Source: Pseudomonas sp. B28(2017) | GTDB taxonomy: Bacteria; Pseudomonadota; Gammaproteobacteria; Pseudomonadales; Pseudomonadaceae | Direction of reading: 5' to 3' | Length of the DNA stretch: 64,000 nucleotides | Assembly (NCBI RefSeq): GCF_002113025.1 | Contig: NZ_NEJH01000001.1 | Location: 186,001-250,000 of the forward strand | In this document: positions 1 to 64,000 of the stretch, piece after piece | Numbering within the stretch: position 1 is the first letter of the stretch | Layout of the letters: each line of letters opens with the position of its first letter | Made by a program: the position numbers and the translations under genes | Notes under the pieces: generated by a model | What the model was told of the DNA's origin: nothing | What the model saw: the letters and a program-made list of their open reading frames with translations, nothing else | The model's database searches: none

Positions 1-95
1 TTGTTGAGGATTTCATCCTCATTGATGCCGATGAAAGTACGCAGGCACAGGTCTTTGACCCGGATGCGTGCCATGCCTGGCTGAAGTTGTGGCAT
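1..95 (-). CDS. folX: Dihydroneopterin triphosphate 2'-epimerase FolX (N-terminal part only)
   Basis: Partial gene cut by the left window edge. The minus strand from the ATG at 95 encodes about 31 residues beginning MPQLQPGMARIRVKDL, which matches the N-terminus of FolX, a member of the DHNA-aldolase fold family that epimerises dihydroneopterin triphosphate on the way to monapterin. The start lies 2 bp beyond the folE stop codon, so translation is probably coupled to folE. The catalytic part lies outside the window, so the call rests on the N-terminus and on the folM-folE-folX order, which is common in Pseudomonas. Confidence 0.8.
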   Translation of the reverse strand, partial: MPQLQPGMARIRVKDLCLRTFIGINEDEILN

Positions 96-97
96 TG

Positions 98-658
98 CTA
101 CTTGCTCCGTCCAATCAATTGCAGGAACTCCTGGCGGGTGTTGCTCGACTCGCGGAAGGCGCCGAGCATCACCGAGGTGTTCATGGTCGAATTCTGCTTC
201 TCGACGCCGCGCATCATCATGCACATATGCTGTGCTTCGATGACCACTGCGACGCCGGCCGCGCCGGTCACCTGTTGCACCGCGTCGGCGATTTGCCGGG
301 TGAGGTTTTCCTGGATCTGCAGGCGCCGGGCGAACATGTCCACCAGCCGCGCAATCTTCGACAGGCCCAGCACCTTGCCGGTTGGAATATAAGCCACATG
401 CGCCTTGCCGATGAAGGGCAGCATGTGGTGCTCGCAAAGCGAGTACAGCTCGATGTTGTCGACGATCACCATTTCATCGTTGTCGGAGGCGAACAGCGCG
501 CCGTTGACGATCTCTTCGACACTTTGCTCGTAACCATGGCAAAGGTACTGCATGGCTTTGGCCGCGCGCATCGGCGTATCGAGCAACCCTTCACGGTCGG
601 GGTTTTCACCGAGGCCGATGAGGATTTCACGGTAATTCTGGGGCAGGGATAACGTCAT
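98..658 (-). CDS. folE: GTP cyclohydrolase I FolE
   Basis: 186 aa, full length for the unfused bacterial enzyme. It converts GTP to 7,8-dihydroneopterin triphosphate, the entry step to folate and monapterin. The zinc-site signature is visible: the CEHHML segment near residue 75 and the second cysteine in the HMCMMMRGV segment near residue 146, followed by the conserved [14 protein letters not shown] tail. It lies in a minus-strand operon between folM (21 bp upstream) and folX (2 bp downstream). The short LOV receptor and LitR-like regulator at 2.2-4.4 kb are close by. folE is reported as light-inducible in P. putida, so light control here is a reasonable inference but is not shown by the sequence. 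Confidence 0.95.
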
Positions 659-678
659 GGAAAATCCTCGCGGGACAC

Positions 679-1389
679 TTATTTGATGTGCCTTCCGCCG
701 TTGACGGTCAGGGTGGTGCCGGTGACATAAGGGTTGTCGAGCAGATAGCGCAGGCTCTGGTAGATCACTTCACTGCCGGGCTCGATGCCCAGTGCGGACT
801 TGGCCAGCGCCTTGGCGCGGTAGGCCGCGTCGTCCTCAGGGTTGAACAGTAGCAGGGCCGGCGCGATCCCGTTGACCTTGATGGCCGGCGCATACCTGGC
901 GGCGAAGGACAGGGTCAGGCTGTCGAGCCCGGCTTTGCTGGCGCAATAGCCGATGTGCTTGCTGCTGCCCCTGCGGGTCACGTCATCGCTGATGTGCACA
1001 ATGTCGGCGGGGTTCGAGCGTTGCAGCAGGTCGGCGCAATGCAGGTTGATCAGGTAAGGCGCCAGCATGTGCACGCTGAACATTCGGGTGAATGCTGCGG
1101 CGTCAGTGTCCGGTGTCTCGGCCAGCCATTCGGAGGCGTTGTGGATAATCGCCCGCAAACAGTCGGTGTGGGTTTTCAGTTCGCCAATGAAGGCGAGGAT
1201 GCCGGCCTCGCTGGCGAAGTCCGCGAACACCGCGATGGCCCCCAAATCGCGCAGGGCTTGCACGCCGGGACGCTCACTGCGGTAGCTGAAAATCACGCGA
1301 TGGCCATCTTCCAGCAGTCGCCGGGCGCAGTGCAGGCCGACACGCTGGCCGGCGCCGGTAATGAGAATAGGGGCTGCGGAAGAAGTCAT
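679..1389 (-). CDS. folM: Dihydromonapterin reductase FolM (SDR family)
   Basis: 236 aa from the ATG at 1389; an upstream in-frame start at 1416 would add nine unlikely residues. The N-terminal [14 protein letters not shown] segment is a TGxxxRxG-type SDR nucleotide-binding loop. The catalytic tyrosine and lysine are in the YCASKAGLD segment near residue 150, and the C-terminus has the SDR pattern [14 protein letters not shown]. FolM reduces dihydromonapterin (and weakly dihydrofolate) with NADPH to the tetrahydro form, which serves phenylalanine hydroxylase in pseudomonads. First gene of the folM-folE-folX operon. Confidence 0.9.
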
Positions 1390-1478
1390 GAACGGCTCGC
1401 GTCGCGGTGAGAGCAAAACTATACCAGCGACGCAAGCAGTCTACCTATTTGTGCTTGTGCGGCATCCGCTGTGGGATA

Positions 1479-2048
1479 TCAGCGGTTTTGGGTGGAAGGT
1501 TCGGCGGGCAAGCGGCGTACGGACGTGCTGTTCAGCCAATTGGCCAGCAGACGGGTCGACAGGGGGATGAAGAAATACACCATCAACGGCGTCAGGCACA
1601 GGGTGCTGATGAACACGCGGGGCAGTAGCGTCATCTCGCTCAGCAGCGGCTCCAGCACAAAGTTGAACAGCAGTGAAACCGGAAAGAACGCCAGCCAGAT
1701 CGCCATGGCCTGTTTCCAGCGCGGTGGGCGTTGGTCGGTGGTACCGAACCAACCCTCGATGCCGCTGACCCGATGTTCTGTCGGGTGGGCGAACAGGTCG
1801 CTGCCGCGTCCGAGCCAGGCGCTGCGCGAGGCGGAATGCTCCCAGGCATGCAGGGTCCGTTCGTCGGCGAAGCGGAAGATTATCTGGAATTCGTCATCGC
1901 CAGGCGGCGGTGCGAGTACGCCGGAGCCGAGGTAGCCAGGAAAGTCGGTGGCCAGTTGTTCGCCTTCGCGCAACCAGGCGATCAAGTCTTGATAGCGACC
2001 ATTGGCAACACGACGCGCGACCATCAGCGTGACGGGTGGGGTAGACAT
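1479..2048 (-). CDS. ABM-domain membrane protein of unknown role
   Basis: 189 aa from the ATG at 2048, preceded by GGAG at a good distance; the longer in-frame reading to 2204 has no support. Residues 1-100 resemble an antibiotic-biosynthesis-monooxygenase fold (ferredoxin-like alpha/beta; sections such as LIAWLREGEQLATDFPGYLG). The C-terminal half has two hydrophobic helices (AMAIWLAFFPVSLLFNFVL and FISTLCLTPLMVYFFIPL), so the domain is membrane tethered. This architecture is common in Pseudomonas but no substrate is known. Transcribed divergently from the MerR regulator across a 211-bp gap, so it could belong to the same light-response neighbourhood. Confidence 0.75.
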   Translation of the reverse strand: MSTPPVTLMVARRVANGRYQDLIAWLREGEQLATDFPGYLGSGVLAPPPGDDEFQIIFRFADERTLHAWEHSASRSAWLGRGSDLFAHPTEHRVSGIEGWFGTTDQRPPRWKQAMAIWLAFFPVSLLFNFVLEPLLSEMTLLPRVFISTLCLTPLMVYFFIPLSTRLLANWLNSTSVRRLPAEPSTQNR

Positions 2049-2259
2049 TGTGTATCTCCATAAGGCATTTGCGTCGCTCCGGATAGGAACTTCGCCAGGC
2101 GCAGCGCCGGGGTGGTGGGCTGCGACTCGGAACAAGCAAGGATTATTCCTGATTCTGCCGGATTCGTCTTTTAACGTTTTTCTTCGATTATGAACTTGAA
2201 TCATTACGAGGTAGCGGCGTTAGAATGAGTACCGATCTGCACATGGATGTACGACCCAG

Positions 2260-3219
2260 ATGCCTGTCCTTACTGACGTACCTTCAGGTGTACCGCAGGC
2301 TGTCACCCTTGAACAGGAACAGCTCTATCCGATTCGCGAGGTGGCGCGTCTGACAGGCGTCAACCCGGTCACGCTTCGCGCATGGGAACGACGCTATGGC
2401 CTGATTGTTCCAATACGCACCGAAAGTGGGCATCGCCTCTATTCAATGACCGATATCGAGCGTGTTCGCAGCATTCTCGGCTGGATCGACCGCGGAGTGG
2501 CGGTCAGTAAAATCGGCTTGTTACTGGCCAGAGCGGCACCACTCCAAGCGCTGTCCCACATCATTCCCAACGACCTCGTGCTGGCCGACTACGCTCAATG
2601 GCAGCATCAGCTCCGGGTTGCCGTCAGCTCGTTTGACGACGTTCAGCTGGAGCAGGTGTACGGGCAGATTTTTTCCAGCTACTCCCTGCCGGTGGTGTTT
2701 CAAGACATTCTGGTCCCGGTATGGAGGCAATTGCTGCAACGCCAGGATCAATTCGGCGGTACCAGCGAATGGATATTCCTTGATGGATTCCTGCGTTCGC
2801 GAGTGTTGCAACGCCTGCTGTTGATGCGCGATAGCCGGCCACGGCGAGTGGTCATCGGTGCCCTGGCTGGCCATTGCCGGGAACTCGAATTGCTGATTGC
2901 CGCCTTGTTCCTGAGCAGCCCGCAAATGGGGATTCGAGTGCTGCCCATTGGTCAGCCGATCGATGAGTTGACCCTGGTCTGTGAACGGATCAAGCCCCAG
3001 GTGCTGGTACTGTTTTCCAATCATGTGCCGGCTCCCGAGTTGCCCCGGCGCTTGAATCGCCTGGCCATGAGTCTGGAGTGTCGATTGTTGTTGGCTGGCG
3101 ATGCTTCTGACCTGGCACAAGAGAGCCTGGCCGGGTCATCGATCGGTTGCCTGGGCAATGAAGGGGAGGTCATGAGCCAGCGTCTGAGGCAGTTCCTGGC
3201 GGGCAATCTGGATACTTGA
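2260..3219 (+). CDS. MerR-family regulator of the LitR/CarH type
   Basis: 319 aa. Residues 22-90 form a MerR winged helix-turn-helix (YPIREVARLTGVNPVTLRAW, then the RRYGL and SGHRLYS wing). The rest resembles the B12-binding-type sensor half of LitR/CarH. The cobalamin motif is not clear: the equivalent stretch near residue 200 reads GALAGHCRELELL instead of a clean E-x-H-x-x-G. That fits the class II LitR proteins of pseudomonads (PplR), which are reported to respond to light through short LOV proteins and not through B12. A short LOV gene lies about 650 bp downstream on the other strand. Two GTAC-centred half-sites (2229-2232 and 2249-2252) lie just upstream. The class assignment is inference. 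Confidence 0.82.
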   Translation: MPVLTDVPSGVPQAVTLEQEQLYPIREVARLTGVNPVTLRAWERRYGLIVPIRTESGHRLYSMTDIERVRSILGWIDRGVAVSKIGLLLARAAPLQALSHIIPNDLVLADYAQWQHQLRVAVSSFDDVQLEQVYGQIFSSYSLPVVFQDILVPVWRQLLQRQDQFGGTSEWIFLDGFLRSRVLQRLLLMRDSRPRRVVIGALAGHCRELELLIAALFLSSPQMGIRVLPIGQPIDELTLVCERIKPQVLVLFSNHVPAPELPRRLNRLAMSLECRLLLAGDASDLAQESLAGSSIGCLGNEGEVMSQRLRQFLAGNLDT

Positions 3220-3222
3220 AGA

Positions 3223-3828
3223 TCAGAGGTGCAGCGTTGGATAAGTCAAACGATGCTGTTGCAGGATGAACTGACGCAGACGCTCGGTTTCGTCCGTATC
3301 GCTCTGGCTCAGCTGATAGGCATAGAAGCCCTGTTCGTTTTCTTTCTCGAAAGTGCCACGCAAGGCAATCCGCTCATAGCCTGACGGGCTGAACCACAGG
3401 GCGAAATGCTTCGGCGGCTTGGTCTTGTTGCGAACTTCCAGCAAAACCCCTTTGCACGACACTTCGTGTACCCACAGGGAGCCGGGTTGCCCCTTGGCGT
3501 TTTCCAGTGCTACCGGTTCGTCCAGTACCAGGCGCCAGGGCCGGACCATCGGCCCGTCTTCATAGATGCTCGGCACGCCGAGACGCAAATGCAGTGCATG
3601 GAACTCGTCTTCCACCAGGTGCAGGGGGAAGGTCATCTGCTGGTTTTCGAAGCTGGCGTGAATGGTGACCTGCTCATGGGCCGCCAGGCGGGTGAGCAGA
3701 TCACGGATTTGCGATCCACCATTGACGAGCAGGCTCGACGTCGCGTCCCGCACATTGAGCTGCGGGTTGTGCTGCATGGTCTGGATGAAATCCAGCTCAT
3801 CCTGGGTCAGGAGTGCGTCGCGTTGCAT
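3223..3828 (-). CDS. PilZ-like domain protein
   Basis: 201 aa from the ATG at 3828; a TTG two codons upstream is an alternative and neither has a strong ribosome site. The middle holds a beta-rich region with a PRP-like and WVHEVSCKGVLLEV-like pattern reminiscent of PilZ (c-di-GMP-binding) domains, but the RxxxR/DxSxxG signature is weak, so binding of c-di-GMP is uncertain. It ends 3 bp from the convergent MerR gene and lies 48 bp downstream of the LOV gene on the same strand, so it may be co-transcribed with the photoreceptor. That would make it a possible output or partner of light signalling. Confidence 0.6.
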   Translation of the reverse strand: MQRDALLTQDELDFIQTMQHNPQLNVRDATSSLLVNGGSQIRDLLTRLAAHEQVTIHASFENQQMTFPLHLVEDEFHALHLRLGVPSIYEDGPMVRPWRLVLDEPVALENAKGQPGSLWVHEVSCKGVLLEVRNKTKPPKHFALWFSPSGYERIALRGTFEKENEQGFYAYQLSQSDTDETERLRQFILQQHRLTYPTLHL

Positions 3829-3882
3829 GGCCAACTCGAAAGATATGATTACAAAGCCAGTGGTGATTGTAGTTACTGACCA

Positions 3883-4359
3883 TTAATTCCGGATTTGGTT
3901 TTTGCCGTTCGTCGCCTTGAGCGCAGCAAGCTCGGCCTGGAGTTCAGCCACCTGCACCTCCAGTTGAGCCACGCGCTGTTGCGCCTTGACCTGTGCGGTG
4001 ACGTCTTTCTGTACACCGACAAAGTAGGTTTGCCCGTCCGCTGGATTTTTCACCGTTGAAAGGGACAGTTCATTCCAGAACGGTGTGCCGTCCTTGCGGT
4101 AGTTGCGCAGTATTTCCCGGCAGGATCCTTCACGGTTCAAGGCGTCGCGAATCAATGGCAGGGCTTCCTGGTCACGGTCCCCCGACTGCAGGAAGCGGCA
4201 ATCCTGATAGAGAATCTCTTCGCTGGAGTACCCCGTCAGGCGTTCGAACGCGGGGTTGACGTAAATGAGGATGTTGTCTTGCTCGCCTTCCTTTTCGGCA
4301 ATCACGATACCGTCGTTTGAAGCGTTGATCACCAATTGCAGCAGTTGTGCATTAATCAT
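3883..4359 (-). CDS. Short LOV blue-light photoreceptor (PpSB-LOV type)
   Basis: 158 aa with one PAS/LOV domain and a C-terminal amphipathic coiled coil, and no kinase or other effector. The flavin-adduct signature is intact: the YQDCRFLQ segment puts the photoactive cysteine at residue 54, followed by FWNELSLSTVKN and YFVGVQKDVTAQ, the flavin-contacting strands. The family canonical sequence has N before the cysteine; here it is D, as in the short LOV proteins of P. putida. The C-terminal helix (residues 125-150) is the dimerising J-alpha-like element. Its place next to a PilZ-like gene and a LitR-like regulator matches the reported PpSB-LOV/PplR pairing. Probable role: blue-light sensor feeding the MerR regulator. 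Confidence 0.92.
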   Translation of the reverse strand: MINAQLLQLVINASNDGIVIAEKEGEQDNILIYVNPAFERLTGYSSEEILYQDCRFLQSGDRDQEALPLIRDALNREGSCREILRNYRKDGTPFWNELSLSTVKNPADGQTYFVGVQKDVTAQVKAQQRVAQLEVQVAELQAELAALKATNGKNQIRN

Positions 4360-4461
4360 CGGAGTATCCTTTCCTGATTGATTGTCGATTGCATTCTAAA
4401 AGAACAATCACGACCGTGCTGTTAATATCCGGGTCTTTTACTCGAATTCAGGATCAGATTG

Positions 4462-4917
4462 ATGAAAGTCGCCATCATTTCCGGCTCGGTGTACGGCACG
4501 GCCGAAGAGGTTGCCCGCCACGCCGCCAGTCTGTTGAACGCCGCCGGTTTCGAAACCTGGCACAACCCGCGTGCAACCCTCGCCGATGTCCAGGCGTTTG
4601 GCCCCGAAGCCTTTCTGGCGGTGACGTCGACCACTGGCATGGGCGAGTTGCCGGACAACCTGCAACCGCTGTATTTCGCGATTCGTGACCAATTGCCCGC
4701 TGCCTGGCGTAGCTTGCCGGGTGCGGTGATCGGCCTGGGCGATGCGAGCTATGGCGATACGTTTTGTGGGGGCGGCGAACTGATGCGCGAATTGTTCGGT
4801 GAACTGGGCATTCGTGAAGTACTGCCAATGCTGCGTCTGGATGCCAGCGAAAGTGTGACCCCCGAAACGGATGCCGAGCCCTGGCTGGCGGAACTGGTCG
4901 GCGCGCTGCAGGGTTGA
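4462..4917 (+). CDS. Flavodoxin-like protein (MioC type)
   Basis: 151 aa from the ATG at 4462; the TTG one codon earlier is less likely. It has the flavodoxin fold of a small FMN electron carrier: the phosphate-binding loop near the N-terminus (SGSVYGTAEEVA, residues 8-19), the TSTTGMGELP loop near residue 57 and the GLGDASYGDTFCGGG loop near residue 92. Length and loop pattern resemble MioC. No partner reductase is adjacent. Divergent from the LOV gene across about 100 bp. Confidence 0.88.
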   Translation: MKVAIISGSVYGTAEEVARHAASLLNAAGFETWHNPRATLADVQAFGPEAFLAVTSTTGMGELPDNLQPLYFAIRDQLPAAWRSLPGAVIGLGDASYGDTFCGGGELMRELFGELGIREVLPMLRLDASESVTPETDAEPWLAELVGALQG

Positions 4918-5092
4918 CTGCGCGCCCCGCACCTTCTCCGATGGTGGCTATTTGATATTGATTCGGGCTTCCTGGCCCGCTGACTCGTTCGGCCATCAAG
5001 CTGGCTGCCAATGCAACTACACGAACCCGGAGGGCTGACTAGACTCGGTATTCATTGGAAACACTCCATAATAAAAACCGAGGTTCCTATCC

Positions 5093-5875
5093 GTGACTGT
5101 CGCTCCCGCCCAATCATCACATAGTGTCAAAGGCCAGGTCAGTGCTGCCGAGTGGCAAACCCGCGTTGACCTGGCGGCCTGTTATCGGCTGGTCGCTCAA
5201 CACGGTTGGGATGACCTGATCTTCACTCATATCTCTGCCAAGGTGCCCGGCACCGAAGACTTCCTGATCAACCCGTTCGGGTTGATGTTTCACGAAATGA
5301 CCGCGTCGAGCCTGGTCAAGGTGGATCAGGCCGGGAACAAACTGATGGACAGCCCTTACGAGATCAATCCGGCGGGCTACACCATCCACAGCGCCGTGCA
5401 TGAAGTCCGTCACGATGTCGTCTGCGTGCTCCACACCCACACAGCTTCGGGGGTTGCCGTGTCGGCACAGAAGCAGGGCGTTTTGCCGATCAGCCAACAG
5501 TCGTTGTTCGTGCTTTCCAGCCTGGCCTACCACGCCTACGAAGGCGTGGCGCTCAACCATGACGAGAAAGTGCGGCTGCAGGCCGACCTCGGTGAAAACA
5601 ATTTCCTGATGCTGCATAACCACGGTCTGCTGACCTGCGGCAGCACCATCGCCGATACGTTCCTGATGATGTTTACCTTCCAGCGTGCCTGCGACATTCA
5701 GGTCATGGCGCAAAACGGTGGCGCTGAACTGATCGCCATCGAACCGCAGATTCTGGCAGGCGCCAAAGCCATGATCGCGGGTGTCACCAGAAGTGCTCAA
5801 GGAATGGGTGGAGCGCTGGCCTGGCCTGCGCTGCTGCGCAAACTCGATAAACTGGACCCGGGTTATAAACTCTGA
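5093..5875 (+). CDS. Class II aldolase/adducin-family protein
   Basis: 260 aa, starting at GTG 5093 behind a GAGG ribosome site. It has the class II aldolase metal site: the HTHTAS segment (near residue 117) and the later HNHGLLTCG segment. The family includes fuculose- and ribulose-phosphate aldolases and decarboxylases, but proteins of this subtype have no fixed substrate. Its TGA overlaps the ATG of the following hydrolase, so the two are translationally coupled. Together with the SDR and the DUF1302/DUF1329 pair it resembles the PA3420-PA3430 neighbourhood of P. aeruginosa as I remember it. Confidence 0.85.
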   Translation: MTVAPAQSSHSVKGQVSAAEWQTRVDLAACYRLVAQHGWDDLIFTHISAKVPGTEDFLINPFGLMFHEMTASSLVKVDQAGNKLMDSPYEINPAGYTIHSAVHEVRHDVVCVLHTHTASGVAVSAQKQGVLPISQQSLFVLSSLAYHAYEGVALNHDEKVRLQADLGENNFLMLHNHGLLTCGSTIADTFLMMFTFQRACDIQVMAQNGGAELIAIEPQILAGAKAMIAGVTRSAQGMGGALAWPALLRKLDKLDPGYKL

Positions 5876-6777
5876 TGGAACTCGCCGAGATCCCCCTGTG
5901 TGTCTGGCGCAAACGCAGCCAGGCGTTCGTATTCCATGGCCAGAGCATCCGTTACTGGACAGCAGGGCAGGGTGAGCCGCTGTTGCTCATTCATGGCTTT
6001 CCGTCCGCCAGTTGGGACTGGCATTACCTGTGGCAGCCATTGACCCAGCGCTTTCGTGTGATTGCTTGTGACATGTTGGGCTTCGGCGATTCGGCCAAAC
6101 CGGTGAATCACGAATACAGTCTGCTGGAGCAAGCGGATCTGCAACAGGCACTGCTTGAACACTTGAATGTCGAGCAGCCGGTGCACCTGTTTGCCCACGA
6201 TTATGGCGACAGCGTGGCCCAGGAACTGCTGGCCCGGCATTACGAATCGCGGGTGGAACTGGCCAGTTGCGTGTTTCTCAATGGCGGGTTGTTTCCGGAA
6301 ACCCATCGCCCGGTACTGATGCAAAAACTCTTGCTCAGCCCTTTGGGCTGGATGATTGGCCGCGCCTTCAGCCGTGATGGTCTGGTGAGGAGCTTTCGGC
6401 AGATTTTCGGTCCGCAGACCCGTCCCAGTGAAAGTCAGATGGATGATTTCTGGAGCCTGGTCGAAAGCCATCGCGGGCCACGGATCATGCATAAATTGAT
6501 CGCCTACATCCCGGAGCGACGCGTCTGGCGCAACCGCTGGGTGAGCGCGATGCAACGTGGTGAAGTACCGCTGCGGGTGATCGATGGCGGGGTCGATCCG
6601 GTCTCTGGTGTGCATATGGTCGAGCGTTATCGGGAAATGATACCGGAGGCGGATACGGTGGTGTTGCCCGACATTGGCCACTACCCACAGATTGAGGCGC
6701 CCGGCGAGGTGCTCAAGCACTACCTGGCGTTTCGCGATCAACTGCACTTGCCGCCGCGCAAGGTGGCGTGTTCCTGA
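5875..6777 (+). CDS. Alpha/beta hydrolase (haloalkane dehalogenase/epoxide hydrolase type)
   Basis: 300 aa, ATG overlapping the upstream stop as TGATG. The fold is shown by the HGFPSASWDW oxyanion motif near residue 40 and the nucleophile elbow AHDYGDSVAQE, where the nucleophile is Asp, as in haloalkane dehalogenases and epoxide hydrolases and unlike esterases. The late histidine lies in DIGHYPQIEAP. The reaction is therefore probably hydrolysis of an epoxide, a C-halogen bond or a related electrophile, but the substrate is unknown. Second gene of the aldolase-hydrolase-SDR group. Confidence 0.85.
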   Translation: MELAEIPLCVWRKRSQAFVFHGQSIRYWTAGQGEPLLLIHGFPSASWDWHYLWQPLTQRFRVIACDMLGFGDSAKPVNHEYSLLEQADLQQALLEHLNVEQPVHLFAHDYGDSVAQELLARHYESRVELASCVFLNGGLFPETHRPVLMQKLLLSPLGWMIGRAFSRDGLVRSFRQIFGPQTRPSESQMDDFWSLVESHRGPRIMHKLIAYIPERRVWRNRWVSAMQRGEVPLRVIDGGVDPVSGVHMVERYREMIPEADTVVLPDIGHYPQIEAPGEVLKHYLAFRDQLHLPPRKVACS

Positions 6778-6960
6778 GCAAGCAACTGATCACCTGTGGC
6801 GGTCCGACACCCCCCCGCCACAGGGTTTTGTGTCCATGTTCTCCATCAATCATCCCTCAGCCTTATCGCGCACCATTCAGCCTCCCCCGTGTTCATTGTG
6901 ACCGGCAGCGCCGTGCCTGAAACTCGGACTCATTGTCCCTTGGCCTGCTGGAGTCCCCCC

Positions 6961-7872
6961 ATGAATGAGTCTGTGCGCTTCGAAGATAAAGTCGTGATCA
7001 TCACCGGTGCCGGTGGCGGCCTGGGACGGGCGCATGCACTGTTGTTCGCCAAACAGGGCGCCAGGGTGCTGGTCAACGATCTTGGCGGCTCGGCCCAGGG
7101 CGAAGGCGCCAACGCTTCGGCCGCCGATCGCGTGGTCGCAGTCATTCGCGAGGCCGGGGGCATCGCCGAGGCCAACCACGACTCGGTCATCGACGGTGAC
7201 AAGCTGGTCCAGCATGCCCTGGACGTCTTCGGTCGCGTCGACGTGGTGGTGAACAACGCCGGGATCCTGCGCGACAAGACCTTCCACAAAATGGAAGACG
7301 CCGACTGGGACCTGGTTTACCGCATCCACGTCGAAGGCGCCTACAAAGTCACCCGCGCCGCCTGGCCGCACATGCGCGAACAGAACTACGGCCGGGTGAT
7401 TTTCACTGCGTCGACCTCGGGCATCTATGGCAACTTCGGCCAGTCCAACTATGGCATGGCCAAGCTCGGTCTCTATGGGCTGACCCGTACCCTGGCAATC
7501 GAAGGCCGCAAGAACAACATCCTGGTCAACGCCATCGCCCCCACCGGTGGTACGCGCATGACCGAAGGCCTGATCCCGCCGCAAGTCTTCGAACAGCTCA
7601 AGCCCGAACTGGTCAGCCCGCTGGTGGTGTACCTGGCCAGTGAGAACTGCCAGGAAACCTCCGGTCTGTTCGAAGTCGGCGGCGGCTGGATGGGCAAGGT
7701 CCGCTGGGAGCGCAGTCTCGGTGTCGGGTTCGATCCACGGGCGGGTTTCTCCCCGGAAGACGTGGCGGCGCACTGGCAGCAGATTTGCGACTTCGAAGGC
7801 GCGGCGCATCCCAAGGACAATATCGAAGCTCTGAAGGAAATGATGGGGAATCTGCAGCAGTATTCGCTCTGA
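6961..7872 (+). CDS. SDR-family 3-hydroxyacyl-CoA dehydrogenase-like oxidoreductase
   Basis: 303 aa from the ATG at 6961, which has GGAG upstream; the reading can be extended to 6796 but that part is not conserved-looking. It has TGAGGGLGRAHA (nucleotide loop), NNAGILRDKTF, and the YGMAKLGLYGL catalytic Tyr/Lys segment. The long form with a C-terminal extension (GGGWMGKVRWERS) is like the dehydrogenase half of peroxisomal multifunctional enzyme 2, so a role in beta-oxidation of an unusual acyl-CoA is likely. It is 183 bp downstream of the hydrolase, in the same direction. Confidence 0.88.
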   Translation: MNESVRFEDKVVIITGAGGGLGRAHALLFAKQGARVLVNDLGGSAQGEGANASAADRVVAVIREAGGIAEANHDSVIDGDKLVQHALDVFGRVDVVVNNAGILRDKTFHKMEDADWDLVYRIHVEGAYKVTRAAWPHMREQNYGRVIFTASTSGIYGNFGQSNYGMAKLGLYGLTRTLAIEGRKNNILVNAIAPTGGTRMTEGLIPPQVFEQLKPELVSPLVVYLASENCQETSGLFEVGGGWMGKVRWERSLGVGFDPRAGFSPEDVAAHWQQICDFEGAAHPKDNIEALKEMMGNLQQYSL

Positions 7873-7946
7873 TAGCGTCGGCAAGGTCACATTGACTGGC
7901 CTTGCCGGTTGTTGCATTTTTCGGCTGGAAAAGCGTTTGCCAACGA

Positions 7947-8717
7947 TCAGGCGGGAAAGTATTTGAATACCAGGGCCTTCAGATTGGCGGCTGTTTGTGC
8001 GTCCATTTTTCCGTCGAAGTTTTCCGGACGAAAATGCATCTGGAATGCCCGCACCAATCTTTGAAAACCCTCTTCCGTCGAGGCGCCTGAAACATCGTAT
8101 CCATAGGATTTGAACAGTCCTAGCAATTCGCTTCGGGCTGGGATGCCCGATGTGTTGTATTGGCACAGATACTCGTCCCGAGTGCTTTCATCGAACCAGG
8201 CGCCGACGCCTTTCAAGTACAGCGCTTGCCAGGGAAACATGGGCCCCGGGTCACTTTTGCGGCCGATCGATACATCGGAGTGGCCCAAAACCTGCGTCGG
8301 TGCGATATCCGGGTAGCGCTTGAGGATGTTCAGCGCCAGTTGTTCAATCGCAGCAATCTGCTCGGAGTGATACGGCGGGAAGGTGAATTCGCCTTTGTTG
8401 TCCGTCGCCTGGTTGACGATTTCAATGCCGATGGACGTGTCATTCAGATTGCTGCGGTGACCCCACTGACTGACGCCCGCGTGCCACGCGCGATAAGTTT
8501 CATCCATCAGGTTGAAAACTTCCTGCCCGGTATAACCCGCCTTCAGATAGCTGGGGTCGGTAATGTCCGGAACCAGATAGTGCGCGCTGACGTTTGGACC
8601 GGTCAGGACATTGATCGAACTGGTGAAGTTGCCCGCCGTGTAATGAAAGATCAGAAAGCGTATTCGACTGTTGACGCTTCTGGTCGAGCGATACTGGCTG
8701 TAGTTGATGGGATTCAT
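7947..8717 (-). CDS. N-acetylmuramoyl-L-alanine amidase (Amidase_2, AmiD-like)
   Basis: 256 aa. Residues 20-175 are an Amidase_2 zinc domain: the first ligand in FLIFHYTAG, the WHAGVSQWG segment, and GHSDVSIGRKSDPGPMF carrying the last ligand and the catalytic lysine. The C-terminal 70 residues look like a peptidoglycan-binding domain ending DGKMDAQTAANLKALVFKYF. It cleaves the amide between MurNAc and the stem peptide, for recycling or remodelling. There is no evident signal peptide or lipobox at this start. It is convergent with the SDR gene and sits inside the otherwise plus-strand catabolic cluster. Confidence 0.88.
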   Translation of the reverse strand: MNPINYSQYRSTRSVNSRIRFLIFHYTAGNFTSSINVLTGPNVSAHYLVPDITDPSYLKAGYTGQEVFNLMDETYRAWHAGVSQWGHRSNLNDTSIGIEIVNQATDNKGEFTFPPYHSEQIAAIEQLALNILKRYPDIAPTQVLGHSDVSIGRKSDPGPMFPWQALYLKGVGAWFDESTRDEYLCQYNTSGIPARSELLGLFKSYGYDVSGASTEEGFQRLVRAFQMHFRPENFDGKMDAQTAANLKALVFKYFPA

Positions 8718-8904
8718 GGTTGCACTCGCAATAAGTAAGTTTGAAGTCGTTCGTCGACTTGCTGTTCAACTTAATGCCGTGAGTGCTTTTGGTGTTTACC
8801 TATGCTTGTAGCCGCTTTCTGAAAGAAATGTAGGCATGCGAAATTTTGTCTGGATGGTCAGGGTTACCGACTGGCAACCGTTACTCATCAAAAATCATTG
8901 CCCA

Positions 8905-8933
8905 TAAAAAAGGCCGCTGCAAACGCAGCGGCC
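8905..8933 (-). terminator. Rho-independent terminator on the minus strand
   Basis: A perfect 9-bp GC-rich stem (GGCCGCTGC at 8912-8920, loop AAAC, GCAGCGGCC at 8925-8933). On the minus strand it is followed by six T residues. No protein gene reading leftwards ends here, so the transcript it ends is probably a non-coding RNA lying to the right. Confidence 0.8.
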
Positions 8934-9070
8934 AAGGTAAGACGTTGGATCAGGAGCTACAAATCAACGTCGGTGAACATGGGGCGATGAACCGAATCTT
9001 CGATTCATCTGAAATCTTTCATCACGGCGCGGGCCGGCACATCGTGCCTTACAGCGGTTTACTGTAGCAG
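8912..9070 (-). ncRNA. Candidate small RNA (boundaries uncertain)
   Basis: The 575-bp gap between the amidase and the DUF1302 gene has no convincing ORF. On the minus strand it holds a strong terminator (8905-8933) preceded by a second stem at 8986-9009: arms GATGAACCGAA and TTCGATTCATC, one mismatch, tight loop. Such a stem followed by a terminator with no ORF is typical of a trans-acting small RNA of 100-200 nt. The right-hand boundary is a guess, since I see no convincing sigma-70 promoter. I do not recognise it as a known Pseudomonas sRNA. Confidence 0.4.
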
Positions 9071-9292
9071 CCAGATAAGAATAAGCCCTTGGTGTTGCAG
9101 GAAAAATACCAATTCCGGACATGCACTGTTGCAGCCCGGGCAACAGTCAGTAATCGGGCGCTCGTCGTCTGAATGATGCCCCGGTGCCAGTCATCCTTTA
9201 GAGGTACACCACGAATACCTCCTTGGTGCGCTTATCGGCCCCCGGTGCCCGGCAGTAGGGTGAGGCCTTCTGTCACTCACCGGGGAAGACGC

Positions 9293-11086
9293 ATGACAAA
9301 AACAACAATGCGCGCCATCTTCACACCGCAGGCGCTGGCGGCTGCGGTCGCATTAGGCTGTTGCGCCCAGGCGCAGGCCCTTTCATTCAACATCGGGGAA
9401 ATCGAGGGGACGTTCGACTCCTCGTTGTCGGTCGGCGCGAGCTGGGGCATGCGTGACGCGGATAAATCCCTGGTGGGCATCGTCAACGGCGGTTCCGGCC
9501 AGTCTTCGACCGGTGACGACGGGCGATTGAACTTCAAGAAGGGCGAAACCTTCTCGAAGATCTTCAAGGGTATTCACGACCTCGAGCTGAAGTACGGCGA
9601 CACCGGTGCGTTTGTGCGTGGCAAGTACTGGTACGACTTTGAGCTGAAGGATGAAAGCCGTCCATTCAAGGACATCAGCGACCACAATCGCAAAGAAGGC
9701 GCGAAGTCTTCAGGCGGGCAAATCCTCGACGCTTTCGTCTATCACAACTATTCCCTCGCCGATTTGCCGGGCACGGTGCGCGCCGGCAAGCAGGTGGTCA
9801 GTTGGGGCGAGAGCACTTTCATCGGCAACTCGATCAACAGCATCAACCCGGTCGACGTGTCTGCGTTCCGTCGTCCTGGAGCCGAGATCAAGGAGGGCCT
9901 GATCCCGGTCAACATGCTGTTCGCCTCCCAGGGCCTGACGGAGAAGTTGACCGTCGAAGGCTTCTATCAACTGGAATGGGACCAGACGGTCGTGGATAAC
10001 TGTGGCACCTTCTTTGGTGTCGATGTGGTGGCGGACGGCTGCAACAAGGGCTACACCGTCGCCAACCCGGCCATTGCACCGTTGCAGCCGATTGCGGCTG
10101 CCTTTGGCCAGGGCTTCGAGGTCAGCAGGGAGGGCGTGATCGTTCCCCGTGGCGGCGACCGCGATGCCCGGGATTCCGGACAGTGGGGTACGGCGTTGCG
10201 CTGGCTGGGGGATGACACCGAGTACGGTCTGTATTTTTTGAACTACCACAGCCGCGGCCCGAGCGTCGGGACCACCACCGCCGGCCTCAGTACACTGGCG
10301 AGCATTCCGGGGATCGTCGCAACCGCCAACCGCATCGCGCCCGGCACCGGTTCAGGCCTGGCCCAAAGTGTGATGCTCGGTCGCGGCCAGTATTACCTCG
10401 AATACCCGGAGGACATCCGCCTCTACGGCGCCAGCTTCGCCACCACGTTATCCACCGGCACCGCTTGGAGCGGGGAAATCAGCTACCGCCCCAACGCCCC
10501 GGTGCAGGTCAACACCAATGACCTGACCCTGGCGTTGCTCAACCCTATCGCGGGTGGAGCAGCATCGCCCATTGCCACGTCACCGGGGGCCGACAACAAA
10601 GGCTACCGCCGCAAGGAGGTGACGCAGATCCAGAGCACCCTGACGCACTTCATCGATCAGGTCGCGGGTGCGGATCGCCTGACGCTGGTGGGCGAGGCGG
10701 CAGTGGTTCGGGTCGGTGGTCTGGAAGCACGCACCAAACTGCGCTATGGCCGCGACTCGGTGTATGGCCAGTATGGATTCGGTGGCGATACCGACGGCTT
10801 CGTGACCTCGACTTCATGGGGGTATCGCGCGCGGGCCATCCTCGACTACAACAACCTCATTGCCGGGATCAATTTCAGACCCAACCTCTCGTGGTCCCAC
10901 GACGTCGCAGGCTTTGGCCCCAACGGTCTGTTCAACGAGGGTGCCAAGGCCATCAGCCTCGGTGTCGATGCGGACTATCGCAACACCTACACCGCGAGCC
11001 TCAGTTACACCGACTTTTTCGGCGGGGACTTCAACGTCCTCACCGACCGTGACTTCGTGGCGTTGAGCTTTGGCGTGAACTTCTGA
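9293..11086 (+). CDS. DUF1302-family outer-membrane protein
   Basis: 597 aa from the ATG at 9293, which follows GGGGAAG; the upstream in-frame extension has no homology-like character. A signal peptide (residues 1-30, ending AQAQALS) precedes a long sequence rich in alternating beta strands and aromatic residues that ends in F (LSFGVNF), typical of an outer-membrane barrel. DUF1302 proteins pair with DUF1329 proteins and are thought to take part in uptake or export of hydrophobic compounds. The DUF1329 gene follows at 14 bp. With the hydrolase/SDR genes upstream this suggests uptake of the compound they degrade. Confidence 0.88.
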   Translation: MTKTTMRAIFTPQALAAAVALGCCAQAQALSFNIGEIEGTFDSSLSVGASWGMRDADKSLVGIVNGGSGQSSTGDDGRLNFKKGETFSKIFKGIHDLELKYGDTGAFVRGKYWYDFELKDESRPFKDISDHNRKEGAKSSGGQILDAFVYHNYSLADLPGTVRAGKQVVSWGESTFIGNSINSINPVDVSAFRRPGAEIKEGLIPVNMLFASQGLTEKLTVEGFYQLEWDQTVVDNCGTFFGVDVVADGCNKGYTVANPAIAPLQPIAAAFGQGFEVSREGVIVPRGGDRDARDSGQWGTALRWLGDDTEYGLYFLNYHSRGPSVGTTTAGLSTLASIPGIVATANRIAPGTGSGLAQSVMLGRGQYYLEYPEDIRLYGASFATTLSTGTAWSGEISYRPNAPVQVNTNDLTLALLNPIAGGAASPIATSPGADNKGYRRKEVTQIQSTLTHFIDQVAGADRLTLVGEAAVVRVGGLEARTKLRYGRDSVYGQYGFGGDTDGFVTSTSWGYRARAILDYNNLIAGINFRPNLSWSHDVAGFGPNGLFNEGAKAISLGVDADYRNTYTASLSYTDFFGGDFNVLTDRDFVALSFGVNF

Positions 11087-11100
11087 CCTGGCTGAAAAGG

Positions 11101-12477
11101 ATGATTTCGATGCGCAAGATGATATTGCAATTGGGCGCGCTGACCCTCGGGTTGCTGGCCGCCAACGTGATGGCCGCAGTGGCGCCGGAAGAAGCCAACA
11201 AGCTCGGCACCAGCCTTACGCCGCTCGGTGCGGAGAAGGCCGGCAATGCCGATGGCTCGATTCCGGCCTGGACCGGCGGCATCCCGAGAAACGCCGGGGC
11301 GGTGGACAGCAAGGGTTTCCTGGCTGACCCGTTCGCCAGCGAAAAACCGTTGTTCGTGATCACCGCGGCGACCGTCGACAAGTACAAGGACAAGCTCTCC
11401 GACGGCCAGATCGCGATGTTCAAGCGCTATCCCGAGACCTACCGGATTCCGGTCTACCCGAGCCACCGTACTGTGGCATTACCGGCTGAAATCTATGAGT
11501 CGGCCAAGCGCAGTGCGCTGAACGTAACACCGATCAACGACGGCAACGGTCTGGCCAACTTCACCGGCAATCGCTACTACGCATTCCCGATTCCGAAGAA
11601 TGGCGTGGAAGTGATCTGGAACCACGTGACCCGTTACCACGGTGGCAATCTGCGGCGCACCATCACCCAGGCAACACCGCAGTCCAATGGTGATTTCACC
11701 GTGATCCGCTTCAAGGACGAGGTCGCCGTGCCGTCGTTGCTCAGCGATCTGAAACCGGGCAGCGACGATAACGTCCTCAACTACTTCAAGCAGGAAGTGA
11801 CCGCACCGGCGCGGCTGGCGGGCAACGTGTTGCTGGTTCACGAGACCCTCGACCAGGTCAGGGAGCCGCGCAAGGCCTGGATCTACAACGCTGGCCAGCG
11901 GCGGGTACGGCGTGCGCCACAAGTGGCCTATGACGGTGTCGGCACCTCATCCGACGGCCTGCGGACCACCGACAACTTCGACATGTTTTCCGGCGCGCCG
12001 GATCGCTACGACTGGAAACTGGTCGGCAAGAAGGAGATGTACATCCCCTACAACAGCTACAAGCTCGACTCGCCAGACCTCAAGTACACCGATGTGATCA
12101 AGGCCGGGCACATCAATCAGGACCTGACTCGCTATGAGTTGCACCGGGTCTGGGAAATCGTCGCCACGGTCAAGCCGAGTGAGCGGCACGTGTACGCCAA
12201 GCGCCACATGTACATCGATGAAGACAGCTGGCAAGTGGCGCTGGCCGACCACTACGACGGTCGTGGCCAGCTCTGGCGCGTTGCCGAAGGTCATGCCCAG
12301 TTCTACTACGATCACCAGGTGCCGGCCTACACCGTCGAAGCGCTGTATGACCTGATTGCCGGTCGCTATATCGCTTTGGGAATGAAGAACGAAGAGAAGC
12401 GCAGCTTCGAATTCAACATCGATGCAAAGGCAGGGGATTACACACCAGCGGCCTTGCGTAGCACGGGGGTAAGGTAG
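11101..12477 (+). CDS. DUF1329-family periplasmic protein
   Basis: 458 aa; the ATG at 11101 or the one three codons later could start it. The signal peptide is residues 1-25, ending NVMAAVA. The body, with AEKAGNADGSIPAWTGG near the mature N-terminus and WNHVTRYHGGNLRR, is the DUF1329 pattern, a LolA/LolB-like lipid-handling fold by family knowledge. It is co-transcribed with the DUF1302 barrel and ends at a strong terminator. The function is probably shuttling a hydrophobic substrate across the periplasm; this is inference from the pair. Confidence 0.88.
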   Translation: MISMRKMILQLGALTLGLLAANVMAAVAPEEANKLGTSLTPLGAEKAGNADGSIPAWTGGIPRNAGAVDSKGFLADPFASEKPLFVITAATVDKYKDKLSDGQIAMFKRYPETYRIPVYPSHRTVALPAEIYESAKRSALNVTPINDGNGLANFTGNRYYAFPIPKNGVEVIWNHVTRYHGGNLRRTITQATPQSNGDFTVIRFKDEVAVPSLLSDLKPGSDDNVLNYFKQEVTAPARLAGNVLLVHETLDQVREPRKAWIYNAGQRRVRRAPQVAYDGVGTSSDGLRTTDNFDMFSGAPDRYDWKLVGKKEMYIPYNSYKLDSPDLKYTDVIKAGHINQDLTRYELHRVWEIVATVKPSERHVYAKRHMYIDEDSWQVALADHYDGRGQLWRVAEGHAQFYYDHQVPAYTVEALYDLIAGRYIALGMKNEEKRSFEFNIDAKAGDYTPAALRSTGVR

Positions 12478-12503
12478 GTTTTCTACAGGCTCCTACACAA
12501 AAG

Positions 12504-12527
12504 GGTGACCTCATGGTCACCTTTTTT
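12504..12527 (+). terminator. Terminator of the DUF1302-DUF1329 operon
   Basis: Perfect 7-bp stem GGTGACC/GGTCACC with loop TCAT, followed by six T residues, 26 bp after the DUF1329 stop. Confidence 0.9.
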
Positions 12528-12545
12528 ATAGGGGGCGATCAGTGT

Positions 12546-12563
12546 GTTGAATACTTCTTCAAC
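12546..12563. promoter_or_regulatory. Inverted repeat upstream of the LuxR regulator
   Basis: GTTGAA-N6-TTCAAC, a perfect 6-bp inverted repeat lying between the terminator and the start of the MalT-like regulator gene, in its presumed promoter. It may be an operator; the protein that binds is unknown. Confidence 0.4.
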
Positions 12564-12618
12564 AAGCGCTCGGGAGGGGGCTAGGGTGGCGCCAGAATTA
12601 TAAAAAAGGCGCCCCACA

Positions 12619-15162
12619 ATGACTGCAATGACGCACTGTCTGGACCGCCCTGGCTTCCTGCCCCGACTGTCGTCCCATCATCTGTCCCGCGAGCGGCTGA
12701 TTGAGCCCATGCTGGTCTCGGCTGCGCGGGTGAAGTTGCTTTGTGCACCGGCCGGTAGTGGCAAGAGCGCGTTGCTCGCCGAGTGCCTGTTGCGAGCGCC
12801 GGAGCGCTGTCGGGTCCGTTGGCTGCCGCTGGCGGGGCAGTCGTTGAGTGCGGCGGATTTTCTGTTGCGCCTGACGCAAGCGCTGGGTCTGCCCTCGGCG
12901 GATGAGCCCGGGCTGCTGGCGTATCTGGCCCGATTACGGGCGCCAACCTGGCTGTTTCTCGACGATTTCTGTCGCGCACCCAACCCGGAACTCGACCGGA
13001 TGCTCGATCGCCTGTTGGCCGTCGCCAGCCCGACGGTTACCTGGTGGCTGAGCGCCCGTCGACGACCCTCATGCAACTGGCCGCGGCTGCTGCTCGATGA
13101 TGAGTTGTACGAGTGCGACGGCCGGGCGCTGGCGTTTACCGAGGCCGAGGTCGGGCAATTGCTCAGTCATGTCGAGCCGAGCCAGGCGGCACAAACCGCC
13201 AAAAGGGTGGTTGAGCGCAGCGGTGGCTGGTGCGCTGGCGTGCGGATCGCGTTACTCAATGGTTGCCCGTGGTCGGGTGAGCAGGGGCGTTCGGCAACTT
13301 TGCTCGATTATCTGCAACACGAGTTGTTCAACACTTTGCCGTCGGAGTTGGTTGAAGTCTGGCTGGTATTGGTTCATCTGCCACGTTTCAACGCCAGCTT
13401 GTGCGAGCATCTTTTCGGTACGGGGGAGGGCGCGCAGTGCCTGCACGCGTTGCAGGAAATGGGCTGCTTCATTGAACCTTGGGAGGACTCCGTCGAGTGG
13501 TTGCGGATCTTCGAACCATTGGCCCGGGCGATGCGTGAAGAGCCAACCGCGGCCGGGCGATCCTGGCATCGCCGCGCATGCCAATGGTTCAGCGCCGAAG
13601 AGGATTGGCAAGGGGCGTTCGAACAGGCGTTGCTTGCACAAGAGCATGAGGTTGCGGTGAGCCTGTTGCAGCACTTCAGTTTTGAGCATTTGTTCAAGCG
13701 TCAGAATGTCAGCTTGTTACTCAAGCTGCATGAGCGCCTGGGTGAGCAATTGACCCTGGGCACACCGCAACGGGTGGGGTTGATTACGGCCGCGTTGCTG
13801 TTTGCCGGGCGCTTCGAGCAGGCGGCTGCGTGCATTGGGCAGTTGGCGCGGTTCACCCCGCAGCCGACGGCGTCCTTGCAGCGACAACTACTGGCACGCT
13901 GGCAGGCGCAACAAGGTTGGTTGCTGCATTTGCAGGGACGCATGCCGGCGGCACGGACGCATTTTATCGAGGCGCTGGACGAACTGGCGGCCGAGGCGTG
14001 GCCCGCGCGGTTGTTGTGCCTGTCCGGGTTGACTCAGCAGGCATTGCTCAATGCCGACCTCGACGCCGCCCAGGCCTTCAATCGTGACGCGCTATGTCTG
14101 GCGCGGGCACAAGGCTCGTTGTTGTTTGAGGGTTTGCTTGAACTCGATCATGCGCAGTTGCTGGAGCAGCGCGGCGCACCTCGGCGAGCCGGGCAATTGT
14201 TGGCCGACATCGATGAAATGCTCCGTCGGCAGGCTGATCGACCGACGCCGCTGCTGGGGCGAATCGCTTTGCGGCGTGGGCGGCTGGCCCTGTGCCAGGG
14301 GCACGACCAACTGGCCGGCGAGTGTTTCCAGGCTGGCCTTGATGATTGCCTGCACAGCCAGGACAAGCACGTGTTGTACGGGTTTCTCGGGTTGGCGCAG
14401 ATGGCGGCCAATCAACGCGACTATGCCCATGCGTTCGATCGTCTTCGCGAGGCCGAGCGGTTGATGCAGCAGCGGCAAATCCCCGACACCGTTTATCGCA
14501 GTGTGTTGCTGCAAGTCAGCAGTCATTTCTGGTTGCAACAAGGGCGCCCGGAGTTGGCGCGGGAGGCACTGACCCGGGTCTTGCGTCATTATCGCGGGGC
14601 CCATGCGCGCCAGGCACCCCCCGCGACGCTGCAGCTGATTGCGCGGATCGAATACCAGTTGGTGTTGGCCGAGACTCGACTGCAACTGGCGCACCGTCCA
14701 TTGGACCGGCTCAAGGCGTTACTCGAGCATGCGCGGCAACACGCCATGCTGGCGCTGGAAACGGAGTTGCAACTGGCGATCTGTGAAGTGGCGGACTTGA
14801 CGGGAAACCCGTCCGCGGCCCATGCGGCACTGGAGGCAGGGCTGGCACTGGCGAGCCGTTGCCAGGGGCAACAGGCATTGCATGACTTGAAGTTGCGCGA
14901 GCCCAGCTTGATCTGTCGTTTACGAGGGGAGGCGTCGGCGACCGCGATGGCATTGGATGCCAGTCTGCTGAGTAGCCGGGAACTGGAAGTGCTTGGCCTG
15001 ATTGCCCAAGGTAACTCCAATCAGCAAATTGCCGAGCAGTTGTTCATCTCCTTGCATACGGTGAAAACCCACGCCCGGCGAATCCATAGCAAATTGGGTG
15101 TTGAGCGTCGCACGCAAGCCGTGGCGATGGGCAAGAAACTGGGCCTGATCCTGCCCGCCTGA
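12619..15162 (+). CDS. MalT-like LuxR-family transcriptional activator (large ATP-binding)
   Basis: 847 aa, the usual size for MalT/LAL-type regulators. Residues 30-60 carry a Walker A (LLCAPAGSGKSALLAE), with an acidic WLFLDDFCR Walker B near residue 115. A long helical TPR-like region follows, and the last 65 residues are a LuxR HTH (LSSRELEVLGLIAQGNSNQQIAEQL, then SLHTVKTHARRIHSKLGV). MalT-type proteins are activated by a ligand plus ATP. Its position directly after the DUF1302/DUF1329 operon makes it the likely activator of that operon and perhaps of the aldolase-hydrolase-SDR genes. A reverse-strand IclR gene follows 15 bp away. Confidence 0.92.
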   Translation: MTAMTHCLDRPGFLPRLSSHHLSRERLIEPMLVSAARVKLLCAPAGSGKSALLAECLLRAPERCRVRWLPLAGQSLSAADFLLRLTQALGLPSADEPGLLAYLARLRAPTWLFLDDFCRAPNPELDRMLDRLLAVASPTVTWWLSARRRPSCNWPRLLLDDELYECDGRALAFTEAEVGQLLSHVEPSQAAQTAKRVVERSGGWCAGVRIALLNGCPWSGEQGRSATLLDYLQHELFNTLPSELVEVWLVLVHLPRFNASLCEHLFGTGEGAQCLHALQEMGCFIEPWEDSVEWLRIFEPLARAMREEPTAAGRSWHRRACQWFSAEEDWQGAFEQALLAQEHEVAVSLLQHFSFEHLFKRQNVSLLLKLHERLGEQLTLGTPQRVGLITAALLFAGRFEQAAACIGQLARFTPQPTASLQRQLLARWQAQQGWLLHLQGRMPAARTHFIEALDELAAEAWPARLLCLSGLTQQALLNADLDAAQAFNRDALCLARAQGSLLFEGLLELDHAQLLEQRGAPRRAGQLLADIDEMLRRQADRPTPLLGRIALRRGRLALCQGHDQLAGECFQAGLDDCLHSQDKHVLYGFLGLAQMAANQRDYAHAFDRLREAERLMQQRQIPDTVYRSVLLQVSSHFWLQQGRPELAREALTRVLRHYRGAHARQAPPATLQLIARIEYQLVLAETRLQLAHRPLDRLKALLEHARQHAMLALETELQLAICEVADLTGNPSAAHAALEAGLALASRCQGQQALHDLKLREPSLICRLRGEASATAMALDASLLSSRELEVLGLIAQGNSNQQIAEQLFISLHTVKTHARRIHSKLGVERRTQAVAMGKKLGLILPA

Positions 15163-15177
15163 TCATCGCCACGGCGT

Positions 15178-15975
15178 TCAGTTTGTTGCTGGGGCGGGTT
15201 CAAAGCCCATGCGCCAGCTCACAGCGCGGGATGCAGATAACAAACGCTGCGCCGCCGGACCGTTTTCATCGGCATGAAACAGTGAGGTCGGCCCGACCAC
15301 GGTCAGTACTGCCGCAATTTTGCCCATCGCGTTGAACACCGGCGCCGACAAGGCATCCACACCGGGCATCAACAATCCATGCACATGATGCAGGCCCCGT
15401 TGGCGGATCTGTTCGCACATCGTCGTATACGCCTGCTGGTCGGCCAAGACGTGGGGGGGGCTGTTCTGCAATTCCTGATCGCGCAGGTCCACGGTTTCAC
15501 GCGCCGGCAGGTAAGCGCCGAAGACCAGCCCGGTGGAGGAACTGAGCAATGGCAACACCGAGCCCAGTTGAGTCACCACGGTCACCGCGCGTACCGCCGG
15601 TTCGATATGCACCACGGTCGCGCCCTGATTGCCCCATACCGCCAGAAAGCAGGTTTCGTTCAAGTCATCGCGCAACTCGGCGAGTGGCAGGGCGGCGACT
15701 TTCAGCACGTCCATACTGTTGAGTGCCGCCAACCCCACGCGCAGGGCTTCACGGCCCAGGCCGTAATGGTTGGTGGCAGCGTTCTGTTCGGCAAAGCCGC
15801 TGGCGATCAAGGCCTGCAAATAGCGGTGAACCTTGCTCGCCGGCATCTGCACGTGTTCGGCCAGGCGCGATAGCGAAGTCGAGGGCGACAACTCGGCCAG
15901 AGCCTTGAGGATGTCGGTGCCAACCTCGGCCGAGCGGACTTTCTGTTTACCGTTGTTGTCGCTGGTTTTTTCCAT
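15178..15975 (-). CDS. hmgR: IclR-family regulator of homogentisate catabolism
   Basis: 265 aa from the ATG at 15975; an in-frame extension to 16035 would run into the operator and is unlikely. The N-terminal winged HTH (residues 20-75, TSLSRLAEHVQMPASKVHRYLQALI) and C-terminal IclR ligand domain are clear. It is divergent from hmgA, and the 162-bp gap carries ATTACG repeats. In P. putida, HmgR represses hmgABC and homogentisate is the inducer; gene order and family fit that role here. Confidence 0.85.
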   Translation of the reverse strand: MEKTSDNNGKQKVRSAEVGTDILKALAELSPSTSLSRLAEHVQMPASKVHRYLQALIASGFAEQNAATNHYGLGREALRVGLAALNSMDVLKVAALPLAELRDDLNETCFLAVWGNQGATVVHIEPAVRAVTVVTQLGSVLPLLSSSTGLVFGAYLPARETVDLRDQELQNSPPHVLADQQAYTTMCEQIRQRGLHHVHGLLMPGVDALSAPVFNAMGKIAAVLTVVGPTSLFHADENGPAAQRLLSASRAVSWRMGFEPAPATN

Positions 15976-16035
15976 GGTGGCTGGGATCCCGGGACGAATG
16001 GGCGTCTTTATAGCTTGACGGTCAATACCAATCAA

Positions 16036-16061
16036 ATTACGTTATGCGTAATTGAATTACG
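16036..16061. promoter_or_regulatory. Probable HmgR operator between hmgR and hmgA
   Basis: ATTACG (16036-16041), five bases, then CGTAAT (16047-16052) form a perfect 6-bp inverted repeat. A third half-site ATTACG lies at 16056-16061, exactly 20 bp (two helical turns) from the first. The site is in the shared hmgR/hmgA promoter region, where an IclR-type repressor is expected to bind. Confidence 0.7.
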
Positions 16062-16137
16062 ATAAAAATAACCCAGGCAGGCCACTAACTCCTCCAAAGA
16101 GTGACCGGCATTGCCGACTCCCTGTTCAGGAGGCTCC

Positions 16138-17442
16138 ATGAACCCCGATTCAACGATGCCAGCGCTGGCTTACCTGTCAGGCTTCGGCAACGAATTCAGC
16201 AGCGAAGCGTTGCCCGGCGCACTGCCTGTCGGCCAGAACTCCCCGCAAAAAGCCCCGTACGGCCTTTACACCGAACTGTTCTCCGGCACGGCGTTCACCA
16301 TGCCGCGCAGTGAGGCGCGTCGCACCTGGATGTACCGCATTCAGCCGTCGGCCAATCATCCGGCGTTCGTCAAGCTTGATCGGCAACTGGCCGGCGGCCC
16401 GCTGGGGGACGTGACCCCCAACCGCCTGCGCTGGAACCCGCTGGACATTCCCGCCGAGCCGACCGATTTCATCGACGGTCTGGTGAGCATGGCCGCCAAC
16501 TCGGGCGCAGAAAAACCGGCCGGGATCAGCATCTACAACTACCGCGCCAACCGTTCCATGGAGCGTGTGTTCTTCAATGCCGACGGCGAAATGTTGCTGG
16601 TGCCTGAACGGGGGCGTCTGCGCATTGCCACCGAACTCGGCGTGCTTGAACTGGAACCGCTGGAAATTGCCGTACTGCCACGTGGCCTGAAATTCCGCAT
16701 CGAACTGCTCGACCCGCAAGCCCGCGGTTACGTCGCCGAAAACCATGGTGCGCCGCTGCGTCTGCCAGACCTGGGGCCGATCGGCAGCAATGGCCTGGCC
16801 AATCCGCGGGACTTCCTGACTCCGGTGGCGGCCTACGAAAACCTGCAACAACCCACCACGTTGGTGCAGAAGTTCCTCGGTCAGTTGTGGGCGTGCGAAC
16901 TCAATCATTCGCCGCTCAACGTGGTTGCCTGGCACGGTAATAACGTGCCGTATAAATATGACCTGCGCCGTTTCAACACCATCGGCACCGTCAGTTTCGA
17001 TCACCCCGATCCGTCGATCTTCACCGTGTTGACCTCGCCAACCAGCGTCCACGGCCTGGCCAATCTCGACTTCGTGATCTTCCCGCCGCGCTGGATGGTG
17101 GCCGAGAAAACTTTCCGTCCACCATGGTTCCATCGCAACCTGATGAATGAATTCATGGGCTTGATCCAGGGCGAATACGACGCCAAGGCCGAAGGTTTCG
17201 TGCCGGGCGGTGCGTCCCTGCACAGTTGCATGAGCGCCCATGGCCCGGACGGCGAAACCTGCACCAAGGCAATCAATGCCGAGCTGGCCCCGGCGAAAAT
17301 CGACAACACCATGGCGTTCATGTTCGAGACCAGCCAGGTGCTGCGACCAAGCCGTTTCGCCCTCGACTGCCCGCAATTGCAAAACACTTACGATGCCTGC
17401 TGGGCTACGCTGCCCGCCACTTTCGACCCGACCCGGAGATAA
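16138..17442 (+). CDS. hmgA: Homogentisate 1,2-dioxygenase
   Basis: 434 aa from the ATG at 16138 behind AGGAGG; the earlier in-frame start at 16111 is poorer. It shows HmgA-specific stretches: [19 protein letters not shown] at the N-terminus and the iron-site region [17 protein letters not shown] near residue 320 with following [10 protein letters not shown]. It opens the ring of homogentisate (from Tyr/Phe) to maleylacetoacetate, using Fe(II) and O2. First gene of hmgA-fahA-maiA; the stop is 3 bp before fahA. Confidence 0.97.
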
Positions 17443-17445
17443 CCC

Positions 17446-18750
17446 ATGACGCAGACTTCCATCACTCGCAGCTGGGTTGCATCCGCCAACGGCCATGCTG
17501 ATTTCCCACTGCAAAACCTGCCGCTGGGCGTGTTCAGTGTCCAGGGTTCGGCACCGCGTAGTGGCGTGGCCATTGGCGAACATATCTTTGATCTGCAAGC
17601 AGCCCTGGAGGCCGGGTTGTTCGATGGCGCCGCGAAGGCTGCCGTCGAGGCCACCTGTGGCGGCCAGTTGAATGCCTTCTTCGAACTGGGCCGCGAGGCT
17701 CGCGTCGCGTTACGCGAGCGTTTGCTGGAGCTGTTCGCCGAGGGCAGCACCCTGCACGGCAAGATCGAAGCCCAGGGCGCAAAACTGCTGCCGCTGGCGG
17801 CGGATTGCGAGATGCACCTGCCGGCGAAAATCAACGATTACACCGACTTCTATGTCGGTATCGAGCACGCGCAGAACGTCGGCAAACTGTTCCGCCCGGA
17901 CAACCCGTTGCTGCCGAACTACAAATACGTGCCAATCGGCTACCACGGTCGTGCGTCGACCATTCGCCCGTCCGGTACCGACGTGCGCCGCCCGAAAGGC
18001 CAGACCTTGCCGGCCGGTCAGAGCGAACCGACGTTCGGCCCTTGCGCGCGCCTGGACTACGAACTGGAACTGGGTATCTGGATCGGCCAGGGCAACGACA
18101 TGGGCGACTCGATTGCCATTGGCGACGCTGCTGATCACATCGCCGGTTTCTGCCTGCTCAACGACTGGTCGGCAAGGGACATCCAGGCCTGGGAATACCA
18201 GCCGCTGGGGCCGTTCCTGTCGAAAAGCTTCATCACCAGCATCTCGCCGTGGGTGGTCACCGCCGAAGCGCTGGAGCCGTTCCGTCGTGCCCAGCCTGCT
18301 CGTCCGCAAGGCGATCCGCAGCCGCTGCCGTACCTGCTCGACAAGCGCGATCAGGCCGGTGGTGCGTTCGACATCGAACTGGAAGTCCTGCTGCTCACCG
18401 AGGCCATGCGCGAGCAGAACCTGCCGGCCCATCGCCTGACCCTGAGCAACACCCGGCACATGTATTGGACCGTGGCGCAAATGGTCGCGCACCACAGCGT
18501 CAATGGTTGCCAGTTGCAGGCCGGTGATCTGTTCGGCTCGGGCACGTTGTCGGGGCCTGAGAACGGTCAGTTCGGCAGCCTGCTGGAAATTACCGAGGGT
18601 GGTAAAAAACCGATCGAACTGGCATCGGGCGAAGTGCGTAAATTCCTTGAAGACGGTGACGAAATCATCCTGCGCGGTCGTTGCCGCCGCGACGGTTTCG
18701 CTTCCATCGGCTTCGGCGAATGCCGCGGCAAAGTGCTGCCGGCGCGCTGA
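17446..18750 (+). CDS. fahA: Fumarylacetoacetase
   Basis: 434 aa, full length for FAH. Its metal-binding regions are recognisable: the DFYVGIEHAQNVGKLFRP segment near residue 135, YHGRASTIRPSG, and the acidic LDYELELGIWIG segment. It hydrolyses fumarylacetoacetate to fumarate and acetoacetate. It starts 3 bp after hmgA and is followed by maiA at 12 bp, so all three form one transcript. Confidence 0.97.
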   Translation: MTQTSITRSWVASANGHADFPLQNLPLGVFSVQGSAPRSGVAIGEHIFDLQAALEAGLFDGAAKAAVEATCGGQLNAFFELGREARVALRERLLELFAEGSTLHGKIEAQGAKLLPLAADCEMHLPAKINDYTDFYVGIEHAQNVGKLFRPDNPLLPNYKYVPIGYHGRASTIRPSGTDVRRPKGQTLPAGQSEPTFGPCARLDYELELGIWIGQGNDMGDSIAIGDAADHIAGFCLLNDWSARDIQAWEYQPLGPFLSKSFITSISPWVVTAEALEPFRRAQPARPQGDPQPLPYLLDKRDQAGGAFDIELEVLLLTEAMREQNLPAHRLTLSNTRHMYWTVAQMVAHHSVNGCQLQAGDLFGSGTLSGPENGQFGSLLEITEGGKKPIELASGEVRKFLEDGDEIILRGRCRRDGFASIGFGECRGKVLPAR

Positions 18751-18762
18751 GAGGAGTGGGGC

Positions 18763-19398
18763 ATGGAACTCTATACCTACTACCGTTCGACGTCTTCGTA
18801 CCGGGTGCGTATCGCATTGGCGCTCAAGGGCCTGGATTATCAGTCCTTGCCAGTCAACCTGATCGCACCGCAGGGCGGCGAGCATCGACAACCGCCTTAT
18901 CTGGGTATCAACCCGCAGGGCCGCGTGCCGGCCTTGCGCACCGATGAAGGCGAATTGCTGATCCAGTCTCCCGCGATCATCGAATACCTGGAGGAACGTT
19001 ATCCACAGGTGCCATTGCTGTCCCGGGATCTGGCTGCCCGCGCTCATGAGCGCGGAGTGGCGGCAGTGATCGGCTGCGATGTGCACCCGTTGCACAACGT
19101 CAGCGTGCTCAATCGGCTGCGTCAGTCAGGCTACGACGAACCGCAGGTGGTGGAGTGGATCGGCCACTGGATCGGTCAGGGGTTGACCACAGTAGAGCAG
19201 TTGATCGGCGATGACGGTTACTGCTTCGGCCCCGAGCCCGGGTTGGCGGACGTCTATCTGATCCCGCAACTGTACGCGGCCGAGCGTTTCAATGTTTCAC
19301 TTGAGGCTTATCCGCGCATTCGGCGAGTGGCGGCGTTGGCGGCGACGCACCCGGCATTCATCAAGGCGCATCCGGCGAACCAGCCAGACACGCCTTAA
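18763..19398 (+). CDS. maiA: Maleylacetoacetate isomerase (zeta-class GST)
   Basis: 211 aa. The N-terminus YYRSTSSYRVRIALALKGLDY is the zeta-class glutathione-binding signature; QSPAIIEYLEERYP follows in the thioredoxin fold and the rest is the all-helical GST domain. It isomerises maleylacetoacetate to fumarylacetoacetate with glutathione. Last gene of the hmg operon; a convergent gene follows. Confidence 0.95.
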   Translation: MELYTYYRSTSSYRVRIALALKGLDYQSLPVNLIAPQGGEHRQPPYLGINPQGRVPALRTDEGELLIQSPAIIEYLEERYPQVPLLSRDLAARAHERGVAAVIGCDVHPLHNVSVLNRLRQSGYDEPQVVEWIGHWIGQGLTTVEQLIGDDGYCFGPEPGLADVYLIPQLYAAERFNVSLEAYPRIRRVAALAATHPAFIKAHPANQPDTP

Positions 19399-19421
19399 GT
19401 CAGAAGCAGGATCTTTTGTTT

Positions 19422-20225
19422 TTAATGGACGATGGCGTTCGGCGGCAGATGCCCCAGCCGTTCCGTGAGGCGAATTCGCTGGATCGGATCGTCGCTGAGC
19501 AGCAGTGCGTGCTCCAGGTCAAAACGCTCGGCGTTCGGGCAGTCCAGTCGCTGGTACAGGCTGGCCCGGGCCAGGTAGTCGGAGGCATTGGCGTTGCCCA
19601 GTTCCAGGACGCGATCGGCGTCGATCAAGGCATTGATGACATCGTCGTGGGACAGGTGCAACTGGCGCAGGTTGCGCGACAACCGTTGCAGCATCTGCAC
19701 CGCATCGGCGGTTTCCAGGTGCTCGGCGCTGAGCTTGATGTTAGGGCCGTACTGGCGGTGCAACAACTCCCGACAATCGTTGGGATAAAGGCGCCGGCCG
19801 CCGCAGGGATCGAGCAAATGATCGGCGCCCGGCACCCGCAGCAGGAAATGCCCGGGGAAGTTGACCCCGACCATGGGAATCTCCAGGCCCCTGGCCAACT
19901 CCAGCGCAATCAACCCCAGCGTCAAGGGTTGCCCTCGTCGAAGTTTCAGTACTTTGTCCATCAGTGCCACTTGCGGGCGCAAGGGTGTGAAGTCGTCCTG
20001 GGCGAAGCCAAGGTCGTTCATGCGCCGCAACAGCGGCTGGGCCAGTTCACTGACTGGCAGCATCGGCAAGCCGCCGCTGACCCGTTGTTGCAACGCCTGG
20101 AAATCGGCCAGCAGCGCTTGCGGTTCCACCTCGCTGTCGTGCTCGGCCGCAATCCACAGTGCCGCCTCGAACAGCGCGGGCGGTGAACGTTGCAGGCAGG
20201 CGAAGAACGATTGGCGCGGGGTCAT
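19422..20225 (-). CDS. SirB1/transglutaminase-like protein with TPR tail
   Basis: 267 aa from the ATG at 20225, which has GGAG upstream. The central region, with LRRGQPLTLGLIALELARGLEIPMVGVNFPGHFLLRV, is the SirB1 (transglut_core2) pattern. The last 70 residues resemble TPR repeats (RASLYQRLDCPNAERFDLEHALLL). SirB1-like proteins have no firmly known activity. It is convergent with maiA, and its end is 24 bp from the maiA stop. Confidence 0.85.
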   Translation of the reverse strand: MTPRQSFFACLQRSPPALFEAALWIAAEHDSEVEPQALLADFQALQQRVSGGLPMLPVSELAQPLLRRMNDLGFAQDDFTPLRPQVALMDKVLKLRRGQPLTLGLIALELARGLEIPMVGVNFPGHFLLRVPGADHLLDPCGGRRLYPNDCRELLHRQYGPNIKLSAEHLETADAVQMLQRLSRNLRQLHLSHDDVINALIDADRVLELGNANASDYLARASLYQRLDCPNAERFDLEHALLLSDDPIQRIRLTERLGHLPPNAIVH

Positions 20226-20408
20226 TAAAATCTCCGGGCAATGCCTCGTTTTAGCCCCCTCTCCGGCATTCGTCCAGTGCCGCAAAAGGGCGATTTCGGG
20301 TTATTTCCGAAAGCTTGCATTGTGGCCGTGCTTATTCCTGTGCGCTTCTGCAATTTTTGGGCGCAAGCCTATACTGGCGACTACAAGAAGTGATTCGGGA
20401 GCCCTACG

Positions 20409-21428
20409 ATGTTCGCTCTCATGCAAAGCACTCGCCTTGAATCGCTGCATCTGAGCGTCGACCCGGCCACCGGGTTGAAGGCGGTCATTGCCATTCATAA
20501 CAGCCGCTTGGGGCCTGCCCTGGGTGGTTGTCGTTACCTTGCCTATCCCAGCGACGAGTCTGCGGTCGAGGATGCGGTGCGCCTTGCCCAAGGCATGAGT
20601 TACAAGGCAGCACTGGCCGGCCTGGCTCAGGGCGGCGGCGTGGGGGTGATCATTCGCCCGGTTCACGTGGCCAACCGCGCCGCGCTGTTCGAAGCCTTCG
20701 GACGCTGTATCAATCAGCTTGACGGGCGCTATATCACGGCCATCGACAGTGGAACCTCAGTGGCGGACATGGATTGCATCGCCCAGCAAACCCAGCACGT
20801 TACCAGCACCACCGCGGCGGGTGACCCTGCGCCACACGCGGCGATGGGCGTATTCACCGGCATTCGCGCCACGGCGATGGCGCGGCTGGGCAGCGACAAC
20901 CTCGAAGGTCTGCGCGTCGCCATTCAAGGCCTGGGCAACGTCGGTTATGCCCTGGCAGAACAGCTGCACGCCGCCGGGGCCGAACTGCTGGTCAGCGATA
21001 TCGATCACGGCAAGGTGCAACTGGCGATGGAGCAACTCGGGGCTCACCCCATCGCCAACGACGCACTGCTCAGTACGCCTTGCGATATTCTTGCGCCGTG
21101 CGGTTTGGGCGGAGTGCTGAACAGCCACAGCGTGACACAACTGCGCTGCTCGGCAGTGGCCGGTTCGGCGAACAACCAACTGACCCATCTGGACGTCGCC
21201 GATCAGTTGGAACGGCGGGGCATTCTGTATGCGCCGGACTACGTGATCAATGCCGGCGGTTTGATCTATGTTTCGCTCAAACATCGGGGCGAAGAGCTGG
21301 GAACCATCACCGCACACCTGTCGAAAATCAGTTCGCGACTCACTGAAGTCTTCGCCCATGCCCAGGCGGAAAAACGCTCTCCCGCCCGGGTGGCAGATGA
21401 ATTGGCGGAGAAAGTGCTGTACCGCTGA
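20409..21428 (+). CDS. Leu/Phe/Val dehydrogenase-like protein lacking the catalytic lysine
   Basis: 339 aa, overall that of the leucine dehydrogenase family (Rossmann domain with VAIQGLGNVGYALAEQL near residue 175; substrate loop YITAIDSGTSVADMD; tail YVINAGGLIYVSLKHRG). The first active-site lysine (K66, in MSYK) is kept. The second, in the GGGK motif 12 residues later, is replaced: the sequence reads GGGVGVII, so Val78 stands where Lys80 of Bacillus LeuDH would be. In addition the usual TAED loop reads TAID. The protein may have no oxidative deaminase activity or may act differently. Its length, start and codon use look normal, so it is not a decayed gene. Confidence 0.88.
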   Translation: MFALMQSTRLESLHLSVDPATGLKAVIAIHNSRLGPALGGCRYLAYPSDESAVEDAVRLAQGMSYKAALAGLAQGGGVGVIIRPVHVANRAALFEAFGRCINQLDGRYITAIDSGTSVADMDCIAQQTQHVTSTTAAGDPAPHAAMGVFTGIRATAMARLGSDNLEGLRVAIQGLGNVGYALAEQLHAAGAELLVSDIDHGKVQLAMEQLGAHPIANDALLSTPCDILAPCGLGGVLNSHSVTQLRCSAVAGSANNQLTHLDVADQLERRGILYAPDYVINAGGLIYVSLKHRGEELGTITAHLSKISSRLTEVFAHAQAEKRSPARVADELAEKVLYR

Positions 21429-21454
21429 ATGGGGCATGAGTTTCCCCAGGCATG

Positions 21455-21485
21455 AAAAAGGCCCTGCGCCATTCGACTCAGGGCC
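21455..21485 (-). terminator. Terminator between the dehydrogenase and yebG
   Basis: Arms GGCCCTG (21460-21466) and CAGGGCC (21479-21485) with a 12-nt loop. Five A residues on the left give a U tract on the minus strand, so it mainly ends yebG transcription. It may also serve the convergent dehydrogenase gene. Confidence 0.75.
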
Positions 21486-21504
21486 TGTTCAATTTTGGCT
21501 TTGC

Positions 21505-21855
21505 TTACCTGGCGGCTTTTGGGGCCTTGGCAGGCTTGGCCGGGATGACCGGCTCAGCGGCTTCAACGACCTCGGCCGCTGCAACAGGTTCTGCGACTTC
21601 AACCGGTGCGCTGAGCAGTTCGGACAGGGCGTCCGGCTGGCTCTTGAACGCCTTGGCGAATACATCGCGATTTTTCGCCATGTAGATCCCGGCTTCTTCC
21701 ACTTGCTGCTCGGTCAGGGACGGAACGGCTTTGTGCAACACTTCAGCCAGCAATTCGGCCAGTTCGAGCATTTTATCATGACGGTCAGCTTCGGCTTTAT
21801 CCATGAACAAGCGCTCCAGATCTCGGCTGCTGCGGTATACCACTTCGACGGCCAT
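21505..21855 (-). CDS. yebG: YebG-family SOS protein
   Basis: 116 aa. Residues 1-80 match YebG (MAVEVVYRSSRDLE, then DKAEADRHDKMLELAELLAE). The C-terminus is an extension of Ala/Pro/Glu/Lys repeats (VEVAEPVAAAEVVEAAEP) that is longer than the E. coli protein. YebG is a small DNA-damage-induced protein of unknown biochemical role. A perfect LexA box lies about 44 bp upstream. Confidence 0.9.
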   Translation of the reverse strand: MAVEVVYRSSRDLERLFMDKAEADRHDKMLELAELLAEVLHKAVPSLTEQQVEEAGIYMAKNRDVFAKAFKSQPDALSELLSAPVEVAEPVAAAEVVEAAEPVIPAKPAKAPKAAR

Positions 21856-21898
21856 TCACCACCTCACATGCCTTCACATTGGTTGTCGGTTTCGACTA

Positions 21899-21914
21899 CT
21901 GTATCTATATACAG
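21899..21914 (-). promoter_or_regulatory. LexA box (SOS operator) of yebG
   Basis: CTGTATCTATATACAG, a perfect CTGT-N8-ACAG palindrome matching the LexA consensus, 44 bp upstream of the yebG start. Confidence 0.93.
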
Positions 21915-22132
21915 CGAAAAGGATAAGCGAATCCCTGCCTTTTGGGTAGTGGCTTTTTAATGTAGACCGGATTCGACATTTGTCAGGTGAGGCGCTGCAC
22001 AGGTGCGACCAAACGCCACGGCGCGCAATCCAGAGCAGCTCGCCATCATGGGCTGGCCTTTTTTCTGCATGCAGAATAACCGTCACGTCCAACCCGCATC
22101 ATCCGGTCGAGCCGACCTAAGGAAGCATCATC

Positions 22133-22633
22133 GTGAAAATCAACTGGGCCGAAAAACTGCGGCAGAACGTGCATGAACTGGCTGAGTCCCTGGGCAATCT
22201 GTTCGTCGAAACCTTTCACTACCTGGCGCTGTTCGCCATTGGTGCGGTGACCGCCTGGGCGGCGGTGATGGAATTTCTCGGGATGATCGAAGAGGGGCAC
22301 ATCAAGATCGATGACATCTTGCTGTTGTTCATCTACCTGGAACTGGGGGCGATGGTCGGGATTTACTTCAAGACCAATCACATGCCCGTGCGCTTCCTGA
22401 TCTACGTGGCGATCACCGCGCTGACGCGGCTGCTGATTTCCAACGTTTCGCACCACAACCCGCCGGACCTGGGGATCATCTACCTGTGCGGCGGGATTCT
22501 GCTGCTGGCGTTTGCGGTTCTGGTGGTACGTTACGCTTCGTCGCAATTTCCCTCGGTGAAGATCGAGAACCCGCAACGCAAGGCCGGTGCGGGTTCCAGT
22601 GAACATCCAGAGGTCGAGAAGGGCGAAATCTAG
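22133..22633 (+). CDS. psiE: PsiE-family membrane protein
   Basis: 166 aa, GTG start at 22133 behind AGGAAG. There are four hydrophobic segments (about residues 28-48, 62-80, 86-105 and 115-132) with YLELGAMVGIYFKTNHMPVRFLIYVAITALTR in the middle, the PsiE pattern. PsiE is phosphate-starvation-inducible in E. coli; I see no clear Pho box here. The stop codon overlaps the stop of the convergent DUF3509 gene in the tetranucleotide CTAG. Confidence 0.85.
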   Translation: MKINWAEKLRQNVHELAESLGNLFVETFHYLALFAIGAVTAWAAVMEFLGMIEEGHIKIDDILLLFIYLELGAMVGIYFKTNHMPVRFLIYVAITALTRLLISNVSHHNPPDLGIIYLCGGILLLAFAVLVVRYASSQFPSVKIENPQRKAGAGSSEHPEVEKGEI

Positions 22634-22947
22634 AGCCCGAGCGTGGGGCGTTGTCGCCCTTTGATTGGAGGGGGCGGCAGGGTCCGACCGCTGCCGGTGG
22701 TCATGGCTTCGAGGATGGTCACGGCGCTGTGGCCTTGTTCGATGGCAATGCCGAATTGAATGCTTTGAACCAGACGCTTGAGGCGCTGGGGGTCGTTGCG
22801 TTGTTCGGCGCTGATCATGCGTTTGGCCACCACGCGGCCACTGTTGGAAAGGGTCAGCATGATGCTGCCGTCAAGGCCCTGAATGCTCAGGTTGATCTGG
22901 TAATCCGCTGCAAAGGCATCGGTAATGAGCTGGAAAGGGTTGTCCAT
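22630..22947 (-). CDS. DUF3509-family protein
   Basis: 105 aa beginning MDNPFQLITDAFAADYQINLS, the DUF3509 pattern, a small protein family characteristic of Pseudomonas with no assigned function. It has no membrane segment. It ends in the psiE stop region (shared CTAG). The end of the protein is Pro/Arg-rich. Confidence 0.85.
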   Translation of the reverse strand: MDNPFQLITDAFAADYQINLSIQGLDGSIMLTLSNSGRVVAKRMISAEQRNDPQRLKRLVQSIQFGIAIEQGHSAVTILEAMTTGSGRTLPPPPIKGRQRPTLGL

Positions 22948-23080
22948 GATGCGTCACCGCCTGATTGAACGTGCAGTTGTTGACCGGTTGATATCGGGAT
23001 TAGTTCGCAACACCAGACCATCGGCCATTCCATGGCCACATCGCCATCATTGTTCCAACCAGGACGTAGCAAGGGGCATG

Positions 23081-23096
23081 CCGACAAAATTGTCGG
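23081..23096. repeat. CCGACAA/TTGTCGG inverted repeat
   Basis: A perfect 7-bp inverted repeat with a two-base centre, about 130 bp upstream of the DUF3509 start and beside the REP pair. The binding factor is unknown; it could be an operator for a gene I cannot assign. Confidence 0.4.
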
Positions 23097-23110
23097 ACAG
23101 AAAACACGTT

Positions 23111-23212
23111 CTGCAGGAGCGAGCCTGCTCGCGATGATCGTGAACGATAACGCGTCAAATCAGAAGGTTCGCGGCGCCTGAGGGTTTTTCGCGAGCAAGC
23201 TCGCTCCTGCAG
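23111..23212. repeat. REP doublet (REPIN)
   Basis: Two inverted copies of a 24-bp REP element with GGAGCGAGCCTGCTCGCGA core (23111-23134 and 23189-23212), separated by 54 bp, in the gap downstream of the serine deaminase gene and upstream of DUF3509. A typical non-autonomous repeat of Pseudomonas. Confidence 0.9.
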
Positions 23213-23268
23213 GGGCCGCGTTTTCTGCACGTTTCAGGGCAATAAACCTCGACGTGCCTCCAAAGTGA

Positions 23269-24645
23269 TCAACATTCCACCCAGTTCACCGCCAGTCCGC
23301 CCCGTGACGTCTCTTTGTACTTATCGTGCATGTCGGCTCCGGTGTCACGCATGGTGCGGATCACCCGGTCCAGGGAGATGAAGTGCTGACCGTCGCCGCG
23401 CAAGGCCATTTGCGTGGCGTTGATGGCCTTCACGGCGGCGATCGCGTTGCGCTCGATACACGGCACTTGCACCAGTCCGCCAACTGGGTCGCAGGTGAGG
23501 CCGAGGTTGTGTTCCAGGCCGATTTCGGCGGCGTTCTCCAGTTGCTCCGGGGTGGCGCCAAGTACCTCTGCCAGGCCTGCGGCGGCCATGGCGCAGGCAG
23601 AGCCGACTTCACCCTGGCAGCCGACTTCGGCCCCGGAGATCGAAGCGTTTTTCTTGCACAGGATGCCGACGGCCGCTGCGCCGAGGAAGAACGCGACCAC
23701 GTCGTCGTCGGACGCATCGGCATTGAATCTCATGTAGTAGTGCAACACCGCCGGAATGATCCCCGCCGCGCCGTTGGTCGGTGCCGTGACCATGCGTCCG
23801 CCGGCCGCGTTTTCTTCGTTCACGGCGAGGGCGTAAAGGTTGACCCATTCCATCGCTGACAAGGTGGACGTAATGACATTTGGCTTGCCGATTTCCTGCA
23901 GGCTGCGATGCAGTTTCGCCGCTCGACGTGGAACTTTCAGACCACCGGGCAGGATGCCTTCGTGGCGCAAGCCTTGCTCGACGCATTCGCGCATCACCGA
24001 CCAGATATGCAACAGACCCTGGCGGATCTCGGCATCACCGCGCCATGCCCGTTCGTTGGCCATCATCAGCTCACTCACCCGCAACCCGTGCTCGTTGCAC
24101 AAATTGAGCAGTTCGGCGGCACTGGAAAAGTCGTATGGCAGCTGCACATCGCCGGCCGGTGCGATCCCGGACTCGGCTTCGGCCGCCTCTATGATGAAGC
24201 CTCCACCCACCGAGTAATAGGTTTGCTCGAACAGTTCACCGGTTTCGCCGAAGGCTGTCAGGGACATGGCGTTGGGGTGATAGGGCAGGCTCTCGTTGAG
24301 CAGCAGGAGATCGGTTTGCCAGTCGAAGGTAATTTCTGCAACGCCTGCCAGACACAGTTTGCCGGTTTCGCGCAGGGTGTGAATGCGGCTGTCGATGGTG
24401 GTTGGATCGATGCGATCGGGCCATTCGCCCATCAGACCCATGACGCAGGCGCGGTCCGTTGCGTGGCCGACGCCGGTCGCTGAAAGAGAACCATAGAGGC
24501 GGATTTCCACGCGTCGCACGTCGGCCAGAAAACCGTGATCGACCAGCGCTTGGGCAAAGGTTGCGGCAGCACGCATCGGACCGACGGTATGGGAACTGGA
24601 CGGGCCGATGCCGACTTTGAAGAGATCGAAAACACTGATAGCCAT
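23269..24645 (-). CDS. L-serine ammonia-lyase, iron-sulfur type
   Basis: 458 aa from the ATG at 24645 (an upstream in-frame extension to 24705 is not family-like). [24 protein letters not shown] is the typical start. The [4Fe-4S] cysteines are visible in the [19 protein letters not shown] and VPCIERN segments of the C-terminal half. It deaminates L-serine to pyruvate. Paralogue assignment (sdaA or sdaB) cannot be made from this window. A LysR gene diverges 136 bp upstream. Confidence 0.95.
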
Positions 24646-24780
24646 GCTAAAGCCTGTACAAGCAATGGAAGAGGAATCGCCGCCATTTTTGTAGGACAAG
24701 CGCAATGTCGGCGATACTGCCCGTCAAGGTCCTACATGACCAACGAAACTTCCTAAGACATTCTTTAGCAGGGCTAAACG

Positions 24781-25728
24781 ATGAGCCGTCAATTACACGC
24801 CCAGACGTATGTCTGGCTGAACGTGTTTGCCTGTGCCGCGCGGCACCTGTCGTTCACCCGCTGCGCCGAGGAACTGCACATCACCCCGGGAGCAGTCAGC
24901 CAGCAGATCCGCCAGCTGGAAGATCGCCTGGGCTTTCGCCTGTTTCACCGCCGTGCTCGCGGAGTGGAGCTGAGCGCTGAGGGGCAGCGCCTGGCCATGA
25001 CCGTCAACGAGGCCTTTGGCAGCATCGACGCGGAATTGCGGCGACTGGATGCGGGCATGATCAGCGGGATTCTGCGGGTGCGTTCGATCCCGTCGTTCCT
25101 GAGCAAATGGCTGACGCCGCGTCTGCCACGTTTGCAGCAGCGTTTTCCGGACATTCAGTTGCGCCTGGTGGCTGAGGACAGCAGCGTGCCATTGCATGAA
25201 GGCGACTTCGATCTGGCTATCGACCTGAACGACGGAAGCTACCCGGGCCTGTTATCCACAGCCTTGCTCGATGAACAGATTTTTCCGGTATGCGCGCCGG
25301 GCCTGTTGCGTGGTCGTCCGCCGCTGCACGGTCCGGCAGACCTGATGCACTTTCCCTTGCTGCACGACATTACCGCCTGGCGCGGCAGCTACGAGTACGC
25401 GGAATGGGAGTTTTACCTCAACGCCATCGGCTTCGAGGGGGCGGATGTTCGACGCGGGCATACCTTCAATCGCAATCACCTGACGATCGAAGCGGCCATC
25501 GCCGGGATGGGGGTGGCGATTGCCCGACGAACGCTGCTCAACGATGAACTGGAGCGCGGGGCGTTGATCGTGCCTTTCGGCCTGGCGGTGCCTAACCACA
25601 AGCGCTACATGCTGCTCTATGCACCGGGTGCGCTGAGCCATCCCGGCGTGCGTGCCGTGCATGACTGGCTGGTGGAAGAAGCGGGGATTTTTCGCAGTCT
25701 GCACCCACTGGGCGAGCCGCAGATGTAA
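24781..25728 (+). CDS. LysR-family transcriptional regulator (GcvA-like)
   Basis: 315 aa. Residues 10-70 are the LysR winged HTH (FACAARHLSFTRCAEELHITPGAVSQQIRQLE), followed by a periplasmic-binding-like effector domain. It diverges from the L-serine deaminase gene, so it probably controls that gene in response to serine or glycine. The regulator type resembles GcvA, but the ligand is unknown. Confidence 0.88.
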   Translation: MSRQLHAQTYVWLNVFACAARHLSFTRCAEELHITPGAVSQQIRQLEDRLGFRLFHRRARGVELSAEGQRLAMTVNEAFGSIDAELRRLDAGMISGILRVRSIPSFLSKWLTPRLPRLQQRFPDIQLRLVAEDSSVPLHEGDFDLAIDLNDGSYPGLLSTALLDEQIFPVCAPGLLRGRPPLHGPADLMHFPLLHDITAWRGSYEYAEWEFYLNAIGFEGADVRRGHTFNRNHLTIEAAIAGMGVAIARRTLLNDELERGALIVPFGLAVPNHKRYMLLYAPGALSHPGVRAVHDWLVEEAGIFRSLHPLGEPQM

Positions 25729-25942
25729 GGAATTCGGGCAGCCAGGCAGGACGACCCGACTCCCGACATTAACAGCGCTTTTGCTCGTTGTCCGGCTTTT
25801 TTTGTGTATGAAAATTTATCTTTTTACAGGGGTTGAATTGTTCAGCGTACAGACCGATTGTGTAAGCAAGAGGTCACGGTGATGACGCCCAAGGGCTTAG
25901 CTGACCGGCCTCTCGCGAGCTAGCTGAAATAAGGGATGAACT

Positions 25943-26350
25943 ATGCAAATCCAAGTCAATAGCGATAACCATATTCAAGGCAGTAAACGACTGGAGGAGT
26001 GGGTACGTACAACCATTGAGAGCACGCTCGAACGCTACGAAGAGGACCTGACACGAGTCGAGGTTCACCTGCGGGACGAGAACGGCGACAAGCCGGGTCC
26101 CCACGACATGCGCTGCCAGCTGGAGGCGCGGCCAAAAGGCCATCAACCGGTTTCCGTCACCCATAAAGCCTCCACCATGGAGCAGGCGATCGACGGTGCA
26201 TCGGCCAAACTTGAACATGCGCTGGAGCATATGTTCGGCAAATTGCGCGGTAAACGCGCCAACGTGGTACCCATCGAAAGTGGTGCCCATGCCGACCGGC
26301 TGCTGGAAGAAGAGTTTCTGGAAAACGAACAGGCGGCGCTCAACGGCTGA
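25943..26350 (+). CDS. HPF/RaiA-family ribosome hibernation factor
   Basis: 135 aa. The N-terminal 90 residues have the RaiA/HPF beta-alpha-beta pattern: MQIQVNSDNHIQGSKRLEEWV, RVEVHLRDENGDK, the late HALEHMFGKLRGKR. HPF-type proteins bind the 30S subunit and block translation in stationary phase. There is a 214-bp upstream gap, and a terminator follows. It may also be grouped as a YhbH-like protein. Confidence 0.85.
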   Translation: MQIQVNSDNHIQGSKRLEEWVRTTIESTLERYEEDLTRVEVHLRDENGDKPGPHDMRCQLEARPKGHQPVSVTHKASTMEQAIDGASAKLEHALEHMFGKLRGKRANVVPIESGAHADRLLEEEFLENEQAALNG

Positions 26351-26380
26351 CACCTGATTCACTTTTTACCCTCCCATGAG

Positions 26381-26405
26381 AACGGGCCTGCATTGCAGGC
26401 CCGTT
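26381..26405 (+). terminator. Terminator after the HPF-like gene
   Basis: Stem AACGGGCCTGCA/TGCAGGCCCGTT with almost no loop, 31 bp after the stop, followed by CTGGTTT. A strong hairpin with a modest U tract. Confidence 0.7.
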
Positions 26406-26503
26406 CTGGTTTCAGGTGTTTGTCAGCTCTGCCACAAAAGCGATTGGCATTGCGCCGCAACCAACAGGCGTAATGGAGGGGGTTATCCGATCATTTTGCG
26501 TAT

Positions 26504-26520
26504 GAGAATATTTATCATTA
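26504..26520. promoter_or_regulatory. Probable Fur box upstream of the iron-uptake unit
   Basis: GAGAATATTTATCATTA is rich in the GATAAT/ATTATC pattern of the Fur consensus, 60 bp before the small DUF3649-like ORF and 200 bp before the FecI-like sigma gene. Iron repression of this operon is therefore likely. Confidence 0.6.
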
Positions 26521-26582
26521 GTATTGTGGCCTTGCCGGCCCTCTGACGCTGCCGTGGCCTTACCCGGTTTCCAGGTCGAAAC

Positions 26583-26714
26583 ATGAACGCCAAACTCCGC
26601 ACACTTTCCGTTTCCTGCCGACTGGAGGTCGCTTCGCGGGTGCTCGCTTTCGTCTTCGGCGGTTACCTCGTCTCGGCGCTGGCCAGTCCTATTGCCGTGT
26701 TAGCGCAGTATTGA
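26583..26714 (+). CDS. Very short DUF3649-like ORF (truncated)
   Basis: 43 aa, ATG at 26583 and TGA at 26712-26714; it ends 4 bp before the sigma gene starts. The segment LEVASRVLAFVFGGYLVSALASP is the N-terminal membrane helix of DUF3649 proteins, which are normally about 90-110 aa and lie in iron-regulated loci with PepSY proteins. Here it stops immediately after the first helix. It may be a truncated remnant or a real single-helix small protein, possibly coupled to sigma-factor translation. It is not a shadow ORF because it lies in a gap with no other reading. Confidence 0.5.
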   Translation: MNAKLRTLSVSCRLEVASRVLAFVFGGYLVSALASPIAVLAQY

Positions 26715-26718
26715 ATCG

Positions 26719-27291
26719 ATGATCACTCTCCCTCCCGAACCCCACGATATCGAGCGCGACCAACAGCGCGGTGACCGTGCGCACTTTCTCCAGGTATTTC
26801 TCTCCCAGCGTTCGCAAATGGAAGCGCTGGTGAGTCGGCGTGTTGGTTGCCGGGCGACGGCGGCTGATTTGGTACAGGACTTGTTCCTGCGTTTCTGGCG
26901 GCGGCCTTTGGTGCAAGTCGAGGAACTCAGCACCTACCTGTTGCGTTGCGCCGGCAACATCGCCATCGACCATTTGCGCAGTGAAGGCACGCGGGTCCGG
27001 GCCAGCGAAGGTTTGATGGTGGCCCCCCCTGACAGCCATGACAGCGGACCGCAAGCGGCGCTGGAGGCGGGCAACGATTTGCGCCACGTCGAAGCTGCGT
27101 TGCGTGCGTTACCGGAGCGCACGCGGCAGATTTTTTTGCTCAATCGCATTCACGGCCGCAAATATGCCGAGATCGCCAAGGCCATGGGCTTGTCCCAAAG
27201 TGCCGTGGAAAAACATATGATGCGCGCCCTCGAAGCCTGCAAGGCGAGCCTTCGGGAACCCGAAACGCGTATGCCAGGGAAAGCACCGTGA
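26719..27291 (+). CDS. ECF sigma factor, FecI type
   Basis: 190 aa. Region 2 (residues 20-90) includes VSRRVGCRATAADLVQDLFLRFW and region 4 the HTH KYAEIAKAMGLSQSAVEKHMMRA. FecI-type sigma factors are activated by a TonB receptor through FecR under low iron. The stop codon overlaps the GTG start of fecR (GTGA), so the two are translationally coupled. The target is probably the receptor gene downstream. Confidence 0.92.
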   Translation: MITLPPEPHDIERDQQRGDRAHFLQVFLSQRSQMEALVSRRVGCRATAADLVQDLFLRFWRRPLVQVEELSTYLLRCAGNIAIDHLRSEGTRVRASEGLMVAPPDSHDSGPQAALEAGNDLRHVEAALRALPERTRQIFLLNRIHGRKYAEIAKAMGLSQSAVEKHMMRALEACKASLREPETRMPGKAP

Positions 27292-28277
27292 ACAACTTCG
27301 AACGCGTCACCCCGACGCCCGCTCAGGAGCAGCAAGCGCTGGCCTGGCTGAGTCTGTTGCATGACCAGCCCGGCAGCGCTGACCAGGCTGCTTTCAGTCA
27401 TTGGTTGCAGGCCGACCCCGCCCATGCCGAGGCTTATTCTCAGGCGCAGGTCTTGTGGGAGTTGAGCGAAGGACCGGCGCGCACGCTCGCCGATGAAGAC
27501 GCCCTGGCCTTGCAGGGGTATCTCAACGCCATGGGCAAGTCGCGGCGCAGTACGGTCGGACGCTGGTCCGGTGCACTGGCGATGGCCGCGTGTCTGCTGT
27601 TGATGATCAGTCTCGGCACAGGCTGGCAGCCATCGCGCTGGATTGATGACCTGGGCGCGGACTTCGTCTCGGCACCGGGGGAAATCCGCACCGTCACCCT
27701 GGCCGATCAGTCGCAGGTGACACTGGATGCCGACAGTGCCATCGCCGTGGATTTCAGTCGCGGCGAGCGGCATGTACAACTGCGTCGTGGCACCGTTTTT
27801 TTCAGCGTGACACATACGGGGCAACCGTTTGTGGTCGATGCGGAAAAAGGCCAGGCGCGGGTCCTGGGCACGCAGTTCGAAGTCCGTTTGCAGCCCCGCG
27901 GTGCACAGGTCACGGTGCTGTCCGGGCGAGTCGGCGTGACGGCGGACAAAAACGCCGAACAGCAAATCCTCACCGCCGGCCAGCAAGTCGCCTACGGCGA
28001 AGGCTCGGCGGAAAAACTCCACGCGGTGGACAGCGAAGCTCAATTGGCATGGCGCCAGGGCTGGCTCAATTACTACAAGGCGACGTTGGCCGATGTGGTG
28101 CAGGATTTACGGCGCTATTACCCGGGACGGATCGTGATGCTCAATGATGAACTGGCGGCGCGCCGGGTCAGTGGCAGCTTTCCGAGCAGGAATCCGCAGG
28201 CCGTGTTGAGTTCATTGCAGGGCGTGTTGGGGTTTGAGCAGCATCAGGTTTTGGGGCATCTGATTATTTTGCGTTGA
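27288..28277 (+). CDS. FecR-family anti-sigma regulator
   Basis: 329 aa with the GTG start at 27288. The N-terminus (AWLSLLHDQPGSADQAAFSHWLQADPAHAEAY) is the FecR cytoplasmic DUF4880 part. One membrane helix follows (LAMAACLLLMISLGTGW, about residues 96-112), then the periplasmic FecR domain (TVTLADQSQVTLDADSAIAVDF) and a C-terminal STN-contact region. It transmits the signal from the loaded receptor to the sigma factor. Ends 200 bp before the receptor gene. Confidence 0.92.
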   Translation: MNNFERVTPTPAQEQQALAWLSLLHDQPGSADQAAFSHWLQADPAHAEAYSQAQVLWELSEGPARTLADEDALALQGYLNAMGKSRRSTVGRWSGALAMAACLLLMISLGTGWQPSRWIDDLGADFVSAPGEIRTVTLADQSQVTLDADSAIAVDFSRGERHVQLRRGTVFFSVTHTGQPFVVDAEKGQARVLGTQFEVRLQPRGAQVTVLSGRVGVTADKNAEQQILTAGQQVAYGEGSAEKLHAVDSEAQLAWRQGWLNYYKATLADVVQDLRRYYPGRIVMLNDELAARRVSGSFPSRNPQAVLSSLQGVLGFEQHQVLGHLIILR

Positions 28278-28288
28278 GGCTGTCGGCG

Positions 28289-28343
28289 CCTTCGCGAGCA
28301 GGGAAATGCATTGCAAATGTGGGAGCGAGCCTGCTCGCGAAGG
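28289..28343. repeat. REP pair, one arm truncated
   Basis: A short arm CTTCGCGAGCAGG (about 28290-28302) and a full inverted copy GGGAGCGAGCCTGCTCGCGAA (28321-28341), between fecR and the receptor gene. Confidence 0.8.
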
Positions 28344-28477
28344 GGCCGATCCGGTCTCCTCATCACTTGCGAAAAATATTTTCAAATTTTTGCTGAGGTA
28401 AACCCGATTGCCATCCGTGTAGTGACTGAAACTGCGAGTCATTCGCATCCGTTGCGGTTCTACACAGGTCATGAGTC

Positions 28478-30907
28478 ATGAAGTCCAGGGCAAAATCGGG
28501 TTCGGTCAAACAATGGTTGGGTGTGTCTGCGTTGAGCTTTTCGGCATTGGCGTTGTTGCCGCTGAGCGTGGCGCTGGCCGCAGAGACGGGCAACAGTCAG
28601 CCGCGTGCACAGTTCAGTTTTTCGCTGGCCGCCAAACCTCTGCCCCAGGCCCTGAGTGATTTCAGCCGGGTGACCGGCATCAGCGTCGTCTACACCGATG
28701 AAGCGCCGTTCGGCCTCAATGCGCCGGCAATCAACGGCCAGATGAGTGCTGAACAGGCCCTGCAACGTCTGCTCACCGGTTCGGGGCTGACGTTCCGTCG
28801 TACCGACGGCCACACCATTGCACTGGAACCACGGCCGACTGAAGGTGCGTTAAACCTTGGCGCGACCACCATCACCTCGGTGATGGACGAGTCCATGAGT
28901 TACCAGCCGCCTCCCACCACTTCAGTGATGCGCTCTTCGGCCCCCGTTCAGGAGACCCCGCAGACCATCAATGTCGTCCCGGCCCAGGTTATCCGCGACC
29001 AGGCTCCGCGCAATCTCGATGACGCTCTGGCCAACGTCAGCGGCATCACCCAGGCCAACACCCTGGGCAGCACCCAGGATTCGGTGATGGTTCGTGGTTT
29101 TGGCGACAACCGTAATGGCTCGATCATGCGTGACGGCATGCCTATCGTGCAGGGGCGGGGTCTCAACGCCAGCGTGGACCGGGTCGAAGTGCTCAAAGGG
29201 CCGGCCTCGTTGCTCTATGGCATCCAGGATCCGGGCGGCGTGGTCAATATGGTCAGCAAGAAGCCCGAGCTTGAGCAGTACAACGCCTTGACCTTGCGCG
29301 GCTCGAGCTATGGCGACGGCAAGAACGGCAGCGGCGGCAGTCTGGACAGCACCGGTGCCCTCGGCGATTCCGGGCTGGCCTACCGCATGGTGCTGGATCA
29401 CGAAGACGAAGATTACTGGCGTAACTTCGGCGTGCATCGCGAGAGCCTGATCGCGCCATCGCTGGCCTGGTTCGGCGAAAGCACCAAGCTACTATTCGCC
29501 TATGAGCACCGTGAATTCCTCACGCCCTTCGACCGTGGCACGCTGATCGATCCGCGGACCAACCATCCGCTGGATATCTCGCGCAACGAGCGTCTCGACG
29601 AGCCGTTCAACAACATGGAAGGGCGTTCGGACCTCTATCACTTTGAAGCCGATCACGAACTCAACGACAACTGGAAAGCCCATTTCGGCTACAGCTGGAA
29701 CCGTGAAACCTACGACGCCAGCCAGGTGCGCGTGACCGCCATCGATACCAAAAAGGGCACCCTGACCCGCAGCATGGACGGTACTCAAAACGCGATCAGT
29801 ACCGACCGTTTCACCACCGCCAGCCTTGAAGGCAATGTGAATGTGCTCGGCATGCAGCACGACTTGCTGTTCGGCGTCGATGACGAGTACCGCAAGATCT
29901 TTCGCGAAGATTTGATCCGCCAGAAAAGCCGCAGCACGTTCAGCTACGTGAACCCGGTGTATGGCCAGGAAGTGCCGGGCACCACGGTCAGCGCGGCTGA
30001 TAGCGCGCAGACCGATGAACTGCGCAGCGATTCGGTGTTCCTGCAGGATTCCATCCACCTCAACGAGCAATGGATTCTGGTGGCCGGTGCGCGTTTCCAG
30101 GTGTACGACCAATACGCTGGCAAAGGCGTGCCGTTCCATGCCAACACCGACAGTAACGGGCAGAAATGGGTGCCGCGTGTTGGCCTGGTGTACAAGTACA
30201 CCGATGCCTTGTCGTTCTACGGCAGCTACACCGAGTCGTTCAAACCCAACTCGACCATCGCGCCGTTGAGCGGCAGCAGTACCGTACTTGACGGCAGCAT
30301 CGCACCGGAGGAAGCCAAATCCTGGGAACTGGGTGCCAAGCTTGATCTGCCGGGTCGTATCACCGGCAACATTGCGCTGTTCGACATCAAGAAACGCAAC
30401 GTGCTGGTGGCCAATGCCGAAGGCCCGACCACGATTTACAGCGCCGCCGGCGAAGTGCGTTCTCGTGGCCTGGAAGTGGACTTGAGTGGTCAGCTCACCG
30501 ATCACTGGAGCATGATCGGCAGCTATGCCTACACCGATGCCGAAGTCACCGAAGATCCGGATTACAAAGGCAATCAACTGCAAAACGTGGCGAAGAACAG
30601 CGGCTCGCTGTCGGCCGTCTACGACTTTGGCACCATTATCGGCGGCGACCAACTGCGGGTCGGCGCCGGGGCGCGTTATGTGGGTGAGCGCGCGGGCAAC
30701 GCGGTGAACGATTTCGACCTGCCGAGCTACACCGTGGCCGATGCGTTCGCCACCTACGACACCCGGGTCGAAGGGCAGAAGGTCAAGTTCCAGCTCAACG
30801 TGAAGAACCTGTTCGACCGCACTTACTACACCTCGGCGGCGAGCCGGTTCTTTGTGTCGATGGGCGATTCGCGGCAGATTTCGCTGTCCAGCACGCTGGA
30901 GTTCTGA
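28478..30907 (+). CDS. TonB-dependent siderophore receptor with signalling domain
   Basis: 809 aa. A long signal peptide (about residues 1-34, ending VALAAETG) precedes an STN signalling domain (residues 45-115, FSLAAKPLPQALSDFSRVTG). Then come the plug (ETPQTINVVPAQVIRDQ; VLKGPASLLYGIQDPGGVVNMVSKKP) and a 22-strand barrel ending in F (ISLSSTLEF). The STN domain is what signals to FecR. The subtype resembles FoxA/FiuA hydroxamate receptors, but the ligand cannot be read from sequence. Transcribed after the fecI-fecR pair. Confidence 0.93.
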   Translation: MKSRAKSGSVKQWLGVSALSFSALALLPLSVALAAETGNSQPRAQFSFSLAAKPLPQALSDFSRVTGISVVYTDEAPFGLNAPAINGQMSAEQALQRLLTGSGLTFRRTDGHTIALEPRPTEGALNLGATTITSVMDESMSYQPPPTTSVMRSSAPVQETPQTINVVPAQVIRDQAPRNLDDALANVSGITQANTLGSTQDSVMVRGFGDNRNGSIMRDGMPIVQGRGLNASVDRVEVLKGPASLLYGIQDPGGVVNMVSKKPELEQYNALTLRGSSYGDGKNGSGGSLDSTGALGDSGLAYRMVLDHEDEDYWRNFGVHRESLIAPSLAWFGESTKLLFAYEHREFLTPFDRGTLIDPRTNHPLDISRNERLDEPFNNMEGRSDLYHFEADHELNDNWKAHFGYSWNRETYDASQVRVTAIDTKKGTLTRSMDGTQNAISTDRFTTASLEGNVNVLGMQHDLLFGVDDEYRKIFREDLIRQKSRSTFSYVNPVYGQEVPGTTVSAADSAQTDELRSDSVFLQDSIHLNEQWILVAGARFQVYDQYAGKGVPFHANTDSNGQKWVPRVGLVYKYTDALSFYGSYTESFKPNSTIAPLSGSSTVLDGSIAPEEAKSWELGAKLDLPGRITGNIALFDIKKRNVLVANAEGPTTIYSAAGEVRSRGLEVDLSGQLTDHWSMIGSYAYTDAEVTEDPDYKGNQLQNVAKNSGSLSAVYDFGTIIGGDQLRVGAGARYVGERAGNAVNDFDLPSYTVADAFATYDTRVEGQKVKFQLNVKNLFDRTYYTSAASRFFVSMGDSRQISLSSTLEF

Positions 30908-30927
30908 TGACAGACCGCGTCATCGTT

Positions 30928-31010
30928 CTTCGCGAGCAGGCTCGCTCCCACAAAGGACTGCGCTGAACCTGTGGGAGCGGCGGTGCGGCGATCCGACTTG
31001 CCCGCGAAGG
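30928..31010. repeat. REP-type repeats downstream of the receptor gene
   Basis: TTCTTCGCGAGCAGGCTCGC (30926 on) is a clear REP element; about 30 bp on there is a variant GTGGGAGCGG...CTTGCCCGCGAA pair (30972-31006). These lie in the gap between the receptor and AraC genes. Confidence 0.75.
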
Positions 31011-31038
31011 CGGCAGTACAGGCGATAAAAAATCGGGA

Positions 31039-31914
31039 CTAGCGCAAAAACGCCTGTCGATACTCGCCGGGCGTTCCGCCCAAGGCCTGGCGAAAGCGGT
31101 TGGTGAAGTGGCTGGCACTGGAAAAGCCGCAAGCCAGGGCAATCTCCCCCAGTGGCTGCGAGGTCGTGCGCAGCAACGCCCGCGCCCGGTCAAGGCGCCG
31201 TGCCAGCACATACTGGTGGGGCGGCAAGCCGAAGCTCTCGCGAAACATCCGCGCGAAGTGGTATTCCGACAATGCGCACAACGCCGCCAACTGACCGAGG
31301 CTGACGGCCTCGTCCAGATGGCTGTCGATGAACTCCACCAGATGCCGACGCTGATGCGCGGCCAACCCGCCTTTAAGACGCAGGCCCTGACGCACATTCA
31401 CCTGGCTGAGCAGGGCATGGCCGAGCAGTTCGTGAGCCAGGCTGCTGGTGAGCAGACGCTCGCCTGGCTCGTCCCAGTTCAAGGCGACCAACTGCCGAAA
31501 ACGCAGCGCCTGCTGCGGATCATCGAGAAAGGTCTGCTCGCGCAGCTGCATTTCCCGTGGTTCGCGATCGAGCAGGGTGACGCAGCCGAGGGCAAACTGT
31601 TCGGGGCTGAAATACAGGTGTGCCAAGCGAATGTCGCCATTGATCACCCAGCCTGACTGGTGATCGGCCGGCAGGATGCACAGTTTGTCCGGCCCCCCCT
31701 TGTTGCCGGGCTGGTCGCGGCGAAAGGTGCCGGTGCCGCCGGCGAGATAGCAGGACAGCGTGTGGTGGCTGGGCGCTTCGTATTCCTGGGCGTCGTGGTG
31801 ATTGCTCCACAAGGCCGCAGACAAGCCGTCACCGAGCTCGGCGCTGTGCTCGAGGCGAGCATTCGGCGAGCGGTTGAGGGCTTGAAAGACTTGTAGGGTA
31901 TCCAGTGCAGCCAT
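31039..31914 (-). CDS. AraC-family transcriptional regulator
   Basis: 291 aa. The C-terminal 100 residues carry the two AraC HTH motifs (VSLGQLAALCALSEYHFARMFRESFG and QPLGEIALACGFSSASHFTNRFRQALGGTPGEYR). The N-terminal part is an AraC cupin-like sensory domain. It diverges from the EamA transporter gene across 150 bp and probably controls it. Confidence 0.9.
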   Translation of the reverse strand: MAALDTLQVFQALNRSPNARLEHSAELGDGLSAALWSNHHDAQEYEAPSHHTLSCYLAGGTGTFRRDQPGNKGGPDKLCILPADHQSGWVINGDIRLAHLYFSPEQFALGCVTLLDREPREMQLREQTFLDDPQQALRFRQLVALNWDEPGERLLTSSLAHELLGHALLSQVNVRQGLRLKGGLAAHQRRHLVEFIDSHLDEAVSLGQLAALCALSEYHFARMFRESFGLPPHQYVLARRLDRARALLRTTSQPLGEIALACGFSSASHFTNRFRQALGGTPGEYRQAFLR

Positions 31915-32064
31915 GATCGTTGCTCTCTAACACCTGCATCCAACGCCTGCATCCTACTCCGTAGGCATGCGCCTGCCAGCCTGTGGCCAGACAAAAGCGC
32001 AAGTTTATGCAAGTGCGCCCGAGCGTGGCGCCAGACACTGGGCTCCTGTCGAGGAGCCTTTGTC

Positions 32065-32967
32065 ATGAACCTTTTTTTGTACCTGCTGACCGTGCTGATC
32101 TGGGGCACCACCTGGATTGCCTTGAAATGGCAACTGGGCGTGGTGGCTATCCCCGTGTCGATCGTCTATCGCTTCGGCCTCGCTGCGCTGGTGCTGTTCG
32201 TGATCTTGCTGCTCGGCCGACGCCTGCAAGTGATGAACCGTCGCGGGCACCTGATCTGCCTGGCTCAGGGCCTGTGCCTGTTCTGCGTCAACTTCATGTG
32301 TTTCCTCACCGCAAGCCAGTGGATCCCCAGTGGTCTGGTAGCCGTGGTGTTTTCCACCGCCACCCTGTGGAATGCGCTCAATGCGCGGGTGTTCTTCGGC
32401 CAGAAAATCGCCCGCAATGTGCTGATGGGCGGTGCGCTGGGCCTGCTTGGGCTGGGGCTGCTGTTCTGGCCGGAACTGGCCGGGCATACCGCCAGCCCGG
32501 AAACGCTGCTCGGCCTCGGACTGGCCCTGTGCGGCACCTTGTGCTTCTCGGCGGGCAACATGCTCTCCAGCCTGCAACAGAAGGCCGGTCTCAAGCCGCT
32601 GACCACCAATGCCTGGGGGATGGCTTACGGGGCGGCGATGCTCTCGGTGTGGTGTCTGGTCAAAGGCATTCCCTTCGACATGGAAATGAGCGCGCGTTAC
32701 ATCGGGTCACTGTTGTACCTGGTAATACCGGGGTCGGTGATCGGTTTTACCGCCTACCTGACGCTGGTCGGCCGCATGGGCCCTGAGCGGGCTGCGTATT
32801 GCACGGTGCTGTTTCCGGTGGTGGCGCTCAATGTGTCAGCGTTCGTCGAGGGCTATCAATGGACGGTGCCGGCGCTGTTGGGGCTGGTGTTGGTGATGTC
32901 GGGGAACGTACTGGTGTTTCGCAAACCCAAAGTGCCGTTGATGCAGGGCACTGGCAAGTTGGCGTGA
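32065..32967 (+). CDS. EamA/DMT-family transporter
   Basis: 300 aa with ten hydrophobic segments in two EamA repeats (first repeat begins YLLTVLIWGTTWIALKW; second begins LCGTLCFSAGNMLSS). DMT exporters move amino acids, nucleosides or toxic metabolites. The substrate is unknown. The divergent AraC gene suggests inducible export. Confidence 0.9.
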   Translation: MNLFLYLLTVLIWGTTWIALKWQLGVVAIPVSIVYRFGLAALVLFVILLLGRRLQVMNRRGHLICLAQGLCLFCVNFMCFLTASQWIPSGLVAVVFSTATLWNALNARVFFGQKIARNVLMGGALGLLGLGLLFWPELAGHTASPETLLGLGLALCGTLCFSAGNMLSSLQQKAGLKPLTTNAWGMAYGAAMLSVWCLVKGIPFDMEMSARYIGSLLYLVIPGSVIGFTAYLTLVGRMGPERAAYCTVLFPVVALNVSAFVEGYQWTVPALLGLVLVMSGNVLVFRKPKVPLMQGTGKLA

Positions 32968-33475
32968 TTCAGCCGAAGGGGGCGAGAGCGGCGGCTCTCG
33001 GCTCTCGATCCGCAAGGCAATATAGATCAGTGATAACAATATGAAGTCAACCGCTCGCCGCCCCCAGTCCCTGTAGTTCCATTTGGGTGAATCGTTCATA
33101 TTGAACCATTCGATACCGATGACCTGAACACAAACGTAATATATAAAAATACCAATCAGTAATCCGATGGCTGCAATTTTTTTGCTTCGTGGAATGCTTC
33201 CTTGCTGGTACTTATATTTTTATAAAGATAGTAGGTTCCTGGTGTGCAGAAGAGCGTAAGCATGATTTCAAGTGTAATGACCAGCCAAAAGATCCGATGA
33301 TGAAGCAGGGGAGGTGTGATGGCTCTATAACTGTGCTTGTGTAGATTATGGGCCGTTTCCATGCTCTGTATGTGGCCGAGATGCTCGTAGTTTGTGGGGT
33401 GGTCGGTGAGGTTGTAAGTTGTCAATAGTCCGGAAAACTGACAAATAGCAGAGTCGTTATTTTGCTGATTCTAAT
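32968..33475 (-). pseudogene. DUF2165 membrane protein, broken by two frameshifts
   Basis: Three minus-strand segments in different frames together read as one DUF2165-type protein. Segment 1 (33473 down to 33440) is IRISKITTLLFVSF. Segment 2 (33425 to about 33180) is TTYNLTDHPTNYEHLGHIQS and on through HHRIFWLVITLEIMLTLF. Segment 3 (about 33180 down) is IAAIGLLIGIFIYYVCVQVI, then WNYRDWGRRAVDFILLSL. The first break is one base missing in a run of four A on the plus strand (33434-33437). The second is in a run of seven T (33177-33183), which on the minus strand is an ideal A-AAA-AAA slippery site. There is no ATG (an ATT at 33475 sits where the start would be) and the natural stop is missing. 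The DNA is AT-rich relative to its surroundings, as in acquired DNA. Confidence 0.75.
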
Positions 33476-33679
33476 GGTTTGGTTGGTGTTTAGTGGGTTC
33501 AAGATTGTTCTTCATTATTGTCAGGAAAAGTTTACTTTCAAGTAATTGGTTCTGGCGGGTGGTTCTATTTTTGGGTGATGTGCTGAGTTGCAAGCTGTGT
33601 ATTAGTTGATCTTGAAATTTGTTTTAATCGAACTGCCGAGAGTAAAGGGCAGGCGCTGGTAACACCTGCCCGTTTTGCA

Positions 33680-34654
33680 TCAGCCCTTCCAGACTTGTGG
33701 GTTGACCAGGTCCTGCGGTCGCTCGCCCAACAGGGCGCTGCGCAAGTTGGCCAGGGCACGATTGGCCATTGCATCGCGGGTTTCGTGGGTGGCCGAGCCG
33801 ATGTGCGGCAAGGTCACGGCGTTTTTCAGCTGGAACAGTGGCGACTCGGCCAGCGGTTCTTTTTCGTACACGTCGAGCCCGGCACCACGAATGCGGTTGT
33901 TTTGCAGGGCTTCGATCAGCGCTGGTTCATCCACCACCGGGCCACGGGCGATGTTCACCAATATGGCGCCCGGCTTCATCAGCGCCAGTTCGCGATGGCT
34001 GATCAAGTGTCTGGTTTTCTCGCTGAGCGGCACTACCAGGCAGACGAAGTCGGCCTCGGCCAGCAGTTGGTCCAGGCTGCGAAACTGTGCGCCGAGTTCC
34101 TGTTCCAGTTCGGTCTTGCGGCTGTTGCCGCTGTAGATGACCGGCATGTTGAACCCTAGGCGACCGCGTCGGGCGATGGCTGCACCGATATTGCCCATGC
34201 CGACAATGCCCAGGGTCTTGCCGTGCACATCGCAACCGAACAGCTGCGCACCGACAGTGGCCTGCCATTGCCCGGCCTTGGTCCAGGCATCCAGTTCGGC
34301 GACGCGGCGCGCGCTGCTCATCAGCAGCGCAAACGCCAGGTCGGCGGTGCTTTCGGTGAGCACATCCGGCGTGTTGGTCAGCATGATCCCGCGTTCGTTG
34401 AAATACGCCACGTCATAGTTGTCGTAGCCCACCGAGACGCTGGACACCACCTCCAGCCTGGCGGCGTTTTCCAGTTGGGCACGGCCGAGTTTGCGACCGA
34501 CGCCGATCAGGCCGTGGGCGTGGGGCAGGGCTTCGTTGAATTGGGCGCTGATGTCGCCGTTTTTCGGATTCGGCACGATGACGTCGAAATCCTGTTGCAG
34601 GCGTTCGACCATTTGCGGGGTGACGCGGCTGAAAGCCAGGACAGTCTTTTTCAT
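33680..34654 (-). CDS. Glyoxylate/hydroxypyruvate (2-ketogluconate) reductase, GhrB-like
   Basis: 324 aa, D-isomer-specific 2-hydroxyacid dehydrogenase. The nucleotide loop GIVGMGNIGAAIARR (around residue 148), the NIARGPVVDEPALIEAL segment with the catalytic Arg, and the LPHIGSATHETRDAM segment with the catalytic His are all present. The family reduces glyoxylate, hydroxypyruvate and 2-keto-D-gluconate with NADPH. The neighbours do not narrow the substrate. Confidence 0.9.
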   Translation of the reverse strand: MKKTVLAFSRVTPQMVERLQQDFDVIVPNPKNGDISAQFNEALPHAHGLIGVGRKLGRAQLENAARLEVVSSVSVGYDNYDVAYFNERGIMLTNTPDVLTESTADLAFALLMSSARRVAELDAWTKAGQWQATVGAQLFGCDVHGKTLGIVGMGNIGAAIARRGRLGFNMPVIYSGNSRKTELEQELGAQFRSLDQLLAEADFVCLVVPLSEKTRHLISHRELALMKPGAILVNIARGPVVDEPALIEALQNNRIRGAGLDVYEKEPLAESPLFQLKNAVTLPHIGSATHETRDAMANRALANLRSALLGERPQDLVNPQVWKG

Positions 34655-34833
34655 GGGAGGCGGGCTCGTCGGGCGGAGATAATGGTGAGCACGCTAACAT
34701 TCTTCGCGGGATTTGTGCGAGTCGCCCAGCGGTCGTTGCAAGCTTGCAGCTTGCCGGGCGTCATCCAGTTATACTGCGGCCTTTCGCGGCTCGCTCACTG
34801 GGCCCGACAATTTGCGCACCACCCGGAGCTTTC

Positions 34834-35091
34834 ATGACATCCCCGAAACAACCGCCGGTAGCCGACGCTTTGAGCGACGTACAGGCAGAGCTGCCAGACA
34901 GCGTCGACTCCAGCGCCGACAGCGAAACCAAAGCCGGGATCCCGGCATTCAAATTCCCGTTCAAGCCGGGTGAGCTGGCGGCCGCCAAGGGCTCGAACCA
35001 GCCTTGGTACAAGAATGGTGCCAAGAACGGCCACACCAAGACGCCGGGTATGGCGCCACCGGGGACTCGCCGGTCGATGGGCAAGCGCTAG
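34834..35091 (+). CDS. Small conserved hypothetical protein
   Basis: 85 aa from the ATG at 34834, which has CGGAG 8 bp upstream. It is rich in Asp/Glu/Ser in its first half and in basic residues and Gly/Pro at the end (NGAKNGHTKTPGMAPPGTRR), with no hydrophobic segment or signal peptide. Probably disordered and nucleic-acid-binding. I do not recognise it. Divergent from the GhrB-like gene. Confidence 0.65.
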   Translation: MTSPKQPPVADALSDVQAELPDSVDSSADSETKAGIPAFKFPFKPGELAAAKGSNQPWYKNGAKNGHTKTPGMAPPGTRRSMGKR

Positions 35092-35118
35092 GCCTTCATG
35101 CTGCGGTGCTTGATCTGG

Positions 35119-35146
35119 CCCCATCGCGAGCAAGCTCGCGATGGGG
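35119..35146. terminator. Long stem between hypothetical gene and YkgJ gene
   Basis: A perfect 12-bp stem CCCCATCGCGAG/CTCGCGATGGGG with loop CAAG, between two convergent genes. There is no strong U tract. It resembles a REP-derived stem and may act as a bidirectional terminator. Confidence 0.6.
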
Positions 35147-35172
35147 TCATTACAGGTGACGAATCCTTCGGA

Positions 35173-35922
35173 TCAAACCGCCCGCAACGGAATAAACGAG
35201 TAATTCGCCGGCGCATCCGCTGCCACTTGTGCACCGGCGGTCAGCACTTGCCCGGCAATATCCTCCCCCGACACATGAAACTGCCATTCGCTGGCCCACT
35301 CAGGCAGCGTTTGCCCGGTCAGTTCGTCGATGATTCTGGCGAACTCCGCCATATCCGGCAGATAAGCGGTAAATCCGTCGCCCTTCAGGGCCGTCGTGCG
35401 AATGCCCAGCAAGGCGCAAATCGCATCCTTGGTCCGAATCTCATCGCGATCCGCCTGGCGTGAGCGCTGAATCAACTGCGCCAGTTCCTGATCGACCAGG
35501 TTGCCGCCGACGATCAGCTCCGGCCCTGTTTCCCATGACTCTGGCGGGCACTCCTTGACGGCGGCGTTCAGCACAATGTGCGGATTTATTTCCATCGGAT
35601 AGATGCGACATACCAATGGCCGGCGTTCATAGATGCGGCAGAGATTGTCGTCGTCAAGATTTCGGCAGGGGCCGACATTGTAAGCGGCGAAGGTGATGGC
35701 CACGTGCGCCTCGGATTCGCCGCTGCGCACGGCCGCCGAGCGGCGTTCGGCATGTTCCCGTTGTTGCACTGGCAGGCCCAGGCCGTTGCTCAGAAACGCT
35801 TCCACCAGCACGATTACCTGACCACCGTCGGCTGCCCACATCCGGGCTTCGCTCAAGGTCAGGGGCACATGGTGGTCGTTGCAGCATTTACCGCAGCCTA
35901 CGCAGGAAAACGTCGTATTCAT
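35173..35922 (-). CDS. YkgJ-family cysteine-cluster protein
   Basis: 249 aa from the ATG at 35922; an in-frame ATG at 35949 is possible but less likely to start it. The N-terminal CVGCGKCC motif with NDHHVPLT, and the later CRNLDDDNLCRIYERRPLVCRIYPM cluster, give the family pattern of cysteines thought to bind zinc or an iron-sulfur cluster. Function unknown. Convergent with the small gene upstream. Confidence 0.85.
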   Translation of the reverse strand: MNTTFSCVGCGKCCNDHHVPLTLSEARMWAADGGQVIVLVEAFLSNGLGLPVQQREHAERRSAAVRSGESEAHVAITFAAYNVGPCRNLDDDNLCRIYERRPLVCRIYPMEINPHIVLNAAVKECPPESWETGPELIVGGNLVDQELAQLIQRSRQADRDEIRTKDAICALLGIRTTALKGDGFTAYLPDMAEFARIIDELTGQTLPEWASEWQFHVSGEDIAGQVLTAGAQVAADAPANYSFIPLRAV

Positions 35923-36005
35923 TGAACGTGTATTCGTATTACAGGGCATGAAACGGCGACAGAATGCCGCCGTAAAAGCCGCTATCGAAGCAAATTATGC
36001 GCCAC

Positions 36006-36332
36006 TCAGTTTGCCTTGTAGGTCGGGCGGATGGAGTCCCACTCGGTGACGTACGCGGTCTTGCTCTTTTTGTTGTAGAGGCACAGCTCGGTGCCTTGTG
36101 CGCCTTTCATGTGTTTTTGCGGGTACTGGCCCTGGAGCAGGAGTGCGGTGTAGCCAACCCGGTCATCGAACTGTGCGGCGTTGCCCACGGGTTTGGCATC
36201 CCTCAGACCGCTGGACTTGGTGCAACTGACGAGTACGGCTTTATCGTAGGTGGCCCAGGCGTCAGGGCTTGAGGCGTGGGCCTGAGTGGCGATGGCGGTG
36301 AGGCAGAGAAAAGTCAGGGTTGCTGCTTTCAT
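36006..36332 (-). CDS. Small secreted hypothetical protein
   Basis: 108 aa with a signal peptide (residues 1-20, ending THAHASS-like AQAHASS). Two cysteines in the mature part (SCTKSSG and LCLYNKK) probably form a disulfide. No homologue recognised. Same strand as the YkgJ gene. Confidence 0.6.
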   Translation of the reverse strand: MKAATLTFLCLTAIATQAHASSPDAWATYDKAVLVSCTKSSGLRDAKPVGNAAQFDDRVGYTALLLQGQYPQKHMKGAQGTELCLYNKKSKTAYVTEWDSIRPTYKAN

Positions 36333-36419
36333 GGTTCCGGCGTCCTTGGATGTGCAATGGCCAAGGGTAAAGTATGCCTGACGGTTTTGGAGTGGTTGTG
36401 CAGGCCTCTTCGTGGCGTA

Positions 36420-36905
36420 TCAGAGCGGAACCGGCTCTCGGCGAATGGCACGCATCCCGACGCTTTCATATAGCCGCCGCGCCCGATGGTTGTCTTCCCG
36501 TACCTTCAAATCCACAAATCCTTCGCGTCGCTGCTGGAACACCCTGAACGCCTGCAACAACAGTGCACGCCCCAACCCCCGGCCCTGAAACCGCGGGTGT
36601 ACCACCAGATTCTTGATAAAGGCACTGGTCCAGCACTGGCACACGCCCACCACGCCTTCGGCATCCCGGGCAATGAAACACAGGGTCGGGTCATATTCCG
36701 GATCGGTTTCGAACTGCCGTTGCCACATGTCCAGCGCGGCTACGCGCCCGCCGCCGTCGAGATAACCGAACTCCATCAACTGGTGCACGGCGGCGCCCAG
36801 TTCGGGGCGGTATTCGCTCAGTTGCAGGCCGGCTGGCCAATCGGGGGGCGGCACGACAACAGAGAGGTCGCGCCGCATCAGCCAGCAGAAATCTTCGCTC
36901 AACAC
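36420..36905 (-). CDS. GNAT-family N-acetyltransferase
   Basis: 161 aa, starting at the GTG at 36905; the ATG ten codons later is the main alternative. The CoA loop is visible: VHPRFQGRGLGRALLLQAF, then FVDLKVREDNHRARRLYESVGM. It begins 1 bp after the cheV stop codon, so translation is coupled to cheV. The substrate is unknown. Confidence 0.85.
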   Translation of the reverse strand: MLSEDFCWLMRRDLSVVVPPPDWPAGLQLSEYRPELGAAVHQLMEFGYLDGGGRVAALDMWQRQFETDPEYDPTLCFIARDAEGVVGVCQCWTSAFIKNLVVHPRFQGRGLGRALLLQAFRVFQQRREGFVDLKVREDNHRARRLYESVGMRAIRREPVPL

Positions 36906-37808
36906 TCAATAACCCTGTTCGGCAACCGCTTTGGCCGCAGTGATCAGGCACTGGGTCAGTTCCGGCGAAGAGAATTTGGTCAGCACCGCGTTCGCCCCGG
37001 CCAGTCGTGCTTTCTCTGCATTCATCGCACTGTCCAGCGACGTGTGCAACAGTACATAAAGATGCGCGAAATCCGGGGTTTCCCGCAACGTGCGGGTGAA
37101 GGCGTAGCCGTCCATCTCGGACATCTCGATGTCCGAGACAATCAGGTTGATCTGTTGTGCGGTGCCTTGCAGGTCCAGCAGGCAGTCGATGGCTTCCTTG
37201 GCACTGCGGGCCGTGTGGCATTGCAGGCCCAGGTTACGCAGGGTGTGTACCGATTGCTGCAAGGCAACCTGACTGTCGTCGACCACCAGGATGCGCGCAT
37301 TGCCGAGCAATTCGGCGTCTTCCATGCTCAACTCGGTCGGCACCATTTCGATTTGTGCCGGGGCGATGCCGTGGATGACTTTTTCGATGTCCAGCACTTG
37401 TACCAGGGTGCCATCGACCGACGTCACGCCGGTGATGTAGGCACGCAAACCACCGGAGCCGAAGGGCGGCGGGCGAATGTCGGTGGTCAGGCAATGGACG
37501 ATCTTGCTCACCGCCTGTACGTGCAGGCCCTGCTTGGAGCGGCTGATGTCCGTGACGATCAGGCAGCCGCCGTTCGGGTCTTCCAGCGGCCGCTCGCCGA
37601 TGGCGCGGCTGAGGTCGATCACCGACAGCGACGAACCGCGCAGGGTGGCGATGCCTTTGACGTGTGGGTGCGACTCCGGCAGCCTGGTCAGCGGCGGGCA
37701 GGGAATGATTTCACTGACCTTGAGCAGGTTGATCGCCATCAGCTTGCCGCTGCGCAAGGTAAACAGCAGAAGCGATAGTGAGTCTGCGCGGGCTTTGGTG
37801 GTGGACAT
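36906..37808 (-). CDS. CheV-like chemotaxis adaptor (CheW plus receiver)
   Basis: 300 aa. Residues 10-150 are a CheW domain (LSLLLFTLRSGKLMAINLLKVSEI; GVTSVDGTLVQVLDIEKV). Residues 172-300 are a receiver with the acid pair (ILVVDDSQVALQQ), the phosphoacceptor Asp (NLIVSDIEMSEMDGYAF) and the lysine (GANAVLTKF). CheV couples chemoreceptors to CheA and adds adaptation. The following GNAT gene is coupled. Confidence 0.92.
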   Translation of the reverse strand: MSTTKARADSLSLLLFTLRSGKLMAINLLKVSEIIPCPPLTRLPESHPHVKGIATLRGSSLSVIDLSRAIGERPLEDPNGGCLIVTDISRSKQGLHVQAVSKIVHCLTTDIRPPPFGSGGLRAYITGVTSVDGTLVQVLDIEKVIHGIAPAQIEMVPTELSMEDAELLGNARILVVDDSQVALQQSVHTLRNLGLQCHTARSAKEAIDCLLDLQGTAQQINLIVSDIEMSEMDGYAFTRTLRETPDFAHLYVLLHTSLDSAMNAEKARLAGANAVLTKFSSPELTQCLITAAKAVAEQGY

Positions 37809-37923
37809 AAAAACCTTCTGTGGAAAAAGGTGATTGGCGAGTAAACAATCGCCAAAAGCTATCGATGCCGGGTTATCGACTTGTCGAAGGCAGGCTTTAG
37901 CATTTCCGTTGAATGTCAGGACG

Positions 37924-37993
37924 CCTTCGCGAGCAGGCTCGCTCCCACAGGGGCATGCATTTCAACTGTGGGAGCGAGCCTGCTCGCGAAAGG
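37924..37993. repeat. REP doublet (REPIN)
   Basis: Two inverted REP copies of about 27 bp, CTTCGCGAGCAGGCTCGCTC (37925 on) and its complement ending at 37993, with a 16-bp spacer, between cheV and norR. Confidence 0.9.
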
Positions 37994-37997
37994 GCCA

Positions 37998-39548
37998 TCA
38001 CTTCATCCCCAGCCTCTTGGCCATTCGCCCAAGATTCGCCCGATCCAGGCCTAGCTCACGGGCCGCGCTTGCCCAGTTGTTGTTGTGCCGTTCCAGGCAG
38101 GCACCGATCAACTGGCGCTGATAGTTTTCGGTCGCCTCGCGCAAATCGCCGGTCACCACCTGTGTGGCGGTGGCAGCGGGCTGCTCGGTAGCGGCTTCAA
38201 TGCTGGCATTGGGTAAGTCCAGGTCGGCGGCGCTCAAACTGAGAATCTTCGGTCGTTCCTTGCAATTGCCCAGGGCTTTCAATGCGCTGCGGCCAATCAA
38301 ATGTTCAAGCTCGCGCACGTTGCCTGGCCAGTCGTAGGCCAATAGCGCGGCCTGGGCGTCGCTGTTCAGGCGCAGGCTGTTGAGGCCCATGCGCGAGCGG
38401 TTCTGCTCCAGGAAGTAACCGCTGAGCAACAGCACATCGCGCCCGCGATCGCGCAGGGCCGGCACCAGCAGTGGATAAACGCTGAGGCGATGGTAGAAGT
38501 CGGCGCGGTAACGGCCGCTGCGCACTTCTTCGGCGAGGTCGCGGTTGGTTGCCGCGATCAGGCGCACGTCCACCTGATGCTCCTGGTCCGAACCCAGCCG
38601 CTGCAGTTGACCGCTCTGCAGCACCCGCAACAACTTGGCCTGAACGGTCAGCGACAACTCACCGACTTCATCGAGAAACAGCGTGCCGCCATTGGCCAGT
38701 TCGAACTTGCCACGGCGGTCGTTCATCGCCCCCGTAAAGGCGCCGCGGACATGGCCGAACAACTCGCTTTCCACCAATGTGTCGGGCAACGCGGCGCAGT
38801 TGAGGCTGATGATCGGTTTGTCGGCGCGGGGCGAGGCGGCATGGATGGCCTGGGCCACCAACTCCTTGCCGACCCCGGTTTCGCCAGTGATCAACACGGT
38901 CAGGTCGCTGCCGCCCACCAGGCTGATTTCTTCGACCAGGCGTTTGTGGGCCTTGCTCTGGCCAATCATCTCGCGATTCTGCTGGCCGCTGGCCTGGCGG
39001 TAGACCTCGGCGCGCTGATGTTCATCTTCGACCCGGTTGTTCAACCGCTCGATGCGTTCGGCGGCGTTGACCGTGGCGGCCGCGAGGCTGGCGAAGGCTT
39101 GCAGGGCATCCAGTTCGATGGGCTCGAAGCGCTCCGGATCGAGGGCGTCGAGGGTCAGCAAACCCCATGGGCGCTCGTCGATGAACAATGGGCAACCCAT
39201 GCAATCGTGGACTTCCAGGTGATCATCCAGGCCATCGACCAGACCGTCATAGGGATCAGGCAAGTCGCTGTCGGCAGCGAAACGGGTCGGGCCGGGGCCG
39301 CTGAGCAGCGCTTCGAAACGCGGGTGCTCGCTGACCTTGAAGCGCCGACCGAGGGTGTCGGTGCTCAAGCCGTCGACGGCCAGCGGCACCAGCCATTCAC
39401 CATCAAGGCGCAGCAGGGCGGCGGCGTCACACGGTAGCAGGGCGCGCATGGCTTCCAGCAGGCGGCGATAGCGCTCACCCTCGGGCAGTTCGCGGGACAG
39501 GTCAGAGACCAGGGGCAACAAGGCAGTGAGCAGGGGTTTTGCAGTCAT
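37998..39548 (-). CDS. norR: Nitric-oxide-sensing sigma-54 activator NorR
   Basis: 516 aa. Residues 1-180 are the GAF sensor with the non-haem iron site that binds NO in NorR. Residues 190-420 are the AAA+ domain with Walker A GETGVGKE, the sigma-54 contact loop GAFTGA and Walker [13 protein letters not shown]. The C-terminus has an HTH ([16 protein letters not shown]). It diverges from hmp; the shared 156-bp region holds three NorR-type sites and a -24/-12 promoter. One of these sites overlaps the norR start codon, so autoregulation is likely. Confidence 0.95.
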
Positions 39549-39599
39549 AGTGACTCCGTGTAGTCGGTATGACTATAAGGCAGGCTGTGTCGAAATGAC
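39544..39599. promoter_or_regulatory. Three NorR-type binding sites
   Basis: Three copies of GT-N7-AC: GTCATAGTGAC (39544-39554), GTCGGTATGAC (39563-39573) and GTCGAAATGAC (39589-39599). Each is part of a larger inverted repeat such as AGTCA-TAG-TGACT and TAGTC-N5-GACTA. The first overlaps the norR start codon. Three GT-N7-AC enhancers upstream of a sigma-54 promoter is the arrangement known for NorR. Confidence 0.85.
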
Positions 39600-39639
39600 T
39601 ATTAAGTTTTTAACGTATTGATTTATAACGATTAAATAG

Positions 39640-39656
39640 TTGGCATGGAAGCTGAT
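39640..39656 (+). promoter_or_regulatory. Sigma-54-type promoter of hmp
   Basis: TTGGCATGGAAGCTGAT fits the -24/-12 pattern (TGGCAC-N5-TTGC), with the GG element exact and the -12 GC written as GA. It lies 49 bp before the hmp ATG and downstream of the NorR sites. Confidence 0.65.
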
Positions 39657-39704
39657 AAGCATTGGGTAGTCCGTTAGCAACCCAAGAAGACCAGGAGTCA
39701 CCTT

Positions 39705-40886
39705 ATGCTGAGCGTTCAAGACCGTGCCATCGTCAAATCCACCGTACCGTTGCTCGAAAGCGGTGGCGAAGCGCTGATCACGCACTTCTACCGCATGATG
39801 CTCTCCGAATACCCGGAAGTCCGCCCGCTGTTCAACCAGGCCCACCAGGCCAGCGGTGATCAGCCGCGTGCCCTGGCCAACGGCGTATTGATGTATGCGC
39901 GCCATATCGACCAACTCGACCAGTTGGGCGACCTGGTGGCCAAGATCATCAACAAGCACGTAGCCCTGCAGATCCTGCCGGAACACTATCCGATTGTCGG
40001 CACCTGCCTGCTGCGGGCCATCGCCGAAGTGCTGGGCGAAGAGATCGCCACCCCTGAAGTGATCGCGGCCTGGGGCGCGGCTTACGGCCAGCTGGCGGAC
40101 ATTCTGATCGGTGCCGAATCCAGCATCTACGACCAGAAAGAGCAGGCCCCTGGCGGCTGGCGCGGGGCGCGGGAATTCATTGTGGCCGGTAAGGTCGAGG
40201 AGAGCACAGAGATCACCTCGTTCTACTTCGAACCGGCGGACAAAGGCCCGATTCTGGTGGCGGAACCCGGCCAGTACATCGGCATGAAACTGATCCTCGA
40301 CGGTGAAGAGATCCGTCGTAACTACTCGCTGTCGGCGTTGGCGAACAATGGCCAGTACCGCATCAGCGTCAAGCGTGAAGCCGGTGGCCGTGTTTCCAAC
40401 TACTTGCATGACCAGATGCAGGTCGGAGCCAGCATCCAGTTGTTTCCGCCATCGGGCGATTTCACCCTGACCGCCAGCGACAAACCGCTGGTGCTGATCA
40501 GTGGCGGCGTCGGCATTACCCCGACCCTGGCGATGCTCGAAGCGGCGCTGGAGACCCGGCGGCCGGTGCATTTCATTCACTGCGCGCGCAATGGCAGTGT
40601 GCATGCCTTCCGTGACTGGATCGATGGCCTGGCCGAGCGTCACCCGCAACTCAAGCGGTTCTACTGCTACTCCGAAGATGACGGTGTGAGCCCGACGGCG
40701 CACAAGGTTGGTTTGTTGAGTCAGCAGCAGTTGAATGCATGGCTGCCGGAGCAGCGTGACCTGGACGCTTACTTCCTGGGGCCAAAAGGCTTCATGGCCG
40801 CAGTGAAACGCCACCTCAAGGCGCTGGGCGTGCCGGAGAAGCAAAGCCGTTACGAGTTCTTCGGGCCGGCAGCGGTGCTGGAGTAA
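39705..40886 (+). CDS. hmpA: Flavohaemoglobin (nitric oxide dioxygenase)
   Basis: 393 aa, full length. Residues 1-138 are the globin (proximal His in IINKHVALQI). Then the FAD domain (IRRNYSLSALANNGQYRISVK) and the NAD domain (LISGGVGITPTLAMLEAAL) follow. It oxidises NO to nitrate with O2 and NADH. Divergent from norR, which should activate it on NO. Confidence 0.97.
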   Translation: MLSVQDRAIVKSTVPLLESGGEALITHFYRMMLSEYPEVRPLFNQAHQASGDQPRALANGVLMYARHIDQLDQLGDLVAKIINKHVALQILPEHYPIVGTCLLRAIAEVLGEEIATPEVIAAWGAAYGQLADILIGAESSIYDQKEQAPGGWRGAREFIVAGKVEESTEITSFYFEPADKGPILVAEPGQYIGMKLILDGEEIRRNYSLSALANNGQYRISVKREAGGRVSNYLHDQMQVGASIQLFPPSGDFTLTASDKPLVLISGGVGITPTLAMLEAALETRRPVHFIHCARNGSVHAFRDWIDGLAERHPQLKRFYCYSEDDGVSPTAHKVGLLSQQQLNAWLPEQRDLDAYFLGPKGFMAAVKRHLKALGVPEKQSRYEFFGPAAVLE

Positions 40887-40918
40887 GTTGTTTGGTGACT
40901 CGGGGGACCGAGTCGCCT

Positions 40919-40994
40919 TCTTCGCGAGCAGGCTCGCTCCCACATTGGTTCGCGTTGATTGCGGGTCCGTTGTGGGAGCGAGCCTGCTCGCGAA
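40919..40994. repeat. REP doublet (REPIN)
   Basis: Inverted REP copies TTCGCGAGCAGGCTCGCTCC (40921 on) and GGGAGCGAGCCTGCTCGCGAA ending at 40994, with a 27-bp spacer, between hmp and dsbB. Confidence 0.9.
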
Positions 40995-41153
40995 TGCCAC
41001 ACCTCGGTCCTGAACTGAAAAAATCAGAAAATTAATCCCTGCTTAACCGCCTTATCGTCTATTCCCCCCGAATCCCCCGACACGCTCCAGACTCTCAAAG
41101 GTCCGGGCCAGCGTGTAGACTGGCGGGCACTCGAAATCTTGAAGGGAAACGCG

Positions 41154-41663
41154 ATGAGCGATGAATCCATGCGGTTGGGGCGTGAACGGCGCTACCTGGT
41201 GTTGTTGGGCATCATTTGCCTGGCGCTGATCGGCGGCGCGTTGTACATGCAAATTGTTCTGGGCGAGGCGCCTTGCCCGCTGTGCATCCTGCAACGTTAT
41301 GCGTTGCTGCTGATCGCGATCTTCGCCTTCATCGGCGCGGCCATGCGCACCCGCCGCAGCATCACGGTGCTCGAAACCCTGGTGGTGATCTGTGCGCTGG
41401 CAGGCGCAGGCGTTGCCGGGCATCACGTCTATACGCAGTTCTATCCGGCGGTCAGCTGCGGCATCGATGTGCTGCAACCGATTGTCGATGGGTTGCCGCT
41501 GGCGAAGATCTTCCCGCTGGGCTTCCAGGTCGATGGTTTCTGCTCCACGCCATACCCGCCGATCCTCGGTCTGTCGCTGGCGCAGTGGGCGTTGGTCGCT
41601 TTCGTGTTGATTGTGGTGCTGGTGCCCTTGCTGACGTCGCGCAACCGCAAAGCGCTGCGCTGA
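41154..41663 (+). CDS. dsbB: Disulfide bond formation protein B
   Basis: 169 aa from the ATG at 41154, which follows GAAGGGAAA; an in-frame ATG at 41139 is less likely. Four membrane helices. The CPLC motif in the first periplasmic loop and the separated cysteine pair in the second loop (VSCGIDVLQP and FCSTPYP) are present. It reoxidises DsbA and passes electrons to ubiquinone. Possibly one of two paralogues, which is common in Pseudomonas. Confidence 0.93.
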   Translation: MSDESMRLGRERRYLVLLGIICLALIGGALYMQIVLGEAPCPLCILQRYALLLIAIFAFIGAAMRTRRSITVLETLVVICALAGAGVAGHHVYTQFYPAVSCGIDVLQPIVDGLPLAKIFPLGFQVDGFCSTPYPPILGLSLAQWALVAFVLIVVLVPLLTSRNRKALR

Positions 41664-41691
41664 GGTCATCTGCCGCCACGCATTGTCGGAC

Positions 41692-41733
41692 AAAAAAGCC
41701 CCGTTTCTCGCCGAGAGGAACGGGGCTTTTTTT
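41692..41733. terminator. Strong bidirectional terminator after dsbB
   Basis: Stem GCCCCGTT/AACGGGGC (41698-41705 and 41719-41726) with a 13-nt loop, A-rich on the left and seven T residues on the right. It follows the dsbB stop by about 30 bp. Confidence 0.9.
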
Positions 41734-41735
41734 GT

Positions 41736-42502
41736 CTTGCCGAGCGCAGTTCAGAGGCCGGGTAAAAAGACCGTGATGCATGGCAGTCGAGGGTGCGACA
41801 CATGTGCGACATGTTGTCACAGAGTCAGTGTCGCAGGGCGTTCAAGGAGGCCGGATTGGTGCATGGAAACGTAACGAAATTGGGCTGTTTTTCAGGCTTC
41901 CGGTTTTTTCCGTTCCCAACACGAGCAGGCAGTTTTAACACGGTCTGGCGAATGGCCAGAGCCCCCGTTATATCGGGCCTAGGGCAAGGTCAAGGGCAGT
42001 GAAGAGGGACCCGATACTGTCTGAACTGTGGGCGGAAGACCTACTAATTTTGGTGTTTTTGTTGAGAATTAATTTCGATAAGATGCGCCACTTTTGCGAA
42101 AACGGTTAATGATTGTTGCCGCTTCGGATAAAAATTATTTCGGGATGAGACATGGTTTATGAAACGTTACATATCTACAATCGCCCGCACTGAATTCCCG
42201 GCACTGCTCAAATCTTAACCAGGCGTGAGCAGAAACAGGGTGTCGAGAAGTCTGGTGGCTTCATGCGATGCCCAGGTGTCGGAGTCTCCAACTACCCGCA
42301 CCAAATGGAATTGGTCTGTAAAAAGGCCTTTGACCACGAATTCGAATAAGAACTCACTGCAGGCCCAGGATTTGTCGAAACGCGTCTGACGCACGACGGG
42401 CATGCCCTTATTCAATCCAAGAAAAATGCCAACCCTTGGCAGGGTGAAGTGTTGGCGATCAAAACCCAACTGCATGGCGCAAGCTGCTTTAGAGGTCGTG
42501 AG
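41736..42502. other. Long gap upstream of cyoA, no clear gene
   Basis: About 770 bp without a convincing plus-strand gene; it holds the cyo promoter region. AT-rich stretches lie at about 42050-42180. A minus-strand ORF of 86 codons (42215-42475) has some codon bias and no recognisable domain; it might be a small gene, but I cannot support it. No operator was identified with confidence. Confidence 0.4.
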
Positions 42503-43444
42503 ATGATTAAAAACAGGTACCCCAGACTACTAGGCTTATTGCCGCTGATCGGCACGTTGCTGCTGTCAGGCTGCAACATGACCTTGCTCAATCCCAAGGG
42601 CCAGGTTGGTCTGGACGAGCGAAACCTGATCATCACCGCAACGCTGCTGATGCTGTTGGTCGTGGTTCCGGTCATCGTCATGACCTTCCTGTTCGCCTGG
42701 AAATACCGCGCGTCCAACACCAACGCCACCTACACCCCGAAATGGAACCACTCCACCAAGATCGAGATCGCGGTGTGGGCTGTTCCAGTGCTGATCATCA
42801 TTGCCCTGGGTTACGTCACCTACAAGTCGACCCACGCCCTGGACCCGTACAAGCCGCTGGAATCCGACGTCAAGCCTGTGACCATCGAAGTGGTCGCGCT
42901 GGACTGGAAGTGGCTGTTCATCTACCCGGAACAAGGCATCGCCACGGTCAACAAGATCGTGTTCCCGGCGCACACGCCGGTCAACTTCCGCATTACCTCT
43001 GACGCTGTGATGAACTCGTTCTTCATCCCTGCACTGGGCGGCCAGATCTACGCGATGGCGGGCATGCAGACCAAGCTGCACCTGATCGCCAACGAGAACG
43101 CTGAAATGGACGGTATCTCCGCCAACTACAGCGGCGCTGGTTTCACCGGCATGAAATTCAAAGCGATCGCAACTTCTCAGGAAGATTTCGACGCCTGGGT
43201 CAGCGAAGTCAAGAAGTCGCCTAAACAGCTTGAACAAGCTGAATACGCAGCCCTTGCCAAGCAGAGCCAGAACAACCCAGTCGAACTCTACTCCTCGGTG
43301 ACGCCGAACCTGTTCCAGACCATCGTCGACAAGTACGAAGGCATGAAACCGGGTCCGAAGCTGCACCACGAGAAGAAAGAGAAAGAGAAAGAAGTGGCCG
43401 CTACGGACATGAACTCGCATTCAGCTGCCGGGGCAGAGGAGTAA
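42503..43444 (+). CDS. cyoA: Cytochrome bo3 ubiquinol oxidase subunit II
   Basis: 313 aa from the ATG at 42503, which has AGAGG upstream; the in-frame ATG at 42449 is outside the family-like region. A lipoprotein signal with lipobox LLSGC (Cys24) is followed by two membrane helices and a cupredoxin-like periplasmic domain ([23 protein letters not shown]), without copper A ligands, as in quinol oxidases. First gene of cyoABCDE. Confidence 0.97.
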
Positions 43445-43447
43445 ACG

Positions 43448-45478
43448 ATGTTTGGTAAATTAAGTTGGGAAGCGATCCCGTTCCACGAGCCGATTGTCAT
43501 GGTGACTATCTCCATGATCGCGCTCGGTGGTCTGGCGTTGTTCGCTGCAATCACCTACTTCAAGAAGTGGACCTACCTGTGGACCGAATGGCTGACGTCG
43601 GTCGACCACAAGAAAATCGGCGTGATGTACATCATCGTCGCCATGGTCATGCTGCTGCGCGGCTTTGCCGACGCCATCATGATGCGTACCCAGTTGGCCA
43701 TGGCCACCGAGGGTTCGCCTGGCTACCTGCCACCTGAACACTATGACCAGATCTTCACCGCCCACGGTGTGATCATGATCATCTTCATGGCGATGCCATT
43801 CTTCACCGGCCTGATGAACCTTGCAGTGCCGCTGCAGATCGGCGCGCGTGACGTTGCCTTCCCGTTCCTGAACTCCCTGAGCTTCTGGCTGCTGGTTTCC
43901 GGCGTGGTGCTGATCAACCTGTCCCTGGGCGTCGGCGAATTCGCCAAGACCGGCTGGGTTGCCTATCCGCCGCTGTCGGGCCTGCAGTACAGCCCGGGCG
44001 TGGGGATGGATTACTACATCTGGGCGCTACAGCTATCGGGTCTGGGGACAACGTTGACGGGGGTCAACTTCCTGGCCACCGTGCTGAAAATGCGTACCCC
44101 TGGCATGAAACTGATGGACATGCCGATCTTCACCTGGACCTGCACCTGGGCCAACGTCCTGATCGTGGCTTCGTTCCCGATCCTGACCGCTACCCTGGCG
44201 CTGCTGACGCTTGACCGTTACATGGATTTCCACATTTTCACCAATGAACTTGGTGGCAATCCGATGATGTACGTCAACCTGTTCTGGGCTTGGGGTCACC
44301 CTGAGGTTTACATCCTGATCCTGCCGGCGTTCGGTATCTTCTCCGAAGTCGTTTCGACTTTCTCGGGCAAGAAACTGTTCGGCCACCACTCGATGATCTA
44401 CGCATCGGGCGCGATCTCGATCCTGGGCTTCATGGTTTGGCTGCACCACTTCTTCACCATGGGTTCGGGTGCCAGCGTCAACGCCTTCTTCGGTCTGGCG
44501 ACGATGCTGATTTCCATCCCGACGGGTGTGAAACTGTTCAACTGGCTGTTCACCATCTACCAGGGCCGTCTGCGCTTCACCAGCCAGGTGATGTGGACCC
44601 TGGGCTTCATGGTGACCTTCGCCATCGGCGGCATGACCGGCGTACTGCTGGCCATTCCGGGTGCCGACTTCGTTCTGCACAACAGCCTGTTCGTGATCGC
44701 GCACTTCCACAACGTGATCATCGGCGGTGCGGTATTCGGTTACATCGCCGGTTTCGGCTTCTACTTCCCTAAAGCGTTCGGCTTCAAGCTGCACGAAGGT
44801 TGGGGCAAGGCAGCGTTCTGGTTCTGGATCAGCGGTTTCTTCGTCGCGTTCATGCCGCTCTATGCACTGGGCTTCATGGGCATGACCCGTCGTCTGAACG
44901 CCACCACCAACCCTGAGTGGGTACCGTACCTGTACGTGGCCATGTTCGGTGCGATCCTGATCGCCTTCGGTATCGCTTGCCAGCTGATCCAGCTGTACGT
45001 CAGCGTGCGTGACCGCAACAAGCCGGAAAACATGTGCGAACACGGCGACCCGTGGAATGCACACACCCTGGAATGGTCGACCTCGTCGCCACCTCCGTTC
45101 TACAACTTCGCCGTGCTGCCGAAAGCCGACGTTGTCGACCCGTTCACCGAAGCCAAGGAAAACGGTACCGCGTACAAGGCTCCGGCCAAGTACGAACCGA
45201 TCCACATGCCAAACAACACCGCCACCGGTGTGGTGATGGGCGCGCTGTTGACCGTGTTCGGTTTCGCCATGATCTGGCACATCTGGTGGCTGGCGATCGC
45301 CAGCCTGGCCGGCACCGTGATCTATTTCGCGATTCACGCGGCCCGTGATGATCAAGGCTACTACGTGCCGGTCGACGTGATCGAGCGCATCGAAGCCGAG
45401 CAGCACAAGCGTCTGGTCGCGGCAGGGAAAATCCCGGCCACTGCCACCCGTGTTGAAACCTCGTTGGAACAGGCTTAA
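43448..45478 (+). CDS. cyoB: Cytochrome bo3 ubiquinol oxidase subunit I
   Basis: 676 aa, full length. The haem-copper signature is present: low-spin haem ligand region ([17 protein letters not shown]), the CuB ligand segment [26 protein letters not shown] and the two-His segment [10 protein letters not shown]. It has about 15 membrane helices and pumps protons while reducing O2. A 457-codon antisense reading of this gene (44033-45406) is only a codon-bias artefact. Confidence 0.98.
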
Positions 45479-45481
45479 ACC

Positions 45482-46108
45482 ATGTCGAACTTAGTGACCA
45501 ATGCTGGACACACCCATGTCGATGGACATGGGCATGATGACCATCACCACGACTCGGGCGAGATGACCGTATACGGTTTCTGGCTCTACCTGATGACCGA
45601 CTGCATTCTGTTTGCATCGATCTTCGCGGCGTACGCGGTACTGGTTAACAACGTAGCGGGTGGCCCGTCGGGCCACGACATCTTCGAACTGCCATACGTA
45701 CTGGGCGAAACCGCTCTGCTGCTGTTCAGTTCGATCACCTACGGCTTCGCCATGCTGGCGTTCTTCCGTGGCAACAAGAAGCAGGTCCTGGGCTGGCTGG
45801 CCATGACCTTCCTGTTCGGTGCCGGCTTCATCGGCATGGAGATCAACGAGTTCCACATGCTGATCTCCGAAGGCTACGGTCCGAACCGCAGCGGCTTCCT
45901 GTCCGGGTTCTTCACCCTGGTCGGTACCCACGGTCTGCACGTGACCAGCGGTCTGATCTGGATGGCGATCATGATGTACCAGGTGCAGAAAAAAGGCCTG
46001 ACGGCGACCAACAAGACCCGTCTGAGCTGCCTGAGCCTGTTCTGGCACTTCCTGGACGTTGTGTGGATCTGCGTATTCACCGTTGTTTATCTGATGGGGA
46101 CTATGTAA
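45482..46108 (+). CDS. cyoC: Cytochrome bo3 ubiquinol oxidase subunit III
   Basis: 208 aa. A His-rich N-terminus ([19 protein letters not shown]) precedes five membrane helices and the conserved [25 protein letters not shown] segment. Begins 3 bp after cyoB, and its stop is followed directly by cyoD. Confidence 0.96.
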
Positions 46109-46456
46109 ATGGCTAACGCAGCTCATTCCCAACATGGCCATGACAGCCACGATGCCGGTCACGGCAGCGTCAAGTCCTACGCCATCGGCTTCATCCTGTC
46201 GGTGATCCTGACCCTGATTCCGTTCGGTCTGGTGATGTACCCGACGCTGCCGAAGTCGATCACCCTGATGATCGTCGTCGCGTTCGCAGTCATCCAGGTG
46301 CTGGTGCACCTGGTGTACTTCCTCCACCTGGACCGCTCGGCCGCGCAGCGTAACAACGTGATCGCGTTTGTCTTTGCCGCGATCGTGATTGTCCTGCTGG
46401 TTGGCTTGTCGCTGTGGATCATGTTCAGCATCCACACGTTCATGATGGCGAAGTGA
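46109..46456 (+). CDS. cyoD: Cytochrome bo3 ubiquinol oxidase subunit IV
   Basis: 115 aa, three membrane helices (SYAIGFILSVILTLIPFGLV; LMIVVAFAVIQVLVHLVYFL; VIAFVFAAIVIVLLVGLSLW). The ATG follows the cyoC stop immediately. A His-rich N-terminus is again seen. Confidence 0.95.
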   Translation: MANAAHSQHGHDSHDAGHGSVKSYAIGFILSVILTLIPFGLVMYPTLPKSITLMIVVAFAVIQVLVHLVYFLHLDRSAAQRNNVIAFVFAAIVIVLLVGLSLWIMFSIHTFMMAK

Positions 46457-46467
46457 GGTAAATCCGC

Positions 46468-47355
46468 ATGTCCCTCAAGCACTTTATCCAAATCACCAAA
46501 CCGGGGATCATTTTCGGTAACGTGCTTTCTGTGGCAGGCGGATTTTTCCTGGCCTCCAAAGGGCATGTCGATCTGGCCATTTTCCTGGCCGCCATGATCG
46601 GCACGTCCCTGGTGGTTGCCTCCGGTTGCGTGTTCAACAACTGCATCGACCGCGACATCGACCTGAAGATGGAGCGCACCAGAAACCGGGTGCTGGTCCA
46701 GGGCTTGATCTCCCTGAAACTGGCCCTGGTTTATGCGACCGTCCTGGGTGTCGCCGGCGTTGCCCTGTTGTACAAGGTGGCCAACCCGTTGGCCGCGCTG
46801 TTCGCAGTCATCGGCTTCATCATTTACGTCGGCTTCTACAGCCTGTACCTCAAGCGCAAGTCGGTTCACGGCACGCTGGTGGGCAGTCTGTCTGGCGCCA
46901 TGCCACCGGTGATCGGTTACGTCGCGGTGAGCAACACCTTCGACATGGCCGCGCTGACCCTGCTGGTGATGTTCAGCCTGTGGCAGATGCCGCATTCCTA
47001 TGCCATCGCGATCTTCCGCTTCAACGATTACCTGGCCGCATCGATTCCGGTGCTGCCAGTGAAGCGCGGAATCCAGGTGGCCAAGAAGCACATCCTGATC
47101 TACATCCTGGCCTTCCTCGTGGCGACCTTGATGCTGACCTTCAGCGGCTACGCCGGCATGAGCTACCTCGCCGTCGCCGCGGCCATGGGCATGTACTGGC
47201 TGTACATGGCATGGACCGGCTACAAGGCAGTGGATGACACGGTCTGGGCACGCAAGCTGTTCGTGTTCTCGATCTTCACCATTACCGCGTTGAGCGTGAT
47301 GATGTCCCTGGACTTCAAAGTGCCCACCGAGTTGTTGCTGACGTACGCGCCGTAA
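46468..47355 (+). CDS. cyoE: Protohaem IX farnesyltransferase (haem O synthase)
   Basis: 295 aa, UbiA-type prenyltransferase with about eight helices. The prenyl-diphosphate motif [20 protein letters not shown] is present near residue 53 and the second motif SFWQM-like [19 protein letters not shown] near residue 172. It makes haem O for the oxidase. Last gene of the operon; a strong terminator follows 22 bp after the stop. Confidence 0.96.
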
Positions 47356-47372
47356 GCGTCGGATGCTGTAAA

Positions 47373-47414
47373 GAAAAGCCCCGCCTTCGAGAGAAGAGCG
47401 GGGCTTTTTGTTGG
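47373..47414. terminator. Terminator of the cyo operon (copy 1 of a 42-bp repeat)
   Basis: Stem GCCCCGC/GCGGGGC with a 13-nt loop, A residues at left and five T at right. The whole 42-bp unit is identical to 48167-48208, on the other side of the toxin-antitoxin genes. Confidence 0.9.
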
Positions 47415-47456
47415 TGCAAATCGCAAGGGCTGCTCGTCAGGAAGATGATTCGTCGG

Positions 47457-47486
47457 TTGCATGACTATAAGCAAGTTGCATATAGT
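47457..47486 (+). promoter_or_regulatory. Toxin-antitoxin promoter and operator
   Basis: TTGCAT (47457-47462), 18 bp, TATAGT (47481-47486) is a good sigma-70 promoter. ACTATA (47464-47469) and TATAGT (47481-47486) form a perfect inverted repeat with an 11-bp spacer that overlaps the -10 element, as expected for an antitoxin operator. Confidence 0.65.
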
Positions 47487-47492
47487 TTGCCG

Positions 47493-47837
47493 ATGCGAAC
47501 CGTATTCTTCGAAACCACATCTTTCACTTCTACCGTTGGCGATTATCTGACGGATGATGAGTATCGTGCGTTGCAGTCGCACATGCAGCTGAACCCACAA
47601 GCGGGTGATGTCATGCCTCGAACAGGCGGTTTTCGAAAGCTGCGTTGGGCAGACGGGCGCCGAGGTAAAGGTAGGCGAGGTGGCTTGCGGGTTATCTATT
47701 ATTGGCTTATGAATGATGGCCAGTTCTGGATGTTTGCAATTTATGACAAAGATGAGCTTGAGAACTTGACCGCCGACCAAGAGAAGGTGCTCAAGAAAGC
47801 CATAGAGACAGAGTTGAAAAAACGAGGTACCCCATGA
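47493..47837 (+). CDS. RelE/HigB-type toxin
   Basis: 114 aa from the ATG at 47493 (in-frame ATG at 47445 gives a longer form). The fold is the RelE/HigB type: FRKLRWADGRRGKGRRGGLRVIYYWL, then QFWMFAIYDKDE, with the basic residues expected of a ribosome-dependent mRNase. Toxin precedes antitoxin, as in HigBA, and the stop overlaps the antitoxin ATG. There is no ribosome site before this ATG, and the predicted transcript start is at about 47493, so the mRNA could be leaderless. Confidence 0.88.
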   Translation: MRTVFFETTSFTSTVGDYLTDDEYRALQSHMQLNPQAGDVMPRTGGFRKLRWADGRRGKGRRGGLRVIYYWLMNDGQFWMFAIYDKDELENLTADQEKVLKKAIETELKKRGTP

Positions 47838-48148
47838 AAAAACGCGACCTGTTTGCAGAGTTGATGCAGGGCGTTGATGAGATGGCGGCTCAACGCGAAG
47901 GCAAGATCACGTTGCGCAACACGACAGTGGAGGACATTCCTGCACCTGAGGTGGGGGCGCAAGAGATCGTTGCGTTACGGGAAAAGCTACACATGTCCCA
48001 GGCCGTTTTCGCCAAGCGAATTCGAACCAGCCCCAGCACCCTGAGAAACTGGGAGCAGGAAAAGTCGAAGCCCAATGCTCAGGCCGCCTTGCTGATCCGG
48101 TTGGTGGAGAAATTCCCGGATATGGTCGATCGACTGGCAGTCGTTTGA
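47834..48148 (+). CDS. HigA/NadS-type antitoxin with HTH
   Basis: 104 aa. The XRE-type HTH is visible in residues 40-85 (EIVALREKLHMSQAVFAKRIRTSPSTLRNWEQEKSKPN). The N-terminal 38 residues, starting MKKRDLFAELMQGVDEM, are the toxin-binding part, as in NadS-type antitoxins. Its ATG overlaps the toxin stop codon. A terminator follows 19 bp later. Confidence 0.88.
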   Translation: MKKRDLFAELMQGVDEMAAQREGKITLRNTTVEDIPAPEVGAQEIVALREKLHMSQAVFAKRIRTSPSTLRNWEQEKSKPNAQAALLIRLVEKFPDMVDRLAVV

Positions 48149-48166
48149 TCAAGTCATCGAACAACT

Positions 48167-48208
48167 GAAAAGCCCCGCCTTCGAGAGAAGAGCGGGGCTT
48201 TTTGTTGG
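48167..48208. terminator. Terminator after the toxin-antitoxin pair (copy 2)
   Basis: Identical over 42 bp to 47373-47414: same stem (48172-48178 and 48192-48198), same loop and same T tract. Ends transcription of the toxin-antitoxin operon. Confidence 0.9.
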
Positions 48209-48319
48209 AGTAATCCTGATGGACCGCGTTGCCGCCAGTTCAAGCCGGCTCCTACAGTTTCCCGGGAATGCATGAAGAACCTTTTTGTTGGGGGAATTCT
48301 GATGGACCGTGTTGCCGCC
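48198..48319. repeat. Two imperfect 39-bp direct repeats
   Basis: Copies at 48198-48236 and 48281-48319 share CTTTTTGTTGG and CTGATGGACCG motifs, with about four differences. The first is the tail of the terminator. The family probably occurs elsewhere in Pseudomonas next to such terminators. The gap 48209-48496 holds nothing else I can identify. Confidence 0.6.
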
Positions 48320-48496
48320 ATCACGACACGGTGTCTCAGGCATTTCGCGAGGATAATTCGCTGCATTGTGTCTGTAGGAATTTTGTCCTTTTTTGGTGGC
48401 GAATCTTCTGAATGAAAAAGCTATTCATCAGTCGGCCATTGCCGTTCATTCGATGTGCAGATATTTTGCCTGCGGCGAAATTCAGGGAGCGAGCCG

Positions 48497-49102
48497 GTGC
48501 AGGATTTTCAACGGTCTTTGGTTTTTTCAATTGTCCTGTCGATATCGTTCGGACCCATTGCGTTGATCATATTGAGGCAGTCCATTTTGTATGGACGATT
48601 AAGCGCGATTCCCGGTGCATTGGGTGCAGCACTGGCAGATACCCTGTATTCGGCTGTCGCGCTAGCGGGTGTAGCGCTCGTTAAGACATTTGTACTGAGG
48701 CATCTGGACCTGTTGACGATCGCCTCGATCGTCTATCTCTTCTATCTGGGTGTAAGGGTTTCTGCATACTCAGATCCAGATATGAACCACTCGCGCCAGT
48801 CAGGCTTTCTCTCGGTGTTTGCCTTAACACTGACCAACCCCCTGACCATCGTCGCAATCACTTCTTTTGTGATAGCTAATCATTCGGACGGGGTGACAGT
48901 TAATGTACCTCTTTCCCTGACCGGTTTTTTTATCGGTAGTTTTGCCTGCCAGATGTTGTATGTCCTGGGAGGAGACGTTGTTGGAAGAGCGTTGCGTGGA
49001 AGGAAGAATATTCGCGCATTGAACTGGCTTAGTGGTCTTTGTCTGATCGTTTTCTCCTTATGGAAACTACAAGAATTCTTGAGGGCAAAAGAATTTATGT
49101 GA
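48497..49102 (+). CDS. LysE-type translocator
   Basis: 201 aa from the GTG at 48497, which follows GGGAG; the reading could start earlier at 48455 with no family support. Six hydrophobic segments with FGPIALIILRQSI near the N-terminus and FALTLTNPLTIVAITSFVI in the middle are the LysE (amino acid/homoserine lactone exporter) pattern. This gene and the toxin-antitoxin pair are lower in GC than the surroundings, so they may be acquired. It could export the product of the nearby biosynthetic genes, but no link is shown. Confidence 0.8.
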   Translation: MQDFQRSLVFSIVLSISFGPIALIILRQSILYGRLSAIPGALGAALADTLYSAVALAGVALVKTFVLRHLDLLTIASIVYLFYLGVRVSAYSDPDMNHSRQSGFLSVFALTLTNPLTIVAITSFVIANHSDGVTVNVPLSLTGFFIGSFACQMLYVLGGDVVGRALRGRKNIRALNWLSGLCLIVFSLWKLQEFLRAKEFM

Positions 49103-49358
49103 TTGGGCTGAGCGATTAGCCTTGGCTGATTCAAATTAATCCCCCTCAAGCATTCAACCACGGTTCCGCGTTTCATTTATGCGCGGTTGTTACAGGGTGC
49201 ATCGAGCACCTTCACCACGTCGTCGATGATTGCCTTGCTCATGTCCTGCATGCGGGTGCTACTGATCAGGCATGAATGCCATGCTGTGCGACGGCACCGA
49301 ATGGCGATGACGAGCGGCAGGGCTAGACAGTTGCACCCACAGGATGGGGAGCGGTCAG
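49103..49358. other. Gap with a possible short gene remnant
   Basis: 256 bp between the LysE gene and the MocR gene. On the minus strand about 49187-49270 reads STRMQDMSKAIIDDVVKVL with a stop, which looks like the C-terminal tail of a decayed protein gene whose reading is broken upstream. I cannot assign the family. Confidence 0.3.
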
Positions 49359-50777
49359 TTACTTACGTTGTGTGTCGAGCAACCGGAAAAACCGCTCGCG
49401 CACCTGCAAGCTATCGCTGTGTGCCACGTTGAAGCGCAGGAACTGACTGGCATTCGGGGCTTTGCTCAGCAACGTGCCCGGCGCCAGTACCATATTGTTT
49501 TCCAGCCCTTGTCGAGCCAGCGTCTCGGCGTGCAAGCCATCCGGCAACCGCGCCCAGATAAACACCCCTTCTCCCGGCAATGAAGACAATGAACACCCGG
49601 CCTCCGCCAGCCAACCCGCCACACGGCTATTGGATTCATACAACCGATCCACCGTGCGCCGCGCATGTTTGGCGTAGCTGCCATCGTTGAGCATGGTGCA
49701 GGTGATCTGTTCCGCCAGTTCCGAGGTCACGCCGCCGCAGGCCATTTTCAGGGCGACCATGCGTGCCGCCAGTTGCGGCGACAGCACGGTGTAACTGACC
49801 CGGCTGTTGGCGGTCAGTGTCTTGGAGAAGCCGGAGACATAACTCACGTTGTCCAGCCCGCTGGCCGCCAGGCGCGGGGTGCGGCGTTGCTGGATGTCGC
49901 AATACAGATCGTCTTCGACAATGTGGAAACCGTAGCGGTGGCTCAACTCCACCAAGCGGTAGACCTGGGCCGGGCTGAACGAGTGGCCGGTGGGGTTATG
50001 CAGTGTGCTGTTGGTCATGTACAGCACGGGTTTGTGGGCGATCAGCAGTTGCTCGAAAGCCTCGAGATCCATGCCGTCGCAATCCCGGGCGATGGTGATG
50101 ACCCTGGCCCCGTGCAGTGCCAGATTGGCATGCATGTTGAAGTAGCAAGGGTCGTCGAGCAGCACGGTGTCGCCGGGTTTGACCAGCAGGCGCATCAGCA
50201 GGTCGATGGCCTGCATGGTGTTGGCGGTGGTGATGATCTGGTCCACCGGCGCCTCGATGCCGAAGGTCGCCAGTTTGACCCGCAAGGCCTGGCGCAACGG
50301 CAAGTAACCGCCGGCCACACCGTACTCGCCCATGCGCAACGACGTCGCTCGCAGGGTGCTGCGCACGGCTTTCTGCAATTCTTCGGCGGGTAGCCAGGAA
50401 GTCGGCAGAAAACCGCAGCCGGGGCGCAGCGCGCCGTTGTCCAGCAGCAATGCGCGCCGTACTACGCTCAGGGTGTCCTGGGGTTGCAGGTCCGGGCCGG
50501 TGCCGCTTTGCAGCGCGGCGCTGGAACGATGCACGTAATGCCCCGAACCCTGGCGTGACACCACCAGCCCCTTGGCCCGCAAGCGGTCCAGTGCATCGAC
50601 CACCGTGGACTTGCCCACGTTCATCAAGTCGGAGAGTTCGCGAATCGGCGGCAGCTTGGCGCCGTGGGGCAGTCCACCGGTACTGATCGCCTGGGTCAGT
50701 TGATCGACGATCTGCTGCACCAGCGGCATGCCGGGCTGGAATTCAATGGCGGCAATGACTGCACGTTGAACCTGCAT
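49359..50777 (-). CDS. MocR-type regulator (GntR HTH plus aminotransferase-like domain)
   Basis: 472 aa. Residues 12-78 are a GntR winged HTH (LVQQIVDQLTQAISTGGLPHGAKLPPIREL). The remainder is a class I aminotransferase fold with the PLP lysine in YVSGFSKTLTANSRVSY. MocR proteins bind PLP or amino compounds and sit next to the genes they control. It diverges from the MFS exporter over 148 bp that carry two palindromes, one touching its own start codon. It probably controls the exporter and the biosynthetic genes that follow. Confidence 0.92.
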   Translation of the reverse strand: MQVQRAVIAAIEFQPGMPLVQQIVDQLTQAISTGGLPHGAKLPPIRELSDLMNVGKSTVVDALDRLRAKGLVVSRQGSGHYVHRSSAALQSGTGPDLQPQDTLSVVRRALLLDNGALRPGCGFLPTSWLPAEELQKAVRSTLRATSLRMGEYGVAGGYLPLRQALRVKLATFGIEAPVDQIITTANTMQAIDLLMRLLVKPGDTVLLDDPCYFNMHANLALHGARVITIARDCDGMDLEAFEQLLIAHKPVLYMTNSTLHNPTGHSFSPAQVYRLVELSHRYGFHIVEDDLYCDIQQRRTPRLAASGLDNVSYVSGFSKTLTANSRVSYTVLSPQLAARMVALKMACGGVTSELAEQITCTMLNDGSYAKHARRTVDRLYESNSRVAGWLAEAGCSLSSLPGEGVFIWARLPDGLHAETLARQGLENNMVLAPGTLLSKAPNASQFLRFNVAHSDSLQVRERFFRLLDTQRK

Positions 50778-50825
50778 TTTACTGGTCTCTGCGGCAGTAA
50801 AGTTCGTTGGATTCTATACGAACTT
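50778..50825. promoter_or_regulatory. Two adjoining operator-like palindromes
   Basis: TTTACTG-N10-CAGTAAA (50778-50801) and AAGTTCGT-N10-ACGAACTT (50800-50825). Both are perfect inverted repeats with the same 10-bp spacing, centred 23 bp apart. They occupy the MocR/MFS shared promoter, the first immediately before the MocR start codon. The arrangement suggests repression or autoregulation by the MocR protein. Confidence 0.7.
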
Positions 50826-50925
50826 GCCCTGATCAGGACACGCCTCTCTCACTACCATGCCCTTACAGACTTTTCTGAGTGTCGGCCTTTGTCGGCGGGC
50901 ATTGACCCGGTTCTTGAGGTGTTGC

Positions 50926-52026
50926 ATGGGTGTCGAAACAACGGTCGCGGTGGCTAAACCGGTCATTAACCTGCGCTTATTCACGATCCGGATCATCACT
51001 GCTGTCTCGCTGTTCGCGGTGCTGGGCAAGGCCAACGTCTGGCTCGACACTGCCACCAACAGCATCCTGGCCCTTGGATATCGCGCCTTGTTGCTGCTGT
51101 TGCCCCTGACTTTACTGGTGCTTGGCCGCCGCTCCCTGAGCGTCACGCTGCTGTGTGCCGGCCTTGGCCTGGTGTTGCTGGCGCTGACCAGCAATCAAGG
51201 CATGGTGATGTTTGCTGCCGCCCTGTTTGCCTACGGCATTGCCATAGCCGGGTACCTGATCAAGAGCGAAGCGGCCCAGACCAGGGAAGGCGCAGCCTAT
51301 AACCGCGTGGCCATGAACATGGGCAGCCTGGTGGCGGGTTTGATCCTGTTGTCGCCGCTTCTCACGCCTACGATGTTTTTCCTCGGTGCGGCGGCGTTCG
51401 TGTTGCTGTGCCTGCCGATCGCCCTCGGCGCGACCTTCACCACCGAACCGGTGGTAGCCCGCCCGGCCAGTCAGGCCGGCAGCAACTGGGGCAACAAACT
51501 GCCCTGGGTGATTGCCGGGATCATCATGGGCATCAAGCTGTTCGGGGTGTTCTCGATCCTGCCACAGGCGATCCTGCTCAAGACCGGCGAGCTGCCGGCC
51601 TGGTACGGCTTGATGCTGATCCTCAACAGCGCGGTGGTGGTGTTCGCCCAGGTGCCCGTGATGAAACTGATCGAACGCACCGGGCGCTTCAAGGTCGTGG
51701 CGGTGATCGGGATCATCGTCGGCGGCTTTGCCGTGCTGTCTTCGCCAGCTGCGTTCCACGTCGAAACCCTCGCCGGGGCGCTGATCTGGGTGGCGCTGCT
51801 GTCGATCGCCGAATGCGCCTTCAGCTACCTCGATTATTTCTCGGTCAAGCAAAACAACATGTTCGTCAAGGAAGTGTCCCTGGGTGTGGGGGCCGGGCTG
51901 ACCGTGTTGATCATGCGAGTGGTGCCGGTGCCGTACAACGCGCTGGTCCTCGCCGCCATCGGCGCCGGCGGGATCCTGGCCTGGTACTGGCTCAACCGTA
52001 AATCCAATGCGTCGCTGCATGACTGA
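50926..52026 (+). CDS. MFS-type exporter of the biosynthetic cluster
   Basis: 366 aa from the ATG at 50926, which has GAGGT upstream; the longer form from 50857 begins with an unlikely Arg/Cys-rich stretch. It has about 11-12 hydrophobic segments and MFS-like loops (GYLIKSEAAQTREGAAYNRVAMNMGSL). It is a probable exporter of the compound made by the following genes, since it lies between the MocR regulator and the ATP-grasp gene and is in the same direction. Confidence 0.82.
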   Translation: MGVETTVAVAKPVINLRLFTIRIITAVSLFAVLGKANVWLDTATNSILALGYRALLLLLPLTLLVLGRRSLSVTLLCAGLGLVLLALTSNQGMVMFAAALFAYGIAIAGYLIKSEAAQTREGAAYNRVAMNMGSLVAGLILLSPLLTPTMFFLGAAAFVLLCLPIALGATFTTEPVVARPASQAGSNWGNKLPWVIAGIIMGIKLFGVFSILPQAILLKTGELPAWYGLMLILNSAVVVFAQVPVMKLIERTGRFKVVAVIGIIVGGFAVLSSPAAFHVETLAGALIWVALLSIAECAFSYLDYFSVKQNNMFVKEVSLGVGAGLTVLIMRVVPVPYNALVLAAIGAGGILAWYWLNRKSNASLHD

Positions 52027-52069
52027 GTCAGCGTCGTTGCGGTTTTCACCTTGCAGGTCGGGGGCATCA

Positions 52070-53350
52070 ATGAATACGACTTCATGCGTAGTAGTGGTGG
52101 GTTACAACGGCAATCGCGTGCACGACATCCAGAAACTGCGCGAGTTGTGCAAGTCGCTCTACAACGCCAGGCTCATCCTGCTGGTCGAGAAGATACAGCC
52201 CCATGACGATCAGGTGGCCGATCACGTCTGCAGCACTTCGCTGGCCGAGAAAGATGTGGCGGCATCCCTTGAACTGGTGGTCGGGTGCCTGAATGCCGAC
52301 AGCTGGAATTTGATCGGCGTTCTGCCGTTCTCCGACCGCGGCGTGCTGCTGGGTGCCGCGCTGGCCAGTCACTTCGGTCTGCCGGGCATTACCACCGGCG
52401 AAGCCCGGGCGGGCCTCGACAAGCAGATCTTTCGCGGGCTCGAAGCGGCGGCCGGTACCTCCCCCGAAGAATACCGGCCGGTGTTTTCCGCGCGAGTCGA
52501 AAGCCTGCCGGAACTGCGCGAACGCGTCGTCGAACTGGGCGGCAAGGCCTTCATCAAACCGGCGTGCGAAGGCGCGAGCCGGGGCTGTCGCGTCATCCAT
52601 CACCCTTCGGAATGCGATGACGCCTGGCTCGCCCTGAAACCTTACCGCGAAGGCGGCATCGTCCTTGAAGAGCTGGTGCAAAACGCCCGCGAATACAGCT
52701 GGGACTGTGTGGCCGGCAGCACCTGGGTGACCGAAAAAACCACCACCGAAGGCGCCTATCGCGCAGAGATCCAGCAAGTCGTACCTGCACCGCTTCCGGC
52801 TGAGGTACAGACACGTTTGATGGCAGCCGGTCGGCATATGTCGTCCTTGGTGTCCCGGGACAATGGCGCCTGGCACAACGAAGTGTTCCTGCGCAGCGAC
52901 AACCTGACCTCCGCCGTGGAAACCAACATGCGCCCCGGCGGCATGCACATCTGGGACCTGGCCAGGCGCGCCTTCGTCAATTTCGATCCGTGGGAACGCT
53001 GGGTGCGCTGGGCGGTGGAAGGCAAGACCGAACAGCACCAGCCAGTGGCTCGCGGCTACTGCGGCATTCGCCTGCTCAGGGCGCCGGCCGGCGGCATCCT
53101 GCGCGCAATGCCTGACATCGAGACCCTGGCCCGCGTACTGCGTATCGACCTGGTGGAAGGGCAGTACGCCAAGCGTATCGGCGACTCGGTCAGCGCGCTG
53201 GTCAAGGACAACTTCTCATTCATCGGCCACATCGTGTTGTTCAACGAACACTACGGGCAACTGAGCAACGACCTGTTGCGTCTGGCCGAGGCGATTGAGT
53301 CACGCACTGAGGTGACTTGCCTGGCACCGGCCACCCGCGCCGTGTGTTGA
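52070..53350 (+). CDS. ATP-grasp ligase
   Basis: 426 aa from the ATG at 52070. The ATP-grasp core lies at residues 115-300: the lysine in KAFIKPACEGASRG (Lys163), the VLEELV hinge (residues 198-203), and the metal site near 271-288 (WHNEVF, then SAVETNMRPGG with Glu284, Asn286 and Arg288). Such enzymes join a carboxylate to an amine via an acyl phosphate, as in carnosine synthase or dapdiamide synthase. It may couple the modified amino acid to a second one. It is 43 bp downstream of the MFS gene. Confidence 0.88.
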   Translation: MNTTSCVVVVGYNGNRVHDIQKLRELCKSLYNARLILLVEKIQPHDDQVADHVCSTSLAEKDVAASLELVVGCLNADSWNLIGVLPFSDRGVLLGAALASHFGLPGITTGEARAGLDKQIFRGLEAAAGTSPEEYRPVFSARVESLPELRERVVELGGKAFIKPACEGASRGCRVIHHPSECDDAWLALKPYREGGIVLEELVQNAREYSWDCVAGSTWVTEKTTTEGAYRAEIQQVVPAPLPAEVQTRLMAAGRHMSSLVSRDNGAWHNEVFLRSDNLTSAVETNMRPGGMHIWDLARRAFVNFDPWERWVRWAVEGKTEQHQPVARGYCGIRLLRAPAGGILRAMPDIETLARVLRIDLVEGQYAKRIGDSVSALVKDNFSFIGHIVLFNEHYGQLSNDLLRLAEAIESRTEVTCLAPATRAVC

Positions 53351-53398
53351 GCCAGCAAGCACCCGTTTTTTGCATTACTGATCAAGAGGGTTCGATCA

Positions 53399-53893
53399 AT
53401 GATCCAGCACATGACCTGCGATGAACGCTTCATCGCCCTGGCCAAAGAGTTTGGTTATGACATCTACGGCGAAAACACCGCAGGCGGGCATTACGCGCCG
53501 TTGATCCGGCATCACGATGAGCTGTACATCAGTGGCCTGGTGCCGCGCATGAACGGCAAAATCCATTACCCCGGCCGTGTCGGACTGGATCTCACCATGG
53601 CCGATGCACAAGCGGCCGCCAGCATCAGTGCGATGCGTGGGCTGGCGTTGATCGTCGATGCCATTGGTTCGCTGGACAAGATCAAGTCATTGATCCGTGT
53701 AACGGTGTATGTGAAGTCCACGGCGGACTTTGTCGATTTGAGTGAAGTGGCCAACGGCGCCTCGGATGTGTTCAGCCATGTGCTGGGCGATGCCGGTAAA
53801 CATACGCGCACCACTGTCGGTGTTTATCAGTTACCCAAGAATGCCGCGATAGAAGTTGACATGATTGCAGCCTTGCGCCCATCGGTTTTATAA
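53399..53893 (+). CDS. RidA-family protein
   Basis: 164 aa, longer than the usual 130 because of about 25 extra N-terminal residues. The RidA fold includes GLVPRMNGKIHYPGRVGLDLTMADAQAAA and a conserved Arg in SLIRVTVYVKS near residue 99. RidA proteins hydrolyse reactive enamines/imines made by PLP enzymes. The cluster also encodes an aminotransferase and a PLP-type aminomutase, so such intermediates are expected here. Confidence 0.88.
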   Translation: MIQHMTCDERFIALAKEFGYDIYGENTAGGHYAPLIRHHDELYISGLVPRMNGKIHYPGRVGLDLTMADAQAAASISAMRGLALIVDAIGSLDKIKSLIRVTVYVKSTADFVDLSEVANGASDVFSHVLGDAGKHTRTTVGVYQLPKNAAIEVDMIAALRPSVL

Positions 53894-53894
53894 A

Positions 53895-53959
53895 TTATTT
53901 CCAGACTTTACAGCGCTGAATCGTTAACTTAAGGTTTGGCGCTAAAGTATTGGAAATAA
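53895..53959. repeat. Long imperfect inverted repeat before the cupin gene
   Basis: TTATTTCCA (53895-53903) and TGGAAATAA (53951-53959) are perfect arms. The inner pairs ACTTTA/TAAAGT and AGCGC/GCGCT extend the stem. There is no U tract, so it does not look like a simple terminator. It fills the gap between the RidA and cupin genes and may be a regulatory stem or an operator. Confidence 0.55.
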
Positions 53960-53976
53960 GAAGAAGGGACGTGCGA

Positions 53977-54462
53977 ATGGATAACTTTCAAGGTGCTTTT
54001 TTTTCATATAAGGACTTTCGTCAAAGCCTGCACCATCGAGCGCCAAGTCCCAAGGTATGGAAAGGCGCCGAACTAGCGGGTATGCGTCAGGCCCTTGAAG
54101 CCAGCGACATTGATATTGTCGCTTTGGCTCACGACAAAAGCATTGAAGGCTGTGAAGTGACGCCAGGCATGGCGATCGCCATGCAATGGCTGAATCCCGG
54201 TGTGACGCTCAACGGTCATGCCCATTCCTGGTGGCATCTGTTCGTTATCCAGTGCGGCAGCGGCGTGTTGACCCTCGGCGATGCCGATGAGGTCGAGGTC
54301 AGCAGCGGCGACGTGCTGCTGGTGCCGGCCTGGACCCGACATGGGTTCGTCAACACCAGCAAATACGAGCCTCTGGCGATGCTGAACATGAGCAACATGC
54401 CACAAATGGCACTGCTCTCGAACTTTGCCGACAGCCATGGCCTGATCACCACCCAGCCGTAA
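53977..54462 (+). CDS. Cupin-domain protein
   Basis: 161 aa from the ATG at 53977, which follows AAGAAGGG; an earlier in-frame TTG at 53950 is less likely. A single cupin barrel: residues 72-110 with LNGHAHSWWHLFVIQCGSGVLTLGD, then VSSGDVLLVPAWTRHGF. The metal ligands H, H and the later H are plausible. No enzyme class can be assigned. A strong terminator follows 20 bp after the stop. Confidence 0.85.
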   Translation: MDNFQGAFFSYKDFRQSLHHRAPSPKVWKGAELAGMRQALEASDIDIVALAHDKSIEGCEVTPGMAIAMQWLNPGVTLNGHAHSWWHLFVIQCGSGVLTLGDADEVEVSSGDVLLVPAWTRHGFVNTSKYEPLAMLNMSNMPQMALLSNFADSHGLITTQP

Positions 54463-54482
54463 TTTCCCAGCGCATCAACCAA

Positions 54483-54512
54483 GGGAGCCAACCATCGTTG
54501 GCTCCCTTTTTT
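54483..54512 (+). terminator. Terminator inside the biosynthetic cluster
   Basis: A perfect 10-bp stem GGGAGCCAAC/GTTGGCTCCC with loop CATC and six T residues, after the cupin gene. It splits the cluster into two transcription units. Confidence 0.9.
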
Positions 54513-54598
54513 GTTTTTCAAACCTGCCTCTGGTGCCGCCTTTTGCAGCGGTATTACCGGGGCCCTGGCTGTGCTTTTGCCAGCGGAAAACAACTTTT

Positions 54599-54636
54599 CT
54601 GTATCGATTGAAACAGGCAAATTCTGTATCTATTCA
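54599..54636. promoter_or_regulatory. Direct repeats upstream of the GST gene
   Basis: CTGTATCGATTGA (54599-54611) and CTGTATCTATTCA (54624-54636) are direct repeats with a 25-bp period, upstream of the second transcription unit. MocR-type regulators such as GabR bind direct repeats, so these are candidate sites for one of the two flanking MocR proteins. Confidence 0.55.
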
Positions 54637-54706
54637 GCCCCCAGTCAACTAACTACGATCACTTCCAATGCACGTTAATCCCTGCAGTCAGTGAATGGAG
54701 TGTTCT

Positions 54707-55351
54707 ATGGAAAACAGGAAGCTAAAACTGTATGTCGGCGCCGACTATGTCAGCGCTTTTGCGATGTCGGCTTTTGTGGCGCTCAAGGAAAAGCAACTTT
54801 CATTTGAATTTGTTGCGGTAGATCTGAAAGCACGCGAAAACTATATGGCGAGTTATCGCGATATTTCGCTGACATGCAAAATCCCAACGCTGGTTCACGA
54901 AAGTTTTGCCTTGTCGGAATCATCGACGATTGCCGAATACCTCGATGAGCTCTTCCCAGGGCACAAAAAACTCTATCCGCACGACATCCAGCAGCGCGCC
55001 CGTGCCCGTCAATTGCAGGCCTGGTTACGCAGTGACTTGCTGGTGGTGCGCAAGGAGCGCCCGTTTGACCTGGTCTACTTCGGTAAAAAAAATGTGCCCC
55101 TGAGCGCCGATGCCCAAGCCGCCGTCGAGCGCCTGTTCTTCGTCGCCGACCGTTTGCTGGAAGAGGGCGCCGAGCATCTGTTCGGTGACTGGAGCATTGC
55201 CGACACCGACCTGGCAATCATGCTCAACCGACTGGTTGCCAACGGCGACCCAGTGCCGGCACGGCTCGCGGCCTATGTGCGTCGTCAGTGGGATCGCGAC
55301 AGCGTCCGGGCGTGGATGGACATAGAGCGCAAAGCGCCGGCCATCGCGTAA
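54707..55351 (+). CDS. Glutathione S-transferase-like protein
   Basis: 214 aa from the ATG at 54707, which has GGAG upstream. Residues 4-80 are a thioredoxin-like GST domain with CKIPTLVHESFALSESSTIAEYL (cis-Pro and the SES glutathione contact). Helical second domain follows. In a biosynthetic cluster a GST could transfer or remove glutathione or protect the cell from a reactive product. First gene of the second transcription unit. Confidence 0.88.
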   Translation: MENRKLKLYVGADYVSAFAMSAFVALKEKQLSFEFVAVDLKARENYMASYRDISLTCKIPTLVHESFALSESSTIAEYLDELFPGHKKLYPHDIQQRARARQLQAWLRSDLLVVRKERPFDLVYFGKKNVPLSADAQAAVERLFFVADRLLEEGAEHLFGDWSIADTDLAIMLNRLVANGDPVPARLAAYVRRQWDRDSVRAWMDIERKAPAIA

Positions 55352-55383
55352 CAACACTCAGGGCAATCACCAGGAGCGCGGCC

Positions 55384-56724
55384 ATGCAAGGACTGTCGGA
55401 GCACGAACGCTACAAACCCTATAACTCACGCACCATCCGCGACTCACCTTACTGGCACAAACTGACGCCGGCGTTGCAGGAGGCCATGACCGTGGTAGCC
55501 CGGGTCATGCCTTTTCGCACCAACGAATACGTGCTGGGCACACTGATCGACTGGAACAACATTCCCGACGATCCGGTTTTCCGCATGACCTTTCCCCACA
55601 AGGACATGTTGCTGCCGGAGGAATATGCCTCGCTCAAACAACTGATCGAACAGGATGACAGCGTGGCGATCAAGCGTCGGATCGAGGCGATCTGGTTGCG
55701 CATGAATCCTCATCCGGCCGGGCAGTTGACCCACAACGGTGTCACCCTCAACGGCAAAGTCCTGCCGGGCATCCAGCACAAGTACCGCGAGACCGTGCTG
55801 TTTTTCCCCGGTGCCGGTCAGACCTGTCATGCGTACTGCACCTTCTGTTTCCGCTGGGCGCAGTTCATTGGCGAAGAAGAACTCAAGTTCAACGCCCGTG
55901 AGTCCCAGGAACTGCTGAGTTACCTGAGGGTGCACACCGAAGTGACCGACGTGCTGATTACCGGCGGCGATCCGATGATCATGAACACCCGCTCGCTGAC
56001 CGGTTACATCGAACCGCTGTTGCAATTGCCACACCTGAAGAACATTCGCATCGGCACCAAGTCCGTGGCGTACTGGCCGCAACGTTTTGTCAGTGACAAG
56101 GATGCGCCTGAGCTGCTGGAACTGTTCCGGCGAATCGTTGCGGCGGGGAAAAACCTGTCGATCATGGGGCACTACAACCACCCGGTGGAGCTTCGCCCGG
56201 CTATTGCCCGTCAGGCCATCGAGCGCATTCGCTCAACGGGCGCGACGGTGCGCATGCAAGCGCCGGTGATCCGCCACATCAACGAAAACCCTGTCGACTG
56301 GGCAGCGCTTTGGACCGAAGGCGTGCGGCTCGGGGCCGTGCCTTACTACATGTTCGTCGAGCGTGACACCGGCCCCAGCCACTACTTCGCAATGCCGCTG
56401 GCCCGGGCCTTCGAGATCTTCCAGGCGGCGTACCGCACGGTCTCCGGGCTGGCGCGTACGGTGCGCGGGCCATCCATGAGCACCTTCTACGGCAAGGTGT
56501 TGATCAATGGCATCGAGACCGTCGCCGGGGAAAAGGTCTTCGTCTTGCAGTTCCTCCAGGCACGCAATCCGCAATGGGTGTTGCGCACGTTCCATGCGCG
56601 CTTCGATCCGCACGTGACCTGGTTCGACGACTTGCAACCGGCATTCGGCGAGCGTTCGTTCTTCTTTCAAACCGAGCTCAGCGCCATGCCGGAATTGATA
56701 CCCGTGTTGCTGGAAACAGCGTAG
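55384..56724 (+). CDS. KamA-like radical SAM aminomutase family protein
   Basis: 446 aa from the ATG at 55384. The radical SAM motif CHAYCTFC places its cysteines at 148, 152 and 155. The following GGDPMIMNTRSLTGYIEPLL, NIRIGTKSVAYWPQRF and HYNHPVELRP segments match KamA-type enzymes. A candidate PLP lysine lies in STFYGKVLINGIE. The substrate-contact pattern (VDAPGG in lysine 2,3-aminomutase) is replaced by VRGPSMS, so the substrate is probably not lysine. It may shift an amino group from C2 to C3 of an amino acid. It has a 32-bp gap to the GST gene. Confidence 0.88.
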   Translation: MQGLSEHERYKPYNSRTIRDSPYWHKLTPALQEAMTVVARVMPFRTNEYVLGTLIDWNNIPDDPVFRMTFPHKDMLLPEEYASLKQLIEQDDSVAIKRRIEAIWLRMNPHPAGQLTHNGVTLNGKVLPGIQHKYRETVLFFPGAGQTCHAYCTFCFRWAQFIGEEELKFNARESQELLSYLRVHTEVTDVLITGGDPMIMNTRSLTGYIEPLLQLPHLKNIRIGTKSVAYWPQRFVSDKDAPELLELFRRIVAAGKNLSIMGHYNHPVELRPAIARQAIERIRSTGATVRMQAPVIRHINENPVDWAALWTEGVRLGAVPYYMFVERDTGPSHYFAMPLARAFEIFQAAYRTVSGLARTVRGPSMSTFYGKVLINGIETVAGEKVFVLQFLQARNPQWVLRTFHARFDPHVTWFDDLQPAFGERSFFFQTELSAMPELIPVLLETA

Positions 56725-56755
56725 GAAAATTCATGAACAATGGGGAGATATGGAT

Positions 56756-57628
56756 ATGAGCAGTATCCCGTTTGATCAGCGCGAGGGTGTTATCTGGCTC
56801 GACGGCGAGTTCGTCGAGTGGTCCCGGGCGCAGTTGCATGTGCTGACCCATGGCCTGCATTACGCGAGCACCGTGTATGAAGGCGAGCGGGTCTACAACG
56901 GCAAGGTCTTCAAGCTGCGCGAGCACACTGAGCGCTTGTATCGCTCGGCACAATGGATGGACTTTGCCATCCCCTATGAGCTGGCGGAACTGGAAGCGGC
57001 GAGCCATGAACTGCTGCAACGCAACAAGGTCGTCGACGGTTATCTGCGCCCGGTGGCCTGGCGCGGCAGTGAGATGATTTCCACCTCGGCGCGTTTCAAC
57101 CGTGTCCACGTGGCTATCGCGTGCTGGCAATGGCCGAGCTATTTCGACCCGACGGCGCGCATGGCCGGCATCCGCTTGAAAACCGCGAGCTGGCGCCGCC
57201 CGCCGCCGAGCAGCAGCCCGTTCCAGGCCAAGGCATCCGGGCATTACCAGATCGCCACGCTGAGCAAGCACGACGCCGAGAACACGGGTTACCACGATGC
57301 GCTGATGCTCGATTGGCGTGGCCACGTTGCCGAAGCCACCAGCGCCAATGTGTTCTTTGTCAAAGGCCGGACGCTGCACACCCCGCTGCCGGATTGTTTC
57401 CTCAACGGCATCACCCGGCAGACCGTGATCGAGTTGGCCAAAGCGCTGGACTATCAGGTCGTCGAGCGCACGATTTTGCCGGCGGAACTCGGCGACTTCG
57501 ACGAGTGTTTTCTTACCGGCACCGCCGCCGAAATCACTCCGGTGCAGAGCATCGATGAACAGCACTACCGACCTGGCGATGCCTGCCGCGACTTCATTGC
57601 CGCCTACACCTCAACCGTAAACGCCTGA
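56756..57628 (+). CDS. Class IV aminotransferase (branched-chain/D-amino acid type)
   Basis: 290 aa from the ATG at 56756, which is 8 bp after GGGGAG; the ATG two codons earlier is too close to that site. The PLP lysine is Lys159 in QAKASGHY, and Glu193, which binds the pyridine N, is in HVAEATSANVF. The fold-type IV pattern THGLHYASTVYEGER is at the N-terminus. It could transaminate the amino acid before or after mutase action. Gap of 31 bp to the KamA-like gene. Confidence 0.92.
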   Translation: MSSIPFDQREGVIWLDGEFVEWSRAQLHVLTHGLHYASTVYEGERVYNGKVFKLREHTERLYRSAQWMDFAIPYELAELEAASHELLQRNKVVDGYLRPVAWRGSEMISTSARFNRVHVAIACWQWPSYFDPTARMAGIRLKTASWRRPPPSSSPFQAKASGHYQIATLSKHDAENTGYHDALMLDWRGHVAEATSANVFFVKGRTLHTPLPDCFLNGITRQTVIELAKALDYQVVERTILPAELGDFDECFLTGTAAEITPVQSIDEQHYRPGDACRDFIAAYTSTVNA

Positions 57629-57650
57629 TCACCCGCCAGGAAATTTCACC

Positions 57651-58409
57651 ATGTCAGATCAAGGGATTGTTGCGTCTCAACCTTACATTTCGCTCGGCCA
57701 TCGTCATGAAGAACTGTCGACGGCGGGCTGGACGGTACTGACCCCCGACGAATTCGCCGATGATGTCGTAGGTACCTTGCAGGAGTTCGGTCGGATCATT
57801 CCGCAGTTCAACGGCCAGATGGCCTTTGCCATTACCCGCAAGCCGGGTTACGAAGACTTGCCGTATTCCCAGAGCATGAACGGCATCGGCCCGCACACGG
57901 AGGCGCCGGTATACGGGCCTCCGCCGCGCTATCTGGCGTTGCATTGCCATAAACAGGCCACATGCGGTGGCGGGCACACCGGATTGGTGGATGGTTATGA
58001 ATTTCTCAAGTCCCTGGAGCGCAGCGAACCGCAACTGCGTGAGTGGCTGGATGACACGCCGGTAGAATTCGTCGCCACCGCCAAACCGGGCGAACCGGGG
58101 CAACGACGGGTCAGGGAGTACATCCTCACGCCGACAGAAGACGGGGATATTTTCCGCTTCAGCTACAACCAGTTTCACTACGGCGACGTGAACCCGTCCA
58201 AGGAAGCCCTGCAGCAATCGCTGGTCGCCAACAGCACCTTGCCGCTGGCCAGGTTTGCCGTGCTCGGCGAAGCGTACTTCGTCGAGCACAACGTTCCGGT
58301 GCTGATTCCCGACGGATGCCTGCTGGTTTGGGATAACTGGCGGATGATTCACGCCCGCAGTCGTTACACTGACCCGGCGCGCAACCTGACCCGCTATTGG
58401 CTGGCCTGA
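57651..58409 (+). CDS. Fe(II)/2-oxoglutarate dioxygenase (TauD/TfdA type)
   Basis: 252 aa. Iron ligands: His82 and Glu84 in GPHTEAPVY, and His234 in MIHARSRY. The 2-oxoglutarate Arg is probably R244 or R248 in the ARNLTRYW tail. The family hydroxylates, desaturates or ring-closes its substrates; the substrate here is not known. It is 22 bp downstream of the aminotransferase. Confidence 0.9.
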   Translation: MSDQGIVASQPYISLGHRHEELSTAGWTVLTPDEFADDVVGTLQEFGRIIPQFNGQMAFAITRKPGYEDLPYSQSMNGIGPHTEAPVYGPPPRYLALHCHKQATCGGGHTGLVDGYEFLKSLERSEPQLREWLDDTPVEFVATAKPGEPGQRRVREYILTPTEDGDIFRFSYNQFHYGDVNPSKEALQQSLVANSTLPLARFAVLGEAYFVEHNVPVLIPDGCLLVWDNWRMIHARSRYTDPARNLTRYWLA

Positions 58410-58475
58410 TTTTTCCGTCGCCCTACATTCTTTTGGCGTACCCCTGGCGGGTACGCGCCTTACAGGTATCGCGTC

Positions 58476-59435
58476 ATGCAAACAGCAATCGAGATCTCCC
58501 AGGTCGATCATCAACTGATCGTGCGGCTCAACCAGGCCTGGACCAGGCGCGCCACGGTGTGTTCGCCGGACAGGGGCCAAGTGGAAGAGGTGTTTGACCC
58601 CGCGCGCCCGGATTACCCGGAGTGCATGGTGCCGTTCTTCCATCATCCGAAATTCCAGGCCTTGAGCGACGAGCTCAAAAGCAGCGTGGTGACCTGGGGC
58701 TGGATCGGCTACAACCTGCGCACCGTCATTGCCGAAGAACACGTGGTCAACCCGGCGCTGAGCGTCATCGCCAATCAGTATCTGGGCAAGGATGACTGGC
58801 ATTTTCGCGAGGCCATGCAACAAACCCTGATCGACGAGCACTACCACACGCTGATGCACCTGCGCGCCATCGAGCGGACCAAACTGGATCGGGCGCTGGA
58901 CCAGGATCTGGATCTGCCACCGTCCGTCACTTACCTGCGCATGAAAGCCCTGCATGCAGAGCTGCCAGAGCAATGGCAGCGGGATCTGGCGGCGATCACT
59001 TTTGCGGTGGTGGCCGAGATCAGCGTCAACGCCTATCTGGACCTGCTGGCAGACGACCGGACCATTCAGCCGCAGAACCGCCGGGTGGCCGAACTGCACA
59101 ACCGCGACGAATATGCCCACAGCAAGGTGCTGGCCGAAGTGGCGAAGGTCATGTACGCCAACATGCAGCCCACTCAGCGGGAATTTTTCGCACGCAACCT
59201 GTCGGTGGCGCTGAGTGCGTTTATCGCTCAGGACTACTCCATGTGGGAGGCGATTCTGACGCAGCTCGGGGTCGAGGATGCGGCGCTGATCATTGCCGAC
59301 ACCCGTGAGAGCAACAAGAGCGCGACCATCATGCGTGACTACAGTGGCCTGCATAAATTGGCCCATGACCTGGGTATCAGCGACCAGATCGATTTCGATT
59401 TTCGCCCGACCCTCAAAACCACGGCGGCCGCCTGA
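58476..59435 (+). CDS. AurF-like diiron N-oxygenase
   Basis: 319 aa. All seven diiron ligands of AurF are found: E87 or E88 (IAEEH), E121 and H124 (DEHYH), E181 (VAEIS), H208, E212 and H215 (LHNRDEYAH). Their spacing (33-34, 3, 57, 27, 4, 3) reproduces that of AurF (35, 3, 57, 27, 4, 3). AurF-type enzymes oxidise an amine to hydroxylamine or nitro; relatives act in nitro, nitroso and azoxy compounds. This is the strongest evidence that the cluster makes an N-oxygenated product. 66 bp after the dioxygenase gene. Confidence 0.92.
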   Translation: MQTAIEISQVDHQLIVRLNQAWTRRATVCSPDRGQVEEVFDPARPDYPECMVPFFHHPKFQALSDELKSSVVTWGWIGYNLRTVIAEEHVVNPALSVIANQYLGKDDWHFREAMQQTLIDEHYHTLMHLRAIERTKLDRALDQDLDLPPSVTYLRMKALHAELPEQWQRDLAAITFAVVAEISVNAYLDLLADDRTIQPQNRRVAELHNRDEYAHSKVLAEVAKVMYANMQPTQREFFARNLSVALSAFIAQDYSMWEAILTQLGVEDAALIIADTRESNKSATIMRDYSGLHKLAHDLGISDQIDFDFRPTLKTTAAA

Positions 59436-59449
59436 ACCCGGAGGTGCTT

Positions 59450-60250
59450 ATGTCCACACCTGTGTACGAAGTGTTCGCCATCCGTGTCGGTGCCAATGCC
59501 CAGCGCACCGCCAGGGAGAATTTTCTGTACGACGCCTGCTGCGGTGATCCGAATGCGCCGATGCCTCTGGACTACTACTTCTGGGTCATCCGCAACGAGC
59601 AGCAGGTGATCGTGGTCGACACCTGTTTTCAACCTGCCACGGCGCACCGGCGCAATCGCCAGATGTATCGCCTGCCGGAAGAATCCCTACGGCAACTGGA
59701 CATCGATCCGGCGCAGGTCGAGCACCTGATCCTGACCCATTTGCATTGGGATCATGCCGGCAACCTCGGGCTGTTCCCGAAGGCGACCGTGCATTTGCAG
59801 GACGCGGAGCTGCGATTCTGCACCGGGCCGAAAATGGTCCATCGCACGGTGAATAAAACCTACGAGGTCGAGGACGTGATGTCGGCGCTGCCGCCGTTGT
59901 TCGAAGGGCGGATGCGTTTGCACAGTGGTGTTGTCGAGGTCGTGCCTGGCGTGACGCTGCACCCGGTGGGCGGGCATACGCCCGGCAGTCAGGTCGTGCG
60001 GGTGAACACTGAACGCGGCTGGATCGTACTGGCCTCGGATGCCGCGCATTTGTGGGTCAACATTCGTCAGCGCAGCCCGTTTCCGATTCTCGATGACCTG
60101 GCGCAAACCCTTGAAGCGTTCACCGAGATCGATCGCCTGGCCGATGGCGAAGACCACGTCATCCCCGGCCACGACCCGCTGATCGCCGAGAGTTTTCCGC
60201 ACTGGAATGACGACCCGCATATCATTTGCCTGCACCAGCCACCCATCTGA
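59450..60250 (+). CDS. Metallo-beta-lactamase-fold hydrolase
   Basis: 266 aa from the ATG at 59450, which has GGAGG 5 bp upstream; an in-frame GTG two codons earlier lies within that site. The zinc motif is intact: LTHLHWDHAGN (residues about 95-105), GGHTPGSQ with the later His, Asp in LASDAAH, and IPGHD. It resembles the AttM/AiiA lactonase branch. It may open a lactone or lactam or hydrolyse a thioester in the pathway, or give resistance. 14 bp after the AurF-like gene and probably last in the operon. Confidence 0.9.
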   Translation: MSTPVYEVFAIRVGANAQRTARENFLYDACCGDPNAPMPLDYYFWVIRNEQQVIVVDTCFQPATAHRRNRQMYRLPEESLRQLDIDPAQVEHLILTHLHWDHAGNLGLFPKATVHLQDAELRFCTGPKMVHRTVNKTYEVEDVMSALPPLFEGRMRLHSGVVEVVPGVTLHPVGGHTPGSQVVRVNTERGWIVLASDAAHLWVNIRQRSPFPILDDLAQTLEAFTEIDRLADGEDHVIPGHDPLIAESFPHWNDDPHIICLHQPPI

Positions 60251-60264
60251 AAACCACCCCAAAA

Positions 60265-60357
60265 CCTGTGGGAGCGAGCCTGCTCGCGAAGACGGCAGCA
60301 CATTCAGCATTGATGTGCCTGACACACCGCTTTCGCGAGCAGGCTCGCTCCCACAGG
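60265..60357. repeat. REP doublet (REPIN)
   Basis: Two perfect inverted REP copies of 26 bp (60265-60290 and 60332-60357, core GGGAGCGAGCCTGCTCGCGAA) with a 41-bp spacer, between the last cluster gene and the second MocR gene. Confidence 0.92.
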
Positions 60358-60364
60358 AATGTGG

Positions 60365-61795
60365 CTAACCCTGGTTTTTCAGGATGCGCCCCAAGGTCTG
60401 CAGGGCCTCATCAATCCGCGGCGAATACGGCGCGCCACAGCCAATGCGCACAAAGTGATCGAAACGCCTGGCATTGGAAAAGATATCCCCAGGGGAAATC
60501 TGGATGCCGACTTTCAGCGCTTCGTGAAAAAAAGCCATCGAAGAATACCGACGAGGCAATTCCACCCATAGCAGCGTGCCGCCTTGCGGATGGGTCACGC
60601 TGGTGCCGATGGGAAAATGGCGGGTGATCGCCGCGCTCATTTGCTCGCGTTGTACGGTCAGGGTTTTCCTCAGCCGCCGCAGGTAACGTTCGTAGGACGG
60701 TGTGCGCATGAATTCGCTGACGGCCAGTTGCGATAGCGCCTCGCATCCCCGTGACTGCGTATGCTTGAGCATCTCCACACGGTCGTGCCACTTGCCGGCG
60801 CTGATCCAGCCCAGGCGCATGCCCGGTGCCAGGGTTTTGTTCAGCGAGGCGCAGTAGATCACGTTGTCGCTGCGGTCCCACTGTTTGAGCGTGGACAACG
60901 GCTGCTCGGTGTCCACCAGGTCGCCGTAGGTGTCGTCCTCGATCAGCACGGTGTTGTGCTCGGCACACAGTTTCACCAGCCGTGCCTTGTTGGCGGCGGG
61001 CATGATGCTGCCCAGCGGGTTTTGCAGGTTGGGAATGACGATCAATGCCTTGACCCGTTCGGGGCCTTGCAGCAGCAGTTGCAGGGCCGCCAGATTGAGC
61101 CCGGTGTGGGCCGAGGCCGGGACTTCCAGCACCCGCAGGCTCAGGCTTTCGAGAATTTGCAGCAGGCCGTAGAACGTCGGCGACTCCACGGCCACGGTGT
61201 CACCGGGGCGGGTGACCGCACGCAAGGCCAGGTTGATCGCTTCGGTGGCGCCGTTGGTGATCACGATCCGCTCGGGGGCCAGGTGGGTCTTGCTGGCCAG
61301 TGCCCGCCGGGCCAGGATGCTGCGCAATGCGCTGTTGCCGCAGGTCGGGCCCGCAGTGCCGAGCAGGCGGGCGTCGTAGCGCAGCGACTTGATCATGTTG
61401 TCTTGCAAGGCCTTGAGCGGATAAAGCTCCGGCGCGCAGTAGGCGCTGGCGAAATTGACCTTGATCGTCGCGCGCTGACTGGCTTTGAGCACCGTTGAGA
61501 CCTGTTCATGAATGCCGACATAGACGCTGGTATCCAGCGCAGGCGCCATGGCAATCGGGGCAGGCTTGGGCGCGGTGTCGGGCTGGCGAATGTAGTTGCC
61601 GGAGCGTGGCCGGGCTTCCAGCACACCGTAGTCTTCCAGTTCCCGGCACACCTGCACGGCGGTCGACAGGCTGACGGCGTGTTTTTCCATCATCAACCGG
61701 ATCGAGGGGAAGCGTTCACCGGTTTTCAAGGTGCCGCTGCGGATGGCGTCCAGGTAGTGGTTGGCTAGCTGGCGATACAAGGGGGTCGTGTTCAT
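60365..61795 (-). CDS. Second MocR-type regulator
   Basis: 476 aa from the ATG at 61795; a longer in-frame form to 61876 begins with a weak stretch. The N-terminal GntR HTH (LYRQLANHYLDAIRSGTLKTGERFPSIRLMMEKHAVSLSTAVQVCREL) is followed by an aminotransferase fold with the PLP lysine in YCASLNKTLAPGMRLGW. It is convergent with the biosynthetic genes and closes the cluster on the right. Two MocR proteins flanking one cluster could mean two different signals, or that one of them controls an unrelated gene. Confidence 0.9.
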   Translation of the reverse strand: MNTTPLYRQLANHYLDAIRSGTLKTGERFPSIRLMMEKHAVSLSTAVQVCRELEDYGVLEARPRSGNYIRQPDTAPKPAPIAMAPALDTSVYVGIHEQVSTVLKASQRATIKVNFASAYCAPELYPLKALQDNMIKSLRYDARLLGTAGPTCGNSALRSILARRALASKTHLAPERIVITNGATEAINLALRAVTRPGDTVAVESPTFYGLLQILESLSLRVLEVPASAHTGLNLAALQLLLQGPERVKALIVIPNLQNPLGSIMPAANKARLVKLCAEHNTVLIEDDTYGDLVDTEQPLSTLKQWDRSDNVIYCASLNKTLAPGMRLGWISAGKWHDRVEMLKHTQSRGCEALSQLAVSEFMRTPSYERYLRRLRKTLTVQREQMSAAITRHFPIGTSVTHPQGGTLLWVELPRRYSSMAFFHEALKVGIQISPGDIFSNARRFDHFVRIGCGAPYSPRIDEALQTLGRILKNQG

Positions 61796-61945
61796 GATGA
61801 CCTCGGCAGTTGCACCACTGAGATCTGGGCTGGAAAGTGAGTTGACGCTCCCCGCAGGCGGACCCGTGGTGCTCATGGGTGAAGGGAAGTGTTGATCTGC
61901 GTCGATACTGGAAGAGTAATCGCGGATTTGCCCGAATCACGGGCA

Positions 61946-61973
61946 ATAAAAAGCCCTGCGCCAGGGCAGGGCT
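61946..61973 (-). terminator. Terminator of the hypothetical gene at 62.0-62.7 kb
   Basis: Stem AGCCCTG/CAGGGCT (61952-61958 and 61967-61973) with an 8-nt loop and A residues at left, giving a U tract on the minus strand. It lies 40 bp past the stop codon. Confidence 0.8.
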
Positions 61974-62012
61974 CTTGAGTCAGTCGCTGAGGACCTTGTG
62001 GCGAGGGGCGCC

Positions 62013-62717
62013 TTACTGCACGGCGATGCTGTACCCGTCGAACGCGGTCTGCTGCTGTAGGGCGGTGATGATGTTCTTGCGGTTGACCGCTTGCTCGGCG
62101 CCGCTGTTGTCCAGGAACGTCTCGCTTTCCAGTTCCGCCTCTTCGCCTTCGCCAACGAAGGTGAAACCGAGGAACTCCAGGGCTTCACGGTCGACGTTCA
62201 GGCGCGAGCGCGGGGTGCGCAACGGCAAGGTGACGCTCATGCCGTCCTTGCTGATGGTGAACACTTCGATTTCTTTCTTGGCCTTGGCTGCCTTGCTCTT
62301 GCCGCCGCTCGGGTTGCTGATGGCCTGGTGGGTCTGGTTCAGCACCTTCAGGGCCAGGCCGTAGACGATTTCCTGGAACGCCGGATCGTCCTTGAAGCTG
62401 GACAGGATGCGGCTGATCGGGAACTTGCTGCTCAAGTCTTCCAGTGCAGCGATATCCGCCGCTTCGGCGTCCTTGAGCTGCTTGAGTTGACCCATCAGTT
62501 CGTAGGCCTTGTCGTCATCGAAGCTGTCGTGGGCCTGGCGGATCGCAGCGCGCAGTTCGCGAATCTGGTCGCTTTCGCGGGTGGACTGGAAAGCGTCCAG
62601 CACCATCTCGCTGATGGTTTTCGCCTGGGGTACGTGTTGTGAAAGATTGATGGAGTTTTCGTATTCCGCTTTGGACGACAAGGTGACTACGGATTCAGCG
62701 GTGTTGGAATCGGACAT
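62013..62717 (-). CDS. Conserved hypothetical protein, helical
   Basis: 234 aa from the ATG at 62717; an in-frame ATG at 62813 lies in a REP-rich gap. The middle (residues 30-120) is predicted helical and charged (ESDQIRELRAAIRQAHDSFDDDKAYELMGQLKQLKD), and the C-terminus has LPLRTPRSRLNVDREALEFLGFTFVGEGEEAELESE. There is no membrane segment or catalytic motif. I do not recognise the family. It may be a nucleoid or cytoplasmic structural protein, but this is a guess. Confidence 0.65.
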   Translation of the reverse strand: MSDSNTAESVVTLSSKAEYENSINLSQHVPQAKTISEMVLDAFQSTRESDQIRELRAAIRQAHDSFDDDKAYELMGQLKQLKDAEAADIAALEDLSSKFPISRILSSFKDDPAFQEIVYGLALKVLNQTHQAISNPSGGKSKAAKAKKEIEVFTISKDGMSVTLPLRTPRSRLNVDREALEFLGFTFVGEGEEAELESETFLDNSGAEQAVNRKNIITALQQQTAFDGYSIAVQ

Positions 62718-62848
62718 TGAAATTTCACTACTTCTTTGAACTTGAATAGGGGCGAAAAAGCCCGGAGGCTTTTTCAGGCCGACTAATCTATTGGACCGAC
62801 GCTGCGTTGTCACGGATCAACGGGCGGCTGGTCAATTTTTTGCCTTTC

Positions 62849-63043
62849 TGTAGAAGCGAGCCTGCTCGCGATGGACGTTAACGATAACGCGTTCGCTCTG
62901 GATGAACGCGGAGGCCTTGAGACCATCGTCGGAACGCCGCCCGGAGCAAGCTCGCTCCCACAGTGTTTTGGTTGTTCGCAGATCTTGCGTACACCCACTT
63001 ACCCTGGGGAGCGCGCTTGCTCCGGGCAGCGTTCCGACGATGG
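62849..63043. repeat. REP element and long inverted repeat (REPIN)
   Basis: A REP-like copy lies at 62849-62873. Two 37-bp arms, 62923-62959 and 63007-63043, are inverted with about two mismatches and a 47-bp spacer; both contain CGGAGCAAGC and CGTCGGAACG motifs. The 350-bp gap between the hypothetical gene and the kinase has no gene. Confidence 0.85.
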
Positions 63044-63067
63044 GGCCCGGTCATGCACCACAAATTT

Positions 63068-64000
63068 TCAGGCCTGCCTCGGGGTATTCAGGTTCATCGA
63101 TCGCTCCGCCAACGCCGAAGCGGTCTCTTCATCGATCGGCAACGAAAAACGAAAGGTCGCACCCCGCCCCGGCACATCGATCAACTGAATCTCGCGCCCG
63201 TGCAATTGCAGGATGCGGTGCACGATCCGCAGCCCCAACCCGCCATCGCGCCGTGCGCCGCCAATGTTGAACGGGCGCAGGAACAGACCTTCGCGCAGCT
63301 CCGGGGCAATGCCGGGGCCGGTATCGCTGACCGTGACTTCGATGAATGACCCTTGCGGGCGCAGGCTCAGTTCGACTTCGCCACCGGACGGGGTGTGGCG
63401 CAGGGCATTGTCGAACAGGTTGGTCAGCACCCGCTCGATCAACCCGAGGTCCGCGCAGGCCGCCGAGGCATTTGGTGCGAACGTGGCCTTGAGTTCGACT
63501 TTGCGCGCTTCGGCGGTGAGTTCGAATTTCTGGAAAATATCCTGGGCCAGGTCGGTCAGGGAAAAGCGTTCCAGCACCGGCTGCACAAAGCCGTGTTCCA
63601 GCCGCACCAGTTCCAGCAGCGACTGCGCCAGACCGCCGACCTTACGGCTCTGGTCCAGCGCGATGCCGAGATAGCGACGGCGGTCGGCAGGGGACAGCGT
63701 GGCGTCCTTGAGCGACAGGGTTTCCAGATAACCGTGCAGCGAGGCCAGCGGCGTGCGCAAGTCGTGGGAGATGTTCGCCACCAGTTCGCGGCGCTCCTGA
63801 TCCTGGCGGGTCAACGAACGCCATTGTTCGCCCAGGCGGGCTTGCATCTGCCGGAACGCGGCGTCGAGTACGGCAATTTCATCGTGGCTGGCGGCTTTTT
63901 CCACCGCGACGGGCAGGGCCGGTGTGACCGGAACGCCATCGATGTCGAACCGGCTGACCGTTTCGGTCAGGCGGCGCAGCGGCCGGGTGATCAGGGCAAA
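63068..64000 (-). CDS. Sensor histidine kinase (C-terminal part, cut by window edge)
   Basis: 311 codons are visible, open to the right edge. Beginning in a HAMP domain (FALITRPLRRLTETVSRFDI), it has the phosphoacceptor His in VANISHDLRTPLASLHGYLETL, the N box (NLFDNALRHTP), G1 box (VSDTGPGIAPELRE) and G2 box (GGLGLRIVHRILQLHG). The sensor part and membrane helices are outside the window, so its signal is unknown. The last residues before the stop are SLNTPRQA-like. Confidence 0.93.
   Translation of the reverse strand, partial: FALITRPLRRLTETVSRFDIDGVPVTPALPVAVEKAASHDEIAVLDAAFRQMQARLGEQWRSLTRQDQERRELVANISHDLRTPLASLHGYLETLSLKDATLSPADRRRYLGIALDQSRKVGGLAQSLLELVRLEHGFVQPVLERFSLTDLAQDIFQKFELTAEARKVELKATFAPNASAACADLGLIERVLTNLFDNALRHTPSGGEVELSLRPQGSFIEVTVSDTGPGIAPELREGLFLRPFNIGGARRDGGLGLRIVHRILQLHGREIQLIDVPGRGATFRFSLPIDEETASALAERSMNLNTPRQA

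Follow-up and report, generated by a model that had tools for sequence, protein, structure and literature searches.

The ten genes described here lie in a 64,000-nucleotide stretch of Pseudomonas sp. B28(2017) DNA (the window) and are predicted to form two operons with two flanking MocR-type regulators. We lean towards a reading in which they turn glutamate into an N-oxygenated beta-amino acid; in Pseudomonas the ATP-grasp ligase would couple this to a second amino acid, and the product would probably be exported. The candidate product is likely a derivative of beta-glutamate with an oxygenated nitrogen, carrying an amide link in Pseudomonas. The gene set, its co-conservation, the operon-type signals and the conserved catalytic residues are established, and the fold of the ATP-grasp ligase is predicted.

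Gene content and distribution

All ten ORFs are intact and lie on the plus strand at 50926-60250, in agreement with the sequence-only reading, and as that reading also held, no NRPS or PKS genes are among them. The first four (operon A) encode an MFS-like membrane protein (50926-52026), an ATP-grasp ligase (52070-53350), a RidA-family protein (53399-53893; PF14588, 57.8 bits; PF01042, 46.1 bits) and a cupin (53977-54462; PF07883, 42.7 bits), and are followed by a terminator. Operon B, with a direct repeat upstream, encodes a GST (54707-55351; NF011693, glutathione transferase PRK15113, 299.4 bits, cut-off 150; presumably of the YfcF type), a KamA-family radical SAM/PLP aminomutase (55384-56724), a class IV aminotransferase of the BCAT type (56750-57628; PRK07544, 470.5 bits, cut-off 396), a TauD-family Fe(II)/2-oxoglutarate oxygenase (57651-58409; PF02668, 60.6 bits), an AurF-type diiron N-oxygenase (58476-59435) and a metallo-beta-lactamase-fold (MBL) hydrolase (59450-60250; PF00753, 66.1 bits). 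Of the family names given earlier, seven were upheld by Pfam cut-offs (RidA, cupin, GST, class IV aminotransferase, TauD, AurF and MBL), but the KamA models fell below cut-off, the MFS-like protein reached only 7.7 bits against PF07690 (cut-off 33.4, E = 2) and the ATP-grasp ligase had no Pfam match at 1e-3. The MFS-like protein nevertheless has a GRAVY of 1.05 and 14 hydrophobic peaks, some overlapping, which fits a polytopic membrane protein, and it is probably an exporter.

The sequence-only reading would have been abandoned had the genes never been co-conserved in other genomes; using tblastn, the full set was found together in 55 of 62 loci. The GST, KamA, aminotransferase, 2-oxoglutarate oxygenase, AurF and MBL genes with a cupin occurred in 60 of the 62, Burkholderiales included, while the two loci lacking a complete core were a contig end (L008) and a locus with a distant AurF of 40% (L062). 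Across 398 genomes of the genus, AurF and close KamA (at least 80% identity) were found in an identical set of 39, and 9 further genomes carried a KamA of only 49-65%. Median dN/dS per gene was 0.05-0.16 for all ten genes. Thus, the ten genes are co-inherited and under purifying selection, and the set is uncommon in Pseudomonas.

Five non-Pseudomonas loci, from four Burkholderiales genomes and Amantichitinum, carry the core, which consists of GST-KamA-aminotransferase-2-oxoglutarate oxygenase-AurF-MBL plus a cupin. Gene order differs in the Burkholderiales, where the cupins are 35-37% alike to that of the window, and tblastn found no RidA or ATP-grasp orthologues in the Burkholderiales loci. 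As the whole genomes of the four core-carrying Burkholderiales also held no ATP-grasp orthologue, the ligase was rejected as a core member and is considered an add-on. The trio of AurF, KamA and ATP-grasp put forward earlier as a search set is therefore not the core. An eleventh gene, Ldh_2, was located between the KamA and aminotransferase genes in 8 of the 60 complete loci and was missing from the other 52; the window genome holds only Ldh_2 relatives of 27-28%.

The region had been described as a single ten-gene cluster. Co-conservation bears this out, but the terminator and operator-like repeat between the cupin and GST genes indicate a split into two predicted operons, and the flanking regulators had not been listed. 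The first MocR-type gene (49359-50777, minus strand; GntR plus aminotransferase I/II fold, PF00392 and PF00155) is divergent from operon A and adjoins the MFS-like gene in Pseudomonas loci, and the second (60365-61876, minus strand; PF00392 and PF00155) has 43-52% relatives in all five non-Pseudomonas core loci. The spacer between the first MocR gene and operon A (50778-50823) contains the inverted repeats TTTACTG..CAGTAAA and GTTCGT..ACGAAC, present in 53 and 45 of 56 spacers, respectively, with the alignment covering 15 of the 56; judged by sequence, they are a probable operator.

Downstream of operon A, an intrinsic terminator with a 12-bp stem and a T run was identified on the plus strand (54481-54508; z -6.0). 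Under a relaxed rule, whose loop and stem limits were set after the aligned hairpins had been inspected, a hairpin and T tract were found in 46 of 56 spacers versus 84 of 1120 mononucleotide shuffles; a strict rule (loop <=8) retained 15 of 56. A general terminator scan of the region gave 10 hits with 12.5 expected, a number not above chance, although the 54481 hairpin had the longest stem in that scan; a promoter scan was likewise not above chance (2 found, 3.8 expected). Upstream of operon B on the plus strand (54598-54630), two copies of TCTGTATC start 25 bp apart. This direct repeat was found in 54 of 56 spacers, with the 25-bp spacing every time, and no further copies occur on either strand of the window. 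It is probably the operon B operator. In the four Burkholderiales loci, the 400 bp preceding the GST or KamA genes showed no copy of it.

Catalytic residues and substrate candidates

The KamA-family protein retains the CxxxCxxC motif (C148, C152, C155) and R157, equivalent to R134 of lysine 2,3-aminomutase (LAM), in 20 of 20 sequences compared. At the position of LAM D293, within a VERDTG motif, all 20 have Arg (R327 in the window). We take LAM R134 to be the carboxylate-binding Arg and D293 to contact the lysine side chain. Scores were below the cut-offs of NCBIfam TIGR00238 (138.9, cut-off 199.2) and of the lysine 2,3-aminomutase model (110.5, cut-off 525.4), and far below that of the glutamate 2,3-aminomutase model TIGR04368 (97.5, cut-off 650). 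Lysine 2,3-aminomutase identity was rejected on its NCBIfam score and the Arg in place of Asp, and glutamate appears to be the better substrate candidate. The migration of an amino group by KamA, as put forward in the sequence-only reading, is plausible.

The designation as a predicted glutamate 2,3-aminomutase draws on R327 and a presumed IdnL4-type family only. The Arg at the D293 position is shared with IdnL4-type relatives, which probably use glutamate, and IdnL4 itself would belong to the same long KamA family. According to PMC11284099, disruption of idnL4 showed its involvement in making the 3-aminobutyrate of incednine, which derives from L-Glu via beta-glutamate; the same paper reports that in vitro activity of IdnL4 was not seen, which counts against glutamate. 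The 20 KamA sequences include one from a Streptomyces plasmid beside type I PKS genes and another near type III PKS and adenylation genes. For relatives of 66-69%, six of seven 20-kb stretches contained no relative of the other nine genes by tblastn, so KamA is not exclusive to the pathway; in two of the stretches (L123 and L125) a GC3 filter left almost no ORFs, and the stand-alone status there reflects tblastn absence only. Neighbours of the KamA relatives, named by eye from translations, gave no substrate hint. Close homology between the PF12897 aminotransferase of locus L057 and the Streptomyces enzyme next to KamA was rejected, their best aligned piece reaching 25% over 151 columns (E 5e-4).

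The AurF-type oxygenase scores 153.5 bits against PF11583 (cut-off 29.6). Its earlier naming as AurF-like is well founded, as all seven diiron ligands (E87, E121, H124, E181, H208, E212 and H215) are invariant in 20 sequences and match those listed for DnfA, AurF and CmlI in PMC9478400. Only two solved structures matched the window protein at E <= 0.001, namely 5hyg and AurF itself. AurF Arg302 (3chh), a residue with a role in substrate specificity, is kept as R287, while 5hyg, named uncharacterized in the structure listing and which we take to be CmlI, has Gln there. Those characterized AurF enzymes that the structure search places closest have arylamine substrates, which counts against our main reading. 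The structure matches and the kept Arg would suit an AurF acting on an arylamine (e.g., p-aminobenzoate) in a cluster that makes a nitroaryl conjugate, with KamA and ATP-grasp supplying and attaching an amino-acid partner. Of 11 plasmid AurF relatives, the two examined (Rhodococcus, 38.7%; B. glumae, 34.0%) were both near pabB-type genes, and HamC oxidized PABA in vitro, according to PMC5878181. We consider an arylamine substrate unlikely, however, as the ten genes include no aminodeoxychorismate synthase, the class IV enzyme passes BCAT and not pabC models, the PABA N-oxygenase model NF045603 gave 254.6 against a cut-off of 620, and KamA is present in every one of the 60 complete loci.

The remaining catalytic motifs are also conserved: H82-x-E84...H234 of the 2-oxoglutarate oxygenase was invariant in 12 sequences (its structure model was poor, pLDDT 53.7) and HxHxDH of the MBL hydrolase in 10. 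For the ATP-grasp ligase, the earlier label is supported by a predicted model (pLDDT 91.7) that matches L-amino-acid ligases at ranks 1, 3, 4 and 5, with 3vot the best PDB fold match (TMq 0.78). Ranks 3-5 are taken by RizA, BacD and YwfE, and the matches further include biotin carboxylases and other ATP-grasp enzymes. LAL_C2 (PF18603) scored 13.8 in the window protein, below the cut-off of 29.4, and some relatives carry this domain. The neighbours of one relative (in G835), again named by eye from translations, gave no substrate hint.

Proposed pathway

In the favoured reading, from glutamate to an N-oxygenated beta-amino acid, KamA would shift the L-glutamate amino group from C2 to C3 to give beta-glutamate, and the 2-oxoglutarate oxygenase would hydroxylate the skeleton. 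Where the Ldh_2 dehydrogenase is present, it would turn this hydroxyl into a ketone, at which the class IV aminotransferase would install an amine; this step is not general, given the absence of Ldh_2 from most complete loci and the distant relatives in the window genome. On this substrate, which bears a carboxylate, AurF may oxidize an amine to give a hydroxylamine or nitro group, while GST, the MBL hydrolase, RidA and the cupin would process or protect reactive intermediates. Amide-bond formation in Pseudomonas and Amantichitinum would fall to the ATP-grasp enzyme with its L-amino-acid-ligase-like fold; the MFS-like protein would export the product, and the MocR regulators would sense an amino compound through PLP. 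A more specific and rather doubtful version casts the core as a new route, free of assembly lines, to a 2,3-diamino acid with an oxygenated nitrogen: from Glu through beta-Glu, C2-hydroxylation, oxidation and transamination to 2,3-diaminoglutarate, which AurF would N-oxygenate. The outcome, perhaps after closure to an isoxazolidinone or a nitro amino acid, would be a compact warhead, bare in Burkholderiales and amide-capped in Pseudomonas, a picture just as doubtful when taken jointly with the route.

Catabolic gene sets commonly contain RidA, GST, lactonase-type MBL proteins and MocR regulators, and the MFS-like protein could import, so that the genes might instead serve the catabolism or detoxification of an amino acid or N-oxygenated compound taken up by the cell. 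This we regard as quite unlikely, as an L-amino-acid-ligase-like ATP-grasp enzyme and a 2,3-aminomutase look anabolic; a distribution over 39 of the 398 genomes of the genus is in keeping with accessory metabolism, but is compatible with catabolism too.

Among the matches listed from the open-licence PMC literature, there was no paper on the gene set and no matching pathway, consistent with the earlier remark that AurF and KamA together fit no known pathway. If the glutamate reading is true, this would be a natural-product pathway of readily cultured Pseudomonas that pairs a radical aminomutase with a diiron N-oxygenase and involves neither NRPS nor PKS, and its AurF-family enzyme would have a probable non-aromatic amino-acid substrate. 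The core and add-on split defines a minimal enzyme set for testing, and the gene set offers a cluster search rule independent of assembly lines.

Comparison with known systems

The mgo and pvf systems (diazeniumdiolates) combine an AurF-type oxygenase, a cupin and an aminotransferase, like the window set. The ham genes (fragin and others) do so as well, often with a nearby GntR gene in Pseudomonas, as described in PMC5878181. Together with a Rhodococcus KamA that has cupin, SidA-type and class I tRNA-ligase-like neighbours, this likeness would fit a diazeniumdiolate or other N-N product (compare fragin, valdiazen and leudiazen) built without an NRPS. We find such a product improbable: the Pfam results for the ten genes show no equivalent of HamD (an NRPS), HamA (haem-oxygenase-like) or HamE (a cyclase). 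Identity with ham was rejected, and unlike ham, mgo and pvf the window set has KamA and ATP-grasp. A dirammox-like system releasing hydroxylamine from glutamine (dnfT1RT2ABCD) is highly improbable and identity with dnf was rejected: the AurF-family DnfA has the same diiron ligands (PMC9478400) and DnfR is a MocR-like regulator (by a title cited in PMC11440038), but the ferredoxin-type reductase DnfB and glutamine amidotransferase DnfC are missing from the window set, and the seven dnf genes include no KamA, 2-oxoglutarate oxygenase or ATP-grasp (PMC9136411).

The cystobactamid cluster likewise unites an N-oxygenase (CysR), a 2,3-aminomutation and an oxygenase (CysJ), according to PMC7966384. 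It differs in having a large NRPS, an aminomutase that is an NRPS domain thought to be non-radical and a CysR that acts on pABA, and identity with it was rejected. The L-amino-acid ligases BL00235, RizA and BacD/YwfE are only 14-16% identical to the window ATP-grasp enzyme, with which they share the fold at TMq 0.72-0.78. For the incednine type (IdnL4 KamA, IdnL3 decarboxylase), the set described here differs in lacking PKS genes and a neighbouring class I/II aminotransferase-like gene and in having AurF, the 2-oxoglutarate oxygenase, GST and MBL; the likeness lies in the long-family KamA, which carries VERDTG on the Streptomyces plasmid, beside type I PKS genes, and in the conversion of glutamate to beta-glutamate, as proposed for IdnL4 in PMC11284099.

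A conserved core and its accessory genes

All ten ORFs described by the sequence-only reading were found on the + strand at 50926..60250, and seven of the ten proteins scored above their family cut-off in Pfam. Hydropathy supports a membrane protein for the putative MFS exporter, and the MFS name itself rests on hydropathy. A non-exhaustive scan of one genome per species, using an AurF alignment and two short peptide patterns, produced 62 loci, and tblastn recovered all ten proteins in 55 of these, confirming that the same gene set occurs in other genomes. Among the seven incomplete loci, L008 is a 4-kb contig end and L062 (Planotetraspora, AurF 40%) matched AurF alone of the ten. At L055 (Amantichitinum), MFS and RidA orthologues were not found by tblastn, nor were those of MFS, ATP-grasp and RidA at the four Burkholderiales loci (L057, L058, L059 and L061; Paraburkholderia and Trinickia); other MFS genes are present in all five. 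GST, KamA, class IV aminotransferase (AT), 2-oxoglutarate oxygenase (2OG), AurF, metallo-beta-lactamase-fold hydrolase (MBL) and a cupin were identified by tblastn in 60/62 loci, with the Burkholderiales cupins being 35-37% alike and followed by GST, and the L055 cupin lying on the opposite strand. Besides the window genome (5.93 Mb), whole-genome searches (E ≤ 1e-20) placed the ATP-grasp in A. ursilacus (53%, with one TGA in the match) and P. gingeri (69%), and not in the four Burkholderiales genomes that carry the core, which corrects the earlier definition of the set as AurF + KamA + ATP-grasp. An Ldh_2 gene is located between KamA and AT in eight loci, namely L049-L051 (P. gingeri/fuscovaginae), L055 (PF02615, 330.5 bits) and the four Burkholderiales loci. 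It is missing from the 52 other loci having KamA and AT, where the KamA-AT gap is <200 bp, and the window genome contains Ldh_2 relatives at 27-28% only.

Judged by the named loci whose AurF is 86-96% alike, the window genome probably belongs to Pseudomonas. Of 398 genomes searched within this genus, 39 have AurF (E ≤ 1e-60) and 48 have KamA (E ≤ 1e-100); KamA at ≥80% identity occurred in exactly the 39 AurF genomes, with nine further genomes at 49-65%. Both genes shared one contig in 38/39 genomes, the exception (G253) having AurF at a contig start. Profile searches for AurF (E ≤ 1e-60) matched 2/148 genomes of the family, both from the same genus as the window, and 1/299 of the phylum, the window genome; the latter was also the only match for ATP-grasp (E ≤ 1e-60) among 369 genomes of the class. 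Azotobacter chroococcum has an AurF-related protein (56%; protein match alone). Median dN/dS against the window was 0.046-0.159 per gene, each median resting on 37-60 comparisons within L001-L060 after alignments with gaps were dropped, and individual comparisons reached 0.50 (cupin). Overall, the cluster is real, uncommon, coherent and of a biosynthesis type, and the general reading proposed earlier holds, with its core definition and KamA assignment corrected.

Two predicted operons

A hairpin with a 12-bp stem and a T run (54481-54508; folding z -6.0) separates the cupin and GST genes. Similar hairpins were detected under a relaxed rule in 46/56 cupin-GST spacers (window included) versus 84/1120 shuffles, and in 15/56 under a first, stricter rule. 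Downstream of the hairpin, two copies of TCTGTATC begin 25 bp from each other in 54/56 spacers, and no further copy was found elsewhere within the window. Between the upstream MocR gene (49359..50777, - strand) and the MFS-like gene, TTTACTG..CAGTAAA is present in 53/56 spacers and GTTCGT..ACGAAC in 45/56; MocR regulators often bind repeats of this kind near promoters. We infer two operons from sequence, predicted as A (50926-54462) and B (54707-60250), with one MocR gene each (the second at 60365..61876, - strand). The window also contains quinol-oxidase-type COX2 and COX1 genes (42449-45478), which we take to be of the cyo type, and a LysE-type translocator at 48455.

The KamA-type enzyme and its relatives

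KamA models of NCBIfam match the window protein with scores below their cut-offs. The radical SAM cysteines and an Arg at R134 of lysine 2,3-aminomutase (LAM) are kept in 20/20 aligned members, which upholds the KamA-like designation to that extent, but the assignment is corrected by an Arg at the LAM Asp293 position, again in 20/20. D293 of LAM contacts the ammonium group of the lysine side chain, and its place is taken by Lys in clostridial glutamate 2,3-aminomutase. A Streptomyces member adjoins type I PKS and proline iminopeptidase-family genes, a neighbourhood resembling macrolactam clusters. The gene idnL4 is described as involved in 3-aminobutyrate formation via beta-glutamate, with no IdnL4 activity shown in vitro (PMC11284099), and IdnL4 serves as a glutamate-2,3-aminomutase query (PMC10662134); IdnL4 is presumably of the same family as the window KamA.

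KamA relatives were also inspected in seven 20-kb stretches from genomes of the family of the Paraburkholderia locus. In six (KamA 66-69%), none of the other nine window genes has a relative, and the seventh (L124, 51%) contains an ATP-grasp-like ORF. By eye, the relatives in L119-L122 (68-69%) stand beside ferredoxin-like or LysR-like ORFs, with other window genes not found beside them, and might make beta-glutamate as a solute. In a small tree, AurF-linked KamAs of the loci, together with P0225 and P0235, group apart from L119-L122 with a node support of only 0.386; P0127 and P0231, apparently linked with AurF proteins P0060 and P0070, fall just outside this group with P0152. Four genomes (G067, G132, G226 and G188) have 55-56% KamA relatives whose match spans one in-frame TAA. 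A different KamA cluster on Rhodococcus sp. DK176 plasmid pDK3 (L095, 5026-19994) comprises KamA, a cupin, a SidA-type monooxygenase, a class I tRNA-ligase-like protein, a luciferase-like monooxygenase, two ATP-grasps and an MFS, and is a second pairing of KamA with a likely N-oxygenase.

A proposed pathway and known systems

H82, E84 and H234 of the 2OG enzyme are conserved in 12/12 sequences, and MBL keeps HxHxDH in 10/10, with 8x78 (annotated glyoxylase) as nearest match and AHL lactonases next. AT scored above the cut-off of BCAT models (e.g., PRK07544) and GST above that of NF011693. ATP-grasp matched Pfam/NCBIfam profiles weakly; its predicted model (pLDDT 91.7) is closest in fold to L-amino-acid ligase 3vot. 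A PurD-type enzyme comes second, ahead of 4wd3 (rank 3) and 3vmm (rank 4); biotin carboxylases and PurK-type enzymes stand further down, the fold being common to all these enzymes. In L127 (G835, 8900-14400), a 53% ATP-grasp relative adjoins ORFs that look, by eye, like two more ATP-grasps, a luciferase-like monooxygenase and ferredoxin; no AurF match was found in the surrounding 20 kb.

In the alignment, seven diiron ligands of the window AurF agree with those listed for DnfA, AurF and CmlI (PMC9478400). Window R287 aligns to AurF R302, where 5hyg has Gln. In AurF, R302 contacts the PABA carboxylate, and the substrate of CmlI, presumably the protein in 5hyg, is not a free acid. Because of this Arg, the alignment favours a carboxylate-bearing amine, aromatic or aliphatic, as the probable AurF substrate.

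In the proposed pathway, for which all substrates and the step order are inferred, KamA would convert glutamate to beta-glutamate, followed by hydroxylation by 2OG, amine adjustment by AT (with Ldh_2 where present), N-oxygenation by AurF, amide formation by ATP-grasp in Pseudomonas and Amantichitinum only, and finally export. Against this stand the score of the window KamA, which lies below the cut-off of the NCBIfam glutamate 2,3-aminomutase model, the absence of Ldh_2 from most loci and the known AurF substrates, which are mostly arylamines.

A literature search among open-licence papers found no paper on this gene set and no characterised counterpart, in line with the earlier failure to match a known pathway; a prior description is possible. 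Identity with the ham (PMC5878181), cystobactamid (PMC7966384) or dnf (PMC9136411, PMC11440038, PMC11160463) clusters was rejected, as the defining partners described for each are missing among the ten genes. Cupin/N-monooxygenase/ATP-grasp systems have been predicted (PMC2922099), and these are of a different make from the window set.
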